A DNA stretch of 55,836 bases from IMG/VR virus record IMGVR_UViG_3300014962_000009, positions 1 to 55,836 of that record. The stretch is one strand, 5' to 3'. Positions 1 to 55,836 of this stretch are shown one piece after another. How positions within the stretch are numbered: the stretch's first letter is position 1; each line of letters starts with the position of its first letter. A program made the position numbers and the translations under genes. The notes beneath the pieces were generated by a model. The model was not told where the DNA came from, did not search any database, and saw only the letters and a list, made by a program, of their open reading frames with translations. This DNA comes from a virus.

Positions 1-3000
1 CACCACCACCACCACCGCCAGTTGAACCTGTTTGAGATTCTAACGGGGGTTCGGTTACAGTTTCTTCAGTAATATCTGTTTCCTCTTCTGTCGGCAAGAC
101 ATCGGTTGGAATAGTTACTGGCAACTCACCAATTCCGCCAAGACCGCCAACAATATTTGTGCCATCAACTCCTGAAGTCCCCCCGGTTTGACCAACCTCA
201 CCAAGACCTCCAAGACCTCCAAGACCGCCGAGTCCTTGAGTTTCCCCTAATGTTCCAGCCCCTGTAGTGTCTACAGTTCCAGTTAACGCCCCCAAACCGG
301 AAGTTTGTCCAGTTCCCTCCGGGGTATTAAATCCTGTAGTTTCGCCGATTCCGGTTGATGTTCCAGTTCCTGAGGTTTCCCCGGTTCCTGTAACTTCACC
401 AATCCCCGTCGATGTTCCAAGATCAGCAATTTCACCAGTTCCTGTTAGCGATCCAAGCCCACCAATTCCCGGCGATTCAATTGGAATTACTTGCCCAATT
501 TCACCAGATCCCTCAGTGCCCGCAGTTACTCCCGGCAGTGGAATTATCTCAGTAGTTCCAGCACCTGTAGAGGATTCAATTCCTTCAGTTCCCCCAGATG
601 TTCCTGACCCAGAAATATCTGTTGTCCCAGCAGTCACCCCACTTAATGCATCAGAAAGCGCTTTTTGTGCCAATTCAGCCTCGAATTGCGCCTGCTGTGC
701 AGCCAAAATATTTTCTAACGTAGGGTCAACTAACGCCTGAACTTTTGCGTCAGTTGCCGCAGTTGTTGCTTCATTTGCCTCATTAAAAACTTGCTCCAGC
801 GGCTTATAAGATAAGTCCTCTGGTTGCGTTGGGGCTGGCGCTGGAGTTGGAGTTGGAGTTGGCGCTGGGAAAGGCTCAACTGGCAATGATTCGGGCTCAG
901 GAGCGGGCGTTGGCTCAGGGACAAACTCAGGCACCGGCTTTGTAATTTCGGCAATCTTAACATTTTCAAGTGCATTTTGAGCCAATTCCGCTTCTAATTG
1001 AGCTCTTTTCGCCGCCTCTTCATTTTCTGGCGTAGGGTAAATCTGTGCAATTACTTCGGCCTCTACAGCAGCATTTATCGCTTCTTCTACTTTTGTTTGA
1101 GCCTCTTCAATAGGTTTTACAATAGGCTCTACTACCAGCTCAGGAACTGGCGTAGGAACTGGCTCAGGAGTAGGCTCAGGAGCAAGCTCAGGAATGGGCT
1201 CAGGAGTGGGCGTCGGAATTGGAACCGGCTCAGGAGCTGGAGTTGGCTCCGGGGTAGGAATAGGCTCTATTACAGAAGGCGACTCAGGAATAACTTCTGG
1301 AATCAGCTCTGGAATAGGCTCTGGAATTAATTCAGGAACAGGTTCAGAAACTGGCTCAGAAGTTGGTTTGGGAGCTTGAGCAGCAAGCTCAGCATTTAAT
1401 GCTTCTGTTGCTATCTGATCAGATGTTTTTGGAAGTTGTGCTGTTGGCACATTTCCAAATAAAGTCTCCTGCAATATGTTTTTATTTAATTCAACCTCTA
1501 ATTCTGCATTTTTTGCAAAATTAATATTTTCAAGCGTCGGATCCAACATTGCCAAAACTTTTGCGTCAATAGCAGTTGCAGCAGATTCATTGACCTTGGC
1601 GTTGATCTGATTAAGATAATCTTTAAAATCTTTATCAAAAGTGCTTACTGCTTCCTGATTTGCTTCAGGTAGAGTATCTTTAGGTAAAGCTCCAATCTCT
1701 GTATTGGCCTTCAAAAGATCTGTGTCGCCAGACAACGCAGCCTTTTTATATGCATCCAAAACCTCAGATTGTTCAGAAGATGTAAGCGGAGTTGTTTCGT
1801 CTCTTTTCCCGCTAACAATAATTTCTGGCAAATATTTGTCTTCGACAGCGTATGGACGAAAATCAACTTCCGGCACATCTATGGGAATATCCGTTGCTGT
1901 GGATTTACCATAAGGGATAATCCCGCCACTCATATCTGCAGCTAATTCAGGGCCGTACTGTTTGCCATAATCAGGGCTTTTAGGTAATGCCTCTGCTTCA
2001 GCAAGTTGCTCTTCAATTGTTTTTGTTTTGGTAGGCTCTACTTCTTGAAGAGTGTTTGTTGGTGTGGGCGCATTTATGGCCTCATCTGCTTTTGCCAAAC
2101 CAAATTCAAGCAACGCATTTTTTGCAGCCTCCTCAGGAGACATGCCAGACGCTACATTTTTTGCAAATTCTGCAGCAGTTGAAGAGGCAGCCTGATCATT
2201 TGTTAATTTTTCTGTTGCGCCGCCTACTACGCCAGCAGCAATACCAGATAACAACGCTTGTTTTACATCACCGCCTAAAAGTGCTGTATTAGAACCAACG
2301 GCAATCGCATTACCCAAAGATTTTTGTATAACAGGATCATTTGTTTTTGATAATCCTGTTACATATTGCGCAACTTGATTAGAAGCCAATCCAGAAAGGG
2401 CTGTTTCTAATGCTTTTTGGGGATCAGCGCCAGCAGCAAGTGAAAAACTTGTGTTAACAATTGCATTACCAACAGCGGTTGATACGCCTAAACTACCAGC
2501 AAGAACACTACCCATCGTTGGCAAGGCAAAAGTTGACATCGCCATTTCGGCAATATCAAAAGCCTTATCTACAAAGCTTTTTTTGTTTTGCCTTGCAAAT
2601 TGCTCTTTGGCATAAACAACGCCATTAGCTTCCGCTTTACCAAGTATTTGTGATATTTCGCTTACAGGCATTTGCTCTTGTGTAAGCAAATACTTTAAAG
2701 TTGGGGTTAATTGTTTTTGATAATCGGAAGCTTGCGCTAAACTTGTTGGATTATTGTATCCAGTCTGGACAATAATATTTTTTACAAGATTATCAACTTG
2801 ATTTAACGCATATTGTTTTGGATTTTTATAAGCATTGTTAATTTTATCAATGAAATGTTGACGAGATTTGTCAAGAGTATTTTTGGTTTGATTTATTCCT
2901 GCTTCAGTATAAAGAAACTCAAGTTGCTCAAGATCGCTTTTTAATGACGGCATTACGTTGCCAAATCCGCCAACAGGCTTTCCATCTTTTAGTATGGAAT

Positions 3001-3238
3001 TTGGCCCACCAGAAACAAACTTTCGTGCATCCTCTACACTTGTAATGCTTTTTGTAGAAGGCTTAGGTGGTGGAGGCGGGGGTGGAAGCTTGGCAATAGC
3101 AGCGGCAATTTTTTTTGCCGCACTTGCATCTAGCGTTGAAGGCTCACCCGTTTTCAGCGGCTCTAGACCAAATTCCTCCCTAGTTGGGCGAGTATTAATT
3201 TTAAGGCCGCCTACAGCCGGAGTTGGACGCTTACCCAT
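1..3238 (-). CDS. Giant Pro/Gly-rich virion protein, N-terminal 1079 codons (continues at 55637-55836)
   Basis: The frame opens with ATG at 3238 and stays open to base 1, then continues in phase at base 55836, giving about 1145 residues. Visible parts: a poly-proline run (residues 52-58); an Ala/Gly-rich middle with possible membrane-active segments (about 250-350); three related helical repeats of about 45 residues (about 547-593, 710-762, 813-863) with a DAKV-x-A-x2-DPTLEN core, separated by long PEPxP linkers; and a Gly/Thr/Ser-rich tail full of GTGE and GGLG motifs. A weak GGAA ribosome site precedes the start. It lies between the tail hub genes and the internal-virion proteins, so a virion role such as tail appendage or ejection protein is inferred. 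I recognise no catalytic domain. Confidence 0.85.
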   Translation of the reverse strand, partial: MGKRPTPAVGGLKINTRPTREEFGLEPLKTGEPSTLDASAAKKIAAAIAKLPPPPPPPKPSTKSITSVEDARKFVSGGPNSILKDGKPVGGFGNVMPSLKSDLEQLEFLYTEAGINQTKNTLDKSRQHFIDKINNAYKNPKQYALNQVDNLVKNIIVQTGYNNPTSLAQASDYQKQLTPTLKYLLTQEQMPVSEISQILGKAEANGVVYAKEQFARQNKKSFVDKAFDIAEMAMSTFALPTMGSVLAGSLGVSTAVGNAIVNTSFSLAAGADPQKALETALSGLASNQVAQYVTGLSKTNDPVIQKSLGNAIAVGSNTALLGGDVKQALLSGIAAGVVGGATEKLTNDQAASSTAAEFAKNVASGMSPEEAAKNALLEFGLAKADEAINAPTPTNTLQEVEPTKTKTIEEQLAEAEALPKSPDYGKQYGPELAADMSGGIIPYGKSTATDIPIDVPEVDFRPYAVEDKYLPEIIVSGKRDETTPLTSSEQSEVLDAYKKAALSGDTDLLKANTEIGALPKDTLPEANQEAVSTFDKDFKDYLNQINAKVNESAATAIDAKVLAMLDPTLENINFAKNAELEVELNKNILQETLFGNVPTAQLPKTSDQIATEALNAELAAQAPKPTSEPVSEPVPELIPEPIPELIPEVIPESPSVIEPIPTPEPTPAPEPVPIPTPTPEPIPELAPEPTPEPVPTPVPELVVEPIVKPIEEAQTKVEEAINAAVEAEVIAQIYPTPENEEAAKRAQLEAELAQNALENVKIAEITKPVPEFVPEPTPAPEPESLPVEPFPAPTPTPTPAPAPTQPEDLSYKPLEQVFNEANEATTAATDAKVQALVDPTLENILAAQQAQFEAELAQKALSDALSGVTAGTTDISGSGTSGGTEGIESSTGAGTTEIIPLPGVTAGTEGSGEIGQVIPIESPGIGGLGSLTGTGEIADLGTSTGIGEVTGTGETSGTGTSTGIGETTGFNTPEGTGQTSGLGALTGTVDTTGAGTLGETQGLGGLGGLGGLGEVGQTGGTSGVDGTNIVGGLGGIGELPVTIPTDVLPTEEETDITEETVTEPPLESQTGSTGGGGGG

Positions 3239-3258
3239 TTTTTATTCCAAAAAATTAT

Positions 3259-3504
3259 TTATTTTGGTTGAATTGAACCTACAACAGCCTGTGCCCAATC
3301 CTGCCAGTCATTAAAAACAGCAGGGCCCGGTATACCTTCATTGGTAAAAACATCAATTGCTTTCAGTCCCTCACCCCATTGACGCCAATCCGTATGAGCG
3401 TCTGGTATGGATAGTTGCTGCGTGGCATAAAGCTCACACATTAAAGATGCCCAAGAATCAAACGTATGCCCCCTCGGATCATAAATAAGCGCTACATTAG
3501 CCAT
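3259..3504 (-). CDS. Small conserved tail-region protein, unknown function
   Basis: An 81-residue, Trp-rich acidic protein. The ATG shares one base with the stop of the upstream tail hub gene (TGATG), so translation is probably coupled; an in-frame TTG one codon earlier is less likely. Motifs WASLMCELYA and NDWQDWAQAVVG recur in small proteins of other short-tailed phages, as far as I recall, but no function is known to me. Its position between the hub and the giant Pro/Gly protein suggests a structural or assembly role. Confidence 0.8.
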   Translation of the reverse strand: MANVALIYDPRGHTFDSWASLMCELYATQQLSIPDAHTDWRQWGEGLKAIDVFTNEGIPGPAVFNDWQDWAQAVVGSIQPK

Positions 3505-5309
3505 CAATAACCCCTTACGTCGCCAATATTGGCCGACAACAGTAACCGTCCAAGCTGATAATCGCCATTAATGGTATTAGATACGAATTTAAGCCTACAC
3601 TCACGACGCTGTTCGCGCATATCAATCTTTCCAGTATCTGGACTAAAAACATATGGGGCGGAAGTGTCATCCTGCTCCTGCGCATACGGGCGACCAATAA
3701 CATATAGTTCCATGTCTCCAGTCTGCAGGAAATCAGGCTCAACCCGCTCAATATGCAGCCAGAAATTATCCCCTATTGGAGATGGCTGTGAGGGGCCTCC
3801 AGATATCCATCCAAGATCGGAAGTTTCAAAGTAGCTTTCAATGGCATTAACTTGGGCATTTTTAATCTCATTCGTACCAAATTCATGCTGCCACAAGGAG
3901 ACAAAGCTCATTACATGCGTCAAGGTAATCTTGAAATTCGTTCCGCCGCCGGGTAAGGCATAAGTCAGGTTATCGCCTACCGTATAACCCGTACCGTTTG
4001 CCGTGATTACCACACCGGTAACAACCCCCAAAGCAACCGTAATCGTTGCTTTAGCCCCAGTCCCGGTGCCACCCGTCATTGATACATCTGTGTAGGTACC
4101 ATTGGTATAGCCAGAGCCAGCAGTCAAAGTGAACAGGTTTGCACCGCCAGTTGCGTTGATATATGTCCCAGCATTGATTGGGTAGTGGAAAACCTGAGAG
4201 AAGAAACCAGCAGAGCGACGGGCCCCTAAAGCCTCGCCAGCGTCATACCATGTCTGTTCACGGATGTTGTAAACAATCGCGTCATTGCATTCCGTAGAAT
4301 CACCCCGAGGATAAAACCACCAGATCTCACCGAATCGAGGAACCTTAGTCGCATACACCTTCTGGCGCTGAGCGTAGTTGAGATTATCAAAGAACCAATT
4401 CTGGTTCATGTTGTTGGGTATTTCTTTGACAACGCCGTTGTACATCAAGAAGCGGTCAACGCCACACCAATAATAAATACCGTCGTACTCAATCACTGAC
4501 TGAGAAGACAATATAGAAGACTGACTGGAAATAATGTCGTATCGCCAGTACAAGGTTGTTGTGGTGACGCCCGAGGTAATGGTGGTTGGGTTATACGATA
4601 CCCGGATCAACGAATCCAAAGACCAGAATAAGCCAGACGGTGAGTTAGATCCGCCTCGAACCGGCAAACCTTGGACAATCTTTGTTCCAGCCACATTGGT
4701 TTCATTAGAATCTGCCCCAGTCCAATCTGTCGGATCTCCGGCTGCGCAGTTCTTAATTAGTCCATTATTCCCATATACAAACAAATAAGGGTGCAAGACA
4801 ACGCACCCGCCACTCACCGAAACAGGATTCATGCCATCCATCACTGCGGTCATGGTGGTGCCAGTAATGTCGCCAATCAAAACAGGCGTATTTGTGCTAC
4901 TGGAAATATCGCTTAGGTTTTGTCCCGGATGGGCTATTAAAGACTCTTGGCCGCCGCCAGTGGTGTCATATAAAGTATCAAATTGCCATAAATTATTTAC
5001 ATCTGGCGTAAAGTTGGAAAGCGTAAAGTTGCTTACACCAGAGCCAACCCCATTGTTATCAATCGGGATAACTTGCAGGCCATCAGAATAGCCATTAAAT
5101 ACGTAGCTGAAATTGTTTTGGACATTGACGTAAATACCCCTCGACGGGCCAGCCATGTTTCCAACAATTTGACGGTAACCGAACATCTTACGAGGACGGC
5201 CACGCTGAAATCTTACCCAGCGACCATCGTTGTAAAATTGCTTGTCAAGAACCGTGCCGTCCCGCTGTATTCCGGGTTTTGTGTCTGGACTAAATACTTT
5301 TTTAGTCAT
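3504..5309 (-). CDS. P22 gp10-like tail hub / DNA stabilisation protein with inserted beta module
   Basis: A 601-residue protein. The N-terminus (DGRWVRFQRGRPRKMFGYR) and the repeated beta segments about the probed DNA-facing hub (SVIEYDGIYYWCGVDRFLMY, then EIWWFYPRGDS and YNIREQTWYDAG) resemble the propeller-like P22 gp10 family (phage stabilisation), which closes the portal channel and attaches the tail. Residues about 378-464 hold a separate Gly/Thr-rich beta module (SGYTNGTYTDV, GTGTGAKATITV, GTGYTVGDNLTY) of a type found repeatedly in phage virion proteins. The start overlaps the stop of the next gene upstream by 4 bases (ATGA). The family assignment is by pattern, so remote homology is inferred. 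Confidence 0.7.
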   Translation of the reverse strand: MTKKVFSPDTKPGIQRDGTVLDKQFYNDGRWVRFQRGRPRKMFGYRQIVGNMAGPSRGIYVNVQNNFSYVFNGYSDGLQVIPIDNNGVGSGVSNFTLSNFTPDVNNLWQFDTLYDTTGGGQESLIAHPGQNLSDISSSTNTPVLIGDITGTTMTAVMDGMNPVSVSGGCVVLHPYLFVYGNNGLIKNCAAGDPTDWTGADSNETNVAGTKIVQGLPVRGGSNSPSGLFWSLDSLIRVSYNPTTITSGVTTTTLYWRYDIISSQSSILSSQSVIEYDGIYYWCGVDRFLMYNGVVKEIPNNMNQNWFFDNLNYAQRQKVYATKVPRFGEIWWFYPRGDSTECNDAIVYNIREQTWYDAGEALGARRSAGFFSQVFHYPINAGTYINATGGANLFTLTAGSGYTNGTYTDVSMTGGTGTGAKATITVALGVVTGVVITANGTGYTVGDNLTYALPGGGTNFKITLTHVMSFVSLWQHEFGTNEIKNAQVNAIESYFETSDLGWISGGPSQPSPIGDNFWLHIERVEPDFLQTGDMELYVIGRPYAQEQDDTSAPYVFSPDTGKIDMREQRRECRLKFVSNTINGDYQLGRLLLSANIGDVRGY

Positions 5310-6544
5310 GGGAATATTCCGCCAGCAATACCATTTGTAAAGTTGCCAGTACCAATGACATTCATACCAGACGCAGTCAACTCAACCAAGTCAGATCCCA
5401 ATACAGCAATATTCATTTGACCAACGCCCGGATGGTAAAGGCCCGTACTCGTTTCAGAAGCAAAATTAAGAGCCGGGGTTCCAACGGTGCCGTTAACCAA
5501 ACTAATATTAGTAGCGCCAGCTTGAATGGTATTGGCATTCAAAAAGTTGGTGCCATCGCAAATCAATGTGACTTGTTGCCCCGGAGGAATAACTGCATTA
5601 GCGCCTCCAACTATCCCCGTGGTTATCGTCAATGAATAACCATTGTCAGTTACCTGATTGGAAATCACATACAAATTAACTGCAGGCGGATACTGGGCTA
5701 TGACATTGCCTGAAAGAATACCAACGTACTCTTGAATTGTGTTTGATGCCTCACTGGGCGTAATTAAATAGGTTCCAGAGGTAACTGGCTTTACAAGTGC
5801 CGTAAAAGCAAACGTAGAGCTTTGGCCGTATCCAATTGTGACAAATTCAGCTCCGGTGCAGATAACAAATGCCGACTCATCAGGAGCAAAGTTTTTTGTC
5901 AAATTGCCGTCAATGGTATTTGCGCCAGTGCAATTTACAATCAGAGTTCCTGTTCCATTGTTTTTCAGCAAGAAGAACCAGTTATTACCAATTGTTGAAG
6001 CACTCGGCAACGTAACTGAGCCAGATCCAGATGACCAGATCTTTGTTTGAGCTCGGTCATTTGCAACAAACGTGTACCCATTTACAAAGGAAGAGGCAGG
6101 ATGTCCTTGATTTAGAGTGGTCGATATGGCGACCAAGCCAAGACCAGCCAATACGCTGGCATCCGGACTAGAGGTTGTCGATCCAAAAGCAATAACCCCC
6201 CATATGCCAGCAGCAGATGAGTTGTCAGTAATATAAATATATTGAGCTTTTCCTGATTGAACCGTGCAAATTACGCCGCCGTTGTTGTCCAGAACATCAA
6301 AATCATATGCGCCGAAGTTATTAAGCAGGCAGTCCGTTCCTACCGATGTTTGATCGGCCGCAGGCATCGTCAAGGTGCGGCCTGCAGCGTTCGCAGTAAC
6401 GTCAATAATGCGGGAGGCATAGATATCACTACCCGTGGCAAAAGTCGGCCATACGAGCGTTTTATTTGTTGTCAGCGATATCTCTTGATAGCTGACATCG
6501 GTTGGGATAATGACATTCCCGGTGAACGGACTAGTAAAAGTCAT
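5306..6544 (-). CDS. Tail fibre/appendage protein, beta-rich
   Basis: A 412-residue protein made almost wholly of short beta strands rich in Thr, Ser, Gly and Asn, with several repeats of a GTLIVNCTGANTIDG / TLICDGTNFLN style seen in phage fibre shafts. The C-terminus (GLYHPGVGQMNIAVLGSDLVEL) resembles the end of trimeric fibre proteins, where it commonly precedes a tip or chaperone. It lies between the adaptor and the hub and overlaps the hub gene by ATGA. Probably a tail-attached appendage; the partner and receptor are unknown. Confidence 0.65.
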   Translation of the reverse strand: MTFTSPFTGNVIIPTDVSYQEISLTTNKTLVWPTFATGSDIYASRIIDVTANAAGRTLTMPAADQTSVGTDCLLNNFGAYDFDVLDNNGGVICTVQSGKAQYIYITDNSSAAGIWGVIAFGSTTSSPDASVLAGLGLVAISTTLNQGHPASSFVNGYTFVANDRAQTKIWSSGSGSVTLPSASTIGNNWFFLLKNNGTGTLIVNCTGANTIDGNLTKNFAPDESAFVICTGAEFVTIGYGQSSTFAFTALVKPVTSGTYLITPSEASNTIQEYVGILSGNVIAQYPPAVNLYVISNQVTDNGYSLTITTGIVGGANAVIPPGQQVTLICDGTNFLNANTIQAGATNISLVNGTVGTPALNFASETSTGLYHPGVGQMNIAVLGSDLVELTASGMNVIGTGNFTNGIAGGIFP

Positions 6545-6546
6545 AA

Positions 6547-7176
6547 TTAGCTATCCTGAGAAATTGCCTGACGGTCACCCAAACGTTGGATATTTTCCGT
6601 CTTCAGTTGAGCAACGATCTTGTCGTATTCTGCTCTCCACATAGGCATCCGTTCATCATTTTTCAGGAACGGCATGGCCTGCAGCAGGGAGCCATACAAC
6701 ATGGCTTGCGGGGCATATTGGGTAAACCAGTTGGTCTGATTGGTACTATCCAAAGGCTGCACCTCTTCGTAATACATCACCTCAAAGTCATAAGCTGCGG
6801 CAGGTGTAGGCACTACCAGCCAATGCGTATAGTCATAATCGCCGTAATACTTCGGAACGCCTTCTTCAGCTTCATCAGGCCAATACTGGCGCATGTATTC
6901 ATAAGTCCGCAGGAAAACAGGCTGCCGCACCCCGGCCACAGTGACGTTCATAGAAACCGTCTTGCGCCAGCGGGCAGGCTTGGTGATCACGGGATTTCCG
7001 GACACCATGTTTGATTGATTGACGGTCAGGTTGCCAAGAAACTTGATTTCGCTGGCAAGCGTCTGCTCGGCCAGCATAATGAATGTTGGGATCTTGTTCA
7101 GGGTTGCAGTATCTGTACGCTCCAGATAGCTGGAAATATCGTTATAAAGCGACGTGTAAGTCATTGAGACAGCCAT
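6547..7176 (-). CDS. Head-to-tail adaptor (SU10-adaptor-like)
   Basis: A 209-residue protein. The N-terminal helical segment (TYTSLYNDISSYLERTD, IPTFIMLAEQTLASEIK), the central KPARWRKTVSM and EYMRQYWPD, and the C-terminal WFTQYAPQAMLYGSLLQAMP followed by NDERMPMWRAEYD match the adaptor ring protein that binds under the portal in podoviruses such as SU10. ATG at 7176 is chosen because it shares one base with the preceding stop (TAATG) and follows AAAGGTGG; an earlier TTG is also in frame. It acts in the neck of the particle. Confidence 0.75.
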   Translation of the reverse strand: MAVSMTYTSLYNDISSYLERTDTATLNKIPTFIMLAEQTLASEIKFLGNLTVNQSNMVSGNPVITKPARWRKTVSMNVTVAGVRQPVFLRTYEYMRQYWPDEAEEGVPKYYGDYDYTHWLVVPTPAAAYDFEVMYYEEVQPLDSTNQTNWFTQYAPQAMLYGSLLQAMPFLKNDERMPMWRAEYDKIVAQLKTENIQRLGDRQAISQDS

Positions 7177-7343
7177 TACCAACCACCTTTCTTGGCCTTG
7201 GCACCCTGCAAATTAGCTACCAGAGACGGATATTTGGTGCCGGTTTTCTTGGCAAATGCCTTGGCGGCCTTCTTCTGATTGGGGCTCAGCTTTTCGGGCT
7301 TCCCCAAATCCTTTGGCCTTGGTTTCTCCCAAACTTCTTTCAT
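7176..7343 (-). CDS. Small basic protein, 55 aa
   Basis: A lysine-rich peptide starting MKEVWEKPRPKDL and containing KLSPNQKKAAKAFAKKTG, YPSLVANLQ and ending in KKGGW. The SPNQK-x-A-K-A pattern with a YPSLV segment is, to my knowledge, common in tiny uncharacterised phage proteins encoded in structural clusters. The stop overlaps the start of the adaptor gene by one base, which supports both reading frames. Its end carries the K-x-GG signature seen in other proteins of this genome. Function unknown. Confidence 0.7.
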   Translation of the reverse strand: MKEVWEKPRPKDLGKPEKLSPNQKKAAKAFAKKTGTKYPSLVANLQGAKAKKGGW

Positions 7344-7366
7344 TTCTTACCCCAATTGAATGTTTA

Positions 7367-7879
7367 TCAACTTAGCATGGTTTCTGCGTGGGTTTTGACT
7401 TCCGCCAGACGGCGCATCCACCCTTTACCGAAAGTCGCAAACGTAGGCAAACTGCGGTAAAACGCTTCCTTTTCTGCACTGAATTTTGCCACCAATTCGC
7501 CCTGATTGGCAGCTTTTAACGCCGCCATGGTCTTAGGGCCAATAACACCATCTGGAGTTGCTCCGATGGTTTTCTGCATGGTCTTAATCGCCCGTCCGGG
7601 GCCAGCATTGACCGCAAAGTCAAACATCAGGTAATCCAGACCGTCCGGCATCTCATCGCCTTTGACCGCATCCCAATACTTTTTGCGGTACATCGGGGCC
7701 ACCGCCTCAGGCGTTAATGCCCGCATTGTCTTTTCATCAACAGTGCGGCCAACCCATTCTTCCCAGACCTTTTTGGTTACGCCCAAATTGGTCATACCGC
7801 CGGGATCTTTAGGGTGATTTACAAAACCACCCTCATGAAGCAAGACGGCTTGCAGTGCGGCCCTAAAGTTCTCTTTCAT
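7367..7879 (-). CDS. GH108 endolysin (muramidase)
   Basis: A 170-residue lysin. It cleaves the glycan strand of peptidoglycan at the end of infection. The N-terminal half has the family signature: LLHEGGFVNHPKDPGG followed by TNLGVTKKVW, with Glu16 in HEGG as the expected catalytic acid. The C-terminal part (GATPDGVIGPKTMAAL) matches the small peptidoglycan-binding domain that usually follows in this family. There is no signal peptide, so release should depend on the holin encoded directly upstream, whose stop overlaps this start (ATGA). Confidence 0.9.
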   Translation of the reverse strand: MKENFRAALQAVLLHEGGFVNHPKDPGGMTNLGVTKKVWEEWVGRTVDEKTMRALTPEAVAPMYRKKYWDAVKGDEMPDGLDYLMFDFAVNAGPGRAIKTMQKTIGATPDGVIGPKTMAALKAANQGELVAKFSAEKEAFYRSLPTFATFGKGWMRRLAEVKTHAETMLS

Positions 7880-8046
7880 TTCTTGTCAGGCGCAATGATC
7901 CCAATCAGACCCACAATAGCCAGTCCGGTACTGACAATAGCTTCAGCCATCTGAGGCGCAATAGGAATACCAATTGCCGTCAGGAACATCAAAGCGCCGC
8001 GCCATGTGGATGGTTCTTTGGCTCGTGCAAGAAGATATGATTTCAT
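7876..8046 (-). CDS. Putative holin, 56 aa
   Basis: A short protein beginning MKSYLLARAKEPSTWRGAL with two hydrophobic stretches (LMFLTAIGIPIAP and AIVSTGLAIVGLIGIIAP) and a charged DKK tail. This layout, with a basic head and the pattern STWRGALM...AIGI, is typical of small holins that sit directly before a lysin. It overlaps the endolysin start by ATGA. The lytic role is inferred from topology and position; an antiholin cannot be excluded. Confidence 0.7.
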   Translation of the reverse strand: MKSYLLARAKEPSTWRGALMFLTAIGIPIAPQMAEAIVSTGLAIVGLIGIIAPDKK

Positions 8047-8093
8047 GTCGTTTCCTTATTAACAATTAACAAATATTACGCCATCATTTAAAT

Positions 8094-8204
8094 TTAACCG
8101 CCAAAAGAAATATCCGCTATTGGCGCACCAGAAAAAGAGCCGTCAGACACAACAGCTACGCCACCGCCAGCACCACCAAAAAAAGAAATGATAATCCCGC
8201 TCAT
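8094..8204 (-). CDS. Micro-ORF, 36 aa, hydrophobic Gly-rich
   Basis: An open frame reading MSGIIISFFGGAGGGVAVV then SDGSFSGAPIADISFGG. Its ATG overlaps the stop of the upstream gene (ATGA), the standard spacing here, which is the main support. A short hydrophobic N-terminus followed by a Gly/Ser tail suggests a membrane-active or structural peptide beside the lysis genes. It may equally be chance. The 47 bases between it and the holin hold no gene. Confidence 0.4.
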   Translation of the reverse strand: MSGIIISFFGGAGGGVAVVSDGSFSGAPIADISFGG

Positions 8205-8470
8205 GCCATTCCCCTCATAAAGACAACCGTGTCAGCGTCAATAAACACTGCATTGACTATACTGCGCGGAGGAAACTCAATAAACCGATGCTTCTTGGTG
8301 TATCCAGAACGATAGCTATTGGCCACGTCACACTGAATAGATCCAAACTCATCCCGGTTATTGAACAAAATCAACATATCGCCTTGCGAAAATTCCCCGA
8401 ATGGAATTATCACCACCGAGGAATTTTCTATATTGACTATCTTATTTGCATGTTCCTTTGTTAACTTCAT
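8201..8470 (-). CDS. Small beta-sheet protein related to fibre C-terminal domain
   Basis: An 89-residue protein, mostly beta strand: VVIIPFGEFSQGDMLILFNN, then IEFPPRSIVNAVFIDADTVV. The GD-x-L-x-(L/V)FNN core and the following strand pattern match the C-terminal 60 residues of the fibre-associated protein at 14443-14913, so this looks like a free-standing copy of that domain. Start and stop both use 4-base overlaps with neighbours. Probably part of the tail-fibre assembly. Confidence 0.65.
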   Translation of the reverse strand: MKLTKEHANKIVNIENSSVVIIPFGEFSQGDMLILFNNRDEFGSIQCDVANSYRSGYTKKHRFIEFPPRSIVNAVFIDADTVVFMRGMA

Positions 8471-8898
8471 GGCTTTGGATATTTGGCCTTAATCGCTTCA
8501 ATCTTTGCGGCCATCTCAGCCGCAGCAGCGCCGCCCTTCCACATCGCCCCAAGTTGCTCTGCCAAAGAAGGATATTCAGCGCGGCGCTTAGCGTAATAGT
8601 CTGGCACGTCAGGGCGGACAATCTCTGACTTGTCGATAGGAACAGTCGTTGTCTTACCCGTCATCGGATCAGGAATTTCCCTTGTCTTAGGCGTCAGAGC
8701 TGTCCACGCGGCTTCCTTGGCATCGATGTCAGCCTTGATCGCAGCCTCTTTAGAAGCAAGATAGGCCGACAGATCCGCGCCCGGAGGAACAAAAGTCTGC
8801 CAGTCATAAGACCGACCGTTATGCTGAACTTTCAGATACGCAAGGCTGCGCTCTTCACCTTCAATATTAGAAGCCAACCCTTCAAGAGATACACTCAT
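8467..8898 (-). CDS. Fibre-cluster protein with tail-assembly-like C-terminus
   Basis: A 143-residue protein. The central part is charged and helical (LASKEAAIKADIDAKEAAW). The C-terminus (AEYPSLAEQLGAMWKGGAAA then MAAKIEAIKAKYPKP) is a motif widespread in phage proteins encoded just after tail fibres, some of which are tail-fibre assembly or chaperone proteins. It overlaps both neighbours by ATGA. A chaperone-like role is inferred from position only. Confidence 0.65.
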   Translation of the reverse strand: MSVSLEGLASNIEGEERSLAYLKVQHNGRSYDWQTFVPPGADLSAYLASKEAAIKADIDAKEAAWTALTPKTREIPDPMTGKTTTVPIDKSEIVRPDVPDYYAKRRAEYPSLAEQLGAMWKGGAAAAEMAAKIEAIKAKYPKP

Positions 8899-10250
8899 TT
8901 TATTGCCTCCAACCTAAAGTTTTTGCCCGGATGCTGCCCAGTTGCGGGCAGAATCTTGATGTCTTTAAATCCCACATGCGTACACAAGTCAGACAACGTC
9001 TTCGGTGTATAGCCCCAGAGATGAGGGGACAATGCACCTTTCTCTTCCGTTTCAGGCGTGATTCTGTCCACATGCGCCCCAAAGATACACATCGCCGTCA
9101 TGTGCTGCTCTGTGCCTTCCTGCTCCAAAAAATCCTTGCACAGCCCTGCCAAGTCCGGCAATTCCATAACAAGTTTGCCGCCTTCCTTCAGTGTGTTCAA
9201 CCATTTTCCCAAAACCTCCGGCGCACGGTGTTGCGGGATATGTTCAATGACATGGCTGGCAAATATCTCGTCAGCGCAGCCCTGAGGCAGATCCAACTTC
9301 ATGATGTCTTGCTTGATGTCGGCCGTGTCGCTGTGCATATCCACGCCCATATAGCCTTCCAAGCGATCCCGCCCACAGCCCATATTGAACCGGATTGGCT
9401 GGCCCTCTGCCATCATTTGGGCAAGGATCGCTTTGTACCCAGCAGTCGCGCCTGTGCCTTCTGGCAGACGATCAGCCCAGCGGCGATCAATGAACTCCTT
9501 GTCGTCCAGCGTCAGCGGTCTGGTCGGCGGGATGTTCGTGTAATAGTTCTTCAAGTCTACAGACGGATGAGCGGTATACATGCCGCTGGCCAAATCCATG
9601 TGCAAACACTGAACGTCCGTATTCACCAACAATTTCGTGCCGCGTTTGTGCAGTCGGTGGACAAAGAAATTGTCCTCACCAATGAACGGGATTTCACCAT
9701 TGATGTTGTTGCCGATGCAGCAAAATGGCATATCCGGCGCTTCTTCTTTCATCTGTTTCAAGAGCGCAATCGGAATCAGCATGATGTCCATACCGGTCTG
9801 CCACGCTTCAATCAACTGCCCCGGATCGACGTTCGGGATGGTGATCCAATCCCCCTCGCGCACCATAATCATCGCGTCTGAACACTTGATGTAATAAACA
9901 CCCGTCACCACCGCGCCGGGGTTTTCTTCGGCGGTCTTCAGCAGCTTCTTGAATCCGTCGTAAGGAACAACCGTGTCCTCGCCGATGAAGAGCATATATT
10001 TAGCCCCTGATTCAAGGGCCTGCTCGATCAGGTAATTGCGGGCCACGTCCACCTTCTCGCCGCCAATGTTCACAAAGCCGTGAGAAAATCCCATCAGGTC
10101 GATGTGCAGCCCTTCGTAACCATCAAAATTTTGTGCTGCGGTTTCTTCTAAGTTCCTTCTAGGCTGAGCAATTACAACGTAAGGTTTTATGGTTTTGGAT
10201 TCGTCGTAAATTTCTTGCATCGTATTTATTATTTTTTCCCTGCTATACAT
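8895..10250 (-). CDS. Bifunctional glycosyltransferase (GT-A) and SAM methyltransferase
   Basis: A 451-residue two-domain enzyme. Residues about 20-240 look like a GT-A glycosyltransferase: an N-terminal strand YVVIAQPRRN, the helix RNYLIEQALESGAKYMLFIG, and an acidic GEDTVVP motif near residue 88-95 that would bind the metal and nucleotide sugar. Residues about 287-440 form a class I methyltransferase: motif I FNMGCGRDRLEGYMGVD, the acidic strand end, then EIFASHVIEHIP and GGKLVMELPDL. A good GGAGGGAAT ribosome site precedes the ATG. Placed inside the fibre cluster, it may decorate fibres or host surface sugars. The substrates are unknown. Confidence 0.75.
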   Translation of the reverse strand: MYSREKIINTMQEIYDESKTIKPYVVIAQPRRNLEETAAQNFDGYEGLHIDLMGFSHGFVNIGGEKVDVARNYLIEQALESGAKYMLFIGEDTVVPYDGFKKLLKTAEENPGAVVTGVYYIKCSDAMIMVREGDWITIPNVDPGQLIEAWQTGMDIMLIPIALLKQMKEEAPDMPFCCIGNNINGEIPFIGEDNFFVHRLHKRGTKLLVNTDVQCLHMDLASGMYTAHPSVDLKNYYTNIPPTRPLTLDDKEFIDRRWADRLPEGTGATAGYKAILAQMMAEGQPIRFNMGCGRDRLEGYMGVDMHSDTADIKQDIMKLDLPQGCADEIFASHVIEHIPQHRAPEVLGKWLNTLKEGGKLVMELPDLAGLCKDFLEQEGTEQHMTAMCIFGAHVDRITPETEEKGALSPHLWGYTPKTLSDLCTHVGFKDIKILPATGQHPGKNFRLEAIK

Positions 10251-10279
10251 ATTCCCTCCTTGCTGTGGTTGAACAATTA

Positions 10280-11659
10280 TTAGAATTTATTGAAAAACGG
10301 CGACAAACAATAGCCTATATTGCGTTGTGTGTTGGTGGAGATTTTTTGGCCTTTGTCCGCAGAATAAGGAACAAAATACAAATCTCCATTTGGTGTTAAT
10401 ACGCCGCTTGAATAAGCAGTTGCTGCAGTGTAAATAAGAGAATACGTTGAAACTACGCCTGAAGAAGAAATTTTTTGTCCTACAGCGGCAGAATGAGGAA
10501 TGAAATGCATGTCCCCGTTGGGCGCTAATACACCTCCTTGGTATGCGCTTGTTGTTGTGTAAACTAATGAGTAAGTAGAAACAACACCTGCCGCAGATAT
10601 CTTTTGCCCCACAACGGCATTCCTTCCCGCAATGAAATGTATGTCTCCGTTCGGAGCCAGCACACCACCAACATAAGCAAGCGTCGTTGTGTAAGCAAGA
10701 GAATAAGTTGAAACAACACCGGCAGACGAAATTTTTTGTCCTACAGCGGCAGAATAAGGAACAAAATGCACATCCCCATTGGGGGCCAATACACCACCTA
10801 AATATGCAGAATTCGCGGTATAAACAAGAGAATAGGTAGATACAACACCAGAAGATGAAATTTTTTGGCCTACAACGCCAAGGTGAGGAACAAAATGCGT
10901 GTCGCCGTTAGAAGCTAATACACCTCCCCAGTACGCATTTGATGCCGTGTAAACGAGAGAATAAGTTGAAACTACGCCAGACGACGAAATTTTTTGGCCT
11001 CTGTTGGCATTGAAAGGGACAAAGTTTATGTCACCATTGGGCGCTAGTACGCCGCCTCTGTGCGCACCGGACGCCGTATAAACGAGGGAATAAGTCGAAA
11101 CAACACCTGTTGCTGATATTTTTTGGCCTTTGTCAGCAACATAAGGAACAAAATGAATGTCGCCATTTGGGGCTAATACACCGCCTGAATATGCAGCACC
11201 CACCGTGTAAACCAAACTGTACGTGCTCACCATCCCACTAATATTGCTGTTGGCATAGGGCACCCCATTTACCACACCTCTGTCCAGCTCTTTCTTCAGG
11301 TTAGTCCAAGCATAAAGATCCGTGCCCACGCTGCTGTTGTCGGCGGTCGGCACCGTGCCTTCCGTGGCGTCTGCCGGGTAAGTACAAAAAACATCCTTGG
11401 TACCCGCCGACCAATTCACTAATGCGTTGCTGTTGGAAGATTCAAGCACCGTGTCGCGTGAAAGGGTGGTGCCAGAAGCTGTATACGTGCCAATGCCCAC
11501 TTCCCAATCGGTACCGTTGGTGATGCAGTAATAAGTCTGGTTGGCATTGCCGATGACGGAAAAAGATTGAAATCCTGCGACCGCCGCGCCCAGCGTAAAC
11601 GTGCCTGTGCCTGTCGTGGTGCTGGTAACTTTTACTCTGTCTTTGACAACGTAAGGCAT
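10280..11659 (-). CDS. Repeat-propeller tail fibre A (7 blades)
   Basis: A 459-residue protein. Residues 1-100 are a phage fibre N-terminal domain (VKDRVKVTSTTTGTGTFTLG, WEVGIGTYTASGTTLSRDTV, AGTKDVFCTYPA). From residue about 143 there are seven copies of a 43-residue unit with the frame VVSTYSLVYT-x3-AY-x-GGVLAPNGDIHF then VP-x-x-A-x-x-GQKIS, ending with a short tail ending SPFFNKF. Seven units fit a closed seven-bladed propeller, which is inferred. Neighbouring genes at 11670 and 13061 are paralogues. Likely a receptor-binding protein. Confidence 0.8.
   Translation of the reverse strand: MPYVVKDRVKVTSTTTGTGTFTLGAAVAGFQSFSVIGNANQTYYCITNGTDWEVGIGTYTASGTTLSRDTVLESSNSNALVNWSAGTKDVFCTYPADATEGTVPTADNSSVGTDLYAWTNLKKELDRGVVNGVPYANSNISGMVSTYSLVYTVGAAYSGGVLAPNGDIHFVPYVADKGQKISATGVVSTYSLVYTASGAHRGGVLAPNGDINFVPFNANRGQKISSSGVVSTYSLVYTASNAYWGGVLASNGDTHFVPHLGVVGQKISSSGVVSTYSLVYTANSAYLGGVLAPNGDVHFVPYSAAVGQKISSAGVVSTYSLAYTTTLAYVGGVLAPNGDIHFIAGRNAVVGQKISAAGVVSTYSLVYTTTSAYQGGVLAPNGDMHFIPHSAAVGQKISSSGVVSTYSLIYTAATAYSSGVLTPNGDLYFVPYSADKGQKISTNTQRNIGYCLSPFFNKF
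10335..11233 (-). repeat. Seven 43-residue propeller repeats of fibre A
   Basis: Seven in-frame units of about 129 bases. Conserved: VSTYSL, GGVLAPNGD and GQKIS. Variable: three residues before AY, the residue after AY, and the pair of residues on each side of the Ala before GQKIS. Framework codons differ between copies although the amino acids do not. Confidence 0.9.
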
Positions 11660-11669
11660 GTTTAAATCC

Positions 11670-13058
11670 TCAGTACTTGTTCAGATAGGAACTCAGGCAA
11701 GTGTCTATGCCGAAGGGTATTGCGGGGTTGGTGGAGATTTTTTGGCCTATAACAGCCCAATAAGGAATAAAATGAACTTCGCCATTTGGTGTTAATGCGC
11801 CGCCGCTGTATGCATTACCTGTTGTGTACAAAATAGAGTAAGTTGAAACAACACCCGTTGTTGAAATTTTTTGCCCTCTATTGGCCCCGAAAGGAATGAA
11901 GTGTATATCGCCGTTAGGCGCTAATACACCCCCTTGATATGCGCCTGCTGCGCTTGTGTAAACAAGGGAATACGTAGAAACCACGCCGGACGACGAGATT
12001 TTTTGGCCGCGATTGGCCAACGATGGAACAAAGTGCATGTCACCATTGGGCGACAATACACCACCAATGTATGCGCCTGCTGCGGTATAAATGAGAGAAT
12101 AAGTGGAGACAACGCCTGCCGCTGAAATCTTTTGCCCTCTATTCGCGATGTAAGGAACAAAATGCATGTCCCCATTGGATGCCAACACACCACCAAAATA
12201 TGCGCCCGATGCTGTATAAACAAGCGAATACGTTGAAACAACGCCCGCAGAGGATATTTTTTGGCCTACAGCAGCGCTGTAAGGAACAAAATGAATGTCC
12301 CCATTAGGCGTTAACACACCACCAGAATATGCGCCTGATGAGTTTGTGTAAACAAGGGAATACGTGGAAACAACTCCAGACGCTGATATTTTTTGGCCAC
12401 GATTGGCGCTGTTGGGTACAAAATGAATATCACCGTTTGGAGCTAATACACCACCAACGTATGCGCTTGCTGCAGTATAAATAAGAGAATAAGTGGAGAC
12501 AATACCTGAGGCTGATATCTTTTGCCCTACAGGGGCGCTGTCAGGGACAAAATGGATGTCTCCATTAGGCGCTAATACACCTCCATTGTATGCGCCTGTG
12601 GTTGTGTAAACAAGCGAATACGTACTAACAATCCCATTTGTGCCGTTATTGTTGAACGTCACGCCACCATTGATGCTGGCTTGCAAATTCTTCTGAAAAT
12701 TGTCAAACGCCACGCCATTTGTACCAATGCTGCTGTTGTCTGCGGTAGGCGCTGATCCCTGCACATTCTCAGCAGGCTGAGGCACGTAAACATCTTTTGT
12801 GCCTGCAGCGAAGTTCACCAACGCATTGCCGTTGGAAGATGCAAGCACCGTGTCTCTTGACAATGTTGTGCCGCTGGACGTGTAAGTGCCGATGCCTACT
12901 TCCCAAGCTGTACCGCCGACAATTGTGTAATAAGTCTGATTACCGTTGCCGATGCCGGAGAAGTCTTGATAACCCGCTATTGCTGCACCGAGCGTGAACG
13001 TACCCGTACCCGTCGATGTGCTGGTTACCCTTATGCGATCTTTGAGTACGAATGTCAT
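11670..13058 (-). CDS. Repeat-propeller tail fibre B (7 blades)
   Basis: A 462-residue paralogue of the fibre at 10280-11659 with the same N-terminal domain (KDRIRVTSTSTGTGTFTLGA, TAWEVGIGTYTSSGTTLSRD) and seven repeats beginning near residue 143. Two units carry one extra residue before AY (NSSGAY and SAAGAY). The last unit ends QKISTNPAIPFG and the protein closes with CLSSYLNKY, matching the CLSP-x-F-x-NK end of its paralogues. The 10-base gap to fibre A and the shared design indicate local duplication. Confidence 0.8.
   Translation of the reverse strand: MTFVLKDRIRVTSTSTGTGTFTLGAAIAGYQDFSGIGNGNQTYYTIVGGTAWEVGIGTYTSSGTTLSRDTVLASSNGNALVNFAAGTKDVYVPQPAENVQGSAPTADNSSIGTNGVAFDNFQKNLQASINGGVTFNNNGTNGIVSTYSLVYTTTGAYNGGVLAPNGDIHFVPDSAPVGQKISASGIVSTYSLIYTAASAYVGGVLAPNGDIHFVPNSANRGQKISASGVVSTYSLVYTNSSGAYSGGVLTPNGDIHFVPYSAAVGQKISSAGVVSTYSLVYTASGAYFGGVLASNGDMHFVPYIANRGQKISAAGVVSTYSLIYTAAGAYIGGVLSPNGDMHFVPSLANRGQKISSSGVVSTYSLVYTSAAGAYQGGVLAPNGDIHFIPFGANRGQKISTTGVVSTYSILYTTGNAYSGGALTPNGEVHFIPYWAVIGQKISTNPAIPFGIDTCLSSYLNKY
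11732..12632 (-). repeat. Seven 43-residue propeller repeats of fibre B
   Basis: Seven units with the same frame as in fibre A; the face positions read YSAAV, YIANR, SLANR, FGANR, YWAVI and similar in successive copies, whereas GQKIS and STYSL hardly vary. Confidence 0.9.
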
Positions 13059-13060
13059 AA

Positions 13061-14443
13061 TCAGAGCTTGTTCAAAAATGGGCTAAGGCACAAACCAATG
13101 CCTAAAGGTTGTCCGGGGTTGGTGGAGATTTTTTGGCCTACGGCAGCGCTATTCGGAACAAAATTAATGGTTCCATCGGGCGACAACACAGCCCCTTGAT
13201 ATGCGGATGACGCCGTGTAAACAAGGGAATACGTAGAGACAACGCCGGAGGCTGATATCTTTTGACCTCTGTTGGCGCTAAAAGGTATGAAATGCACGTC
13301 GCCATTAGGAGCTAATACGCCACCAACATACGCATCTGCAACTGTGTAAACGAGTGAATAAGTAGAAACCACTCCGGAGGATGATATTTTCTGGCCCACA
13401 ACGGCGTCCCTTGGAACAAAATGAATGTCTCCGTTGGGCGCTAGTACACCCGCTTGATATGCTTGCGCCAGTGTATAAACAAGAGAGTAGGTAGAAACTA
13501 CGCCTGCCGCTGATATTTTCTGGCCTACGGCGGCATTGGTGGGAATAAAATGTATGTCTCCGTTAGAAGCCAAAACACCACCAGAATAAGCAAGCGTTGT
13601 TGTGTAAGCAAGAGAATAGGTTGAAACAACACCGGCAGACGAAACTTTCTGCCCTCGATTGGCGCTTCTTGGGGCAAAATGGATGTCACCGTTTGGAGCT
13701 AATACACCACCGTTGTATGCATTCACTGCGGTGTAAACAAGAGAATAGGTGGAAACAACTCCAGAGGCCGACAGCTTTTGTCCTACAGGAGCATTAAAAG
13801 GCACAAAGTGAATTTCTCCATTAGGTGCTAATACGCCTCCAGCGTATGCAGACGCGGCTGTATAAACAAGGGAATAAGTTGAAACTACGCCAGACGACGA
13901 AATTTTTTGTCCTCTAGCGGCAGCAACTGGAACGAAGTGAATGTCTCCGTTGGAAGCCAGCACACCACCAGAATATGCGCTTGCAACTGTATAAACAAGG
14001 GAGTACGTACTTACCACCCCGTTGGTATTATTGTTCCCGAACGTCTGCCCACCCGCCACACCCGCATTCAGCGCAGTAGAAAGTGCCTGCCAACCTGAGA
14101 GATCAGTGCCTACCGAGTTGTTGTCCCCACTAGGCACACCACCCGGCGACGCAGCGGACGGATATGCGCACAGCACATCTTTCGTGCCTGCTGAAAAGTT
14201 TACTAACGCGCCGTTGTTGGAAGAGCCGAACACCAACTGACGAGAAAGCGTTGTGCCAGAAGCCGTGTAAGTTCCCTTACCTACTTCCCACTCTGTCGTG
14301 CCTTTGATGACGTAGTAAGTTTCGTTGCCATCCCCAATCACAGAGAACGCCTGATAGCCGGTCGCAGCAGCGCCTAGCGTGATCGTCCCCGTGCCTGTCG
14401 TGGTCGTCGTGGACTTGACTCTGTTTTTAAGAATGAGTGCCAT
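13061..14443 (-). CDS. Repeat-propeller tail fibre C (7 blades)
   Basis: A 460-residue paralogue, first of the three in transcription order. The N-terminal domain (ILKNRVKSTTTTTGTGTITL, EWEVGKGTYTASGTTLSRQL) differs most from the other two. Seven repeats follow, the last with altered frame residues (GAVLSPDGTINF). The ATG overlaps the upstream stop by one base (TAATG). The C-terminus CLSPFLNKL is shared with fibres A and B. Role as in the paralogues: probable receptor binding, carried on the tail. Confidence 0.8.
   Translation of the reverse strand: MALILKNRVKSTTTTTGTGTITLGAAATGYQAFSVIGDGNETYYVIKGTTEWEVGKGTYTASGTTLSRQLVFGSSNNGALVNFSAGTKDVLCAYPSAASPGGVPSGDNNSVGTDLSGWQALSTALNAGVAGGQTFGNNNTNGVVSTYSLVYTVASAYSGGVLASNGDIHFVPVAAARGQKISSSGVVSTYSLVYTAASAYAGGVLAPNGEIHFVPFNAPVGQKLSASGVVSTYSLVYTAVNAYNGGVLAPNGDIHFAPRSANRGQKVSSAGVVSTYSLAYTTTLAYSGGVLASNGDIHFIPTNAAVGQKISAAGVVSTYSLVYTLAQAYQAGVLAPNGDIHFVPRDAVVGQKISSSGVVSTYSLVYTVADAYVGGVLAPNGDVHFIPFSANRGQKISASGVVSTYSLVYTASSAYQGAVLSPDGTINFVPNSAAVGQKISTNPGQPLGIGLCLSPFLNKL
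13122..14017 (-). repeat. Seven 43-residue propeller repeats of fibre C
   Basis: Seven units as in fibres A and B, so the three genes hold 21 copies in under 3.8 kb. The fourth unit is nearly identical at DNA level to the fifth unit of fibre A over about 59 bases (13586-13644 against 10674-10732, two mismatches). Confidence 0.9.
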
Positions 14444-14913
14444 TAGCTTACGTTTCCTGAAATGACGCAGACCGTGCCACTAATGAACAGGATGCTGGCA
14501 ATGCCTCGTGTGGCCAACGTTACTGTTGCCTTATCCGTATCCGTACCGGCAATGTAAGCCGTTGTAATCGTACAAGTAATTGTGATGCCTGCGGAGGTGT
14601 TGTTGAATACCAAAACAGCGTCGCCTGCGGAGAAGGTCGAATTAGGAATCTCCACAGATCCACCGGAGCCAACTTCAATCGTTTGACCAACATCAGTAGT
14701 TAGCAGTGTATAAGCACCTGTTTTGGCAGCGCCAGAAACAGGAATCCCCGGCGCGGCCAACATCTCCACCGTGCCAGAAGAATTCTCGCAATACAACTTC
14801 ATATCCGCAATATTTAACCCTAACTCGCCTGCCAATAAATTGGCTGCTGTTGGGGCGGCACCGGCCGTTGTGCTGTGATAAAGCTGGATTGGGGTGTAAT
14901 TAGTTTGTGCCAT
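14443..14913 (-). CDS. Fibre-associated protein
   Basis: A 156-residue protein. The N-terminus (NYTPIQLYHSTTAGAAPTAA, LLAGELGLNIADMKLYCEN) is the common start of phage fibre or baseplate-attached proteins. A short linker (TGAYTLLTTDVGQTIEVGSG) leads to a beta domain with GDAVLVFNNTSAGITITCTI and a final ATRGIASILFISGTVCVISG. The last 60 residues are related to the free-standing protein at 8201-8470. Probably part of the fibre that carries the downstream propeller proteins. Confidence 0.7.
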   Translation of the reverse strand: MAQTNYTPIQLYHSTTAGAAPTAANLLAGELGLNIADMKLYCENSSGTVEMLAAPGIPVSGAAKTGAYTLLTTDVGQTIEVGSGGSVEIPNSTFSAGDAVLVFNNTSAGITITCTITTAYIAGTDTDKATVTLATRGIASILFISGTVCVISGNVS

Positions 14914-14922
14914 CTCAATTCC

Positions 14923-17271
14923 TTAAAAAGTTCCGCCAGAAATGCCGCCCCATGTGGGCGCAGATGCCCCAGCGACTAATACCTGCCCCTGTGAGCCAAG
15001 CGTAAGATTCGACAATGTCCCCGCACCAGATGCATATAATAAATCGCCTACAGCATAAGAAGTCAAACCAGTGCCGCCGTACAAAGGCTGAATAGCGCCT
15101 GCATTCCAAGTTCCTGCTGTCAGTGTACCAACACCCGTAATGCCAGTATATGAGCCGCTGATGTAAGCAGATCCTACTGTCCCAGAGGTAATCTGGTTGC
15201 CGTTAATGGAGATCGGCGTAGTTGCGGCCAAAGTCAATTGCCCTTGGGCATTAACAGTAAACGTCCCAACCGCCGAGGAAGAACCGTAAGCTGCTGCCGT
15301 TACTCCGGTATTGGTAATACTGAATGTAGTGCCGGTAAGACTTAGGCCAGTGCCAGCAGAATAAACCTGCGCTGAAGAAATTTGAGCAAACGTAATTGCA
15401 GTCGTGCCAAAAGTAATCGTGCCGACCGTATTACAAAGATAAGTCTCGCCCGCGCCCGTATTGCCACTGGTAACAAAAAATGCATCGCCCTGACCAAGAG
15501 CATTGGGGCTAGTAATGCCGTAAGTATCTGTGTCGGTGGAACGAGTCAAAACCCATGCCGTTGAACCATCACCCACGGTTGTGACCGTGTACACGCCATT
15601 CTCAAAAGCATTTGTCTGGTTATAAATCAAAATCCTGTCACCAACCATTGCCGTCGGGCCATCTGGAGCAAAAGCCGCTAAGGTGCCGTTATTGGTCAGT
15701 GTCGCCCCTACACCTACACCGGGGCCGCCGGGTTGGTTGTAGATGGCGTTCAGGTTGCCAGTAGTATTAGGCACCTCGTATTTGACAGGGGCATGGTAAT
15801 TAATACCTGCCGCATATAAGGTATCTACATACTGTTTGGTTGCCAACTGCAAGGCAGTTGTGGGATCTTGCGTAACAGCAACAGAGGTCAATCCGCCCAA
15901 GGTCAGACTGGATGAACCTAAAGAAATTGCCGTTGTTCCAATCGTTACAGACGAGTTGTCTAACGCGGCATTCGGAATGGCAGTCAGCGTATTGGTCGAA
16001 CCAGAGATCGACTTGTTCGTAAAAGTCTGAACGCCAGCCAACGTTGCAACTGTTGAATCTATAGTGATGGTGACAGGAGAAGATCCGTTATAGCTAGTCC
16101 CAGTTAAACCAGTGCCGATTGTTAAGGTACTCAATGTTGGGGCAGGAAGAACTCCAGACGCACCCAATGCAATCGTAACGCCATTAACCGTTATTGAGCT
16201 ATTAGCAAGCTGAACGTTAGAGATCGTTCCAGACAAAGCACTTGTAGGGACGGTGGCAGAAGCAGTCATCGCCCCAGTGCCATTCCCAATCACATAACCT
16301 GTCAGGCTTGTTGCTCCCGTACCGCCATTAGAAACGTTTAATTTGCGGCTCGGTGTAATGGTCCAAGACGTAGTAACTGGGCCGCCAGATGTTGTTAAGC
16401 CGGTGGTTCCACCTGATACTTCAACAGAAGTGACAGACCCAGCGCCCGCAGCTACCCAATAAGTATTGGTACCGTCAGTTGCCAAAACCTTGCCGTTTTC
16501 GCCTGTTTGGGAAGGCAGAAGGTTAGTCAGCGCACCATCCGGTGTTGATGCACCCGTCCCGCCTCGGACAACAGGAAGTTGACCATTGACGATTTGAGAG
16601 GCATCAATAGCAATAGAGACTGATCCTGCAGCCGTCAAACGGCCATAATCATCTACTGCAAAGGTCGATACTGCTGATGCCGATCCATAGCTTCCAATCG
16701 TTACCCCAGTGCTTTGCAGGCTAATTGTCGGGTTTCCGACACCATTGCCATTTGCAACATTAATTTGCCCTGCGGTACCCAAAATGCTGATATTGCCCGC
16801 AGTTGTGCCGTTTTGCACCGCAACAATCCCAGTGCCGCCAATGTTGGCAAATGCAGCAGCAAGCCCACTTAACGATAGTGTCGGATTTCCGGCAATTCCA
16901 TCACCATCAGCAATCGATAAGCCAGCCCCAGTAACCGCAATAGAACGGGCTGTGACGGCATTTGAGGCTGTCTTGACTATCAACCCATTACTAGCCGCCT
17001 CAAGGCTCCCAGAAGCCCCATTTAGCGTAATTGTGAGAGGTGCCTGAGCGCCTCCATCAGTCAACCCCAAGCCTGTGCTGGTAGACAAATACCGGCTGTT
17101 TGGCAAAGACGATTCAAGATCTTTGGTCAGGAACGTCTGCTGCAGGTTTGGAGTGGTTGCAACTTGCCCGGTCGTGGTGCGAACCGTCAATCCATTCTGA
17201 ACAATTGGAACAAGTTCTGTGCCATCGAGCGGTTGCGCCGCTGGCAATTGGGTTATCTGTACGTTTGCCAT
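14923..17271 (-). CDS. Large tail fibre protein
   Basis: A 782-residue protein with a typical attachment end (VQITQLPAAQPLDGTELVPI) and a long shaft of Gly/Thr/Ser/Asn-rich triple-beta-like repeats, such as GTGLTGTSYNGSSPVTITID, GGTGATSLTGYVIGNGTGAM and the final YGGTGLTSYAVGDLLYASGA. A segment near the middle (TKQYVDTLYAAGINYHAPVK) marks a conserved domain found in phage fibres, followed by a VPNTTGNL beta block. The start overlaps the previous stop by one base. It probably projects from the tail and recognises the host surface. Confidence 0.8.
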   Translation of the reverse strand: MANVQITQLPAAQPLDGTELVPIVQNGLTVRTTTGQVATTPNLQQTFLTKDLESSLPNSRYLSTSTGLGLTDGGAQAPLTITLNGASGSLEAASNGLIVKTASNAVTARSIAVTGAGLSIADGDGIAGNPTLSLSGLAAAFANIGGTGIVAVQNGTTAGNISILGTAGQINVANGNGVGNPTISLQSTGVTIGSYGSASAVSTFAVDDYGRLTAAGSVSIAIDASQIVNGQLPVVRGGTGASTPDGALTNLLPSQTGENGKVLATDGTNTYWVAAGAGSVTSVEVSGGTTGLTTSGGPVTTSWTITPSRKLNVSNGGTGATSLTGYVIGNGTGAMTASATVPTSALSGTISNVQLANSSITVNGVTIALGASGVLPAPTLSTLTIGTGLTGTSYNGSSPVTITIDSTVATLAGVQTFTNKSISGSTNTLTAIPNAALDNSSVTIGTTAISLGSSSLTLGGLTSVAVTQDPTTALQLATKQYVDTLYAAGINYHAPVKYEVPNTTGNLNAIYNQPGGPGVGVGATLTNNGTLAAFAPDGPTAMVGDRILIYNQTNAFENGVYTVTTVGDGSTAWVLTRSTDTDTYGITSPNALGQGDAFFVTSGNTGAGETYLCNTVGTITFGTTAITFAQISSAQVYSAGTGLSLTGTTFSITNTGVTAAAYGSSSAVGTFTVNAQGQLTLAATTPISINGNQITSGTVGSAYISGSYTGITGVGTLTAGTWNAGAIQPLYGGTGLTSYAVGDLLYASGAGTLSNLTLGSQGQVLVAGASAPTWGGISGGTF

Positions 17272-17612
17272 TATGGACTCGTGCTCAAATTGTCAAGGTT
17301 TCCATCGTTTTCTGGCGTTGCAGTGTTTTGCTCAGGAGAAATGACAAACTCGTTTGGTGCGTTTGTCGTAATCCCTGAATTGCTATCGGCCACACTCTCG
17401 TCAGGACGCGGGAATCGAATTGTAATTCTCTCAGTCTTCCTCGCCGGAAGTCTATATGGATCAAACTGATCTTTACATCCCTGCTCACACACCATCAGAC
17501 CCGGAAAGTTCGGGTCTTTTGAGAGCTCAGCATGTGGGCGCTTCATCCTACAACGATCACAGACTGCAATCGCAATATCTGAATATCCACGAGTATCAAG
17601 GAAAATGGGCAT
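17271..17612 (-). CDS. Zinc-ribbon-like connector-region protein
   Basis: A 113-residue protein starting MPIFLDTRGYSDIAIAVCDR. Two Cys pairs (CDRC and, about 20 residues later, CEQGC) could bind zinc, and the following PYRLPARKTERITIRFPRPD is a motif I associate with an uncharacterised family encoded between connector and fibre genes. The C-terminus is acidic and low complexity. ATG at 17612 is chosen over an upstream in-frame ATG because AAGGGAT lies just before it; it begins after the connector stop at 17621. Confidence 0.7.
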   Translation of the reverse strand: MPIFLDTRGYSDIAIAVCDRCRMKRPHAELSKDPNFPGLMVCEQGCKDQFDPYRLPARKTERITIRFPRPDESVADSNSGITTNAPNEFVISPEQNTATPENDGNLDNLSTSP

Positions 17613-17620
17613 ATTATCCC

Positions 17621-18679
17621 TTACCGTGTATAGCAAGAAATATTTGGCGCAAGGTAAATCGGCGACTTGTCGCGCTCTTCAGATTCAGCCAACTGCAGAT
17701 ATTTTTCGGCCTGAACCTCAAGATATTGCATACGTTGCAAATCAACTCCCGGCAACTCCATCGACATTTGGTGCGCCAGCATATTCTGCACAGCAAGATA
17801 CCAACGATCAGGTATTTCAAGCTGACCATTCAAGGATCCCACATCCATGACCTGCCGGGAATACCAAACCACCATTTGCACAAACGGTTCACTTGGAACG
17901 GGCCACAAGTTGATTTGTGGATTTGGAATCGTTCTGTTAAACCAAAATTGATATGGTTGATTCGCGGTAAAGTTCTTGTTTGGCAGAGAAGTGTAATCAT
18001 CCCGATTTAAACGAGCCATCGGGACTTCGCGGCTATTATTGCCAACATAGAATTCTCGTACCTCAAGCGTATTACCGCCGGTTTCACGCATTCTGTACCA
18101 CTGCTTACTTGCGCCGGGGTCAATTTGATACCAAAGCCATTGGTTATCGACCCAAGTTTCTACCCCTGTATCTTCAAGCAATGACCATGTTAAGCCGTCA
18201 TCGGATACTTCCAACAAGATGTGAAAATTTCCTGATACTCCCGGAAGAATACCAATAGAGCCAGAGTACACAGGGTTATCAGTGCCATAATTCACCGTAA
18301 TGTTGCCGTTAGGGGAAGTTTGAACGTCTTTAGTATTAACGTTGCCATCAAATGCATTTGAAGCAATGCCAGAAGAGGCAGAGTAACTGCCTACCGGACG
18401 GTTCATCGTGCGATAGTTCACGTTTAAAACGTCAATCGCACCCAACGGAAGGTTATAAATAAATTGGTCGGCTTTTAAGCCAATGACTTCTTGACCAATT
18501 GCCCAATAATTGATGCCAATATTAGATAAATTGGCCAGAAGGAAAAAAAGAGACTGTTTGGCAGCGTAAATCTGCTCAGAAGTCAGCTCTTCAGCCAACT
18601 TACCAGAGCGTCGAGCGCCATGATCAATCAGATCTTGGACTGAAACGACTGTTTGTCCTACGGTTCCAGAGTACGCCAT
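17621..18679 (-). CDS. Head-to-tail connector with inserted discoidin-like domain
   Basis: A 352-residue protein. The first 95 residues (VQDLIDHGARRSGKLAEELT, AAKQSLFFLLANLSNIG, LPLGAIDVLNVNYRTMNR) and the last 140 (VPMARLNRDDYTSLPNKNF, NPQINLWPVPSEPFVQMVVW) look like one P22 gp4-like connector fold. Between them, residues about 96-212 form an F5/8 type C (discoidin) like domain: GIASNAFDGNVNT, HILLEVSDDGLTWSLLEDTG, QWYRMRETGGNTLEVREFYV. The domain should bind sugar and would protrude from the neck. It follows the head genes and precedes the fibres. The connector assignment is pattern-based. Confidence 0.7.
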   Translation of the reverse strand: MAYSGTVGQTVVSVQDLIDHGARRSGKLAEELTSEQIYAAKQSLFFLLANLSNIGINYWAIGQEVIGLKADQFIYNLPLGAIDVLNVNYRTMNRPVGSYSASSGIASNAFDGNVNTKDVQTSPNGNITVNYGTDNPVYSGSIGILPGVSGNFHILLEVSDDGLTWSLLEDTGVETWVDNQWLWYQIDPGASKQWYRMRETGGNTLEVREFYVGNNSREVPMARLNRDDYTSLPNKNFTANQPYQFWFNRTIPNPQINLWPVPSEPFVQMVVWYSRQVMDVGSLNGQLEIPDRWYLAVQNMLAHQMSMELPGVDLQRMQYLEVQAEKYLQLAESEERDKSPIYLAPNISCYTR

Positions 18680-18688
18680 GACAATCCT

Positions 18689-19000
18689 TTACCATGAAGA
18701 CGCTTTTTTTGACTTTTGATGAGTGGAGATTTTTGATTTACCCATTTTTATGCTGCCGCCAGACTTCTTGCGCATTGAGCGAAGCCTTTTCATAGCCTCT
18801 TCGTCTTCAGAACTAAAACCCTCAGGCATTGAAGAGCGTGCGCTTTCAGCCTCTGCCCTATTTGAAGCAGCCTGACCTTGAACATTCCGCTTTGACGCAG
18901 CAGCGCGGGCATCAAATTCTTCTTTTGATACCGGCACATTGTCTATCTCATAGACTTGTCCAGTTGCAGTTGGGTATGACCTAAAATTTGTATCTGGCAT
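18689..19000 (-). CDS. Small charged protein with K-x-GG tail
   Basis: A 103-residue hydrophilic protein. The start DTNFRSYPTATGQVYEIDNV leads to a coiled, charged middle (EEFDARAAASKRN, SSEDEEAMKRLRSMRKK) and a basic end KKSGGSIKMGKSKISTHQKS. The KSGGSIKMGK segment resembles the repeated peptide of the proteins at 20602-21621 and 54024-55634. Function unknown; a head or DNA-binding internal protein is possible. Confidence 0.7.
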   Translation of the reverse strand: MPDTNFRSYPTATGQVYEIDNVPVSKEEFDARAAASKRNVQGQAASNRAEAESARSSMPEGFSSEDEEAMKRLRSMRKKSGGSIKMGKSKISTHQKSKKASSW

Positions 19001-19009
19001 TCTGTTCTC

Positions 19010-19414
19010 CTACCAACCCGGACAGTTCCAACGCTTCATTGATGCTCTAGAACGAGATCCGCGCTCACTTTTTTCTGCAACGGCTCCCATTCGGGCACAG
19101 AAAGAGTCTCGACGCTTCCCGCCTTGGGGTTGCGGAGCCTTCAAATCGCTCCCAGTCTCTCTGTTGTACTTTGCACGACCCTTCGCAGTCAGACCAGCCC
19201 CCTGATCTGCCGATAATTTCTCCCCCCGACCTACGGAAAGAGAAGGGCCACCATCTTTCTTTTTCTCTGGCAGCTTCCCGTAAGCCCTTTTTCCTACATT
19301 AGACTCTGTATATTCAGATGCCACATCCTCTGAAATACCGACCTTCTTGGCAATCTTTGGATTGTGTGCGGCCGCCTGCATCAATCTAAACTGGGCCTTC
19401 GATTTGGCTGGCAT
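19010..19414 (-). CDS. DUF3008/DUF6321-like small basic protein
   Basis: A 134-residue basic protein. The ATG at 19412-19414 starts MPAKSKAQFRLMQAAAHNPK, the hallmark of a small phage family (PAKSK-x-Q). A longer frame upstream is out of keeping with it and overlaps the previous gene. The C-terminus SFCARMGAVAEKSERGSRSR and the ending MKRWNCPGW match another widespread short motif (FCARM ... RKWNC). The middle holds KKKDGGPSL. Functions of both motifs are unknown. Two bases separate it from the upstream stop. Confidence 0.75.
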   Translation of the reverse strand: MPAKSKAQFRLMQAAAHNPKIAKKVGISEDVASEYTESNVGKRAYGKLPEKKKDGGPSLSVGRGEKLSADQGAGLTAKGRAKYNRETGSDLKAPQPQGGKRRDSFCARMGAVAEKSERGSRSRASMKRWNCPGW

Positions 19415-19416
19415 GA

Positions 19417-20016
19417 TTACCCCACTTGATTGACGGTGACGATAACGGATGCAGTGGATGGGTGAGCAGGAGATACAGAAGCAGGATAAGCCGGAACAGT
19501 AATAGTTGCAATCGATGGCAACCAAACTATCTCAACATATTGGTTTGCAAGCAAAGTTAAAAAATAATTCCATCCGACAATAGACTTGTCAAAAATTTGC
19601 GCAGTTTTTCTGGCCGCCAAACTTATAAATCCAGCAGATCCGGGAACATCAACGCCATCAATCCGAAGCCAGACAGTTACATCTTGGATTGAATTTTCAA
19701 CGTTTTGGAATTGCCCAGACCATTGGAAGTTATAAACACCATCAACAGGAACGACGAGCTGTGAATTGTTAGCAAGAACAACCCCATCAGAAACGTCTGT
19801 TGTATTAAAAGTAAACACTGTGCCAGCCGTAATACTGCCAGTCTGCGTAGTAGTATCTTGCCAAGCGCCATGATTAAAGTATTTGGTTCGAGCAAAGTCG
19901 CCAAATAGATTAACCGTTGATTTTACGTTGGCACCACTCTGTACAAGAGGAATAAGCTCATTACCAGTAAGAGGGGTAACGGCATTTGGCATTGCCGAAA
20001 TCTTTTGATCAGCCAT
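19417..20016 (-). CDS. Fibre-like protein with C1q/TNF-type jelly-roll
   Basis: A 199-residue protein. The attachment end KISAMPNAVTPLTGNELIPL is like that of the long fibre at 14923-17271. The rest (LANNSQLVVPVDGVYNFQWS, DVTVWLRIDGVDVPGSAGFI, FLTLLANQYVEIVWLPS) follows the strand order of C1q-like trimeric jelly-rolls found at phage fibre tips or head fibres. It lies among small head genes, so a head-attached adhesin is possible. Trimerisation is inferred. Confidence 0.7.
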   Translation of the reverse strand: MADQKISAMPNAVTPLTGNELIPLVQSGANVKSTVNLFGDFARTKYFNHGAWQDTTTQTGSITAGTVFTFNTTDVSDGVVLANNSQLVVPVDGVYNFQWSGQFQNVENSIQDVTVWLRIDGVDVPGSAGFISLAARKTAQIFDKSIVGWNYFLTLLANQYVEIVWLPSIATITVPAYPASVSPAHPSTASVIVTVNQVG

Positions 20017-20255
20017 TACGAAGCCTCCAATACAATCTTGTCATCGTTCTCCTGAAGCACATACCCCGGAGAGGTTTCATCGGCAATGTAGAAAGTTGTC
20101 ACAGGAGTTGCTCCATACACATCAACAACACCATCATCGCCAACATCTAAGCCGTAGTCAGTTCCACCAATAACATTCTGAGCGCCAACGCCTAATGCAA
20201 AGCCGTCGCTAGTGTTTGATTGGTTGGCAACGCCGCCATAGCCGACCTTACCCAT
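20016..20255 (-). CDS. Small structural-cluster protein, 79 aa
   Basis: A short acidic, Gly/Val/Asp-rich protein: GKVGYGGVANQSNTSDGFAL, GGTDYGLDVGDDGVVDVYGA, ending DKIVLEAS. Start and stop each share one base with a neighbour, so it is translated within a tight head-gene cassette. No family is recognised; probably a minor virion component. Confidence 0.65.
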   Translation of the reverse strand: MGKVGYGGVANQSNTSDGFALGVGAQNVIGGTDYGLDVGDDGVVDVYGATPVTTFYIADETSPGYVLQENDDKIVLEAS

Positions 20256-20557
20256 TAAATACCTGCCTGAACCAATTTCAAAGTAGCGCTGCCATCACCG
20301 CTGTTCACAAGAACCTTTATGCCGGTCACAGGGAATGCGTAATTTCCATCAGCATTTGCCGCTTGTGAGGCAACCGTCGGATGGGAGAACCAAGTTGAAA
20401 ACCCAACAGCCGGGTCATCAAAAGTATGCTGGACTGTGTAATTTACTGTGCCGGTAGCAATAACACCAAAGCCGACATTGAAGGGGCTGATATTGGTATT
20501 CATGACTAAAGCGGGACTAGAGCCGACACCAGTTTTGGATACGGTTTGTAACTTCAT
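20255..20557 (-). CDS. Small head protein, beta-rich
   Basis: A 100-residue protein opening with MKLQTVSKTGVGSSPALVMN and containing GVIATGTVNYTVQHTFDDP and VTGIKVLVNSGDGSATLKLV. This design is common among small phage proteins encoded after capsid genes, and some are decoration or head-closure proteins, but I cannot assign a function. It is the first gene after the terminator at 20569-20596. Confidence 0.65.
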   Translation of the reverse strand: MKLQTVSKTGVGSSPALVMNTNISPFNVGFGVIATGTVNYTVQHTFDDPAVGFSTWFSHPTVASQAANADGNYAFPVTGIKVLVNSGDGSATLKLVQAGI

Positions 20558-20568
20558 GTTTTATCCCC

Positions 20569-20596
20569 AATTAAAAAGAGGGGGCACGAAGCCCCC
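20569..20596 (-). terminator. Intrinsic terminator inside the late operon
   Basis: Read on the minus strand, GGGGGC and GCCCCC form a 6-bp all-GC stem with a TTCGT loop, followed at once by TCTTTTT. It begins 6 bases after the stop of the K-x-GG protein and ends before the next gene start at 20557. It probably reduces transcription from the capsid genes into the tail genes. Confidence 0.85.
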
Positions 20597-20601
20597 ACTT
20601 A

Positions 20602-21621
20602 TTAGCAACCGCCGCCGCGCTTCTTGCCGGGTGCGACTGTCACCGATTCTTTGGATTTAGTCACAGTTCCGGATTTTCCGCGAAGCTCATCAATGGCTTC
20701 TCCAAGCTTACGAGGAATCTTCCTAATGGTGCCAAGAGGATCCTTGAGAGCGCGCATGAATTGATCACGCGTATCTCGGTTTTCCTTCTCTTCATCCTCA
20801 TAAAACTTATCGTAAGCAGTTGCTTCAGCATCACCGCCACCAGCATATTTCTTAACCTTTCCACCCTTTTTAAAGGTACCGGAAAGTTGGTTAATACTCA
20901 CTGGCGTTGATGGGCGCTTACTCCCTTGTGGCATCTTGACGGCACGACCATCATCCTGCACGGCCCCACCGTCAGCATACTTTTTTGGAACACCGCCCTT
21001 CTTGTAGCCGCCAGCATTGCCTTTGATAACGCCGCCGGTTTTATAACCACCGCCGTTACCCATCTTCACGCCACCAGTTTTGGCAGGCGAAGAATCGCGT
21101 TTAGCAGTGTGCATCTTGGTCTCTGTGTAGCCCTCAGCGCCCTTTTTGGAAGCACTGACAGGAATGACGCTGCCGCCATCCTTATAGCCACCCTGACCCA
21201 TGGCAACGCCACCAGTCTTGAGACCTTTATGAGCTTTGGAAGCAGGCATTGACTCATGCTTCTTCAACTCTTTGGCAGTGCCCGCCATTTTCTTCATCTC
21301 GGCCATGTGCTCAGCCTTGCTTTCGCCGCCTTCTTTCATCATGGGGCGAACAGGCATACGAGATGCCATCATTGCCTTACGACGGGAAGCCAGAGAAGGC
21401 TTTTTAGGAGATGGGCCTGCTGGCATGGCTGCTGGCATTACTGCAGGCATTTTAGAAGGCATAGTTGCAGCAGGCATACTGCCTAGACCGCCCATCGCCA
21501 TTTTCTTGGCTTTGGTGGTCGAGCCGCCCTTTTTCATCGTTACCGCGCCGCCTTTTGCGAGTTTTAGCTCAACAGTAGGCTCTGTGGTCATCATTTTGAC
21601 CATTGGTTTGAATTGGCCCAT
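20602..21621 (-). CDS. Lys/Gly/Met-rich K-x-GG repeat protein
   Basis: A 339-residue strongly basic, low-complexity protein. It holds many copies of a short motif K-x-GG-x-V or Y-K-x-GG-V (KLAKGGAVTMKKGG, GYKDGGSVIPVSA, NGGGYKTGGVIKGNAGGYKK, KKYADGGAV), plus methionine/alanine/proline runs (MPAATMPSKMPAVMPAAMPA) and a charged C-terminus. ATG at 21621 is taken as start because AGGG lies upstream; the earlier in-frame TTG has none. It follows the capsid genes and may coat DNA or line the head. Function unknown. Confidence 0.75.
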   Translation of the reverse strand: MGQFKPMVKMMTTEPTVELKLAKGGAVTMKKGGSTTKAKKMAMGGLGSMPAATMPSKMPAVMPAAMPAGPSPKKPSLASRRKAMMASRMPVRPMMKEGGESKAEHMAEMKKMAGTAKELKKHESMPASKAHKGLKTGGVAMGQGGYKDGGSVIPVSASKKGAEGYTETKMHTAKRDSSPAKTGGVKMGNGGGYKTGGVIKGNAGGYKKGGVPKKYADGGAVQDDGRAVKMPQGSKRPSTPVSINQLSGTFKKGGKVKKYAGGGDAEATAYDKFYEDEEKENRDTRDQFMRALKDPLGTIRKIPRKLGEAIDELRGKSGTVTKSKESVTVAPGKKRGGGC

Positions 21622-21632
21622 GATGTGCCCTA

Positions 21633-22082
21633 TCAACCTTTCTGAGCGTATACCACGGTAAAGCGGTAAATGCCCTGAGTCGTTACGATAGTGCCGTCTG
21701 GATCAACTGTGAGGAAAACACTGGTATTGGAACCAACATTCGCCATCGCGGCCAATTGTGCGGCAGTGAAAGACAGCGCTGCACGACCACCACCGATGAC
21801 ATCCGTTGCAGACACATATTGTGTGCCTGCAGCAGCAGTGCCAACGGTTGCATTGATCGCAGTAGCAGTACCACCACCAACCGACTCATTTTGAACCTGA
21901 TCAATGATCAGATCAATGATTTGAGAATTTGCTGGAATGGTGACACTGGTGCTAGAGGCGGTGCCGTCTGCGTTTGTAGTTACGGTACTTGTCTGCATCA
22001 AAACGACGAAGCCGCCGTCAGTAGAGTCAGTCAACGTGCCAGAACCGGATCGCAGAGCAGAACCGAAATAAGTTTGTGCCAT
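21633..22082 (-). CDS. Head-associated beta protein
   Basis: A 149-residue protein with a Thr/Ser-rich beta design: MAQTYFGSALRSGSGTLTDS, ASSTSVTIPANSQIIDLIID, TSVFLTVDPDGTIVTTQGIY and a final FTVVYAQKG. A good AGGAG site precedes the ATG. It is the first structural gene after the HNH insertion behind the capsid gene, so a decoration or head-fibre protein is plausible. No certain family. Confidence 0.65.
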   Translation of the reverse strand: MAQTYFGSALRSGSGTLTDSTDGGFVVLMQTSTVTTNADGTASSTSVTIPANSQIIDLIIDQVQNESVGGGTATAINATVGTAAAGTQYVSATDVIGGGRAALSFTAAQLAAMANVGSNTSVFLTVDPDGTIVTTQGIYRFTVVYAQKG

Positions 22083-22095
22083 TTCGTTCTCCTAG

Positions 22096-22758
22096 TTAGG
22101 ATTTCAGGTATTTAATTGCAGATTCCAAAATGCTCACGTCATCACAAAACAGACCGAGGCCTCGATTGCACTTTGTACATATCAATCCTCTCGCATTTCC
22201 AGTTTTATGACAATGATCCACAGGCATTGAGATTACCTTGCCTTTGATAACAGACTTTTCGGACTGTTTACAAATAGCGCAAACATTATTTTGCTCGGAA
22301 AGTTTTTTGCTATACCACTCAAAAGTAACTCCATACCGTTTTTTCAAATACCTATCAGCATAATATTCAGGATTTGCTGCTCTGGCATGTTTATGCCACT
22401 CCTTCATATATTGCTTACGGTCTTGACTTGCGGAACGAGTTTCTTTCCAATAAAAATTATTTACGCCCCAAGGTTTTGTTGGGTCTGACCGTTGCGCTCG
22501 ACTATTTGCAGGTTTTTCTGGAACATCTTTTGCGAAATTCCAAAAATTACTTGCCCAAGAATCTTGCATATTCTGTTGATGGTATCTACACAGATTGCAC
22601 CAAGCTTTGTAAGCCGGGTGCTTTCTACGATTCCCCCAATCATCAGGTCTGGTCTCCCCAACATCTCCATGCCTTTTTACCCTCATGTAATGCTTTTGGC
22701 ATAAGCCTTTGGCAGTTACAGGCTGAGAGCAATTGTGAACGTGGCATTTTTCCGGCAT
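22096..22758 (-). CDS. HNH endonuclease (endonuclease VII-like), probable homing gene
   Basis: A 220-residue protein. An N-terminal Cys/His cluster (C5, C10, C20, H23) suggests a zinc finger. The C-terminal third has the endonuclease VII/HNH core: CAICKQSEKS, PVDHCHKTGNARGLICTKCN, then RGLGLFCDDVSILESAI, with the DHCH and the two CxxC pairs as zinc and catalytic ligands. It lies alone between the capsid gene and the next head gene, has its own promoter-like sequence, and is more A/T-rich than its neighbours by eye. This fits a free-standing homing endonuclease rather than a packaging enzyme. Confidence 0.85.
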   Translation of the reverse strand: MPEKCHVHNCSQPVTAKGLCQKHYMRVKRHGDVGETRPDDWGNRRKHPAYKAWCNLCRYHQQNMQDSWASNFWNFAKDVPEKPANSRAQRSDPTKPWGVNNFYWKETRSASQDRKQYMKEWHKHARAANPEYYADRYLKKRYGVTFEWYSKKLSEQNNVCAICKQSEKSVIKGKVISMPVDHCHKTGNARGLICTKCNRGLGLFCDDVSILESAIKYLKS

Positions 22759-22788
22759 CGGTAATCTCCTTAATGATTTTCATCTTGG

Positions 22789-22816
22789 ATTTTACCGATT
22801 GCCGTTAATCTGTCAA
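22789..22816 (-). promoter_or_regulatory. Candidate sigma70 promoter for the HNH gene
   Basis: On the minus strand TTGACA (22811-22816) and TAAAAT (22789-22794) are separated by 16 bases, immediately after the capsid stop codon. The HNH start lies about 30 bases downstream, behind an AAGGAGA ribosome site. Confidence 0.55.
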
Positions 22817-22817
22817 C

Positions 22818-23732
22818 CTACACGCCCGGAGTTCCGTACATTGCACGCCAGTCGGTGAAGCCGACATCGTAACGCTCAGTGGCCTTGTAGCGCATTGAGT
22901 CAGTCTCGAAGTCCCCTTCCATGGTTTTCTCCAGCTTACGGCGCATCAGAAGCTTCATGCCTTCTGGTGCATCGGTCTGAACCCACCATGCGGTCGCAGA
23001 AGTCAGACGCGACAGAACTGCAGCGCCTTCGTCCAGCAGGCCAATCGACTTGATTGGGTTGATGTCGTTGTTAGCGTTGCCGCTACGGAGAACCGACTTC
23101 AGCAGAACTTCAGCTTGGAAGATATTGCCGGGTGCAACCACCAGTTGGCGGGGAACCAGACGAATCTTCTTGCCGTTGTTGTCCACAGCTTGACGGATCT
23201 GGATAAGCATCTGCTCAAGCGAGGTCTGCGACAGGTTGGCTGCTGTTGCCAGCAGGTTGGATGCCGTGCCGTTGACGATTGGGTGCGAAGCCGAGTTCAG
23301 TTGCACACCGTCGCCGCCGGGGTAAGCCGAGTTGAAAGCGCGGTTCAGCACGTTGGCCGACAGTGTTTCTTTGGTCTCAATCAGCGACTGAGCCAAATGA
23401 CGGGCATACACCTGACCGATACGGATATGGTCGCCGTCTTCTACCAGAACTTTGGTCAGGGCAAATGCCAGACCATAGACAGAGTAGACGTAGCGCTTAA
23501 GGAACAGCACACCACCCTGCTGATACGATACTGGCGTACCGTCAGGCAGTTGTGGAGCCGCGCCAAAGCCGTACAGAACTGGCTCTTCGTGGTAGTTACG
23601 TGGGATACCTTCTTGCTCACGGAATACGCGAGACCATTCATCAGTACGTTGATCGTAGACACCATCAAAGCATTCATTCAGGATGGGTTCGACAATGCTA
23701 CGAAAGTCGGTACTTCTCATTGGAGCTGCCAT
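22818..23732 (-). CDS. Major capsid protein
   Basis: A 304-residue protein. It forms the shell. Recognised by the pattern of a capsid family of podo- and siphoviruses: STDFRSIVEPILNECFDGVY, the E-loop-like region, SVYGLAFALTKVLVEDG, the helix RQLVVAPGNIFQAEVLLKSV and the end SMRYKATERYDVGFTDWRAM. The HK97 fold is inferred from family knowledge. TAAGGAGGAG precedes the ATG, an unusually strong ribosome site, as expected for the most abundant protein. It follows the decoration and scaffold genes. Confidence 0.85.
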   Translation of the reverse strand: MAAPMRSTDFRSIVEPILNECFDGVYDQRTDEWSRVFREQEGIPRNYHEEPVLYGFGAAPQLPDGTPVSYQQGGVLFLKRYVYSVYGLAFALTKVLVEDGDHIRIGQVYARHLAQSLIETKETLSANVLNRAFNSAYPGGDGVQLNSASHPIVNGTASNLLATAANLSQTSLEQMLIQIRQAVDNNGKKIRLVPRQLVVAPGNIFQAEVLLKSVLRSGNANNDINPIKSIGLLDEGAAVLSRLTSATAWWVQTDAPEGMKLLMRRKLEKTMEGDFETDSMRYKATERYDVGFTDWRAMYGTPGV

Positions 23733-23748
23733 GGTTCACTCCTCCTTA

Positions 23749-24324
23749 TTAGATGGCGGTGCCAGCAGCAGGAGCAAACTGGTACTCGCTGATGTTGGCG
23801 CGGACGATCACATACGAATCGCCCCAAGCGTTATCGGAATACGGAGCAATGTCAATAATGCGCATTTGAGCGCTATTGCCAGCACCAACCAGAGATGTGG
23901 AAAGAGTCGCCTGAGAAAGACCGGTGACGTTCGATCCAGCAGTAGTGTTTGAAAGATCAGCCTCGTCACCAATAGCCGATTGGGCCAAGGTGCCGTCAGA
24001 TTGAATTTCATACACGATGTTTTGATCAGCGTAGAAGTACGCAATGCAAGAACCAGTCTGGTATGCAGTGTTTGCAGGCCAATAGTTCGAGACACGGCGA
24101 CGACCAGTGGTGTCAGTCCATTCCACACCAGCAAATGCGCCAACAAAGGCATCACCGGCTGCTGCAGGTTGAATAGTGCCACCAGTGACATACTTCACAG
24201 GTTGACCCTTGAGAATATCGGCGTTGTAAGCCGATGCAATACCGCCAGCCAGAGCTTGAGCGCGATCCAGACCCGAAGGATGAAACGCAGGGCGCAGGCC
24301 GAACGGAGCATTAGTGCTAGACAT
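23749..24324 (-). CDS. Capsid-associated (decoration-like) protein
   Basis: A 191-residue protein starting NAPFGLRPAFHPSGLDRAQA, with a beta-rich body (KYVTGGTIQPAAAGDAFVGA, FAGVEWTDTTGRRRVSNYW, IAYFYADQNIVYEIQSDG) and a C-terminal DNAWGDSYVIVRANISEYQF. The FGLRP start directly upstream of a capsid gene is a pattern of head-decoration or capsid-stabilising proteins in related phages, to my knowledge. The role is inferred from this context. Confidence 0.7.
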   Translation of the reverse strand: MSSTNAPFGLRPAFHPSGLDRAQALAGGIASAYNADILKGQPVKYVTGGTIQPAAAGDAFVGAFAGVEWTDTTGRRRVSNYWPANTAYQTGSCIAYFYADQNIVYEIQSDGTLAQSAIGDEADLSNTTAGSNVTGLSQATLSTSLVGAGNSAQMRIIDIAPYSDNAWGDSYVIVRANISEYQFAPAAGTAI

Positions 24325-24353
24325 AATTGACTCCTATCAGTTTAACAAGTGCC

Positions 24354-24893
24354 TTAACCGGCGAATGACGGTGCAGGCAACGGTTTGTCCAGTTGCTCAA
24401 TGCCCTCACCCTCAACTCGTCCAAGCGTCTTGCCTGAACTATCGCGGCCTTGGATGTTTTCTGCTTGCATTCGGATCTTGTTGGCTTCCTCAAGAGGGGC
24501 CTCGTGGTGGAAATGTGCCATGATGTCTTGGTACATATCCATCGGGATCTTAAACAGCAGCATCTCATTACACGCGATATAACCAGTATGTTCGCCAGCC
24601 TTTACACGGTAATTCTCAAACCCCCTTACATCCTGCTCCATCACAGGGACATAACCGAGGCGAATCCGTTTGTCGATGCTGTCGTAACTATTGGTTGTCG
24701 ATAACCAGCAAACATGCCAGCCGGGAATAACGGGAGCATTTGGCAATGCGCTTTGTGTCCATTCATCCTTCCACATCTTTCGACGTTCATCAGAAGACAC
24801 AAATGTTTCCTCCGGTGCCTCACGAACCGAGTCGTGACTAGCGCGAGATTCGCGCCCACCTGCAGAGAGAGATTTTTTCAGACGAGAATCCAT
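24354..24893 (-). CDS. Conserved head-cluster protein, unknown function
   Basis: A 179-residue protein. Visible segments: a charged head (SSDERRKMWKDEWTQSALPN), the core GWHVCWLSTTNSYDSIDKRI, GYVPVMEQDVRGFENYR, and AGEHTGYIACNEMLLFKIPM, then a helical C-terminus with EAPLEEANKIRMQAE. No catalytic motif is visible. It lies between scaffold and decoration genes with 2 bases to the scaffold stop, so an assembly or head-completion role is plausible. Confidence 0.65.
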   Translation of the reverse strand: MDSRLKKSLSAGGRESRASHDSVREAPEETFVSSDERRKMWKDEWTQSALPNAPVIPGWHVCWLSTTNSYDSIDKRIRLGYVPVMEQDVRGFENYRVKAGEHTGYIACNEMLLFKIPMDMYQDIMAHFHHEAPLEEANKIRMQAENIQGRDSSGKTLGRVEGEGIEQLDKPLPAPSFAG

Positions 24894-24895
24894 GA

Positions 24896-25906
24896 TTAGT
24901 TCCTTCCTTGACGGTTGCGGGCTTCCATTGCATAGCGTTTGATCATGCGGTTACGTTTCTCAGAATCGTCCCACATGCCTGCATCTTTCATAGCCCGAAC
25001 TTGTTCCGGGGTGAGGGTAAAGGTACTTCTTGAACCCCCGCTATTACTCGATGCAACCTCACGACCACTGCTAGTTACCACGCTCCGAGGACGACGCTGT
25101 GCCGGTTTCTCGTTGCTGCGATCATTGTAGCGGTTCGGTAGCCTTTCTGACAAGCGATTGTCAAGCTCATCCCAATAATCAGGAGTTGCCGGATCCCAAC
25201 CTTCTTCGGCCATGGCCTGATCGATGGTCAGAGCGATTTTGGAATCAATGTCACCACCCTGCGGGTCGTACCAAGGATTACTCTCAAGCCAGCGGGAGGC
25301 ATGTCGCTGAATACGGGGATCCTGCTGGATCGTCTGCGGGCGCTCAGGCTGAACCATGCGCTGTTTGTACGATGCCAGATCCTCTGCCTTGCGGCGGGCC
25401 TCAAACCACATCTCTTGAGCAGAAGTCAGCAACGTGCCGTCACCCATTGATGTGGCTTCGGCAATCTTCCGCTTGGCAAACTCAATCCGGTTGTGCTGAT
25501 CTTCAATCGCTTTATCCAGCCGAGCCAACTCGCTACCGGCTGTTTTCTTTTCAATAACAGAGAGGCGTTCTAGAAGCTCTTGGTTCTGGCGCTGCAGGTT
25601 TTGCAGGCGAACATCCTTCTCTACTTGGTTTTGGCGGTGGTATTCCTTACGAGCTTTACGCTTTGCCCGCTTGGCGGCACGTATGCGCTCTTGGTCGGGA
25701 TCTACCTCGCCGTTTGCTTCGATCTCAGCCGCTTGTGCAGCCTCGTCGTCTTCGTCTGAGCCATGATCGTCATCAACGGAACCACCTTGTCTAAGTTCAG
25801 GATCATCGCCCTCCATACCCTCAGGCAAGGTCACGGTTGCAGAACCGTCTTGCCCTTCGTTAATAAGCAGATCAGGCGTCTGCTTGTCAGTTGCGTCAGT
25901 AGCCAT
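24896..25906 (-). CDS. Probable scaffolding protein
   Basis: A 336-residue hydrophilic protein. The N-terminal 70 residues are very acidic (DDHGSDEDDEAAQAAEIEAN), followed by a long coiled coil (ERIRAAKRAKRKARKEYHRQ, LQNLQRQNQELLERLSVIEK) and a C-terminal helical basic end with TLTPEQVRAMKDAGMWDDS. Acid-coil-basic architecture, size and position just before the capsid genes fit a scaffold that shapes the procapsid and is removed at packaging. A protease domain is not seen. AAGGAG precedes the start. Confidence 0.7.
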   Translation of the reverse strand: MATDATDKQTPDLLINEGQDGSATVTLPEGMEGDDPELRQGGSVDDDHGSDEDDEAAQAAEIEANGEVDPDQERIRAAKRAKRKARKEYHRQNQVEKDVRLQNLQRQNQELLERLSVIEKKTAGSELARLDKAIEDQHNRIEFAKRKIAEATSMGDGTLLTSAQEMWFEARRKAEDLASYKQRMVQPERPQTIQQDPRIQRHASRWLESNPWYDPQGGDIDSKIALTIDQAMAEEGWDPATPDYWDELDNRLSERLPNRYNDRSNEKPAQRRPRSVVTSSGREVASSNSGGSRSTFTLTPEQVRAMKDAGMWDDSEKRNRMIKRYAMEARNRQGRN

Positions 25907-25915
25907 TGTTACTCC

Positions 25916-26353
25916 TTAGATAAAAGCCCGCATTTCCAGCGGATCACCAGTGACTCGTGCAATAAGCTCATGGTCGTTAAGAATCATGAATAGCGCGGGA
26001 TCTTCGTAATCCTCGTCGCCGGGAACAGGCACTTCCCAACGGTCGCCACCCCACTTCGGGACACGAATGTAATCACCCACTTGAGCCCATGCGCCTTCAG
26101 GCCACGGCTCCATCGTGTCGCGCTTCTTAAATGCCAGAGGGCCGATCATCAGCACCTTGGCTACCATGTTGTTCCACTTCTCGGTCTCTTTGGTTTCTTC
26201 AACCAAGATAATCCCGGCACTGGTTGCTTTCTTCTTGGTACGACGCAGTTGCACCAAAATCCTTGCTCCAAGAGGTTCAGCACCGGGATTAACGCTCGGG
26301 AATGCCCAAGCTAATTCAGCTTCGTTAGAAGCTACCGGTTCATTCATGTTCAT
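25916..26353 (-). CDS. GroES-like co-chaperonin
   Basis: A 145-residue protein with the Cpn10 layout. After 25 leader residues, GARILVQLRRTKKKATSAGI starts the first strands, IILVEETKETEKWNNMVAKV spans the mobile-loop region and dome edge, VGDYIRVPKWGGDRWEV forms the next strands, and FMILNDHELIARVTG gives the final strand. In E. coli the mobile loop binds GroEL, and T4 gp31 replaces GroES for capsid folding; the same role for this capsid is inferred. The gene overlaps the small upstream gene by 14 bases. Confidence 0.75.
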   Translation of the reverse strand: MNMNEPVASNEAELAWAFPSVNPGAEPLGARILVQLRRTKKKATSAGIILVEETKETEKWNNMVAKVLMIGPLAFKKRDTMEPWPEGAWAQVGDYIRVPKWGGDRWEVPVPGDEDYEDPALFMILNDHELIARVTGDPLEMRAFI

Positions 26354-26525
26354 CCTGTTCCCTTAATAGATTGTTAAGTATTTCAAGGGCATATTCCAGC
26401 CCCTGATATTGGCCGACGAGCCTCTGATATGTCTCAAAGTTGACGCAGTTACCTGCGGCTAACGATGCGGCAATCTCATGCTGACGCGCTTTTACAGCGC
26501 CAATAAAGTCGCTTTCGTACCTCAT
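26340..26525 (-). CDS. Small helical protein, 61 aa
   Basis: A helical peptide: MRYESDFIGAVKARQHEIAA, then QRLVGQYQGLEYALEILNNL and a charged end REQDEHE. The frame overlaps its neighbours on both sides (ATGA upstream, 14 bases into the GroES gene). The helix-turn pattern resembles small accessory proteins found after portals, but no family is recognised. Confidence 0.6.
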   Translation of the reverse strand: MRYESDFIGAVKARQHEIAASLAAGNCVNFETYQRLVGQYQGLEYALEILNNLLREQDEHE

Positions 26526-26704
26526 GCGTTTGATTTATCTATGCCTTTCGTACCCCCTTCAAAGTTGCCGTGATCGGAATTGGCTTTCGGCTGAGTAGCC
26601 GAGCCCTGCTCTTGGTACTCTTGACCAGTGATCCACGCACCAGCCGCATTGCGGTGTTGCTGACGCACTGCTTCAGATTGCTCTTCTTTCAAAGTAACGG
26701 CCAT
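26522..26704 (-). CDS. Small protein after the portal, 60 aa
   Basis: A charged polar peptide starting MAVTLKEEQSEAVRQQHRNA and ending GTKGIDKSNA. The stop overlaps the next start (ATGA), and only one base separates it from the portal stop. No function is recognised. Confidence 0.6.
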   Translation of the reverse strand: MAVTLKEEQSEAVRQQHRNAAGAWITGQEYQEQGSATQPKANSDHGNFEGGTKGIDKSNA

Positions 26705-26705
26705 G

Positions 26706-29192
26706 TCAAACTCCTAAGTTGCGTTGTGCTGCTTCCTGCAGCGATAGGGCAGTCTCCTGCTGTTCCTTCTGTAATTGAACACCGTCAACCGTAATTTCAG
26801 CAGCTTTCATGCGCTCTTTCGTCAGGTTGTTTTCTGTGTTCATCGCAATATCAGCCTGCAACTTCTGATTCTGCATCTGAATATCAGCCTGATCACGCAT
26901 CTGACGGCGTTGAGTTTCAGCCATCGATGCCTGCAGCACTGCCTGAGATTCAGGATCAGACATCTGCTGCGATTGCTTCTGCTGCTGAACCATTTGAGCC
27001 ACCGTCTGACCCAACTGCTGCAGAGCAGGCATTACCTTCTCAAAGACCTTCTGCGTATCCATCTTGACGTGCTCAGAGGCAACGGCAATCGTCTGGTCAA
27101 TCGGTTTGGTCATGCCGCGATCATCGTATTTGTTCAGATCAAGGCCCGTATCAGCCACGGCATACTGCGTCATCTGATCTTTGTACCAAAGCACCATGTG
27201 CTGCTTGATATGCTCCATCTCTTGCGGCAAACAGGCCATAGCCACAATCGGATTACTACCCAAGGTAGGATCCAGAGCAAAGTTCAGGTGGCTCATAATA
27301 TGAGCTAGGTGATCTTGACCGGGATAAGCAAAGGCAGGCTTGCCAAGTGCCATCGACATGTTCTCGTCAATCGCATTCATCTCACCCGGCTTGATTGCGG
27401 CAGGCATCAACTCGGCAATATTCGGCACCTTCATCTGCTTTAGGAACCGGGAAACCACCGCACGGCGGTCAAACAGGTCAGGATTCTCAGTAGCAAGCTG
27501 TTTTACGGCCTGCATCTGCGCAATACGCTGCGTTTCGCTGAAAATATGGGGATCGGATACCGGAACAACGTCAGAATTGCGCTCAAAGTCTGAGTTTTCC
27601 ACAGGCAAATCAGCAACAACGTCGCCTTTTAACTGCTCGTCCAGATACCAGCGGTTAATTCGGCCCAAAATCATCAAAACACGCTTCTGAGACTCATGTA
27701 AACGAGCATGAATGCCAGAAAATACCGCCGCGCCTTGCTCAATCAGCGCCTGAGTCGTACCAACAGGCATATTTGAGTTCACATCGGCAATTTTTTCCTC
27801 TGCCGTGGTCACTACACCCTTAGCTTGCGTGGTCAACCAGCCCAAAAGCTCGAACAAAACCGGGCTCGGAGGGTTAAATGGCAGCGGCATAGCGATCTTG
27901 CGGACATCATCCACGCCCGGAGCGCCCTCAATCTCAATTACCTGAGTCACATCGATCTGATCAGACTGGCCAGAGATCTTTCCGCCCTTCAGTTTCATCA
28001 TCGTGGCGGAGTTATTGATGTGCGCTGTGTCCAAAAGCGCCCGCAAAGCACCCGTCAGAGCTGCAGACATGCCGCCAATGATGTGAGGCAGGCCAACAGC
28101 GTAGGCTCCACGCCATGGGATGAACTTAAACTCAACGATCCAGTCCAACTTGGTCATCGTTTCGTCGCCATCTTCCCAATTACGGTACAGGCCCAAGAGC
28201 TCATGATCCTGCCCATCAATCATCATGATGTACGGGGCCATCTCTCCCTTGCTGTATTCGTCATCCTCAAGCTCTAGCCATGTGTAAACGTGGTAGATGT
28301 TGCGCAGGCCGTCTATGTTGTCGCTCATAGACCGGCCTTCGATCTTGTCGTTGGCCTTCTGTGGGCCGCTCTGCTCAGGCTCCAGCGTCGATCTGATGAA
28401 CGTCACGTCCCGATACAGACCACGGTCAATCCGCTGCCTATATTCAAAGTCAGTGATCTCATGCACCTCAGTCACGCGCTGAGCGGTGTAGAAGTTACCG
28501 GCAGCAAACGGAAGGTAAATATTGTCGATGGGAACGAACTCAGCACAGGGGCGACGCTTCTTCTCGTCGTACCACATCTTCAGGTACTGAGATCCACCCA
28601 GCGGAAGCTGAGTCAGCATCTGTTCCTGCTCGTCGCGGTACTCTTCGATCTGCTCAGTGAGCTGCCAGTTCATGTAGTCGCGCTTGCGCTCAGCCACTTC
28701 AGTCTTCTCAGGCGTTACCTCACCCAGAATCTTGGTGCGGGTTGGGCCATCAGGCGGGAACAGTTCTTTGATCGCACGGGAAGCGAAGTCGATACAGGTC
28801 TCGACCATGATCGGATGCACGACCTTCGAGGCACCATTGAAGTTAGCGCCACCCGGAGAGTCGTTACCCATACCAGTACGGCGCAGGCCTTCCTCGTACT
28901 GCTTATCGCGGCCCTTGCGGTCTTCCTTATCCTTCTCAATCAGATCCAGATAGCGCATGGCAATCGAATCCAAGTCCATCGGATTGAATACATCAGCAAG
29001 GTTTTGATAGAAGTCCTCGTCCTCAGCAGGCGTCTTAAACTCCTTGTCCATGTTTACCACGACCGAACCGTCAGGCAGCTCTTCTAGCTCCTCGTCCTCA
29101 AGATCAAGATCGATCTCAGCCCCGCCATCAGGCATCTCTTTCAAACCGTTGATGAAGCGCCCAAACTCAGGGTCAACAGGCATTTCAGGCAT
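26706..29192 (-). CDS. Portal protein
   Basis: An 828-residue protein forming the dodecameric ring through which DNA enters the head. The N-terminus is acidic (DPEFGRFINGLKEMPDGGAE). The core shows the P22-like portal pattern: ANFNGASKVVHPIMVETCID, AIKELFPPDGPTRTKIL, LPLGGSQYLKMWYDEKKRRP and GAYAVGLPHIIGGMSAALTG. Residues about 690-828 form a Gln-rich helical C-terminus (QTVAQMVQQQKQSQQMSD), fitting the long barrel of short-tailed phage portals. It follows the polyvalent protein with a gap of 11 bases. Confidence 0.85.
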   Translation of the reverse strand: MPEMPVDPEFGRFINGLKEMPDGGAEIDLDLEDEELEELPDGSVVVNMDKEFKTPAEDEDFYQNLADVFNPMDLDSIAMRYLDLIEKDKEDRKGRDKQYEEGLRRTGMGNDSPGGANFNGASKVVHPIMVETCIDFASRAIKELFPPDGPTRTKILGEVTPEKTEVAERKRDYMNWQLTEQIEEYRDEQEQMLTQLPLGGSQYLKMWYDEKKRRPCAEFVPIDNIYLPFAAGNFYTAQRVTEVHEITDFEYRQRIDRGLYRDVTFIRSTLEPEQSGPQKANDKIEGRSMSDNIDGLRNIYHVYTWLELEDDEYSKGEMAPYIMMIDGQDHELLGLYRNWEDGDETMTKLDWIVEFKFIPWRGAYAVGLPHIIGGMSAALTGALRALLDTAHINNSATMMKLKGGKISGQSDQIDVTQVIEIEGAPGVDDVRKIAMPLPFNPPSPVLFELLGWLTTQAKGVVTTAEEKIADVNSNMPVGTTQALIEQGAAVFSGIHARLHESQKRVLMILGRINRWYLDEQLKGDVVADLPVENSDFERNSDVVPVSDPHIFSETQRIAQMQAVKQLATENPDLFDRRAVVSRFLKQMKVPNIAELMPAAIKPGEMNAIDENMSMALGKPAFAYPGQDHLAHIMSHLNFALDPTLGSNPIVAMACLPQEMEHIKQHMVLWYKDQMTQYAVADTGLDLNKYDDRGMTKPIDQTIAVASEHVKMDTQKVFEKVMPALQQLGQTVAQMVQQQKQSQQMSDPESQAVLQASMAETQRRQMRDQADIQMQNQKLQADIAMNTENNLTKERMKAAEITVDGVQLQKEQQETALSLQEAAQRNLGV

Positions 29193-29203
29193 GATCGTTT
29201 CCT

Positions 29204-32200
29204 TTAATTAACCGTCCAGATTGATTTCACTGCGCCGCCATTAGCAAAGGCAGGCGCTTGTACAAATAGACCGCCGTCAGACATATCGGGGTCAGAGTTA
29301 TATGAATTGACTTCACCGCCTTCAGCCATGCCTTGTACATGCTTCTGCAGCATCTCGTTAAAGCGGGACTCGTAGTCCACAGCACCACCTCCTGCCATGC
29401 CTGCGACATGATCTTGCAGCATTTGGTTGAAGCGGGATTCGTAATCGACTGCGCCACCTTCTGCCATGCGGACAGCGCCACCGTCTTTATATGACTGGCC
29501 TATCTTGGCAGACTCACGCATCTTAGGTGTGATGTCGATGTAATACACCTTCTCGCCCATATCAGGCCGGAACTTGCGCAAGACTTGATTGAAGATACGA
29601 GCATATTGATCATCAGACATTTGCAGCGCACTTTTACCGCCTGATAGGCTCATCATCTCCCGAATAAATCCGGGCATAGAAGTGATCTCGTCAATTTGTT
29701 TTAAGGTAAGGTCATGCATACCCTTACCAGCAGCAGGCAGCGTAGTCTCACCCACCTTGGCACCAAACTGCTTGGCATACTTGTCGAGGAAGTTCTTGTA
29801 GGTCTTGTCGTAATACTGGCGCATACCTTCGCCGCCGACTTTAAGGTCATTGCCCTCCAAAGTTTTCCAGCCAGAAAATTCTTTGGCATTAATAATTTTA
29901 TCCGCAGCATCTTTGCCAATGTAATCAGCAAGGCGATCTTTGGTCACATTTTCATATTTGATTGTGCCTTCTCCATTGGCTCTTTGAGCAGCAAAGCTCC
30001 CAGTAGATTCATTCCAAACAACTTTGTCTACTTGTTTACTCAAGTCATAACGATCAGCCTGCCGCGCACCCGTAGTCAGGTACACCCGATCCATGCCAGT
30101 GTCTGCAGCTTCTTTGACCGCACGCTTTAGTCCAAGCTGATACCAATTGTCTTTAAATGGGGCGTCGGGGACGGCTCTGTAATAAGCATTTGAAAGATCA
30201 GTAAATCTCCGCTCTTCTGCCGTTGCCTGATCCAATAATGGCCGTATCTCTTTTTGTCTAGCAGGGTTACCACTGTTTCTGTTGAATTCATTTAACAATT
30301 CTGTCGCCCTACGTCTTGCCGCAACATACTCAGGATCTTCCCAAGAAATTTGGGGCACTTTACTTTTGTATCCCTTTTCTCTCCCCTGCTGATGCCAGTC
30401 AGATTGCAGCTCATCAATCAGCAAGCCCTTCTTGCCTTCAGCGTCAGTGTGGTCAGCTACACGCAGGTGGAATAGGACGTTGGGCTCATCACCGTGGTGG
30501 GTTTGGTGCATGAAGTCCTGAACGTCGCCAGCATCAGCTCTTTCAATGGCTGCGTTGTATTCTGCCCTCGACATATTATTAATTGATGGCCGATTGCTAG
30601 GCAGTCCAACGCGGATCTCGCGGTAGTTCTCACCACCCGGCAGGTTGTATTCAGGCGCTGCATTCGGGCCAAACTTGGCTGGGCCAGAACGCATTGCCTG
30701 CTGGTACTCCTTCTCAAGCGTAGACAGATGACGCTCAATCTCAGCATACTCACGGCTATCAGAGTCGAGGTACTGCAACTCTTCCTTCAGGTTGTCAATG
30801 CTTTCGGCAATAGCGTCTAGCTTCTCATTGCTCTCAGTGCGCACTGTCTCTTGCAGTGGGATGCGATTCTGTTCTGCGGCAGCAACCAACTCCTCACGAG
30901 TTACGTTCGGACGGGAGGCCAGATCACCCAGACCAAGCTCAGTCAGGCGCTCATCGTTCACACCCGGCGTCTTCTTCATCTCAGATACAAACGCTGATCC
31001 CGGCCCCTGCTTACGCTGCACATTGAGTGCCGCCTTCTCTACGGGGTTGTAAAAGCCCAGATCATTTGCCGGAGCCTTGACCTTACCTTTGGGGCCGCTT
31101 TCAGGCACCATACTCATGCGCATCGGGGCTGTGGCCCTCTGGAGTTGCATCTCTAGAATGTCGGCAGGCGTAGGTGCCAATGCCTTAGCACCTGCCGTGC
31201 CGTACTTCAGCGCCTTCTGTGCAGCACCGGGGGCCAAGATGGCCGTGCCAAGCTCAGTCAGAGGACGCTCCTCACCCGTAGTAATGCCAGCCCTGCGCAT
31301 CAGCTCTTGAGCGCTCTCAGTGCCATAAGGCATCGTGCCCTGTGGGCCAACCTGAACCTTGGGCGCATAGCCCATGGGGGGCGTTCTCTCAGGGCCAGTA
31401 TCCATTACAGACGCAGGCTTGCGCAGGCCGGGGATTTTTGTCTGCAGCCAATCCAGTGCCTCGCCACCCATGCCGATGATGTCCATCGGAGCACCAGCAG
31501 CAAACGCCACAGGGCCACGCATCAGGATGTCGGTCAGCGCACCCGGCTTGCGCATCGATCTGCGCTCCCGTTCTATCTGAGCCTTCGCCGCATCAGACAG
31601 GTCAGTTAATGGCTGAGGGATTGTCAGTGGCTTAGGGTTGAACATCTCGCCAATCGACTGCCCCGGCTCGTTACCGCCTGCCATATGCACAGGGCCACCA
31701 TCCTTCTTGCCAGTCAATTCCTTGATGCGACGGCGGTACTCACCAATCTCGTCGAGCAATTGCTGGTCAATGATCTGCTTACCACCAACCATCTGCAGAG
31801 TGCCGAACTCGCTGCCTGCCTGCTTAGGATTAGCGCGGATGCCAGCCACCGTATCAGGGAAGGTCAGCTCATAAGGCATCAGTACATCAGTGCGGCCAAG
31901 GAACTGCCCCGGAATATCATGCGAGTAAGTCGGATGGGCTGATGGTTTCAAACCCTGTACTCCGGGCTCCATCTGCATGAGGGAATAGCCAGTCATGCCG
32001 CGTTCCATGTCCCGCAGCTCAGGCTCACTGACGGCGTGACGGACATTCAATCCGCTGGGCAGGCCAAGCTCTTCTGTTGTCTTAGTGAGCTGCATCACTG
32101 AGTTGTAATGCTTACGGGCCTCAGGATTCTCAGCCATATACAGATAAGCCGCTTCTGGATGCTCAATGCCGGGGAAGTCAGGGAACTCACCTTTGAGGTT

Positions 32201-33025
32201 GCCTGACCGGATGATTCTGTTGAAGTGGTCGATGTTGCGCTGAGTCATCTGCTCTGGCTTAGTCGCCTTTAGCAGGGCGTCGGCATAATGCTGAGCATAG
32301 TTCAGGCCCTCTGGGCCCATCGCCATAAAGTTAGCCAGCACAGGTACGCCACCGTATTGCTCAGATGCCCCAGTCACCAGACGCTGGAATTTGGCGGCAG
32401 GAACCAAGCCAGACGCCCAGCCCGCCTCCTCAGGATGACCAAGGCCAAACCGTGGGCCACCGTACTGACGGGACGGGGCACGTAAGCCCTCGCCACCAAT
32501 GCCAAAGATGTCGTAGTCAGAGATCGAGATATCACCCGGCAATGACAGCATCACGCTGCCTTTGTGCGGCTCCAAATCAATTACGCCAGCCTCTGGCACC
32601 TCCCGGCTGCGCTGAATATCGTGCTCAAGTTCCCGCTCTAAATCGAACTGCTTACGGCTTTTGCCTGCCACGCTGACAGATTCTCCGGGCTTGATGCGGA
32701 CGAACTCGCCCAGCATCTGCGGGGCTATGCGCTCAGCAATCGCACTGATCTCAGCTTTGGTCTTTGGCTTAGCACGGGCAGGCTTCGGGCTCGGGCCCTT
32801 AGACTTACCTTTGGTTGCAACGGGGCCAAGGTCAGCGGGGCGCAACCGGGCAAGCTCTTCGCCTTGTTTCGCAGCCATCTCAGCAATGTACTGGCGCTCA
32901 GCAAGCGACAACTGTTTGCCAGCCTTAGTAAGTTGACTGATGTCCTGCGCAGCCTCGCCAGCCTTCTCAGCGCCTCGGGCTGTTTCAAATAGTTTCTTGA
33001 AGTCTTTAGGGCTAGGCATAGTCAC
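29204..33025 (-). CDS. 1273-aa large polyvalent-type protein
   Basis: The largest gene wholly inside the window. The basic N-terminus (MPSPKDFKKLFETARGAEKA) is followed by a 400-residue mixed region, a Pro/Gly linker with KKDGGPVHMAGGNEPG near residue 450, and a domain near residues 830-980 with LIDELQSDWHQQGREKGYKS and LGLKRAVKEAADTGMDRVYL that I know only as a conserved element of large phage proteins (polyvalent-protein associated). The C-terminus carries two tandem copies of GGAVDYESRFN-x-MLQ-x-HV between 29330 and 29480. It overlaps TerL by ATGA. It may be injected with DNA; function unknown. Confidence 0.75.
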   Translation of the reverse strand: MTMPSPKDFKKLFETARGAEKAGEAAQDISQLTKAGKQLSLAERQYIAEMAAKQGEELARLRPADLGPVATKGKSKGPSPKPARAKPKTKAEISAIAERIAPQMLGEFVRIKPGESVSVAGKSRKQFDLERELEHDIQRSREVPEAGVIDLEPHKGSVMLSLPGDISISDYDIFGIGGEGLRAPSRQYGGPRFGLGHPEEAGWASGLVPAAKFQRLVTGASEQYGGVPVLANFMAMGPEGLNYAQHYADALLKATKPEQMTQRNIDHFNRIIRSGNLKGEFPDFPGIEHPEAAYLYMAENPEARKHYNSVMQLTKTTEELGLPSGLNVRHAVSEPELRDMERGMTGYSLMQMEPGVQGLKPSAHPTYSHDIPGQFLGRTDVLMPYELTFPDTVAGIRANPKQAGSEFGTLQMVGGKQIIDQQLLDEIGEYRRRIKELTGKKDGGPVHMAGGNEPGQSIGEMFNPKPLTIPQPLTDLSDAAKAQIERERRSMRKPGALTDILMRGPVAFAAGAPMDIIGMGGEALDWLQTKIPGLRKPASVMDTGPERTPPMGYAPKVQVGPQGTMPYGTESAQELMRRAGITTGEERPLTELGTAILAPGAAQKALKYGTAGAKALAPTPADILEMQLQRATAPMRMSMVPESGPKGKVKAPANDLGFYNPVEKAALNVQRKQGPGSAFVSEMKKTPGVNDERLTELGLGDLASRPNVTREELVAAAEQNRIPLQETVRTESNEKLDAIAESIDNLKEELQYLDSDSREYAEIERHLSTLEKEYQQAMRSGPAKFGPNAAPEYNLPGGENYREIRVGLPSNRPSINNMSRAEYNAAIERADAGDVQDFMHQTHHGDEPNVLFHLRVADHTDAEGKKGLLIDELQSDWHQQGREKGYKSKVPQISWEDPEYVAARRRATELLNEFNRNSGNPARQKEIRPLLDQATAEERRFTDLSNAYYRAVPDAPFKDNWYQLGLKRAVKEAADTGMDRVYLTTGARQADRYDLSKQVDKVVWNESTGSFAAQRANGEGTIKYENVTKDRLADYIGKDAADKIINAKEFSGWKTLEGNDLKVGGEGMRQYYDKTYKNFLDKYAKQFGAKVGETTLPAAGKGMHDLTLKQIDEITSMPGFIREMMSLSGGKSALQMSDDQYARIFNQVLRKFRPDMGEKVYYIDITPKMRESAKIGQSYKDGGAVRMAEGGAVDYESRFNQMLQDHVAGMAGGGAVDYESRFNEMLQKHVQGMAEGGEVNSYNSDPDMSDGGLFVQAPAFANGGAVKSIWTVN

Positions 33026-34458
33026 ACCGCGTAAGGGTTAGAGCGCTTGCGGCTCGGCTCGACGTAATCGTCATCGTCATCCACAGGGCGCGGGTCAATG
33101 TCAAGCCAGCCCGCATCACGCAAGTATCTCAAAGCCTGAGTGCAACTGTCCACATAATCGTCATGCGTTGACTCTGGGAAAGAGCAGATCTGACTTACGA
33201 ATCCTTCCGCCCAGTCCCTGACGTATCCCTTGCGCACTGAGCTTTCAGGTATCCATACGCGCCTGTGGGCGATGATATTAGCGACGATGCTAAGTCGCTG
33301 GATCTTATCGGCCTTGCCGGGGTTGTACGCCCTGACTGGGAGATGCGCTCGTTGTAAGTCTTGGATCAGGGATATGCCAGACGCCTTGTCCTCAATAAGA
33401 ATAAGATCCACCTTCTTGCCGCCGGTGAAGTTTCCTCGGCTTTCTTCCTCGGGATCAGCGCCGAAGGAGACTTTGTATTCCTCAATAACTTTCGGACGTA
33501 AATCCGGGTACTGAAGCCGATCCTGCCATGCATCGATGAGCATGACGCCCATGGGGCCGTCTTCGGGTTTAAACACTCCCCAAGTAGTCGCAGCCGTCGG
33601 GTCATTGACAGTCTTTTCCGTGTATGCGCAGTCATAGCTTTGTAGGATGAATTCAAACTTAGGGAAGTTCTTGTGTGTGGGCCAGAGCCGGAACATCTCC
33701 CGCTTAACCATGCCTGACTCTTCGGGGTCGATCAGTTCAGCCTCGATCTCCTGACGGCCAAGCTTAGTGCCTTCGTACTGCAGGATCTGCTTCTTGAAGT
33801 TATCAGCGAGGTTGTCGATGTTGGCATACGTCGAGGCGCGGGTGATCACCACATCGTCGCCTTCACGGCCCACCAGCTCCACGATCAGATCCTTTGGCCT
33901 CGGGGTAGTAGTGCAGATCAGCCTGACCTTCTTACCCAGACGCAGACCGAACTGCATCATGTCCCATGCGTCTTGCAGGTAATCCCATGCAGCCAACTCG
34001 TCACACCATCCGCCATGAAACTGTGGGCCCCGGAAGCGCTCAGGCTCAGATGCCGGAATGCCTTTGATCAGGCTCCCATTGATCAGAATCAACTCATGAA
34101 GCGCCTTGTTGTAATCCTTGACTAGTGAACTGGGGATGACTGAAAGCAGGCCAGAGTCCCCCTCAAAGCAAGTGCCACGCACGTCAGCAGAGGTTGGGGC
34201 TGCCACCACCCAGCGGGTATTGGGATTGCTCCACGCCCACCAGCCGAGCTCTTCGGCAGCCGTTCGGGTTTTGCCAGCGCCTCGGCCAGCCAGCATCAGC
34301 CAGATGTCCCACCAGTCTCCCGGCGGTTTGACTTGGTGCGCATGAGCTTTGGTGAGCCACAAGGAACGCCACTCGAAGGCGGCGCGGTAATTGGCAGGCA
34401 GCTTAGTGTATTGCTGGCGTAGCTCAGGATCCTTGAGCAGTTCGACAATGCCCGTCAT
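33022..34458 (-). CDS. terL: Terminase large subunit (packaging ATPase-nuclease)
   Basis: A 478-residue packaging motor. The ATPase half shows Walker A GRGAGKT at residues 58-64, the WVVAAPTSADVRGT strand, and Walker B with D153-E154 in GGWCDELAAW, then the C-motif TTTPRP. The nuclease half has D276 in QSYDCAYTE, E356-D357 in LILIEDKAS and D433/D434/D437 near THDDYVDSCTQALRYL. All expected catalytic acids are present. It overlaps the MazG-like gene upstream and the 1273-aa gene downstream by 4 bases each. Confidence 0.95.
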   Translation of the reverse strand: MTGIVELLKDPELRQQYTKLPANYRAAFEWRSLWLTKAHAHQVKPPGDWWDIWLMLAGRGAGKTRTAAEELGWWAWSNPNTRWVVAAPTSADVRGTCFEGDSGLLSVIPSSLVKDYNKALHELILINGSLIKGIPASEPERFRGPQFHGGWCDELAAWDYLQDAWDMMQFGLRLGKKVRLICTTTPRPKDLIVELVGREGDDVVITRASTYANIDNLADNFKKQILQYEGTKLGRQEIEAELIDPEESGMVKREMFRLWPTHKNFPKFEFILQSYDCAYTEKTVNDPTAATTWGVFKPEDGPMGVMLIDAWQDRLQYPDLRPKVIEEYKVSFGADPEEESRGNFTGGKKVDLILIEDKASGISLIQDLQRAHLPVRAYNPGKADKIQRLSIVANIIAHRRVWIPESSVRKGYVRDWAEGFVSQICSFPESTHDDYVDSCTQALRYLRDAGWLDIDPRPVDDDDDYVEPSRKRSNPYAV

Positions 34459-34757
34459 TGCTTGACAAAGATGCCTTCCTTATTCATGTAGCCTTTGCGG
34501 TCTTTGATCTCTTCGTAAGCGGCCTTCAGGCAGCGGGTCAGATCCAGATCCTCAAGGGCGGCCACATTGATCAGGCAGACCAGAACGTCCCCTAAACCGT
34601 CAATGATGCCATCCCTGTCGCGGGCTTCGAGCGCCTGCTTGAGCTCAGCCATCTCCTCCTCGGCCTTCTTGTGCTGGGCAAGCGAAGTGCTGTTTGGGAT
34701 GATCTTACGATCCTCAGACCAGCGGATAACGTCCAGCTCTACAATGTTCCAACTCAT
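34455..34757 (-). CDS. MazG-like nucleotide pyrophosphohydrolase
   Basis: A 100-residue all-helical protein. The paired acidic motifs KKAEEEMAELKQALE and IIDGLGDVLVCLINVAALED match the MazG/all-alpha NTP pyrophosphatase metal-binding pattern, EExxE followed by GDxxV. It would hydrolyse non-canonical or alarmone nucleotides, adjusting host metabolism. It is placed between the terminase subunits and overlaps TerL by ATGA. Confidence 0.8.
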   Translation of the reverse strand: MSWNIVELDVIRWSEDRKIIPNSTSLAQHKKAEEEMAELKQALEARDRDGIIDGLGDVLVCLINVAALEDLDLTRCLKAAYEEIKDRKGYMNKEGIFVKQ

Positions 34758-34987
34758 CTTTGTTCCCTTTGGCGAATAGCTTCTGCATTTGAAAGCAGCA
34801 CATCAAAAACCATCCCCCCATGAACGCATTTCTCAGCATTTGCGTCGAGAATGGCGGCGCAAGCCTCGCGCTCTGCTGTTGCGACTAGCTTGGCAAAGCG
34901 AGAAAGCTCACTGACTGTCTTATCCCAGCCCTCTGGACTCCAGCCGTTTGCTTTTTCATATAGCCTGACAATATCCTCATCGGTCAT
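34754..34987 (-). CDS. Small protein with EREACA motif
   Basis: A 77-residue helical protein: SPEGWDKTVSELSRFAKLVA, TAEREACAAILDANAEKC, ending SNAEAIRQREQR. The EREACA ... A-x2-IR-x-R pattern also occurs in the products at 39705-39983 and 44540-44788. Overlaps both neighbours by ATGA. The role is unknown. Confidence 0.65.
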   Translation of the reverse strand: MTDEDIVRLYEKANGWSPEGWDKTVSELSRFAKLVATAEREACAAILDANAEKCVHGGMVFDVLLSNAEAIRQREQR

Positions 34988-35178
34988 CTATGTCTCCCAT
35001 AAACCGCAGCCATCAGGCGGCTAACCTTCTCTGGCGGCGTAAGGCCCCTGCTCTTATATATGCTCTCAGAACGGCAGGCTAGGCAGTCAGCGCAGATCCA
35101 GCGCCTAGTCCGGCGAAGCTTCCTGTCCTCTCCGCCCTCTTCAGTCTTCTTGCTCTGGCAGGATGTGCAGAATCTCAT
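34984..35178 (-). CDS. Zinc-ribbon micro-protein
   Basis: A 64-residue protein with two Cys pairs (CTSC near the start and CADC in RRWICADCLACRSES) spaced like a zinc ribbon, plus many Arg/Lys. It overlaps TerS by ATGA. It belongs with two similar frames at 38808-38972 and 43862-44038. Nucleic acid binding is inferred. Confidence 0.65.
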   Translation of the reverse strand: MRFCTSCQSKKTEEGGEDRKLRRTRRWICADCLACRSESIYKSRGLTPPEKVSRLMAAVYGRHR

Positions 35179-35693
35179 TTGGCCTTTGCTTGCTTATTGA
35201 GCTCAAGGTTCTGCAGCAGGGTGTCGAAGATCTTGGACTCCACATTCACCTCTAGCGGGTTCTCAGCGTCACCAGCAAGGATCTGGCGCTCACCATACTT
35301 CTTTGGCTTCAGCTTGGCTGCAATCCACTTCCGAGCGTCTATGCGGTTCTTCTGCCATGTCACCCACCCGCTATCAGTGCGGCTCACACCCTTGTCATCA
35401 ACAACCTCAGCAGGCGGCTCGTCAGCAATTGCTTGTATTTCATCAGCAAGCGTATCTGCCTGCTCATCCCTAGCTCTCGCGTAGTTCTCTGAAAATTGCT
35501 TATTCTGCAACAGCCAAAGATAGACAGTGCTTTGTACTGGCATCTTCTCTTCCATGCATATTTGTCTCAGTGATTCTCCACATGAGATTCTTGTGCATAT
35601 CTCTGCTGCTAGTACGGGATCGTATTCTGTCTTGCGCCCGGCTCTTTTTCGGGGCTTTGGTTGCGCTTCGGCAACTGTAGTGGGATCAGACAT
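35175..35693 (-). CDS. terS: Terminase small subunit (Sf6-like)
   Basis: A 172-residue protein that recognises the packaging site and feeds DNA to TerL. The basic leader (KPRKRAGRKTEYDPVLAAEI) precedes a helix-turn-helix region (CTRISCGESLRQICMEEKMP, STVYLWLLQNKQFSENYARA) and an oligomerisation region with KNRIDARKWIAAKLKPKKYG, the mark of Sf6-type small subunits. A candidate promoter lies 35 bases upstream, which would make it the first gene of the late transcript. Confidence 0.85.
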   Translation of the reverse strand: MSDPTTVAEAQPKPRKRAGRKTEYDPVLAAEICTRISCGESLRQICMEEKMPVQSTVYLWLLQNKQFSENYARARDEQADTLADEIQAIADEPPAEVVDDKGVSRTDSGWVTWQKNRIDARKWIAAKLKPKKYGERQILAGDAENPLEVNVESKIFDTLLQNLELNKQAKAK

Positions 35694-35727
35694 ATCTCAG
35701 TCCTATTGGGTGATTATGAGTGCTGAG

Positions 35728-35756
35728 AGTGTAATGTCAGGTTGGTTAATGCGCAA
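35728..35756 (-). promoter_or_regulatory. Candidate promoter in front of terS
   Basis: On the minus strand TTGCGC (35751-35756) and TACACT (35728-35733) are spaced by 17 bases. The same TTGCGC box is used at the divergent switch (42546-42553). Confidence 0.45.
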
Positions 35757-35970
35757 CGTCACTAGAATGCTCTAGTGCGTTAATGGCTATTTTGACCATC
35801 TCACTGACTGCTCTGGTGTGGTTTGCAGTGACGTTCGGGACTTCAGCGATCATCTCTAATGCGTGAAGCAAACGGTCAATTGTTTTTGAGGCGGCGAACA
35901 TGTCATCAGATATCTGACTCAGCGCCACCTTGGCTTTTACGAGATCCAGCTCGGATAAATAGTCTGACAT
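35746..35970 (-). CDS. Small helical protein, 74 aa
   Basis: An all-helical peptide: MSDYLSELDLVKAKVALSQI, KTIDRLLHALEMIAEVPNVT and SEMVKIAINALEHSS. No family is recognised. It precedes terS, and its end overlaps the -35 of the candidate promoter. Confidence 0.6.
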   Translation of the reverse strand: MSDYLSELDLVKAKVALSQISDDMFAASKTIDRLLHALEMIAEVPNVTANHTRAVSEMVKIAINALEHSSDVAH

Positions 35971-36011
35971 CTTTCCCTCTTTAAGGTATTCGATTTAATT
36001 GTTTCTTGCGG

Positions 36012-36209
36012 TTAATGCATGAACATCTTCTTGATGAATTCTGCCGCTGCTCCCGGCCCTAATAGAACCATGATCATAACGCCATACAACAGGTACTCAA
36101 TCTTTTGCATCCGGTCAGCGCCCTTTTCGAGCTGCTCTTCTATCTTCTTCGATCTTTCGTTACAGATTGCCTCGTGAATGGCAAAGCGGGTTTCCAAATC
36201 GTGATCCAT
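36012..36209 (-). CDS. Small coiled-coil membrane protein, 65 aa
   Basis: A peptide with a charged helical head (MDHDLETRFAIHEAICNERS, KKIEEQLEKGADRMQKIEYL) followed by one hydrophobic segment LLYGVMIMVLLGPGAAAEFI. A coil plus one C-terminal membrane helix is the layout of XhlA-like or small accessory lysis proteins. ATG at 36209 starts 1 base after the previous stop; an earlier TTG overlaps more. Topology is seen; a lysis role is inferred. Confidence 0.55.
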   Translation of the reverse strand: MDHDLETRFAIHEAICNERSKKIEEQLEKGADRMQKIEYLLYGVMIMVLLGPGAAAEFIKKMFMH

Positions 36210-36210
36210 T

Positions 36211-36384
36211 TCAATCAAACCCCCGCAGAGTTTTGGCTAAGCGGGCACGTTGACCTACCTTGCCGGGTTTCTTTGCGGCAGCTTCGAGTTTCTTTGCGGG
36301 AATGTTCTTTCCCTCGGGAACTTTAAGCGCTTTGCGCAGCGATCCCGGTTGCTGAATTGCCTTCTGTATCCACTTCTCCGACAT
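36211..36384 (-). CDS. Basic small protein of a known phage type
   Basis: A 57-residue basic protein: MSEKWIQKAIQQPGSLRKAL, KVPEGKNIPAKKLEAAAKKP and QRARLAKTLRGF. Similar peptides (PGSLRKAL, IPAKKL, KRA-x-LA-x-TL) are common in phage genomes without a known role. The ATG with AGGGGA six bases before it is preferred to earlier frames. Its first 62 bases overlap the next upstream gene in a different frame. Confidence 0.65.
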   Translation of the reverse strand: MSEKWIQKAIQQPGSLRKALKVPEGKNIPAKKLEAAAKKPGKVGQRARLAKTLRGFD

Positions 36385-36547
36385 TTTCATTCCCCTGAGC
36401 AATAGGCAACTGAGGCGTAGCCTGCAATTGAATATTGTTGATCATTGGAGCCGACTGGTTAAAAGGCAAGGTGCCCAGTAACGTCAACAGATGATTAACC
36501 TCTTCAAGATTATATTGCAGCGTAATGTGGATGTCTTTGTTTTCCAT
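36323..36547 (-). CDS. Small hypothetical protein, 74 aa
   Basis: A peptide starting MENKDIHITLQYNLEEVNHL and LLTLLGTLPFNQSAPMINNI, resembling small phage proteins with VN-x-LL-x-LG-x-LP cores. The C-terminal half is Gln/Asn/Gly-rich and overlaps the start of the following gene by 62 bases. ATG at 36547 is chosen over an upstream TTG. Function unknown. Confidence 0.6.
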   Translation of the reverse strand: MENKDIHITLQYNLEEVNHLLTLLGTLPFNQSAPMINNIQLQATPQLPIAQGNENVGEVDTEGNSATGIAAQSA

Positions 36548-36549
36548 TG

Positions 36550-36648
36550 TCAATCCTGAATTGGTGGGTCAGGCTGCAGTGTTGGGGTGAACTGACCAAA
36601 GTCCCCATAACCAGCACCGCAGCCCTTCCCGTTAAGATTATATGCCAC
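36550..36648 (-). CDS. Possible micro-protein, 32 aa (GTG start)
   Basis: A frame starting GTG at 36648 directly after an in-frame TAG and reading AYNLNGKGCGAGYGDFGQFT then PTLQPDPPIQD. Its stop lies two bases before the next ATG, the usual packing here, and the composition is protein-like. There is no clear ribosome site, so it is tentative. Confidence 0.35.
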   Translation of the reverse strand: MAYNLNGKGCGAGYGDFGQFTPTLQPDPPIQD

Positions 36649-37114
36649 CTATAAGTTAGGTTGTTGGCAAGCTTTTACAGTCGAGCCTACTTGTCCGTAT
36701 TCTTTCAACGGTGAGCTGATAGCTGTGCTTACCAACACGGCTGAGGACTGGCGCACAACGTCAACCAGCGAACCGATCTTTAGTTGCACTTGTAACCAAT
36801 CCTCATGCGTGTTGGTTGTTGGTGGCCGGTGCTGATCTCCGGCTTACTGCGTCCTCTCGCACTTCCCGCAGTCGGTACTTCGACAAAAGCTTTAGTGAGG
36901 AACGGGCGTATCAGCCTACGCATTCACCAACACGGCTGGAAAGGCTGCACCCATCGGCCGTGTGCGATATGCCACTGTCACCCTTCGCCTCCCCATGCGT
37001 CTTAGCCCCCGTCTTTCCGGGGTGTCAGGTACTCGCTGCGTCTGTGGCGAGGCGCTCTCCCCGCTGCGGCTTTCACAGCATCCGCTTTCCCCAATCACTA
37101 CTTTAACTCAAGCT
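36649..37114 (-). ncRNA. Gene-free 466-bp stretch, candidate structured RNA
   Basis: No convincing protein frame. Several hairpins are visible, given on the plus strand: GCCGG/CCGGC at 36825-36829 with 36839-36843; GCGTA/TACGC at 36906-36910 with 36917-36921; ACACGGC/GCCGTGT at 36930-36936 with 36957-36963; CCCCG/CGGGG near 37007-37022. A 13-base direct repeat (ACCAACACGGCTG) sits at 36731 and 36926, and both copies can pair with CGTGTTGGT at 36808-36816, so two exclusive folds exist. The strand is inferred from flanking genes. It could be a phage large RNA of the GOLLD/ROOL kind or a new class. Confidence 0.45.
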
Positions 37115-37312
37115 TTACACTTCTTCCACTGTTACCCTGTATTTCTTGCCGTACCGATCCTCAACGTCAAGGATCTTCTTGGTGGATAGGAAGGCTCCAG
37201 AAGCCGCCAGATGAAGCTGTGGGGCTGAAACGCTGGATAAGAGCTTCTCTACATCATTCGCCTTCAGATTGCCCCGTATAAGGGCTGCAATGTAATCACA
37301 GTAAGCCAGCAT
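37115..37312 (-). CDS. Small protein, 65 aa
   Basis: A peptide starting MLAYCDYIAALIRGNLKAND and ending ILDVEDRYGKKYRVTVEEV. Its ATG directly follows the upstream stop (TAAATG). The lysine/valine-rich end looks like a folded beta tail. No family is recognised. Confidence 0.6.
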   Translation of the reverse strand: MLAYCDYIAALIRGNLKANDVEKLLSSVSAPQLHLAASGAFLSTKKILDVEDRYGKKYRVTVEEV

Positions 37313-37474
37313 TTAATCCTCCAGCATCTCACGCAGGTTCTCAATAGCCTCTTCAGGCGTAGCACCATGCGCACATGGATCATCGCCATTGCAGCCTTTC
37401 TCGTAGGCAACGTAAGCCCACTGCGGGAACAGGAAAGCGCCGTCAGACTCCCAAGCTTCGTATTCTTTTTTCAT
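37313..37474 (-). CDS. Small acidic protein, 53 aa
   Basis: A short protein starting MKKEYEAWESDGAFLFPQWA and ending TPEEAIENLREMLED; the APEEAIENL helix and the CxxxDPC spacing in GCNGDDPCAHG are visible. ATG at 37474 lies behind AGGAG and the leader shared with the gene at 37801-38088. A longer upstream frame has no ribosome site. It is driven by the promoter at 37519-37547. Confidence 0.65.
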   Translation of the reverse strand: MKKEYEAWESDGAFLFPQWAYVAYEKGCNGDDPCAHGATPEEAIENLREMLED

Positions 37475-37518
37475 GGTCAGTTCTCCTGTTCGCATCCGAT
37501 CAAGTGATCGTAGGTGTA

Positions 37519-37547
37519 ATCTTAGGTTAAACAATTAACCTCGTCAA
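37519..37547 (-). promoter_or_regulatory. Promoter with internal palindromic operator
   Basis: On the minus strand TTGACG (37542-37547) and TAAGAT (37519-37524) have an ideal 17-base spacer. The spacer consists of a 7-bp inverted repeat, AGGTTAA and TTAACCT separated by 4 bases (37524-37541), an obvious binding site for a repressor. Confidence 0.7.
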
Positions 37548-37555
37548 CACTTTTT

Positions 37556-37639
37556 TTAAATAACCCCAATGATTACCATAATGGTAACCATCAGAGTCAT
37601 GATGGCTATGCCAGCCAGTACTATGTAATCGGGATCCAT
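37556..37639 (-). CDS. Micro membrane peptide, 27 aa
   Basis: A frame reading MDPDYIVLAGIAIMTLMVTI then MVIIGVI: two acidic residues followed by one hydrophobic helix. Its ATG lies 2 bases after the stop of the next micro-gene. It ends just upstream of the promoter at 37519-37547. A membrane peptide is plausible; a regulatory leader is the alternative. Confidence 0.45.
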   Translation of the reverse strand: MDPDYIVLAGIAIMTLMVTIMVIIGVI

Positions 37640-37641
37640 GG

Positions 37642-37788
37642 TCAGAACCAGAGATAGAAGCCGTGGAGAATGCCGATAGGGAACATGATCGCCCCGGCAA
37701 TCAGGAAGCCCCACAAGCCATCTGCGAAGCAAGTAAAGACGTGTGTCAGCCATGCCGCAAAACATGTCAGTCCAATAATCCAGCCCAT
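37642..37788 (-). CDS. Small two-helix membrane protein, 48 aa
   Basis: A peptide starting MGWIIGLTCFAAWLTHVFTC, with a second hydrophobic segment GFLIAGAIMFPIGILHGFYL. GGGGGAATT precedes the ATG. Similar two-helix peptides with GFLIAGA-x-FFPIG cores appear in other phages to my knowledge. The function is unknown; a holin or inner-membrane accessory is possible. Confidence 0.6.
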   Translation of the reverse strand: MGWIIGLTCFAAWLTHVFTCFADGLWGFLIAGAIMFPIGILHGFYLWF

Positions 37789-37800
37789 AATTCCCCCTAA

Positions 37801-38088
37801 TTAACGTGAAGTGACTTTGACAGAGAAGACAGCAGCAGTCTTTGTATAGGCTGCAAGCTGCTCGGCAGTGATACCCAGATCGGCAGACAACTTTTTCCAG
37901 TCAACGGTAGAGCGGTTAGCTTCGATGACGGTAGCCTTGAACAGGTCGCCCTCGAACACCTTGCTGCCGCCGGGAGCAGTAGCGGAATCTTTGAGATCGG
38001 CTTTGATTGCGTCAGCCTGCTTTTCGAGCTCAGCGATCTGAGCCAGCAGTGCGCCGAGAGTGTCGATGGTGTTGAGATCGTTTTTCAT
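37801..38088 (-). CDS. Conserved small early protein, 95 aa
   Basis: A charged protein: MKNDLNTIDTLGALLAQIAE, LEKQADAIKADLKDSATAPG, GSKVFEGDLFKATVIEAN and the end TKTAAVFSVKVTSR. The pattern (helical head, EGDLFKATV, C-terminal FSVKVTSR) recurs as an uncharacterised early protein in many phages. It shares its 5-prime leader and promoter type with the gene at 37313-37474. Confidence 0.65.
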   Translation of the reverse strand: MKNDLNTIDTLGALLAQIAELEKQADAIKADLKDSATAPGGSKVFEGDLFKATVIEANRSTVDWKKLSADLGITAEQLAAYTKTAAVFSVKVTSR

Positions 38089-38137
38089 GGTCAGTTCTCC
38101 TTAGTTCGCATCCGGTCTAATTGGTGACCGTGATGCT

Positions 38138-38167
38138 AGTGTAAGTCGGACTTAAACGACCTGTCAA
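38138..38167 (-). promoter_or_regulatory. Promoter with palindrome overlapping the -10
   Basis: On the minus strand TTGACA (38162-38167) and TACACT (38138-38143) are spaced by 18 bases. A palindrome TAAGTC-C-GACTTA (38142-38154) lies between and touches the -10. The following leader repeats that of the promoter at 37519-37547. Confidence 0.6.
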
Positions 38168-38175
38168 CAACTTTA

Positions 38176-38469
38176 TTAAAATATTTTTTCTTCTTGCTCA
38201 AGTGGCAACCCATCAGTCAGCAGGCGCTGGATGGTGACGTTCAGGGCGTCGAGCTCGTCCATCTTGCGGATAGCCCATGCCCGCTTCTGGCCGTGCCAAC
38301 CCATCATAGATCCCTGATGGCAGTCGTAACAGAGCGCTACAGTGGTGTACTGCTGGCCTTGGTTGATGTGGTGGGCAGAGCTAGGGGGAGGGGCATTGCA
38401 GACGCTGCAGGGCAGGCTCTTGACCCTTGCCAGATGCTTCCGGTCAGCAGCCGTCAGCTTGTTGTTCAT
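38176..38469 (-). CDS. Ref-like HNH nuclease (RecA-dependent type)
   Basis: A 97-residue protein. KHLARVKSLPCSVCNAPPPS, SAHHINQGQQYTTVALCYDC and HQGSMMGWHGQKRAWAIRKM give Cys pairs, the AHH-x-INQG core and DCH typical of Ref/YhhZ-like recombination nucleases (PF16786-type). P1 Ref cleaves at RecA filaments. It lies beside genes for recombination and probably aids repair or recombination. Confidence 0.7.
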   Translation of the reverse strand: MNNKLTAADRKHLARVKSLPCSVCNAPPPSSAHHINQGQQYTTVALCYDCHQGSMMGWHGQKRAWAIRKMDELDALNVTIQRLLTDGLPLEQEEKIF

Positions 38470-38798
38470 AGCGTAACCTTGCCCTCAGCCCGGTTGCTGG
38501 CCTCCTGAGACCGCCAGACCTCGACCCTTGCTTGAGCTGCCACCATCTCCCAGCGCAGCGTTTCTTCGACCTCTACGGCAGCCTGCAACCCCTTTAAAAG
38601 CGCAACATACTCAGGATGACTGTACGCCTCACGCTCCTGAGCATTAACGGCGTTTTCCATGGATTGCTTCATCAGGATAGCTTTCAGACTCTTACGGTAT
38701 TCTTCCATGTAGATACGGTCTGCTTTGGCCTTTGCATAGTGCTTGCCATTGTCCCGAATAAAATCGACCGCCCTATGTGGGTCAATCTCACGTTCCAT
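38466..38798 (-). CDS. Early helical protein, 110 aa
   Basis: A charged all-helix protein: MEREIDPHRAVDFIRDNGKH, AKAKADRIYMEEYRKSLKAI, LKGLQAAVEVEETLRWEMVA and AAQARVEVWRSQEASNRAEG. I have seen this pattern (LRW-x-M/LVAAQARIEVWRSQEA) in phage early regions where it sits next to Ref or RuvC genes. Function unknown. AAGGAGG precedes its ATG. Confidence 0.65.
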   Translation of the reverse strand: MEREIDPHRAVDFIRDNGKHYAKAKADRIYMEEYRKSLKAILMKQSMENAVNAQEREAYSHPEYVALLKGLQAAVEVEETLRWEMVAAQARVEVWRSQEASNRAEGKVTL

Positions 38799-38807
38799 GC
38801 AACCTCC

Positions 38808-38972
38808 TTATTTTTCTGTAGCCCGCTGTTCTTGTTTTTGCTTGCAGTCACTGCAAATCCACCGCTGGCGCATACCGTTATCCAACACAACGTAGGTTCC
38901 GTCTTTAGTTGGCTTTCTGATCTTGCAATTCGTACACAACCTCGGTTCCGATGCCACGTTCCTCAACAACAC
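38808..38972 (-). CDS. Zinc-ribbon micro-protein, 54 aa (start uncertain)
   Basis: A frame with CTNCKIRKPTKDG and RQRWICSDCKQKQEQR, matching the zinc-ribbon spacing of 34984-35178. A GTG at 38972 behind AAGGGTGG is the best start; others are possible. It overlaps the HTH gene by 68 bases in another frame and ends just before the strong ribosome site of 38466-38798. Confidence 0.55.
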   Translation of the reverse strand: MLLRNVASEPRLCTNCKIRKPTKDGTYVVLDNGMRQRWICSDCKQKQEQRATEK

Positions 38973-39084
38973 GATTAACCACCCTTCTTACTTGCCCTTT
39001 GTCTATTTTATATTTCTTTGCAATCGCGCCAATGGACTCGCCGCGCATCCATGCAATATAAATATCAATGTCTTGTTTTTGCAA
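38905..39084 (-). CDS. Small helix-turn-helix protein, 59 aa (TTG start)
   Basis: A peptide starting QKQDIDIYIAWMRGESIGAI and AKKYKIDKGQVRRVVNRVVE; the WMRGESIGAIAKKYKIDKGQ segment has the two-helix spacing of an HTH. The TTG start lies behind GGAG. It overlaps the stop of the next upstream gene by 20 bases. Probably a DNA-binding regulator; target unknown. Confidence 0.55.
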   Translation of the reverse strand: MQKQDIDIYIAWMRGESIGAIAKKYKIDKGQVRRVVNRVVEERGIGTEVVYELQDQKAN

Positions 39085-39250
39085 CTCTGACTCCCATCAT
39101 CATGTCAGCCATATCAAATGCAGCTTCAGCAATAAACCTGAGATTGTGTTCACTCTCAAATATTTCTGGATCCACCGATGACATCAAGCCTTGTAATGCA
39201 AATGCAGCAAAAGCACATCGCATCTGCTCTTCAGTATCAAACATGCTCAT
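39065..39250 (-). CDS. Small helical protein, 61 aa
   Basis: An acidic helical peptide: MSMFDTEEQMRCAFAAFALQ, GLMSSVDPEIFESEHNLRFI, AEAAFDMADMMMG. Overlaps RuvC by ATGA. No function is recognised. Confidence 0.6.
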   Translation of the reverse strand: MSMFDTEEQMRCAFAAFALQGLMSSVDPEIFESEHNLRFIAEAAFDMADMMMGVRVAKTRH

Positions 39251-39708
39251 GAGAATGTTCTCCTTGCGTAATCCGCTATAAGTAAAGCTTCAGCCTTGCC
39301 ATGGTCTTTCTTCAGCAGCAGTTTAGCTTGCGGGAAAGCAAGCCGAGCTGCTATTAACGATTTTTCCTTCTCGGAATTCAAGCTCATCGCTTTTTTCCAT
39401 ACTTGAGGTATAACGTAAAAAACCCTATCAGTACTGAGTTCAGCAACAGCACCAATAGCACCAAAGGCGCGCATAAAACGCCCAGAACTGGCAATGCCTT
39501 GTTTGGGCATGACGCCCACCTGCTCAAGACAGATCGCATAATCATCTCCCGGTATCGTCATATCAAGAATCATTTGCTTCAATGTGCGAACATCAATCCT
39601 GTCATTGATTGCAGGAATGTCGTAAGCAGCAATGAAATTACCATTATGGTCTATTGCGCCAATGGCCCCAGTGCGCAGACCGGGGTCAATTCCGATCCAT
39701 ACCGTCAT
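39247..39708 (-). CDS. RuvC-like Holliday junction resolvase
   Basis: A 153-residue RNase H-fold nuclease. D8 in WIGIDPGLRTGAIG, E62 in AICLEQVGVMPKQG, and the C-terminal KKDHGKAEALLIADY (D135, E140, D146) place the four acids of the RuvC active site; the third position may use E140 rather than Asp. It resolves branched DNA at the end of replication or before packaging. It lies in the left early block. Confidence 0.85.
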   Translation of the reverse strand: MTVWIGIDPGLRTGAIGAIDHNGNFIAAYDIPAINDRIDVRTLKQMILDMTIPGDDYAICLEQVGVMPKQGIASSGRFMRAFGAIGAVAELSTDRVFYVIPQVWKKAMSLNSEKEKSLIAARLAFPQAKLLLKKDHGKAEALLIADYARRTFS

Positions 39709-39983
39709 TGTCTTTGTGCCGGTATTCGATTCAGGATTGCATCAGCAGCATTATTCAATGCTGTGCATAACTCACCCTCTTCTTCTTCACTGGCAAGCTT
39801 CTTGACAAGTTCTGCGCAAGCTTCACGCTCAATAAAAATTGCTTGCTTTGTAGTCTCAATGGCTACCGTCATGATCTCGGCCTTTGCTAAAACCAGCGCA
39901 TCATCAAATTCCTTCTGCGTGAATACCTGAACAGCTCCACTACTAGCTAAAAATTGTTTCTGAAAGTTGCTTAACTCGCTCAT
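39705..39983 (-). CDS. Small helical protein with EREACA motif, 92 aa
   Basis: A helical protein: MSELSNFQKQFLASSGAVQV, DDALVLAKAEIMTVAIETTK, FIEREACAELVKKLASEEEE and AADAILNRIPAQRQ. The EREACA motif is shared with 34754-34987 and 44540-44788. ATG at 39983 overlaps the upstream stop by ATGA. Confidence 0.6.
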   Translation of the reverse strand: MSELSNFQKQFLASSGAVQVFTQKEFDDALVLAKAEIMTVAIETTKQAIFIEREACAELVKKLASEEEEGELCTALNNAADAILNRIPAQRQ

Positions 39984-40171
39984 TTCCAATCCCCCTTTTC
40001 ACCTCGATTTCCAAGTTTCCATTGATTCGCCACTTCATTCCGGAGCTTCTGACTGTCATGGTTCTTTTCCCACATTCGCAAAAACTCATAAGCCTTATCC
40101 CTGTCTTCAATCCGCATTCGGATAACTTCTCGAACGAGACACTGCCATATTTCGGTTTGTACATCCGTCAA
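39980..40171 (-). CDS. Small protein after the helicase, 63 aa
   Basis: A charged peptide: MTDVQTEIWQCLVREVIRMR, DRDKAYEFLRMWEKNHDSQK and NQWKLGNRGEKGDWK. It overlaps the helicase stop by ATGA. Similar small proteins occur beside phage helicase genes as far as I know; function unknown. Confidence 0.6.
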   Translation of the reverse strand: MTDVQTEIWQCLVREVIRMRIEDRDKAYEFLRMWEKNHDSQKLRNEVANQWKLGNRGEKGDWK

Positions 40172-41118
40172 AAATCACCCTTCTGATCAAACGCCATTGG
40201 CATTCCATTGTGCTTATCAATGAATTGCTGGCTGTCATTATGAAAATAAAACTCGAACCAAGGTTCGCGTTCCCCGTTTCTTTGTTTCTCGCACATCAGG
40301 TAAGCATCCGGGATCATCGGATCAACGTCCTCACCACGCTCCAGACTATGCTGCTTCTTCTTATTGCGCCACAGAATCAGAACATTGTCCACCTGATCCG
40401 TAATAGAAGATGATCCACGAAGGTCTGACTTGCTCGGACGGACTTCCTCACTTGCCAACTTACGTATGTGGTGAACCAGATGGATGTGAATGTCATTATC
40501 ACGGGCAATTGCCGTAAGCTTGTCCACAAAGTTCTTTTGCTCATTGTATGAATCCTCCCCCGGTACGCACTTCATCAGGCTATCAATGAACATGTGCTGG
40601 ACACCCAGCTTGGTCGCGCAGTGATGGCATACAGCCTCAATCATTTGGGCATTGACCGTGCCCTGCTGGTCGTACAAGTAAAGCTTTTTGTCCACAAAGA
40701 TCTTGAACCGTCCGTAGGCATCCCGCTTCTGGGAATCAGGCGTCTGAACGTAATGATTGGACTCAAGAGACTTCCCGGCAAACTGCCTGATCATTCGCTT
40801 CAGGGTGATCTTTGGCTTCATCTCAAAGCTGGCAATGCAGATCTTCTGCCCCTGCTTCATGAGCCCCAGAGCAACCTGACCAGTCATCAGGGATTTACCA
40901 GAGCCGTTGCTGCCAGCCCAGACAGTGACTTCGCCGGGACGAAAGGCAAAGCTATCAACCGTAATGCTCCATGGCAACATGACTGATCGATCCACCGGCG
41001 GATTGATCAACTCCTCTTCCAATTCGTCTACCCAGACTCTGGCTTCCTTGACCTTTGCTTCGTGGTCAGTCATCGCCAGATAGGCATCAAAATCAATATC
41101 GTCGTCATTCAGGTACAT
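40168..41118 (-). CDS. DnaB/RecA-fold replicative helicase
   Basis: A 316-residue ATPase. Walker A GSNGSGKS (residues 69-76) follows FRPGEVTVWA; later IASFEMKPKITLKRMIRQF is the H1a-like region, GVQHMFIDSLMKC gives Walker B, HIHLVHHIRKLASEEVRPSK holds the H3 region, and SDLRGSSSITDQVDNVLILW is the sensor strand. It lacks the N-terminal DnaB domain, so it resembles the C-terminal T7 gp4 or phage RecA-like helicases. ATG at 41118 is preferred over an earlier start. It sits downstream of an O-like protein, forming the replication pair. Confidence 0.85.
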   Translation of the reverse strand: MYLNDDDIDFDAYLAMTDHEAKVKEARVWVDELEEELINPPVDRSVMLPWSITVDSFAFRPGEVTVWAGSNGSGKSLMTGQVALGLMKQGQKICIASFEMKPKITLKRMIRQFAGKSLESNHYVQTPDSQKRDAYGRFKIFVDKKLYLYDQQGTVNAQMIEAVCHHCATKLGVQHMFIDSLMKCVPGEDSYNEQKNFVDKLTAIARDNDIHIHLVHHIRKLASEEVRPSKSDLRGSSSITDQVDNVLILWRNKKKQHSLERGEDVDPMIPDAYLMCEKQRNGEREPWFEFYFHNDSQQFIDKHNGMPMAFDQKGDF

Positions 41119-41449
41119 AGCAATCCCATTCGCCGTTTTCGCTATCAATTATCAAATCACCAACTACAGTGATCACCCTTCTTGCTGCTGCCTTCTTCAA
41201 AGCATCGTGCAGTTTCTTTGCAATTTTGTAATCGTTACAGCCTGAGACATGCACCGTCAGACCAACAACAAACCGCAGATCAAGCGTCTCAGGATTCTCC
41301 GTCGGCAAGATCTCGATTTCTGGGTACGGCAGGGTATCTGCGTACAGATGCCATGTCATGCAGTGAAGAGAGGGCCTGTGGCTTATCCAGACGCCCTGTG
41401 GGCGCTTTTTTTCACTGCGGAGGGTCAGCAGTGCTTGATGACCTCTCAT
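41105..41449 (-). CDS. Hypothetical early protein, 114 aa
   Basis: A protein with a basic head (MRGHQALLTLRSEKKRPQGV) and a beta-rich body (YADTLPYPEIEILPTENPET, LDLRFVVGLTVHVSGCND, RRVITVVGDLIIDSENGEW). No catalytic motif is recognised. It lies between the replication gene and the helicase, overlapping both by a few bases, so an accessory replication role is possible. Confidence 0.6.
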   Translation of the reverse strand: MRGHQALLTLRSEKKRPQGVWISHRPSLHCMTWHLYADTLPYPEIEILPTENPETLDLRFVVGLTVHVSGCNDYKIAKKLHDALKKAAARRVITVVGDLIIDSENGEWDCYVPE

Positions 41450-42195
41450 GAGCTTGTAGCCCGTTTTGGAGCCCAGTCGGGCATCCCAGCTTTAACAGCA
41501 GGTTTGGCATAGCTATCGTTTTTCAGCCAATCGGCGTTGAACCCACCCCAACCCCGCTCGCAGCAAATCGTAATCGCCTGCTGCAAGGTCAAACCAGCTT
41601 TTACGGCTTCCCGTTTGATGGCCTCTAGAGCCGTGTCAGTCATCGGTAATTTTTTAGCCTTTCTGACTTGCAAGAAATCATCCCAAAGAGAATCAGACAC
41701 GCCTTCAGGCGGCTTCTGCTTTTTGTTTTTTATTGGGTTAATGGGTTTATGGGTAGCATCATTTTTTGATTCTGCAGCATTGCTCGAGGTATGCTGCAGC
41801 ATAACTGTTGCATTGCTCTGGCTGTCCTGCGGCATTCCAAGGGCATTGTGCAAATCAACATGCTCTTGATGCTGCTGCATTGCCGCTGCATCTTTCCATC
41901 GTTTCATGGCTTTGTTCCGAGCAACTTCAGATTTTGCGTAAACCTTTGAAAGCTCTTCGTCACAACGGGTATGCCGCCAAAAATCATTTTCCAAATAAAA
42001 ATAAGATTGCAATATCAACAACACCTTTTCTCGTGTTGCACCAATCTGAAAAGCCAGCATGTCGGGATCATTTGGCAACGGACGCTCAGTGTCGTAATAC
42101 GTCCACATAAGCTTCAGGTATGACATCTTGTCAGCATCTGACAAAGACGAGGTGGCTTTTAAAAAGTCACCGATATGGTGGCTGTAATAATGCAT
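41446..42195 (-). CDS. O-like replication initiation/helicase-loading protein
   Basis: A 249-residue protein. The N-terminus HYYSHHIGDFLKATSSLSDA and the following helical YLKLMWTYYDTERPLPND match the DUF1376 replication-protein domain. The linker is Gln/Asn-rich (AAAMQQHQEHVDLHNALG). The C-terminal WDDFLQVRKAKKLPMTDTAL and GWGGFNADWLKNDSY fit a DnaT/O-type end that contacts the helicase. The origin may lie in its Gln/Asn-rich coding region, as in lambda O, but no iterons are evident to me. Confidence 0.75.
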   Translation of the reverse strand: MHYYSHHIGDFLKATSSLSDADKMSYLKLMWTYYDTERPLPNDPDMLAFQIGATREKVLLILQSYFYLENDFWRHTRCDEELSKVYAKSEVARNKAMKRWKDAAAMQQHQEHVDLHNALGMPQDSQSNATVMLQHTSSNAAESKNDATHKPINPIKNKKQKPPEGVSDSLWDDFLQVRKAKKLPMTDTALEAIKREAVKAGLTLQQAITICCERGWGGFNADWLKNDSYAKPAVKAGMPDWAPKRATSS

Positions 42196-42300
42196 GTTTG
42201 CCTCACGTTATTGGCTGTCGTTACTTGAATAGGTGGGACGCAGCAGGCCGGTAACGAATCGGCTTTTCAGGAGCTACCCTAGCTGTTCCCGTTAATCATA
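42196..42300 (-). other. Structured intercistronic leader before the O-like gene
   Basis: A 105-base gap between repressor and replication genes with no gene. Inverted repeats: TCGTTAC (42218-42224) with GTAACGA (42251-42257), and AGCTA-CCC-TAGCT (42272-42284). A GTGAGG ribosome site precedes the ATG of 41446-42195. It may hold an attenuator or pause site. Confidence 0.35.
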
Positions 42301-42501
42301 CTAGCCGAAAATGTCGGCCCGCAAGGTTTTTCTGCTGACTTTACCTTTGGTATAACCGCTTATGGCTACCGCCAAAGCAGGGCTTGGCAGCTCCTTGCCA
42401 GAAACAATCAGAGACAACCAAGTCTTGCTAATACTTAAAGCCCTAGCCATTGCTGTTTTAGCACCACGGGGCTGCGATAGAAAATATTCTTGTAATGTCA
42501 T
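42301..42501 (-). CDS. Cro-like HTH repressor
   Basis: A 66-residue protein starting MTLQEYFLSQPRGAKTAMAR. GAKTAMARALSISKTWLSLI then VSGKELPSPALAVAISGY has the spacing of a Cro/CI or YdaS-like HTH. AAGGA precedes the ATG, and an upstream in-frame start is rejected because it lies within the operator. It is the first gene of the left block and faces the right block, so it probably represses one or both divergent promoters. Confidence 0.75.
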   Translation of the reverse strand: MTLQEYFLSQPRGAKTAMARALSISKTWLSLIVSGKELPSPALAVAISGYTKGKVSRKTLRADIFG

Positions 42502-42600
42502 AAGAAATCCTTGTTGAAGGCTCAATTACAACACGACAAAAAAATTTGCGCAAGAACTTGTAATGCCTAATTAAATGTTGTAATCTGTGAATACTTAATT
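42490..42600. promoter_or_regulatory. Divergent promoter/operator region
   Basis: TTGCGCAA at 42546-42553 is palindromic and can serve as -35 on both strands. Leftward: TTGCGC, 17 bases, TGTAAT (42525-42530). Rightward: TTGTAA (42558-42563), 17 bases, TAATCT (42581-42586). Heptamer TTGTAAT occurs at 42490-42496, 42558-42564 and 42578-42584, and inverted at 42525-42531; the outer two extend to ATTACAACA and TGTTGTAAT. The boxes overlap the -10 and -35 elements, so a repressor would shut both. Confidence 0.65.
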
Positions 42601-42612
42601 GGAGGTTACACA

Positions 42613-42840
42613 ATGGACGAACCAAAAAAGAAAGTCATTCCGTACCGCACTTCAACGGGCATCATGATTGGGAAGTTGTACGAAGCACGAGAGCCTATGG
42701 AATATTGCCCTGATATGGAACGTATTCAGACAGCTCTAATTTATGATCAGGAGTTTCTGCGCAAGTTCTGGCTGAAGAATGTCACCTATGTCAGCACAGT
42801 CGTCATCACCATCATAACTCTTGCCATATTTGCAAAATGA
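42613..42840 (+). CDS. Small membrane-anchored early protein, 75 aa
   Basis: A protein with a charged, Tyr-rich cytoplasmic part (MDEPKKKVIPYRTSTGIMIG, EAREPMEYCPDMERIQTALI) and one C-terminal membrane helix (VTYVSTVVITIITLAIFAK). GGAGG precedes the ATG. It is the first gene of the rightward operon. Function unknown. Confidence 0.7.
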   Translation: MDEPKKKVIPYRTSTGIMIGKLYEAREPMEYCPDMERIQTALIYDQEFLRKFWLKNVTYVSTVVITIITLAIFAK

Positions 42841-42935
42841 TGATCGCGGGGATCCTACTCATAGGGGCTGGCCTTGCCTTAATGGTAATAGGTATAGCGT
42901 TAGGCATTTGTTTAATGATGGGAGATGACGATTGA
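42837..42935 (+). CDS. Micro membrane peptide, 32 aa
   Basis: A hydrophobic peptide: IAGILLIGAGLALMVIGIAL then GICLMMGDDD, starting at tandem ATGs that overlap the upstream stop (ATGA). It ends in three acidic residues. A membrane or leader peptide is plausible. Confidence 0.5.
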   Translation: MMIAGILLIGAGLALMVIGIALGICLMMGDDD

Positions 42936-43123
42936 AAACCATTGAAGCTGCGGCTGTCTCTTACGTTATTTGTATTGCGCTGTTCTCTGTCTTTTGGGGA
43001 TACGCCGCACTATCAAAACCGATGCCGAAACTAAAACCGCTATGCGGTGTAGTAGAAATAAGCCCTGACGTTAACCACGCAGACAAAGAACAATGCAGAA
43101 AAATGAGGAGGCGCTCTTTGTGA
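42932..43123 (+). CDS. Small membrane protein, 63 aa (TTG start)
   Basis: A protein with one helix (AAAVSYVICIALFSVFWGYA) and a basic C-terminal tail (ADKEQCRKMRRRSL). GGGAG precedes the TTG, which overlaps the previous stop (TTGA). It is one of three consecutive tiny membrane proteins at the head of the right operon. Confidence 0.55.
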   Translation: MKTIEAAAVSYVICIALFSVFWGYAALSKPMPKLKPLCGVVEISPDVNHADKEQCRKMRRRSL

Positions 43124-43869
43124 TTCATTATCATGGGTTACCAATTACGCCAGCAACAGCAGCTTTAAGGGCGATAAATAGTGGTCATGCATTTATCAGT
43201 TTTCGCCATCCAGATCAATTAACGCTTGCTCTAGAAGTTGCGCAATCTTTTGCTTTAGATAATGGTGCGTTTTCTGCATGGCGTAGCGGGGAACCAATTA
43301 CCGATTGGTCTATGTATTATGAATGGGTTGCACAACTTCACAGGTATCCGGGGTTTGATTTTGCGGTAATACCAGACGTAATTGATGGCAGTGAAATAGA
43401 TAACGATATCTTGATGTATCAATGGCCTTGGAGGCAGTCAGCCCCATGGGTTGGTGCTCCGGTTTGGCACTTACATGAGTCATTAGAAAGGCTAGACAGA
43501 CTGGTATCAAAATGGCCCCGGATTTGTTTAGGCAGCTCAGGGGATTACGGTCAAATTGGAACCCAAGCTTGGTGGCATCGGATGGCGGAAGCCATGGATG
43601 TAATCTGCGATAAACAGGGAAGACCGGCCTGCAAGATACATGGATTACGAATGCTAAATCCCGAAGTATTTTCTAGATTCCCATTTGCCTCTGCTGATAG
43701 CACAAACATTGGGCAAAACATTGGCATTGATTCTGCATGGAAAGGAACATATACGCCGCCAACAAAAGAGGCAAGGGCAGCGATTATGAGGGAGCGTATT
43801 GAATCTCATCAAAGCCTAACCTTTTGGGATCGTAAATTAAATCCAATTCAGGAGACTCTGTTTGGTTGA
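43120..43869 (+). CDS. TGT/DpdA-like enzyme (putative DNA deazaguanine transglycosylase)
   Basis: A 249-residue protein. YHGLPITPATAALRAINSGH starts a likely TIM barrel; ISFRHPDQLTLALEVAQS and FALDNGAFSAWRSGEPIT resemble the substrate-pocket strand of tRNA-guanine transglycosylase relatives, PDVIDGSEIDNDILMYQWPW and VWHLHESLERLDRLVSKWPR follow. The end KLN-x-IQETLFG is short. GTG at 43120 with GAGGAGG upstream overlaps the previous stop, so it is preferred to an ATG at 43093. In phages such DpdA proteins place preQ0-type bases in DNA. No folE, queC, queD or queE homologue is seen here, so the substrate would come from the host. The function is provisional. Confidence 0.55.
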   Translation: MIHYHGLPITPATAALRAINSGHAFISFRHPDQLTLALEVAQSFALDNGAFSAWRSGEPITDWSMYYEWVAQLHRYPGFDFAVIPDVIDGSEIDNDILMYQWPWRQSAPWVGAPVWHLHESLERLDRLVSKWPRICLGSSGDYGQIGTQAWWHRMAEAMDVICDKQGRPACKIHGLRMLNPEVFSRFPFASADSTNIGQNIGIDSAWKGTYTPPTKEARAAIMRERIESHQSLTFWDRKLNPIQETLFG

Positions 43870-44038
43870 TGCTGAAACAAAATTTTGTACCTGCTGTCAA
43901 CGTAGAAAACCAATTGCAGGAGGCAAACAAATGCCGGGGAGGCGCAGAAACTGGCGTTGCCTAAGTTGTGTTGAACGAAGAAGCGTAAGTATTTATTTAT
44001 CAAAAAAAGTTACAACAAATAAAGGAAATAAATTATGA
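43862..44038 (+). CDS. Zinc-ribbon micro-protein, 58 aa (TTG start)
   Basis: A frame with FCTCCQRRKPIAGGKQMPGR and NWRCLSCVERRSVS, similar in Cys spacing and basic character to 34984-35178 and 38808-38972. AGGAG precedes the TTG. Its stop overlaps the next ATG (ATGA), supporting the frame. Nucleic-acid binding is inferred. Confidence 0.55.
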   Translation: MVDAETKFCTCCQRRKPIAGGKQMPGRRRNWRCLSCVERRSVSIYLSKKVTTNKGNKL

Positions 44039-44316
44039 AAAAATTTTTATTGCTACTTACGTTGTTGTGCGCAACCGCACAGGCAGAGACATGGTTTGAG
44101 ATGCCGAACAAAGTAGGCGGCAAGATTCTTTTGTTATCGCAGAAATGCAGTGGAAACGAAGGGAAGATGGTGATTGCAACGTCACCACAGGGAACAAACG
44201 CAAATGGCTGCTGGTTTTACTTTGCTGACATGGTTCATATCGTGTGGCTGGATGGGGGTGAAATAAAAACATCGACGTTTGACCCGAGGGACTTTCAGAT
44301 GAAGGAACGGAAATGA
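44035..44316 (+). CDS. Secreted periplasmic protein with signal peptide
   Basis: A 93-residue protein. MKKFLLLLTLLCATAQA is a clear Sec signal with an A-x-A cleavage site; no lipobox. The mature part (ETWFEMPNKVGGKILLLSQK, GNEGKMVIATSPQGTNANGC, WFYFADMVHIVWLDGGEIKT) has two Cys that could form a disulfide. It resembles tiny exported phage proteins which may alter the envelope or exclude competing phages, though the function is not known here. It overlaps both neighbours by ATGA. Confidence 0.7.
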   Translation: MKKFLLLLTLLCATAQAETWFEMPNKVGGKILLLSQKCSGNEGKMVIATSPQGTNANGCWFYFADMVHIVWLDGGEIKTSTFDPRDFQMKERK

Positions 44317-44543
44317 ATGATGCCGTGAAGAACCCACCCCACTACACGGTAGGTGGTATCGAGACGATTGATTACATGGCGGCTAAGTCCACACCAGAAG
44401 AATTCCATGGGCACCTGCGACTGACAGCATTGAAGTATTTGTCCCGTGCTGGGCATAAGGGGGAAGCACTGGAGGACTACAAGAAAGCAGCGGTATACCT
44501 CGGTTGGCTGATCAACCACATGGAGACGGGGGCGATACGATGA
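44313..44543 (+). CDS. DUF3310 protein
   Basis: A 76-residue protein with the family signature PPHYTVGGIETIDYMAA, ALKYLSRAGHKGEALEDYKK and KAAVYLGWLINHME. DUF3310 proteins are common in tailed phages and linked to nucleotide metabolism or binding; their exact biochemistry is not settled. It overlaps both neighbours by ATGA. Confidence 0.8.
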   Translation: MNDAVKNPPHYTVGGIETIDYMAAKSTPEEFHGHLRLTALKYLSRAGHKGEALEDYKKAAVYLGWLINHMETGAIR

Positions 44544-44788
44544 AACCAACACAAGAGCAAGTCATTGCATGGGCGCTGAAATGCGGGGCAAGCATCAAGA
44601 CTGATTGCAACGGAAATGGCGCGTTTGGAAGCGGTGTTGATTTGAATGCGTTTGCCGCTCTCGCCCATGAAGCAGGTCGCAAGGATGAGAATGAGGCGTG
44701 TGCGAAGGTGTGTGATGAGCAAGACCATGACGGTGTAATGATCGCAAAAGATTGCGCTGACGCTATCCGCGCAAGGAGAGAACAATGA
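44540..44788 (+). CDS. Small helical protein with ENEACA motif, 82 aa
   Basis: A helical protein: MKPTQEQVIAWALKCGASIK, FAALAHEAGRKDENEACAKV and AKDCADAIRARREQ. The (E/K)xEACA ... A-x2-IR-x-R frame matches 34754-34987 and 39705-39983. ATG at 44540 overlaps the previous stop and is preferred to an upstream start. Confidence 0.65.
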   Translation: MKPTQEQVIAWALKCGASIKTDCNGNGAFGSGVDLNAFAALAHEAGRKDENEACAKVCDEQDHDGVMIAKDCADAIRARREQ

Positions 44789-45018
44789 CTGACAAACAAC
44801 CAGAAGCATTACGGCTGGCTGAACAAGATGAAAAGCTTTCACGACTGCTTCGAGCAGAGCCAACATATGCTCCAGAACTACGCCGACTGCATGAAGCGAA
44901 TGCGGAGTTAATAAGAGCATTGATAGATATTGAAGGTAATTATCCTCATCTCTGGGCGGGAGAAAGAGCAAGAGAAGCACTCGCCAAAGCACAAGGAGAG
45001 AACAATGCCAACGGATAG
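44785..45018 (+). CDS. Small helical protein, 77 aa
   Basis: A charged helix-rich protein: TDKQPEALRLAEQDEKLSRL, RAEPTYAPELRRLHEANAEL, IRALIDIEGNYPHLWAGER. It overlaps the next HNH gene by 14 bases. No family is recognised beyond similarity to early phage peptides containing LRRLHEANAEL. Confidence 0.65.
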   Translation: MTDKQPEALRLAEQDEKLSRLLRAEPTYAPELRRLHEANAELIRALIDIEGNYPHLWAGERAREALAKAQGENNANG

Positions 45019-45490
45019 AGAGCTAATGCAGCAGGCGCTGGATTGCTTTGAATATAAAAACGGAAACTTGTATTGGAAAATAAATAGATCAATGATGAAA
45101 GTGGGGGATCAGGCTGGTAACATCAATGATCGTGGTTATTCTTATGTTGGAATTAACAACAGAAAATATTCTACGCATCGAATAATTTTTTTAATGCACT
45201 ATGGATATATGCCTGAGTGTATTGACCATATTGACGGCAACAAAGCAAATAACAATATAAAAAATTTGCGTTTAGCAACAGTTTCTCAAAATAATCAAAA
45301 CGTAAAAATCAGGAAAGACAATAAAACAGGCATAAAGGGGGTAAGCAAAGATAGAGGAATGTTCCGTGTTTGTGTTTCTGTAAAGGGAAAAAATAAACAT
45401 TGCGGATATTTTGACGATATTGAATTGGCTGAACTTGTGGCTATTGAGGCGAGAAATAAATTTCACGGGGAGTTTGCAAATCATGGATAA
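45005..45490 (+). CDS. HNH-AP2 homing endonuclease fused to an older gene start
   Basis: A 161-residue protein. The first 16 residues MPTDRELMQQALDCFE are of a different phage gene type. After it, YKNGNLYWKINRS, HRIIFLMHYGYMPECIDHID, GNKANNNIKNLRLATVSQNN and QNVKIRKDNKTGIKG form an HNH_3 nuclease; KGVSKDRGMFRVCVSVKGKN and HCGYFDDIELAELV form an AP2 DNA-binding domain. A mobile homing gene. Confidence 0.85.
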   Translation: MPTDRELMQQALDCFEYKNGNLYWKINRSMMKVGDQAGNINDRGYSYVGINNRKYSTHRIIFLMHYGYMPECIDHIDGNKANNNIKNLRLATVSQNNQNVKIRKDNKTGIKGVSKDRGMFRVCVSVKGKNKHCGYFDDIELAELVAIEARNKFHGEFANHG

Positions 45491-46010
45491 AAAAGATCGA
45501 CTCGCGCAGCCAGAGCAGAAGGGAAAAGAACAAATCATCTATGACATTCTCTGTTCAGACGAGCAGCCACCAGAAGGGCAGCATTGGGAAGGCTTTGTAG
45601 CAAGCAAGATTGCCGCAGCACTAGCGCAGCCAGAGCAGGAACAAACACGTTCACAAAAAATGCGTGACGCAGGAATAACACGTAGACTAAAAAGATGGGA
45701 CAAAAACGGTGATGACACAGAGCAGGAGCCGGTGGCGTGGGTGAGATGGGACGATGAGGAAAGCTACTGGGACGTTCGCCGCAATCCACCATCGGACGAA
45801 GCGGTTCAATACTTGAAATCGATCAAACGACCGCCGTGGGTTCCTGCTTATCCGCATCCACCACAGCGCGAATGGCAAGGGCTGACGGATGAAGAGATTC
45901 GTGAGTTTGAAATATGGCTTGATGATGAAGAGGAGAAGCATGGCTGGAATCCGCCAGCAGACATTGTTAAGTACATCGAAGCCAAGCTGAAGGAGAAGAA
46001 CAATGGCTAA
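45483..46010 (+). CDS. Acidic early protein, 175 aa, with LAQPEQ and EWQGLTDEE modules
   Basis: A charged protein. RLAQPEQKGKEQIIYDIL and ALAQPEQEQTRSQKMRD repeat a LAQPEQ module, EPVAWVRWDDEESYWDVRR is a middle domain, and REWQGLTDEEIREFEIWLDD plus YIEAKLKEKNNG ends it. LAQPEQEPVAW is usually internal in phage proteins that begin like the N-terminus of the HNH-AP2 frame. This looks like the 3-prime half of an older gene. Function unknown. Confidence 0.65.
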   Translation: MDKKDRLAQPEQKGKEQIIYDILCSDEQPPEGQHWEGFVASKIAAALAQPEQEQTRSQKMRDAGITRRLKRWDKNGDDTEQEPVAWVRWDDEESYWDVRRNPPSDEAVQYLKSIKRPPWVPAYPHPPQREWQGLTDEEIREFEIWLDDEEEKHGWNPPADIVKYIEAKLKEKNNG

Positions 46011-46311
46011 ACCAATGACCCGTGAGGAAGTAAAGAAGTGGGCAAAAGAATTTGTTGAAGAATTCAATGCCAGACAAGAAGAGATTGCTGGGTGTGACTG
46101 CGACAGCCCTACATGGTGTCAGCAGTACGGCAAATGTCACCGCGTATCTTGTGGGTTTGCACCCGCAAAGAAAGAATGGCAAGGGCTGACGGAGAATGAA
46201 ATCAAACACCTTTGGTACGAAGCGTGTCAGACAAATCTTGAATTAACTTCACAACTTATTGTGCATTTGGCTAGAAACATCGAAGCCAAGCTGAAGGAGA
46301 AGAACACATGA
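46003..46311 (+). CDS. Cys-rich early protein with EWQGLT module, 102 aa
   Basis: A protein with an N-terminal helix (MAKPMTREEVKKWAKEFVEE), a Cys-rich middle (AGCDCDSPTWCQQYGKCHRV) and the shared C-terminal module KEWQGLTENEIKHLWYEA ending NIEAKLKEKNT. Five or six Cys may bind metal. It overlaps both neighbours by a few bases. Confidence 0.65.
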   Translation: MAKPMTREEVKKWAKEFVEEFNARQEEIAGCDCDSPTWCQQYGKCHRVSCGFAPAKKEWQGLTENEIKHLWYEACQTNLELTSQLIVHLARNIEAKLKEKNT

Positions 46312-46598
46312 ATTACGAAACGCAAATTGCGTTACTAACGGAGATGCTAAAAACACAGCAGAAGTTGCACGAGACTGCGGTGGATATGCTTAAACCAGCC
46401 GTCGATGCCGCGTATAAAAAAGGTTATGCAGATGCAATGGGGTGGAAGACGCAGAACCACCTTGAACATTTGCCTACACGAGAATGGCAAGGGCTGACGG
46501 ATGAGGAAATCATGGATGCGTGTTCGGCTGTATGGGCATCGCACCCTATTGAGGTTGGTCGTGTTGTCGAAGCCAAACTGAAAGAAAAGAATGCCTAA
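46308..46598 (+). CDS. Early protein with EWQGLT module, 96 aa
   Basis: A protein with a helical head (NYETQIALLTEMLKTQQKLH), a middle YKKGYADAMGWKTQN, and a tail REWQGLTDEEIMDACSAVW followed by VVEAKLKEKNA. The last 35 residues repeat the module of the two preceding genes at both protein and DNA level. Function unknown. Confidence 0.65.
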   Translation: MNYETQIALLTEMLKTQQKLHETAVDMLKPAVDAAYKKGYADAMGWKTQNHLEHLPTREWQGLTDEEIMDACSAVWASHPIEVGRVVEAKLKEKNA

Positions 46599-46830
46599 GC
46601 TGCCCAAGGTTGATCCACACTGGCAAGCGGTTATTGATGCGTACCGTGAAGGTGTAATGCGTGTCATCAACAGCATCAATAAGGGTGAAGTCAAGGAGAC
46701 GGACTTGGAGAAGCTACATAACTTTGCGCAGTTCTCGCTGGCCCTGATGCAGATCAGCGGGCCAGAAAAATGGGCACGGGCAAAGATGAACGCTGAGATG
46801 ATGATGTATATGAAAGCAAAGAATGACTGA
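46591..46830 (+). CDS. Small helical protein, 79 aa
   Basis: A protein starting MPKLPKVDPHWQAVIDAYRE, then VMRVINSINKGEVKETDLEK and FSLALMQISGPEKWARAK. It overlaps both neighbours by 8 bases. No family is recognised. Confidence 0.6.
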   Translation: MPKLPKVDPHWQAVIDAYREGVMRVINSINKGEVKETDLEKLHNFAQFSLALMQISGPEKWARAKMNAEMMMYMKAKND

Positions 46831-47173
46831 GTTTCCGCAAGCCACCACTGACCAGCTTTATTTTAGAGATCCTGCAATTGAGCCACCCCCTCGGGCTACC
46901 AGCATGTTGTTGTTAAATCCCGGCGGGGTATGCATCATAGGGGTTTGGGATGATAGTTGCATTGGCTGGTGCCCAAAACCAAAGATACCTAAAACATTAA
47001 AAAGAAAAATGACTACTGCAGAATACCAACAGATGATGCTTGAGCGTCAAGAAATGCTAGAACAAGCGTTTGATAACGCATACAAAGGTTTTGCCACCGA
47101 AGAAGACTGGGCGATTCTTCGATCTGAATGTGGTTTACCCGCCCTGAAGCGAAAGGAAGAATCATGTCTTTAA
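46823..47173 (+). CDS. Hypothetical early protein, 116 aa
   Basis: A protein with a Pro/Gly-rich head (LYFRDPAIEPPPRATSMLLL, NPGGVCIIGVWDDSCIGWCP) and a charged helical tail (TTAEYQQMMLERQEMLEQAF). It ends 10 bases into the next gene. Function unknown. Confidence 0.6.
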   Translation: MTEFPQATTDQLYFRDPAIEPPPRATSMLLLNPGGVCIIGVWDDSCIGWCPKPKIPKTLKRKMTTAEYQQMMLERQEMLEQAFDNAYKGFATEEDWAILRSECGLPALKRKEESCL

Positions 47174-47796
47174 TAGCGAAAGCAGAGTCCAATAACTCTT
47201 CATTTACCCCCGTGCCAACAGGTATGCATCTGGCCCGGTGCTTCCGTATTGTCGATCTCGGCACACAGAAGTCCACCTACAAGGGCACTGATCAATATAA
47301 GCGGAAGATACTAATCCAGTTTGAGATCCACTCAGAAGACGCACAAGGCAGCCCCTTGCTGACCGATAAGGGTGAGCCTTTGTCTATATCAAAGCGCTAT
47401 ACCTTGTCTCTCAATGAGAACGCTACCCTATCTCATGATCTGGAGTCGTGGCGTGGATCTGCATTTACTGCAGACGAGCGCAAAGGATTCAACCTTGAGA
47501 AGCTCTTGGGCGTCTGGGCCATGCTGAACGTCACAAAGAGTCTTGGTAACGATGACAAGGAATACACCAATATCGAGACTATTAACCCAGTCCCAGCACA
47601 GATCAAGAAAGCTGGCCTTCCAGCTCCTCACAATGATACTTTGATCTATAGCATTGATAGCAGCGGTGAAGATGTTTTCAATAAGCTATCGGAAGGTGTA
47701 CGCAAAACCATTTCCAATAGCCCTGAGTTTCAAGCAAAGAGCAAACAAGCGCCATATGACGATGGATTTGGCGATAACCCCAACGAACCATTCTAA
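47164..47796 (+). CDS. Candidate single-stranded DNA-binding protein
   Basis: A 211-residue protein. MSLIAKAESNNSSFTPVPTG leads to beta strands (GMHLARCFRIVDLGTQKSTY, RKILIQFEIHSEDAQGSPLL), a central basic region and an acidic end (YDDGFGDNPNEPF). OB-like order plus an acidic C-terminal tail fits phage SSBs, where the tail recruits recombination proteins. AAGGA precedes ATG at 47164. Followed by a regulator and an exonuclease. The assignment is by pattern. Confidence 0.5.
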   Translation: MSLIAKAESNNSSFTPVPTGMHLARCFRIVDLGTQKSTYKGTDQYKRKILIQFEIHSEDAQGSPLLTDKGEPLSISKRYTLSLNENATLSHDLESWRGSAFTADERKGFNLEKLLGVWAMLNVTKSLGNDDKEYTNIETINPVPAQIKKAGLPAPHNDTLIYSIDSSGEDVFNKLSEGVRKTISNSPEFQAKSKQAPYDDGFGDNPNEPF

Positions 47797-47806
47797 GGAG
47801 AAATAA

Positions 47807-48043
47807 ATGTACCTAACGCATCCGCTACTCGATTTCATTAAAAAAGAATACAAGCTGAAAAATGACGCCGCCCTAGCGAAGGCGTTAGGTATCAAGCCTC
47901 CGACTATAAGCAAGCTCCGGGCAAATAGGCAGTCCATGAGCGCGGAGATCAAGATCATCATTCACAAAAAGACAGGCATGTCGATTGAAGACATTGAGTC
48001 GTTTTTGGGAGAAGGCAATGATTCAGAAAGAGATCCGGTTTGA
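47807..48043 (+). CDS. HTH regulator, 78 aa
   Basis: A protein with YLTHPLLDFIKKEYKLKNDA, ALAKALGIKPPTISKLRANR and MSAEIKIIIHKKTGMSIEDI: an XRE/Cro-type HTH (ALAKALGIKPPTISKLR). A GGAG site precedes the ATG. It lies late in the right operon and could regulate early transcription together with the repressor at 42301-42501. Confidence 0.75.
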   Translation: MYLTHPLLDFIKKEYKLKNDAALAKALGIKPPTISKLRANRQSMSAEIKIIIHKKTGMSIEDIESFLGEGNDSERDPV

Positions 48044-48311
48044 TGGGGCGGACTATTGCCCAGACAGAGACAATCTCAGACTCAAAGGCCAGTTGCTCAG
48101 GGTTTGGGATGTCATGAAGGATGGAAAGTGGCGAACCCTGCGGCAGATTGCAGATACCACCAAAGACCCCGAGGCCAGCATTAGTGCGCAATTACGGCAC
48201 CTCAGAAAAGAAAGATTCGGGGCCCATCAAATTGAGCGCGAATATACAGACAACGGTATATACCAGTACCGGCTAGTCATTAACGAAGAGAAAGGTTTCC
48301 ATGTTAGCTAG
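48018..48311 (+). CDS. Winged-helix DNA-binding protein, 97 aa
   Basis: A protein starting IQKEIRFDGADYCPDRDNLR, with DVMKDGKWRTLRQIADTTKD and PEASISAQLRHLRKERFG as a winged-helix core and REYTDNGIYQYRLVINEEKG as the wing. ATG at 48018 after GGGAGAAGG is preferred; it overlaps the HTH gene by 26 bases. Probably a transcription or replication regulator. Confidence 0.65.
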   Translation: MIQKEIRFDGADYCPDRDNLRLKGQLLRVWDVMKDGKWRTLRQIADTTKDPEASISAQLRHLRKERFGAHQIEREYTDNGIYQYRLVINEEKGFHVS

Positions 48312-49068
48312 AGACTCAAGAGCTGCGGAGAGCTCGCACTGGTATACGAGGGATGGCGTTCCTACGTATACCGTGCCATCAAAGAAAGACGGCTCCCCAA
48401 GAAATACAACGCTTAGGGATGCCAGAGAGCTCGATCTAATCCCCAGCGTCACCACTATCCTGAATGTGGCCGCTAAGCCGGGGCTGACTGCTTGGCTGCA
48501 GGAGCAGGCTATTCTGGCTGCTCTGACCCTCCCACGGGACGAGGATGAGCCGGAGTCAGTCTGGCTCAAGCGGGTGGTACAGGATTCTAAACAGCAGGCT
48601 AAGGACGCCGCAGATAAGGGTACGGAGATCCATGAGGCCATCCAAAGCTATTACGAGGGCAAGAAGGAGTCCAGATACCCATTCCATGTCTCGGCCTGCG
48701 TTAACCTCATTAAAGGCCGCTACGGCGATTTAAAGTGGGTTGCTGAGCAATCCTTCGGCCATGAGCTAGGTTTTGGCGGCAAGTGCGATCTGCACACTAC
48801 GGATGCCGGGGGAATTGTCATTGACGTAAAAACCAAGGAATTTACAGACGCCTCTAAGCCCCTTTGGTATGACGAACACCTGCTCCAGCTTGCTGCCTAC
48901 CGGGTAGGTCTTGGGATGCCTGCAGCCCGCTGCGCCAACGTCTTTGTGTCACGCTCTGACCCTGAGCTTGCTGTAATCAAAGAATGGGACGAAGAAGATC
49001 TTCAAAGAGGGTGGGAGATGTTCGTCTGCCTCCTGAAATATTTCCAAATTAAAAACCAACACGAGTAA
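48301..49068 (+). CDS. PD-(D/E)XK exonuclease (RecB/Cas4-like)
   Basis: A 255-residue nuclease. HEAIQSYYEGKKESRYPFHV precedes the core: D163 in GFGGKCDLHTT and D175-x-K177 in GIVIDVKTKEF give the PD-(D/E)XK site; YDEHLLQLAAYRVGLGM is the QxxxY motif region. It should resect DNA for recombination with the SSB candidate. It is the last enzyme of the right operon. Confidence 0.85.
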   Translation: MLARDSRAAESSHWYTRDGVPTYTVPSKKDGSPRNTTLRDARELDLIPSVTTILNVAAKPGLTAWLQEQAILAALTLPRDEDEPESVWLKRVVQDSKQQAKDAADKGTEIHEAIQSYYEGKKESRYPFHVSACVNLIKGRYGDLKWVAEQSFGHELGFGGKCDLHTTDAGGIVIDVKTKEFTDASKPLWYDEHLLQLAAYRVGLGMPAARCANVFVSRSDPELAVIKEWDEEDLQRGWEMFVCLLKYFQIKNQHE

Positions 49069-49072
49069 ACCT

Positions 49073-49324
49073 ATGAGTAAAGAACTACGCGAAGAGGCGC
49101 AGAAATTCGTCAACGAAGATCTGATCAAGCAAGTCTATTTCCAATGTAATAACCAACTCAAAGACGGGATCTTCCCGGATGAGATCGAGCTAATTGAGTT
49201 CTCAGAAAAGCTCATTCTGGTGGTGGGGGCGGATATTGCCAGAGCAGAACGTAGAGAGATTCTGAAGATTCTGGATGCCGTTAATCCAGAAGTCGCCAAC
49301 CTAATCAGAGAACGAAGAGGATAA
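49073..49324 (+). CDS. Small helical protein, 83 aa
   Basis: A charged protein: MSKELREEAQKFVNEDLIKQ, FPDEIELIEFSEKLILVVGA and DIARAERREILKILDAVNPE. It ends the rightward operon 1 base before the terminator A-tract. No function is recognised. Confidence 0.65.
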   Translation: MSKELREEAQKFVNEDLIKQVYFQCNNQLKDGIFPDEIELIEFSEKLILVVGADIARAERREILKILDAVNPEVANLIRERRG

Positions 49325-49355
49325 AAAAACCCCGAGCAAGGAGGGGGACTCGGGG
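49323..49355 (-). terminator. Strong intrinsic terminator ending the late transcript
   Basis: On the minus strand CCCCGAG and CTCGGGG form a 7-bp stem (49330-49336 with 49349-49355) followed by a run of seven T. It lies after the last minus-strand gene at 49413. A second, T-poor hairpin GCCACCCG/CGGGTGGC (49377-49384 with 49396-49403) lies between. The plus operon ends at the same place. Confidence 0.85.
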
Positions 49356-49412
49356 GCCATCCACACAGGGACGAAAGCCACCCGCCGTTGCAAAACGGGT
49401 GGCACTACAGAC

Positions 49413-50792
49413 TTACCTTTCGGAGGATGGCATAAGTTCCCCCGGCCTAATTTGCTGAACCCTCTCCATAATGCTCGGGGCACCCGGCAACATCATCTTG
49501 GGAACAATCATTCCCAAACCGCCAATCGTTCCAAGTCCCTTGACTGTAGCCATGGGGAGATTGACAGGCGGAACCGCAGCCATGGTATTGAGAGCGCCAG
49601 AGACAAAGTGAACCGCAGCTCCCAGAGGATCCTTATTGCTCATGCGGTCAAAGGCTTCACTAACGTCATAAGCCGCACCAGCACCTGACAAGACGTTCCC
49701 AACCATCGGCAGGAATCCCTTCCCGCCCATAGCAGCCCCAACACGAGGCAAAATACCTAGATTGGCTTGCTGGGGAATAGTTACGCCACCCTTGAGCCTG
49801 CTTTGAGCCAGCCCCTGCATCCTACGTAATTCATCCAGCCGCCTCGTGTAATTAGAGACATCTTTTCCCATCGACTGCAGTTTGGCTATTTCGGCCTGCG
49901 TAGCGGCGATTTGAGGGTTAAGAATCTTTAGGGCATCTTGGGCTACCTGACGCTGCTGGGCAGCCGCTGCAGCCTCCTGAGCTGCAGCCTGAGTATTGAC
50001 TTGACCGGCAACATCCGGCGGCAACATCAACTGTCCTCGGCCCTGACCAGCAAGTTGGTACTGGCCTGCGCCTAACTGCTTAATCTTTTCCAAACGAGCC
50101 AAGTCTTCATTGATCAACGCCTGACCGCCAGTTGGGCTGGCTTTGGTCATATCGGTAGCTCTGGCAAGCACACCCTCAGGTAGTTGATGGCCCTCACCAG
50201 CCATTGCCCGCATCCAGTTAGAGGCACCAGAAGCACCCTCTACTTTAGGGCCAGAGGCACGACCAGCCTGCAATACGTCTTCAATCGGAGAGGAAATACC
50301 CGTGCCAATCGGAGGCTCCGGCGGCAATGCACTACGAAACTGCGCAGCCTGCTTCTCTAGATTAGCTAACGACGCCTCTTTCCCCGCCATCTGCTGACCA
50401 GTCAGATTACGAGCCATGTCAATTACCGTGGCCTCATCTTTGACCTTGGTTATATCAATACCGGCATTCAACAATGTATTCTTGATTGCCCGCAAATAAA
50501 TCTCTTTTTGCAGACTGCTTTTAGATAAAAGGTATTTTTCAAGAAGACCTTTAATGCCGCCAGCAGCACCGCCAACCATTGCATAATCAGCAGAACGATT
50601 ACTCGTTCTTTCTTCACCGGGGGCCGCAGCGGCTTCATTAACAGCGGGCTCAGAAGCAATTATTTCAGCTTCTGTTCTCTCTTCAGAAGGAAACACGCCA
50701 GCATCTTGAGCAGACCCTTGTTTAGAAACCGCCCATTCATCTTCTGACAAAGGTTTTGTTTCTACGACATCCCATTCATTTGTATCGGCCAT
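49413..50792 (-). CDS. Internal-virion/ejection-like protein 1
   Basis: A 459-residue Ala/Gln-rich helical protein. Acidic leader (MADTNEWDVVETKPLSEDEW), long helices (ATQAEIAKLQSMGKDVSNYT, RRLDELRRMQGLAQSRLKGG), Gly/Ala membrane-like runs (MVGGAAGGIKGLLEKYLL, AAYDVSEAFDRMSNKD, GGLGMIVPKMMLPGAP). Size, composition and position match ejection proteins of podoviruses. Last gene of the late transcript, before the terminator. Function is inferred. Confidence 0.6.
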   Translation of the reverse strand: MADTNEWDVVETKPLSEDEWAVSKQGSAQDAGVFPSEERTEAEIIASEPAVNEAAAAPGEERTSNRSADYAMVGGAAGGIKGLLEKYLLSKSSLQKEIYLRAIKNTLLNAGIDITKVKDEATVIDMARNLTGQQMAGKEASLANLEKQAAQFRSALPPEPPIGTGISSPIEDVLQAGRASGPKVEGASGASNWMRAMAGEGHQLPEGVLARATDMTKASPTGGQALINEDLARLEKIKQLGAGQYQLAGQGRGQLMLPPDVAGQVNTQAAAQEAAAAAQQRQVAQDALKILNPQIAATQAEIAKLQSMGKDVSNYTRRLDELRRMQGLAQSRLKGGVTIPQQANLGILPRVGAAMGGKGFLPMVGNVLSGAGAAYDVSEAFDRMSNKDPLGAAVHFVSGALNTMAAVPPVNLPMATVKGLGTIGGLGMIVPKMMLPGAPSIMERVQQIRPGELMPSSER

Positions 50793-50800
50793 AATCTCAC

Positions 50801-53155
50801 CTATTTAACCCGTACAGGCTTACCTTTTTGGAGCGTCCACACCTGACCATTTTTGAAAGTGGTTACCTGACCTTGTTTCAATTGTTTAACGGCCTGCGGT
50901 GGTAATGTCGTTTGTGGTACAGGAGCAGATGGCGATTTACGGCCACTCAAGAGTTGAGCATTGTTTTCCCGAATACGATCAAGCCTGTCTTCATAAGACT
51001 TGCGAATAGACTTGTATTCTTCGCTATGCGTAAAGTCTTCGTAAGAGCCACCCGTTTTTTTCTTGTACTGATAGAAAGCATCACCCAGTTTTTCAGTGAC
51101 GTTTGCACGTTGCTCAATCAGTTCAGCCTTGAGGCGAATTCCCAATGCGCTATCAGATGGCAACAGGTTAACCTGCTGGAATAGCCCAGTTTCTTTATCG
51201 CTGATTGTGCCCTCACCGCGAGACATACGACGTTCAAGAACCGTAAGTTGGGCAAGATTACGCAAGAATAGGCCGTAAGCATCCCTATCTTTTTTCGTAA
51301 TATTTTTCTTGCCTGCGGCGAAATTATCAACAGCAATATACAAGTCTTTGGGATCAACGCTGACACTACCCCACGGGGTTTGCAGACCATTTTGAACCGT
51401 TCTAGACAATGCATCAGCAACGCCTGTGTCTTGCATAACGTCAAATATCTTCGGATTACTTGAGGCAATTGATCTCAGATCTTTGGCAATGATTCTCAAA
51501 TTAGGCGCATCATTACCGGCCTTCATCATCTGATTGCCAAACTCAACGTCAGCCTTGGTTTCCTCTTTGGCCCGCTCTCTCGGAGCCACTTGCCCTGTCT
51601 CTATTTTTGCTTCTTCCTGTTTCTTGCGTAGTTCTCTCTGAAGCTCTTCTTCTTTTCTCTGACGTTCAAGCTCTTCTGCGCTCTGTATTCTTGCGGGAGG
51701 AGCATTTACGTACGGCTGTGGAGGCGTTACCTCTTTCCTCGCTGCAGGTGCAGGTGCGGGAACAGGCACGGGAACAGGTGCTGGCTGTTTTTTAATAGCC
51801 GGAACAGGAACAGGAGCAGGGGCAGCCCTACGCTCAGGAGTTGGCGCAGGCACAGGCTCAAAAACTGGCTCAGTAACTGGTGCAGCTTCAGGAGCAACTG
51901 GTTCCGCTTTTGGAGGTGCAGTAAGCTCAGGACTGTTAAATTGCGTGCCAATTTTGGATCCGCGAATAACAGTGCCTTGGAATGGACTACCATTAAACCA
52001 GTGCTGCAAAGCATCAGCGCCTTTTGCTTTTGCGGCTTTATACTCGTTGTATTCAATAGGCGTCAAATCGTAAGTGCCAGCACCATACTCAGGAATTTGT
52101 ACTTTAATTGGTTGCTGAGTAAATTTGGCCTCGTTCCTCTTGCTTCTTTCTTCAATTTCACTAGGCGTCATAAAACGAACTGCGCCATCTTTATCAACAG
52201 TTGTGTTGATAGGAAGATTATTTTGCTTGTAAAGATCAAGTAGTTGATTAAAATCGCCAGATTTTGTAATCGAATTAACTTCGTTCCAAAAGCTTACTGG
52301 CATCTTCACATTGCCAATACCCGGCAAAGTACGCTCAACGCTTTCTTCCTCAAGCTTAATCTTGCGCTCTCTAAATCCAGACTCTTTTTCTTCGCGGATA
52401 TCTTTGCGACGAGCAAATTCAAGCTCCTGCAATTTCCTATTCAGATCAACCTCTGAAATTTGAAGCTGACGATTCTCGCGGAAAGCCTTGCGGTAATCTT
52501 CAAGAATTTTGCCCATGGATGGATTGAATGCTTTAAGCATAGCAATCTGCTCATCAGTCATACGAGCAATCTTGTTTGCAGGGACAGCAGGAAGCGCCAA
52601 CTCAGGCATGTTCAATGTCCTAGCTGCTTGTACAATTTGTGCTTGAGTAGACTCTGCTGGAGCCGGAGCTTCTGCAGGTGCCGCCTCTCCAGCCTCACCC
52701 CTTGATGGCACTGGAGCAGTAGGCGGCAATTCAGCTTTCGCAACCTGCGGAGCCGGAGCGGCTTGAGGCTCTTCAGCACCGAACATATTGGCCATTAATT
52801 GCTGACCCATCAATTCACGCTTCTGCTGTTGTGCCCCAACTTCTAGTTCATAACCAAGCTTTGCTTCTTCTTGCTCTCGGCGGAATTGCTTTTCTGCCTC
52901 ACCAGCATAACCAGATAAACCATAACCAAGAGACTCACCAAAACCACCCGTTTTGGTAGGCGCAAGCATCCCCGCAGCAAAAGCCAATCCTGCCGGATCA
53001 AATGGCATTTGTTGACGAGAGGACATCAGACTCATTAGTCTTTTACGATGCTCGTCCAAAATACGCTGACTTTCGCTTGTTTGCTGCTGTAGCTTCTGCG
53101 CAAAAGTTAGCGTTGGATCAACGGATGACAATCCACCCTTTTCAGTATCTGCCAT
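50801..53155 (-). CDS. Internal-virion/ejection-like protein 2 (coiled coil, Pro linkers)
   Basis: A 784-residue protein. The N-terminal coil (AQKLQQQTSESQRILDEHRK) and hydrophobic region (FAAGMLAPTKTGGFGESLGY) are followed by long charged helices, several Pro/Glu/Ala linkers (PVPAPTPERRAAPAPVPVPA), a coil (ERQRKEEELQRELRKKQEEA) and a folded end (LAQLTVLERRMSRGEGTISD). Alternating coils and linkers are typical of extended virion interior proteins. No lytic domain is seen. Confidence 0.6.
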   Translation of the reverse strand: MADTEKGGLSSVDPTLTFAQKLQQQTSESQRILDEHRKRLMSLMSSRQQMPFDPAGLAFAAGMLAPTKTGGFGESLGYGLSGYAGEAEKQFRREQEEAKLGYELEVGAQQQKRELMGQQLMANMFGAEEPQAAPAPQVAKAELPPTAPVPSRGEAGEAAPAEAPAPAESTQAQIVQAARTLNMPELALPAVPANKIARMTDEQIAMLKAFNPSMGKILEDYRKAFRENRQLQISEVDLNRKLQELEFARRKDIREEKESGFRERKIKLEEESVERTLPGIGNVKMPVSFWNEVNSITKSGDFNQLLDLYKQNNLPINTTVDKDGAVRFMTPSEIEERSKRNEAKFTQQPIKVQIPEYGAGTYDLTPIEYNEYKAAKAKGADALQHWFNGSPFQGTVIRGSKIGTQFNSPELTAPPKAEPVAPEAAPVTEPVFEPVPAPTPERRAAPAPVPVPAIKKQPAPVPVPVPAPAPAARKEVTPPQPYVNAPPARIQSAEELERQRKEEELQRELRKKQEEAKIETGQVAPRERAKEETKADVEFGNQMMKAGNDAPNLRIIAKDLRSIASSNPKIFDVMQDTGVADALSRTVQNGLQTPWGSVSVDPKDLYIAVDNFAAGKKNITKKDRDAYGLFLRNLAQLTVLERRMSRGEGTISDKETGLFQQVNLLPSDSALGIRLKAELIEQRANVTEKLGDAFYQYKKKTGGSYEDFTHSEEYKSIRKSYEDRLDRIRENNAQLLSGRKSPSAPVPQTTLPPQAVKQLKQGQVTTFKNGQVWTLQKGKPVRVK

Positions 53156-53167
53156 GATTAATCTCTC

Positions 53168-54031
53168 TTACGGAGCAACAGCCGGAGGTGTCGAAGATGT
53201 GGTGGTCGTTGTGGTCGGCGGCTTATAGCTGTTCAAAGCAGCCAGCAGTCCAGTAATCTGCGCCAGCGGGCTTGTGCTGTATCCAGTAGAACCAACAACT
53301 TGTTTTGTCTCGCCCATTGGCACTTGGTAGCCTTGCAGAAGCTTAGAGTAAGCCTGAGCTTGAGCCATTGGGTAATCCAGCATTTGTTGAGCCACTCCCC
53401 GCTCTTGAGCTCCGAGCGTACCCAAAGTACCCAAACCAGTCGTGGCAGCTTGACTCTGAAGTTGACCTAGTCCGCCTAAAGCTTGACCAGACTGAAGAGC
53501 CCGAGAAAGATCGGCCTGAGCCGCTGTCATGGCATTCTGGTAACCCTGAGAAAGCGCACCATATTGTTTACCCAGCAAATCAGACTGCAGGTCACGCAAA
53601 GTATTACCAGTCGCTTGATACTGGCGCTGAGATCCAAATTGACCCATGGCACCAGCCGCACCCTTCAATGAAGGCAAAATGCTTTCTTGAATCTGGCGGT
53701 TCTGCAGACGGGCCATCTCGTCCACCACGTTCTGGGTATACGGATTCATGTACTGGTTGACCATCTGAGGGGCTGTAGTGGCCCCAGCAGCTGTTGCCAG
53801 TTGCGCCCCTGTGTCCATGGTGCCCATACCAGAAAAAGCCGCTGTAGGTGCCATAGCAAGCGCCTGCTGCTGCAGCGGGGACATACCTGCCACACCACCC
53901 ATCTGCACACCAGCCTGACCTAAATTGGCAATATCTTGCAGGTAATTGGTATAGAACTCAGGCGCAGTCTGCTGGCCTTGGGTAATGGTGGTTAGCGCTG
54001 GTAGTGCTTCACCTTGGAAAAGATTAGCCAT
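53168..54031 (-). CDS. Internal-virion protein 3 (Ala/Gln/Gly-rich)
   Basis: A 287-residue helical, low-charge protein: FQGEALPALTTITQGQQTAP, YMNPYTQNVVDEMARLQNRQ, QESILPSLKGAAGAMGQFGS and RDLQSDLLGKQYGALSQGYQ. The NPYTQNVVDEMARLQ and LGKQYGALSQGYQ motifs recur in podovirus virion-interior proteins. It overlaps the next upstream gene by 8 bases. Probably ejected with DNA or a neck plug; inferred. Confidence 0.65.
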   Translation of the reverse strand: MANLFQGEALPALTTITQGQQTAPEFYTNYLQDIANLGQAGVQMGGVAGMSPLQQQALAMAPTAAFSGMGTMDTGAQLATAAGATTAPQMVNQYMNPYTQNVVDEMARLQNRQIQESILPSLKGAAGAMGQFGSQRQYQATGNTLRDLQSDLLGKQYGALSQGYQNAMTAAQADLSRALQSGQALGGLGQLQSQAATTGLGTLGTLGAQERGVAQQMLDYPMAQAQAYSKLLQGYQVPMGETKQVVGSTGYSTSPLAQITGLLAALNSYKPPTTTTTTSSTPPAVAP

Positions 54032-55634
54032 TTTTCTTGCTCCTCGATTGAGCTTGCTTCAGATACTGTAAAGGCGATTTAGATGCCGGTGGGATTTTAT
54101 TCACAGGCGCTGAACGCTTATGAGCGCGAATTTCTTCTCGGAACTTATCCAGCATGTCAGATCCGGCCTTTGAAGATCCATTGCCGAGTTGAGCTACTGT
54201 CTCTGCGTCAATGACGTACTCGCCATCAGCCAGCATGGCAGGGATATCATCAGACTGACCATCCCCCGGCCCCATAACTCGCGCACCAGCGCGATAATCA
54301 TGGCGGCCCTCAACAGTGGGCACATGCAAACCAATTTGGGGACGACCACCATGCGCCATACCATTACCTTGGGATGCGTTCATCATCTGCATGGGATCGA
54401 CAACAGTGCCGTAGGTGTAAAAGCTTGGTTCAGGGACTTGACCACCATCTGCCATCAATGGGGTTGCCATGCCTCCTTTTTTAAACCCAAAACTACCGTA
54501 GTCAGAATAGTCGCCATAAAAATTATCAAAATCACCAAAATAGTCGTTTTGATAATCATCATACCAACCAGAATAACCACCATAATTATCATCGCCGCCA
54601 GTTAAGTAACTGGGTGTATAAGTTGGCGTCCAATATGAACTAGATGATGATGTGTAATCTGGGCTACTTGGATTCATCCAACTAGGGGTATCTCCACCAA
54701 ATTGTTCTGGATCATAAATTCCAGCGGAACCTGCGCCAGTTGATGGGTTGTACACCAGCCTTGTAGACCCATCCGGGTTAACAGCATAGGTATTTCCATA
54801 CTGCTGATAATAAGTTTCGCCTTTCGATCCAAGAATTGGAATTTTATTGCCTCCCACATCAGTAGTCAGAACAGGCGATTTTTTTAATGGAGAAATTATT
54901 CCAGAAATTAAATCTCCAATATTTGACATAAGTCCACCAGAACCGCCAGAACCACCACTCACGGCTTTTTTTGCAAGATCATATAAATTTCCCGTAGCGC
55001 GAGCGCCAGCCTCTGACGACGCGCTAGTGGGCGAAAATAAATAACCCATAGCGCCGCCAAGCAATGCGCCCGTTAAAGGGCTAATAGGTTTATCAGAACG
55101 TGGAGTTATATTAATTGCTGGCATTATGTTGCGACCACTGCCCGCAGAGGAAAAAGTCATTGGGGCACCAGATGACATAGCAGGCTTCGCAGTGTATTGG
55201 CTGGTCGGCATCAAAGATCCAAGACCAGCCGGAGCGCCAAATGAACGCATCATCTCATCAGACATTGCAGGCACATCACGAGCGCCGTATTCTGAATAGG
55301 GAACAAACCTCGGCGCAGCAACTGTAGTCTGTCTACTCGGAATAGAGTATTGAGACATATCCAATGGTCTCGCAACACCCTGACCAGAAGAAGATTGCCG
55401 CAGAAGCTCAGAAAACAAAGCACCAAGTACAGCGCCTTTGCCTGTCCCTGTCCCCATAATGGCACCGGCGATGTCTGCCAATGACTTTCCAGTATCAGTA
55501 CCGGTAGTATCCGTATTGGTAGATACCGTTGACGGATCATTTAATGCCGAGTATTCCGTACCAACGCTCTCAACATCAGAGAGAGGGGCGTTTGATCCGA
55601 GAGTTGCATAATCTGTTACGCTTGGGTCTGGCAT
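54024..55634 (-). CDS. Virion protein with Tyr/Asp/Gly tract and GDGQSDDIPA domain
   Basis: A 536-residue protein. Residues about 340-390 are an extreme Tyr/Asp/Gly tract (YGGYSGWYDDYQNDYFGDFD), then GFKKGGMATPLMADGGQVPE carries the K-x-GG type motif. The C-terminus (VMGPGDGQSDDIPAMLADGE, YVIDAETVAQLGNGSSKAGS) is a domain conserved at the end of many phage virion proteins, of unknown role. Two bases separate it from the stop of the giant gene. An interior virion protein is likely. Confidence 0.7.
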   Translation of the reverse strand: MPDPSVTDYATLGSNAPLSDVESVGTEYSALNDPSTVSTNTDTTGTDTGKSLADIAGAIMGTGTGKGAVLGALFSELLRQSSSGQGVARPLDMSQYSIPSRQTTVAAPRFVPYSEYGARDVPAMSDEMMRSFGAPAGLGSLMPTSQYTAKPAMSSGAPMTFSSAGSGRNIMPAINITPRSDKPISPLTGALLGGAMGYLFSPTSASSEAGARATGNLYDLAKKAVSGGSGGSGGLMSNIGDLISGIISPLKKSPVLTTDVGGNKIPILGSKGETYYQQYGNTYAVNPDGSTRLVYNPSTGAGSAGIYDPEQFGGDTPSWMNPSSPDYTSSSSSYWTPTYTPSYLTGGDDNYGGYSGWYDDYQNDYFGDFDNFYGDYSDYGSFGFKKGGMATPLMADGGQVPEPSFYTYGTVVDPMQMMNASQGNGMAHGGRPQIGLHVPTVEGRHDYRAGARVMGPGDGQSDDIPAMLADGEYVIDAETVAQLGNGSSKAGSDMLDKFREEIRAHKRSAPVNKIPPASKSPLQYLKQAQSRSKKNG

Positions 55635-55636
55635 GA

Positions 55637-55836
55637 TTACCTCTGTTTTCTAAGCGTGATCAAACCACCACGCGCCAATCTAAAAAATTTTGATAACTGC
55701 ATTCTTGCCGCATATTCCTGTGGTGACATGTAAATATTTGTTTCGGTGTCAATTTGCGGAACTTCTCCTGCTGGATATGACGTTGTTGTCGTTGTGTATA
55801 GTGGGCTAAACACCGGCCTTCCACCACCACCACCGC
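55637..55836 (-). CDS. Giant Pro/Gly-rich virion protein, C-terminal 66 codons (5-prime part at 1-3238)
   Basis: Minus-strand frame entering at 55836 as a run of Gly codons, then RPVFSPLYTTTTSYPAGEVP, QIDTETNIYMSPQEYAARMQ and LSKFFRLARGGLITLRKQR, stop TAA at 55637-55639. Base 1 contributes the first base of the Gly codon completed by bases 55835-55836, so the phase matches the left part exactly. Whether the repeat copies at the two ends overlap (six codons fewer) cannot be told. Confidence 0.85.
   Translation of the reverse strand, partial: GGGGGRPVFSPLYTTTTTSYPAGEVPQIDTETNIYMSPQEYAARMQLSKFFRLARGGLITLRKQR

Follow-up and report, generated by a model that had tools for sequence, protein, structure and literature searches.

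What kind of process could leave a virus with three adjacent genes, each ending in the same motif repeated seven times, with one part of the motif nearly fixed and another differing strongly from copy to copy? The question is raised by an aquatic bacterial virus (IMG/VR record IMGVR_UViG_3300014962_000009), in which the whole stretch analysed, here called the window (55,836 nucleotides), carries three tandem tail-fibre-like genes on the minus strand: gene 1 at 13061–14443 (460 aa), gene 2 at 11670–13058 (462 aa) and gene 3 at 10280–11659 (459 aa). An earlier reading made from the sequence alone had proposed three tandem genes of seven units each, and the open reading frames agree with it to the nucleotide. 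All three products share one architecture: a tail-fibre-like N-terminus, seven units that each begin with VSTYS, and a short cap; Tandem Repeats Finder returns a 129-nt period in every gene. The unit length, described in that reading as exactly 43 residues, is slightly off, because three of the 21 units (blade 5 of gene 3, blades 3 and 6 of gene 2) have 44, the remaining 18 having 43.

In gene 1, the N-terminal anchor domain (residues 1–143; 14015–14443) occupies the first of three slots and is recognised by tblastn and by its slot-specific inheritance. It is followed by seven units of 43 residues (13121–14014), which unit alignment and structure prediction identify as a propeller, and by a cap ending in CLSPFLNKL (13061–13120), delimited by the conservation of the last 60 nt between phages. 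The anchors of gene 2 (slot 2; 12630–13058) and gene 3 (slot 3; 11231–11659) are placed by reading frame and slot-specific inheritance, their propellers (11730–12629 and 10334–11230) by Pfam match, units and column entropy, and their caps, ending in CLSSYLNKY (11670–11729) and CLSPFFNKF (10280–10333), by the unit layout. All of these lie on the minus strand, as do the two genes upstream. The nearer one, a short tail-fibre-like gene of the same module (14443–14913, 156 aa), matches N-terminal stretches of PHROG tail fibre and baseplate wedge families (best E 6.2e-9); the larger one (14923–17271, 782 aa) probably encodes a structural protein, a role suggested by its matches to phrog_30390 (function unknown, E 3.9e-14) and phrog_2647 (head decoration, E 3.7e-5). 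The N-terminus of gene 1 matches eight phage records by tblastn, five of them annotated there as tail fibre, and the three genes combine such an N-terminus with a position in the tail module. A blade-probe search of the window found no blade copies beyond these genes.

The arrangement recurs. We gathered 73 loci, most of the relatives being metagenome contigs; 40 loci have at least 1.5 kb flanking both array ends, a few of these being near-identical contigs. Blade number is nearly constant, with three genes of seven blades each (7/7/7) in 37 of the 40, and the repeat anatomy together with this shared layout therefore makes the observation something other than chance. Exceptions occur outside the 40, in L057/L058 (14, 14 and 7 units) and L060/L063 (14, 20 and 19 units). 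The collection amounts to 171 distinct seven-blade genes, and one scan of bacterial and archaeal genomes gave 59 pattern matches, none of them a true relative.

The propeller fold proposed from the sequence is supported by the AlphaFold model, a confident seven-bladed propeller (pLDDT about 94 across the propeller; strands of unit 1: a, 157–162; b, 168–172; c, 177–181; d, 187–191), and by its closest solved structures, which are virginiamycin B lyases (2z2o, Z 33.0; 2qc5, Z 32.6; first non-lyase 26.5). The Vgb_lyase Pfam match exceeds its cut-off in all three genes, and no WD40 row appears. A viral structure library gave 171 matches at E ≤0.001, many of which cover little of the model (TM 0.19).

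Where in this fold does the variation lie? Eight columns (10, 11, 12, 15, 30, 31, 33 and 34) account for 57% of the summed entropy in the 21 units of the window, at 1.57–2.95 bits each; moderate variability (1.5–1.75 bits) is also seen at columns 25, 40 and 41, and VSTYS, GG, NG and GQK are invariant or almost so. Across 735 units from 35 loci, variability falls on these eight columns again (1.57–3.77 bits); columns 13, 40 and 41 reach 1.8–2.0 bits there, and all others stay below 1.2. Placed on the AlphaFold strands, columns 10–12 and 15 fall in the d-a loop and the start of strand a, and columns 30, 31, 33 and 34 in the b-c loop and the start of strand c. These most variable columns are predicted to share one face of the propeller, because the blades of the model are antiparallel and four-stranded. 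The expected clustering on one face is thus supported, with two loops predominating and no scatter over the fold. The framework had been described as nearly fixed although its codons vary, which the column entropy bears out together with codon usage: between blades of the three window genes, the same codon is used at 31–41% of shared, mostly four-fold framework residues, and the mean between phages is 32%. Coupling within blades is strongest for columns 33–34 (N-R versus x-V), 40–41, 39–41 and 10–13; between blades there is little, and loop residues are slightly more similar inside one propeller than between propellers.

Anchors and propellers are inherited in different ways. The best inter-phage match of an N-terminus lies in the same slot in 95 of 98 cases, that of a propeller in 39 of 105 (35 by chance). 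Among 142 inter-phage gene pairs, which share members, with N-terminal DNA 85–99% identical, the propellers are below 75% in 133; six of the remaining pairs are intermediate and three have a propeller identity of at least 0.90. Across the 133 swapped pairs (36 loci), identity drops sharply at the propeller edges, from 0.86–0.94 in the N-terminus to 0.67–0.70 in the units (background 0.61–0.67), and stands at 0.89–0.91 in the cap (background 0.53–0.62). Silent codons are replaced as well, agreeing at 0.753 in the N-terminus and 0.391 in the propeller, for which the background is 0.339. The last 60 nt are 0.82–1.00 identical in phage pairs with differing propellers, except in L029 gene 2 (0.44) and in L006/L038 (0.60). 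Genes change independently of one another, as in L030/L004, where the gene 1 propeller is 0.71 identical beside a cap at 1.00 and the gene 2 propeller 0.92. Gene 1 of L049/L034 is a mosaic, its blades 1–3 scoring 0.57–0.60 and blades 4–7 0.08–0.30. A breakpoint in gene 2 of L029/L030 (blades 1–3 at 100%, blades 4–7 at 66–73%) was dropped as evidence, because the contig of L029 stops 54 nt past the gene and its cap mismatches, so that it may be a chimera.

The main detectable event thus appears to be the replacement, between phages, of a whole propeller or an in-register run of blades. The sequence-only reading had ascribed the variation to recombination between blades; recombination does emerge as the likeliest source, judging from the edges, the silent sites and the mosaic, but mainly in this form. 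We consider it probable that the locus encodes a hypervariable receptor-binding propeller, driven by recombination, free of reverse transcriptase and working like the fungal NWD WD40 repertoire; within this reading, the binding of a receptor, the place in the virion, the route of recombination and selection exerted by changing host surfaces are inferred.

Would ordinary exchange of tail-fibre tips suffice, with the repeat structure playing no special part in diversity? Sharp cassette edges and slot-independent propellers fit module exchange, and variable host recognition genes are familiar in aquatic phages from excerpts of PMC3909814 and PMC7029224. The blades themselves, however, bear traces of copying. 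They are near-identical within some genes (up to 97.6%), and at least 80% nt identity is reached by 286 of 3348 within-gene blade pairs versus about 0.2% of between-gene pairs; 45 of the 171 genes contain blade pairs scoring at least 0.5. In L065 the propellers are 80–88% identical and the N-termini 19–41%, and these propellers appear to have been copied between slots of one phage. Concerted evolution within and between paralogues is clear in part of the genes (P 6e-4; 56% of 153 genes). Such copying, along with the partial-propeller mosaic of L049/L034, makes simple tip exchange an unlikely account, if one deserving consideration.

Blade copying has its bounds. In the window genes, silent similarity within the gene and against the sister genes is 0.40/0.38, 0.41/0.39 and 0.31/0.36, and because there is no clear within-gene excess, no recent homogenisation is indicated. 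The sole sign of copying in the window is a possible copied blade, blade 4 of gene 1 (13499–13627, minus strand) and its partner, blade 5 of gene 3 (10583–10714, minus strand), which match at 83% over 144 nt with 150 bits, the runner-up reaching 96; among 147 pairs compared, this one scored 0.55 (per-pair P 2.6e-4). Between loci, and outside close gene pairs, the different-index pairs number about half a million and none reaches 88% nt; 8 of them reach 86% and 37 reach 84%, compared with 4 and 15 same-index pairs. A frequency-corrected score of at least 0.5 is attained by 287 of the 604,548 pairs that differ in index and by 89 of the 100,758 that share it. Because these off-index matches (score up to 0.71) mostly join genes with homogenised blades, they provide no clear case of a single blade transferred to another position. 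In a blade-order test, 58 of 14,394 inter-phage pairs had the matched order as the best of 720, where 20 would be expected. The shuffling anticipated in relatives is therefore seen as copying of blades inside a gene and of propellers among a phage's three genes, not as clear single-blade moves between phages; nor do the relatives show identical blade order everywhere with no trace of recombination.

A localised hypermutation would place the source of variation elsewhere: a mutagenic process of unknown kind would saturate the propeller in place, with purifying selection keeping the framework. Propeller silent sites close to background beside conserved flanks agree with this, as does the failure to find a high-identity donor of a swapped propeller on a different anchor in another phage (best cross-slot match between phages 0.81). 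No reverse transcriptase, however, was found in 36 records (the window and 35 related, many of them fragments) or in two cyanophages, and one blade probe each, used on the window and the two cyanophages, matched only inside propeller genes, revealing no template repeat. The earlier statement that both are lacking holds within these searches, and a DGR reading is rejected. Hypermutation also fits poorly with the scarcity of intermediates between near-clonal and background identity (6 of 142 pairs), with the L049/L034 pair, which shares one blade run and not its neighbours, and with the few silent changes inside the blades of the cyanophage pair; we regard it as improbable.

That cyanophage pair shows another mode of change. 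Cr-LKS4, reported from isolation, has Cylindrospermopsis raciborskii KLL07 as its record host; the cyanophages carry one propeller gene, not three, and its protein is annotated as hypothetical. The two proteins are mostly 95–100% identical outside the propeller and residues 161–280, the latter varying as much. Blade differences lie mostly in the d-a and b-c loops, the exceptions being some changes where strand b ends and a single framework change. The pair is best described, from these alignments, as loop change with homogenised blades and not as a cassette swap.

The framework evolves with a dN/dS of 0.07–0.12. In the loops, 58 overlapping within-gene pairs give a ratio of 1.58, 35 same-index pairs between phages give 0.92, and disjoint pairs give 1.15–1.23 with intervals that include 1 (1.23, 0.72–2.18, for 31 disjoint pairs). 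The excess over 1 appeared with overlapping pairs and weakened once pairs were disjoint. Positive selection at loop residues is only suggested.

Folding might fix the framework and leave the loops as unconstrained linkers with no binding role, which would suit a loop ratio near 1 with disjoint pairs and window framework codons that differ between blades about as much as between phages. Drift alone, however, would not replace propeller silent sites beside conserved flanks; Y, F, R, H and Q are frequent at columns 15 and 30, and most codon differences of the cyanophage pair are in the loops, so that this account seems distinctly improbable. That the proteins are streptogramin lyases or related enzymes borne on the tail, as the Pfam and nearest structural matches might suggest, is scarcely credible: E-x-H is absent from all 1197 units (columns 10–17, which align with the active site, the Vgb alignment being uncertain by 1–2 positions), His occupies columns 14, 15 and 16 in only 23, 10 and 0 of them, and the curated NCBIfam Vgb(A)/(B) families score at most 57.8 bits against a cut-off of 600. 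The catalytic residues of Vgb we take to be H228, E268 and H270, and H270A is named as inactive in a matched Vgb structure. Lyase function is rejected, and the case serves as a warning that tail proteins can exceed the Pfam cut-off for an antibiotic lyase family.

How might a recombining propeller system operate? Phages must track changing host surfaces, and the known targeted solutions are retroelements and fibre-tip swaps. In the reading favoured here, three paralogous tail-fibre proteins would fill three fixed virion slots, each being an anchor, made of a slot-specific N-terminus and a common C-terminal cap, that bears an exchangeable seven-bladed propeller able to bind the host surface. 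Purifying selection would hold the blade framework, and residues of the d-a and b-c loops would change freely, forming a binding surface on their shared face. Homologous exchange in co-infection would swap a whole propeller or an in-register blade run, with homology provided by three conserved parts, the anchor, the cap and the blade framework; unequal exchange or gene conversion would duplicate blades inside one gene and carry copies of propellers among the three genes that a phage has, and point changes in the loops would afterwards be retained. A bolder version, which we offer tentatively and with considerable doubt, is a diversity engine free of reverse transcriptase in which three fixed sockets would hold propeller faces made combinatorial by blades recombining within the gene, between genes and between phages, giving three independently evolving specificities per virion. 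The 171 genes constitute natural variants on one scaffold, and Cr-LKS4 gives a phage in which binding could be tested.

The supposition that no such phage system had been described agrees with a search of the open-access literature (PMC subset), which turned up none. Highly repetitive beta-propellers amplified from single blades, with viruses among the sources, appear in excerpts of PMC9218822; their near-identical blades recall those described here, but the theme there is recent amplification, and the words 'phage' and 'hypervariable' are absent from its text. In aquatic phages, host recognition modules and metaviromic islands (excerpts of PMC3909814 and PMC7029224, whose main texts lack the word 'propeller') likewise have a C-terminal fibre part that varies between close phages; here, however, the replaced unit is a seven-blade repeat, and blades are also copied. 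Vgb itself (2z2o, 2z2p, 2qc5) shares the seven-bladed propeller and detectable sequence similarity, whereas the phage proteins lack the catalytic motif, have blades near-identical to one another and combine a tail-fibre-like N-terminus with tandem triplicate genes. BPP-1 Mtd is reportedly a DGR-diversified phage receptor-binding protein. Tentaclins are others, according to excerpts of PMC10743442 and PMC6199706. In all of these, and presumably in the propellers, a fixed scaffold presents a hypervariable face for binding; unlike them, the propellers come with no reverse transcriptase or template repeat found, and their silent sites are replaced too.

The lamprey VLR system, to which the propellers had been likened, is also built of modular repeats whose variable residues share one surface, but it has an LRR fold and somatic assembly; the phage genes gave no sign of such assembly or of a programmed repertoire within a single lineage. 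Fungal NWD WD40 genes, with which PMC2873952 in part compares VLR, match better, having the same variable loops and blade exchange. Excerpts of PMC1805685 and PMC2873952 describe, for NWD/HNWD allorecognition in Podospora anserina, near-identical blades on a fixed framework, exchange within and between paralogues, blade numbers from 2 to 15 and reported positive selection; the variable residues lie in the d-a loop and b-c turn of the top face (PMC1805685). As far as those excerpts go, the phage genes share the near-identical blades, fixed framework, variable d-a and b-c loops and paralogue exchange. They differ in being Vgb-type tail fibres and not WD40 intracellular NLR-type proteins, in having seven blades in nearly all cases, in replacing whole propellers on slot-bound anchors, and in that positive selection is only suggested. 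The replaced unit would be a repeat protein in which symmetry could itself provide homologous sequence for recombination and in which the variation sits in the loops, a parallel with non-self recognition in fungi; should this hold, one design would link two distant arms races.

The three propeller genes lie consecutively on the minus strand (14443-10280), with tail-fibre-like genes upstream and, directly downstream, a gene (8895-10250) whose halves resemble a glycosyltransferase (PHROG) and a methyltransferase and whose product could modify the fibres. In the related locus L067 the array is likewise followed by a protein of similar appearance (8198-9016). In each array protein 143 residues precede the first of seven units, which are followed by a short cap whose last residues are NKL, NKY or NKF. 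The N-terminal domain, or anchor, has protein matches in Roseobacter, Pelagibacter, Methylophilales and uncultured phages, and tail fibre is the annotation in five of the eight phage records matched. The window is the entire 55,836-base virus record; its nearest terminase and portal in the phage collection belong to an uncultured Manatee Spring phage (64% and 61%), followed by those of Caulobacter phages (44-48%).

AlphaFold, supplied with an alignment of 60 relatives, modelled residues 141-440 of the propeller protein with a pLDDT of about 94. The top matches among solved structures are virginiamycin/streptogramin B lyases (Z 33.0 to 32.4 over 293-299 aligned residues), and the next matches, at Z 26.5 and below, we take to be other propellers. 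Each unit contributes strands a (YxGGVL), b (IHFVP), c (xGQKI) and d (VSTYS), and the ring is probably closed by pairing of the first VSTYS strand with the last blade. Because all three tail proteins (10280-14443) pass Pfam's threshold for the virginiamycin B lyase family, automated pipelines may call them antibiotic-resistance genes.

Five scans of viral contigs, taking the best 80 matches each, yielded 72 to 76 largely overlapping loci apiece; a single scan of bacterial and archaeal genomes returned no relative. Among the 73 loci of the architecture census (the window and those of one viral scan), 40 are flanked by 1.5 kb or more on either side of the array, and 37 of these carry three genes of seven blades, the exceptions being two loci with a third gene of 5 or 6 detected units and one with two genes. 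Beyond the 40 flanked loci, genes of 14 to 20 units occur on four contigs that represent two distinct sequences; the related genes at L057:1177-5994 and L060:4768-13197, with 14, 20 or 19 units (the one of 19 runs into the end of the locus), suggest two or three propellers per protein. The gene 2 propeller at L005:7273-8677 is seemingly split between frames, with 5 units and then 3 in the next, which may be real or an assembly error.

Anchors, unlike propellers, are inherited slot by slot. In 35 distinct loci, the best match of an N-terminus in another phage falls in the same slot of the array in 95 of 98 cases; for propellers this holds in 39 of 105, with 35 expected by chance. Amino-acid identity of blades between phages averages 71.7% for the same gene and index, 71.5% for the same index in another gene and 69.8% for other blades, so that a blade resembles its own counterpart no more than the same index elsewhere. 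Unrelated propellers are found in phage pairs with near-identical surroundings. We compared the 142 (69 + 62 + 11) gene pairs from different phages whose N-terminal DNA is 0.85-0.99 identical; the pairs share members and are hence non-independent. Propeller identity is below 0.75 in 133 (68 + 57 + 8), intermediate in 6 and at least 0.90 in 3. Across the 133 swapped pairs (36 loci), every 30-base bin ahead of the first unit shows an identity of 0.86-0.94, each unit one of 0.67-0.70 (background 0.61-0.67) and the cap one of 0.89-0.91 (background 0.53-0.62). Silent codon agreement is 0.753 in the N-terminus and 0.391 in the propeller, against a background of 0.339; as silent codons drop too, amino-acid selection alone is insufficient, and import or hypermutation is required. 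Change in one gene of a phage is independent of the others: between loci L030 and L004 the gene 1 propeller is 0.71 identical with a cap at 1.00, yet the gene 2 propeller is at 0.92. A mosaic is seen in gene 1 of L049 and L034, where blades 1-3 are common (score 0.57-0.60) and blades 4-7 are not (0.08-0.30); L037 shows a patchier likeness to both.

Near-identical blades inside some genes point to copying within a phage. Blade pairs of at least 80% nucleotide identity number 286 of 3,348 within genes and about 0.2% between different genes, and with a frequency-corrected score of at least 0.5, 220 of 3,591 within-gene pairs are near-duplicates, in 45 of 171 genes; none of the 171 first-last blade pairs reaches that score. 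Agreement of silent codons declines from 0.423 within genes to 0.397 between the genes of a single phage and 0.323 between phages (within-gene versus sister-gene, P 6e-4; 56% of 153 genes). Whole propellers may be alike as well: L065 carries three that are 80-88% identical on N-termini only 19-41% identical, and propellers on different-slot anchors in different phages match at best at 0.78-0.81. The window genes display no clear within-gene excess of silent agreement. Blade 4 of gene 1, however, matches blade 5 of gene 3 at 83% identity over 144 nt, better than the next match; with 147 pairs tested, this is suggestive of a blade copy.

Variability is concentrated in few columns of the aligned unit. 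Entropies, computed on 735 units of 35 loci, are 1.57 to 3.77 bits in columns 10, 11, 12, 15, 30, 31, 33 and 34, 1.8-2.0 in columns 13, 40 and 41, and below 1.2 in the remainder. The eight top columns map to the d-a loop with the start of strand a and to the b-c loop with the start of strand c. Propeller blades have four antiparallel strands, which places the d-a and b-c loops at the same end, and by this knowledge of the fold the variable columns would share one end of the blade; columns 40-41 are located at the c-d turn, at the opposite end. Columns 33-34 hold a strongly coupled two-state motif in the window and its relatives, N-R (362 of 1197 units) or x-V, with A, P, T, V or S before the V. 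For the eight columns dN/dS is 1.58 among recent within-gene copies (58 overlapping pairs; framework 0.09) and 0.92 among same-index pairs between phages (35 pairs; framework 0.07); disjoint pairs with a gene bootstrap give 1.15-1.23 (framework 0.09-0.12), and the intervals include 1. The loops are thus at least free to change, and the figures suggest that diversifying selection on them is likely.

Loop turnover and homogenisation find support, independent of metagenome assembly, in the complete genomes of two Cylindrospermopsis phages, CrV-01T (Netherlands; record without host name) and Cr-LKS4 (Israel; isolated from Lake Kinneret, according to PMC10811720), although repeat collapse is possible in both. 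Their propeller protein of 1130-1138 residues bears the annotation hypothetical and is encoded two genes away from a protein annotated as virion structural. Its amino-acid identity is 95-100% save for residues 161-280 (70-90%) and the seven-unit C-terminal propeller (80-90%). Blades share 95.7% and 92.6% of nucleotides within the respective phages and 90.2% between them. The majority of differences sit in the two loops corresponding to those of the window, the others being at two positions where strand b ends and at a framework V/I in one blade; changes restricted to the first blade are common to both phages, and silent changes are few. Neither record yielded a reverse transcriptase or a blade copy outside the propeller gene.

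We conjecture that the exonuclease-like gene (phrog_298; 48301-49068), near the gene for an NGO0469-family replication initiation protein (47128-47796), and the Holliday junction resolvase-like gene (39247-39708) may be recombination tools. The window further encodes a queuine tRNA-ribosyltransferase-like protein (43093-43869; phrog_887, E 2.7e-73) with a possible function in DNA base modification, and holds short tandem repeats with periods of 12 and 69 nt (1138-1342 and 29314-29469).

Two reports on Podospora genes (PMC1805685, PMC2873952) describe a comparable system: blades are exchanged within and between genes, and four codons, located in the d-a loop and b-c turn at the top of the propeller, are under diversifying selection. 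Our searches of open-access papers turned up no phage example of such a system. By analogy, the phage array would work like the Podospora system without membership in it, since it differs in propeller family and protein context, in its near-constant blade number and in the replacement of whole propellers.

Follow-up and report, generated by a model that had tools for sequence, protein, structure and literature searches.

A gene-free stretch of a virus contig carries a predicted minus-strand noncoding RNA of roughly 430 nt, composed of modules in the order C-F-D-B-D-A, which probably, though far from certainly, is a stable RNA that works in trans. Comparison with relatives shows modules A, B, C, and D as structured RNA units, shuffled and nested among unrelated phages and turning up in hundreds of phage sequences. 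Judged from these comparisons, the array is a chain of small exchangeable modules and not one large fixed RNA.

The array and its surroundings

The stretch, positions 36649-37114, belongs to a virus contig from IMG/VR that is 55,836 bases long, was analyzed whole, and is called the window here. It had been described as gene-free, and its internal ORFs indeed lack a Pfam match and encode no recognizable protein. The same Pfam check of these ORFs turned up no conserved protein frame, the finding named beforehand as contrary to a structured RNA. The original prediction was right to place an RNA in the stretch but read the plus strand; the RNA lies on the minus strand, which also codes for the flanking genes and carries the tRNAs in relatives. 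The minus-strand fold beats 100 of 100 dinucleotide-preserving shuffles (z = -3.25), and the unconstrained minimum-energy fold only partly reproduces the comparative model. No tRNA or tmRNA was found in the whole window by ARAGORN and Rfam, and a site scan found neither a promoter just upstream of the array nor a terminator on its strand. The array and the features around it are as follows.

41446-42195: O-like/primosomal protein gene (PHROG match), upstream of the array
40168-41148: DnaB-like helicase gene (PHROG match), upstream of the array
39247-39708: Holliday junction resolvase gene (PHROG match), upstream of the array
37115-37312: upstream gene, its stop codon 22-23 nt before the start of module C
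about 37094-36662, minus strand: predicted structured array, roughly 430 nt, order C-F-D-B-D-A
36323-36547, minus strand: small protein gene downstream of the array, product beginning MENKDIHITLQYNLEEVNHLLTLLGTLPFNQ
35175-35693: terminase small subunit gene (PHROG match), downstream of the array
33022-34458: terminase large subunit gene (PHROG match), downstream of the array
26706-29192: portal-like gene (PHROG match), downstream of the array

Read along the minus strand, replication genes come first, then the array, then packaging genes. In lambdoid phages, the late leader sits between replication and packaging genes. By comparison of position, the array would thus stand in a late-leader-like place, a likeness of position in a window in which no Q gene was identified. 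The product of the small gene at 36323-36547 has no Pfam or PHROG match, and an HMM search of the loci detected weak relatives of it near modules in several other contigs.

The predicted parts of the array are listed in the order of the minus strand.

37028-37092, minus strand: module C, consisting of GGGGAAAGCGGATGCTG, a variable hairpin, and CAGACGCAGCGAGTACC; fits the pattern of more than 120 IMG/VR contigs
37007-37022, minus strand: module F, hairpin CCCCG-GAAAGA-CGGGG
36987-37005, minus strand: 5' strand of D copy 1, CUAAGACG-CAU-GGGGAGGC; assigned with the help of the D consensus
36927-36945, minus strand: 3' strand of D copy 1, GCCUUUCC-AGC-CGUGUUGG; last bases common to the closing helix of B
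36817-36932, minus strand: module B, closing helix 36932-36925/36824-36817
36921-36918/36909-36906, minus strand: stem of hairpin 1 of module B
36915-36910/36836-36831, minus strand: kissing loops of module B
36905-36844, minus strand: variable arm of module B
36843-36839/36829-36825, minus strand: stem of hairpin 2 of module B
36731-36816, minus strand: D copy 2, ACCAACACG-CAU-GAGGAUUGG ... CCAGUCCUC-AGC-CGUGUUGGU, an inverted repeat
36662-36737, minus strand: module A with its closing helix, UGUUGGUAAGC (36737-36727) / GCUUGCCAACA (36672-36662)
36725-36678, minus strand: core of module A, 48 nt

The closing strand of module A overlaps the 3' strand of D copy 2. D copy 1 was missed by the automatic scan, its strands differing from the consensus; we assigned it manually, given its sequence and its position ahead of B, and it is among the D-B tandems discussed below.

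Compensatory changes and a kissing loop

The structured RNA candidate is supported by compensatory changes in A, B, C, and D, together with a kissing loop in B. Covariation in relatives, which had been proposed as a check, is present. Helix support was taken from direct pair counts, and the covariation test used positions left as N in the scan patterns, so pairing there was not forced by the search; the alignment rows come from the same hits as the scan. In hairpin 1 of B, the free position is paired in 146 of 146 cases and takes the forms CG, TA, AT, GC, and TG, and the free position of D is paired in 52 of 53. Columns 2-47 of A are paired in 36 of 37 and columns 9-42 in all 37, with all four Watson-Crick types (AU, GC, UA, CG). 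Covariation also appears in the closing helix of B and in the helices flanking the internal loop of C, where outward and inward pairs both covary. Aligned pair counts gave 97.4% of cells paired for B and 96.6% for A, and the covariation scores of both modules exceed all 500 shuffles and all slid versions. The helix of hairpin 2 weighs less, since the B rows were pre-filtered for a pairable hairpin 2, and one B row (L038) is misaligned at both ends.

The kissing loop of B pairs GCUGAU with AUCAGC. We scanned for altered loop 1 sequences and compared each one's own loop 2 with borrowed ones. Twelve variant loops make six Watson-Crick pairs with their own loop 2 (ACUGAU/AUCAGU, UCUGAU/AUCAGA, UGCGAU/AUCGCA, and GUUGAU/AUCAAC among them); with borrowed loops, the number of variant loops that do so is 1.5 on average and 6 at most. 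The comparison list holds 26 pairs from 25 rows, one in excess, which leaves the conclusion unaffected. A mobile or recombination element at the DNA level, whose palindromes merely resemble RNA structure, would suit the mosaic pattern and the wide spread over unrelated phages. However, the compensatory changes include G-U wobble on one strand, and these changes, the conserved loops, the kissing loop, and the variable inner arms all argue against it, and we regard it as very improbable.

A strand shared between neighboring modules

Competing arms had been predicted from a 13-base direct repeat, ACCAACACGGCTG, and a single CGTGTTGGT complementary to both of its copies. Both elements are there, the repeat at 36731-36743 and 36926-36938 and its complement at 36808-36816, and the words ACCAACACG/CGTGTTGGT form parts of modules D and B. 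The two exclusive folds envisaged on this basis hold up in relatives, where mutually exclusive pairing is kept; this conservation suggests more than chance. As the 3' strand of D is common to the closing helix of the following module, only one of the two pairings can form at a time.

In 35 D-B tandems, the shared strand UGUUGGUG can either pair inside D or close B. The bases UGUU, the four between the D core and GGUG in these tandems, can pair one by one with the 5' strand of D in 35, 21, 35, and 34 of the 35 loci; for pairing with the 3' strand of B, the corresponding counts are 30, 35, 35, and 35. At L086 and L163 the third base of UGUU is A rather than U, and both of its partners have changed from A to U. 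This double covariation, found at two loci only that are perhaps related, is what conserved, mutually exclusive helices would predict. The same layout occurs in D-A, D-C, and G-B tandems, the last in enterobacterial phages, and is present twice in the window, where it links B to the first copy of D and A to the second.

Module G (AGGUAAGAGC ... GCUCUUUCC) replaces D before B in HK620 (L017), L016, L018, L450, and other enterobacterial phages. A boxA-like GCUCUUU lies in the 3' strand of G.

Modules are spread, shuffled, and nested among phages

Low-stringency blastn located module A as a 48-base piece in about 45 phage records (RefSeq duplicates counted), where the DNA is unannotated and the identity 93-98%. 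The hosts are Aeromonas, Enterobacter, Serratia, Salmonella, Acinetobacter, and Pseudomonas, and 37 IMG/VR contigs carry the module. Same-strand tRNA genes lie near it in all five records inspected (L005 and L006 among them), and in Acinetobacter and T4-like phages, the space between two tRNAs is taken up by module A together with its closing helix. For module B, matches taken at E up to 1 extend to as many as 119 phage records in GenBank (HK620, P1, and Klebsiella and Pseudomonas phages among them), the weakest rows being uncertain. It is also found in more than 120 IMG/VR contigs, as is module C. Module D consists of a helix interrupted by an internal loop, which is conserved. The F hairpin is present in 10 of 82 arrays; of the 78 array regions left after deduplication, 12 contain its word GCCGGAAAGACGGCAC.

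E. coli genomes nearly always leave the B region unannotated. A Polynucleobacter genome contig (L432) has phage genes and tRNA-Gly next to modules B, F, A, and D and, taken with the phage hosts of the modules, extends the range over Gamma- and Betaproteobacteria. A host survey of genome contigs by an 18-base pattern was set aside, the pattern being too short and most matches probably due to chance; two of its contigs, L384 and L432, have real module groups. No Rfam 15 family covers modules A-D at gathering score in the window and 30 relatives scanned. The literature searched contained neither the module sequences nor a description of the modules, and papers beyond it may describe parts. Across many phages the modules form strongly conserved noncoding sequence, without annotation or a curated RNA family.

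Elsewhere the modules stand singly, nested, or in orders other than that of the window. A chaining scan, in which F was ignored, counted 18 module orders in 82 arrays. Module A is nested in C in five contigs (L008, L011, L022, L023, and L024) and in D in four (L038 and L041-L043), elsewhere following D, and module B is nested in C in L038.

Predicted mode of action

We propose that the putative RNA is transcribed from the minus strand at the junction of replication and packaging genes. D would fold first during transcription and would then yield the shared strand once the 3' half of the next module emerges, the modules thereby folding one after another. More tentatively, the finished RNA may act in trans as a stable phage RNA, made with tRNAs in many phages, and each module might bind, or make tertiary contacts with, a partner from the host or the phage.

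The trans reading draws on antisense B units, a unit in phage ep3, and the position of module A between tRNAs. The B units of Klebsiella phages KP591P1 and 6991 run antisense to the annotated genes on either side of them; that of 6991 has a promoter-like TTGACA-17-TAGATT upstream, and the same sequence is visible in KP591P1. The B unit of ep3 has a terminator-like site at each side and a convergent gene next to it, and a consensus scan found no promoter for it. Against a role in trans, the array in the window is sense and between genes, like C in its gaps, and the scan showed no promoter just upstream and no terminator on its strand, features that suit a role in cis. Gene orientation around modules comes from simple ORF calling, which is noisy, and is taken as a hint only.

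A possible but less probable explanation is a put-like, cis-acting leader by which RNA polymerase would get past terminators or Rho where long stretches are untranslated. B often follows genes for CI-like repressors or Q-like antiterminators and precedes holin or N-like genes, sites that correspond to pL-type and late-leader positions, and the array in the window lies between replication and packaging genes. Of 114 B sites, 26 have an intrinsic terminator in the 250 nt that follow the module, versus 0 shuffled. However, only 1 of 98 C sites has a terminator downstream, some RNA-only units have no co-directional downstream gene, A lies between tRNAs, and HK022 (25000-40751), scanned with mismatches, has none of modules A-D at the limits used.

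The modules might instead be intercistronic elements that protect or cut phage mRNA, as a processing site or a barrier to 3' exonucleases, which we think unlikely for the array as a whole. C mostly sits in narrow intergenic gaps on the sense strand, in many contigs beginning about 8-11 nt past the upstream ORF's stop codon, and is sense to that ORF in 95 of 101 sites classified by the same noisy ORF calling. But such an element leaves module A in tRNA clusters and the stand-alone B units unexplained. A role as cis-acting leader or in mRNA stability may instead apply, above all to C, and the roles of separate modules may differ.

Together with the trans-acting RNA that we favor, the comparisons lead us to a broader proposal, held with the confidence of a somewhat better than even case: phages of Gamma- and Betaproteobacteria would share a kit of exchangeable RNA modules for many noncoding architectures, in which gate hairpins (D, or G in enterobacterial phages) hand a shared strand onward during transcription. 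With the laboratory phages P1 and HK620 among the carriers, expression, structure, and deletion phenotypes are directly testable.

Comparison with known RNAs

The Rfam search proposed earlier was run and gave a family match neither for the window as a whole at the gathering threshold nor for 36400-37350 at E up to 5. Mimicry of rRNA or tmRNA by modules A-D was rejected, alignments to E. coli 16S, 23S, 5S, and ssrA being at chance level (32 comparisons, the best equalled by 1 of 100 shuffles). The species 1 and 2 RNAs of T4 (rnaC and rnaD) are small stable RNAs in a phage tRNA cluster. A relation to them was likewise rejected, modules A-D having no occurrence in that T4 region.

A likeness to tmRNA (RF00023) exists in some enterobacterial phages, where B is preceded by a tmRNA-like tag region (L450:2640-2835 in Klebsiella phage 6991, also L016, L017, and L452-L456). 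The encoded tags include ANEEMYLAVA, ANDDVVLMAA, and ANDEQFLAVA, each followed by a stop, and 796 phage records contain similar DNA. No tRNA-like domain was found in the tag region, and Rfam tmRNA models match it below threshold only. In a 2014 survey, mycobacteriophages and Bacillus phage G are the only phages listed with tmRNA (PMC4131195). No tag-like frame occurs near A, C, or D or around the array in the window.

The put RNA suppresses termination through the zinc-binding domain of the RNA polymerase beta' subunit. Like it, the modules are structured phage RNA found in operon leaders, with B often at pL-like or late-leader positions; unlike it, several array relatives are RNA-only units. 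In phage HK022, put RNA is about 70 nt long with two stem-loops (PMC9378689).

Two tRNA-associated or contig-sharing RNAs were noted beside the modules. A GOLLD RNA lies in the tRNA cluster of Acinetobacter phage YMC13/03/R2096 (L003:4213-4579, minus strand), about 1.7 kb from module A, and a viral contig in which D encloses A also carries a Betaproteobacteria-1 RNA (RF02932; L042:9070-9191, minus strand).

GOLLD (RF02032) and ROOL are structured phage-encoded RNAs, often by tRNA genes, without a protein product. The original prediction had likened the stretch to them without claiming membership. The tRNA setting is true of many array relatives but not of the window, which has no tRNA, and a family match did not materialize. 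That the array is a divergent GOLLD or ROOL member is the least probable explanation we considered: it too is phage RNA with relatives near tRNAs, but no covariance model matches the region and the architecture differs, GOLLD and ROOL each being one fixed large fold and the array a chain of small modules exchanged between phages. We know of no other natural noncoding RNAs with domain-like shuffling of RNA units and a conserved hand-over of a strand between neighbors, and we consider the module kit and its shared-strand hand-over new in kind.
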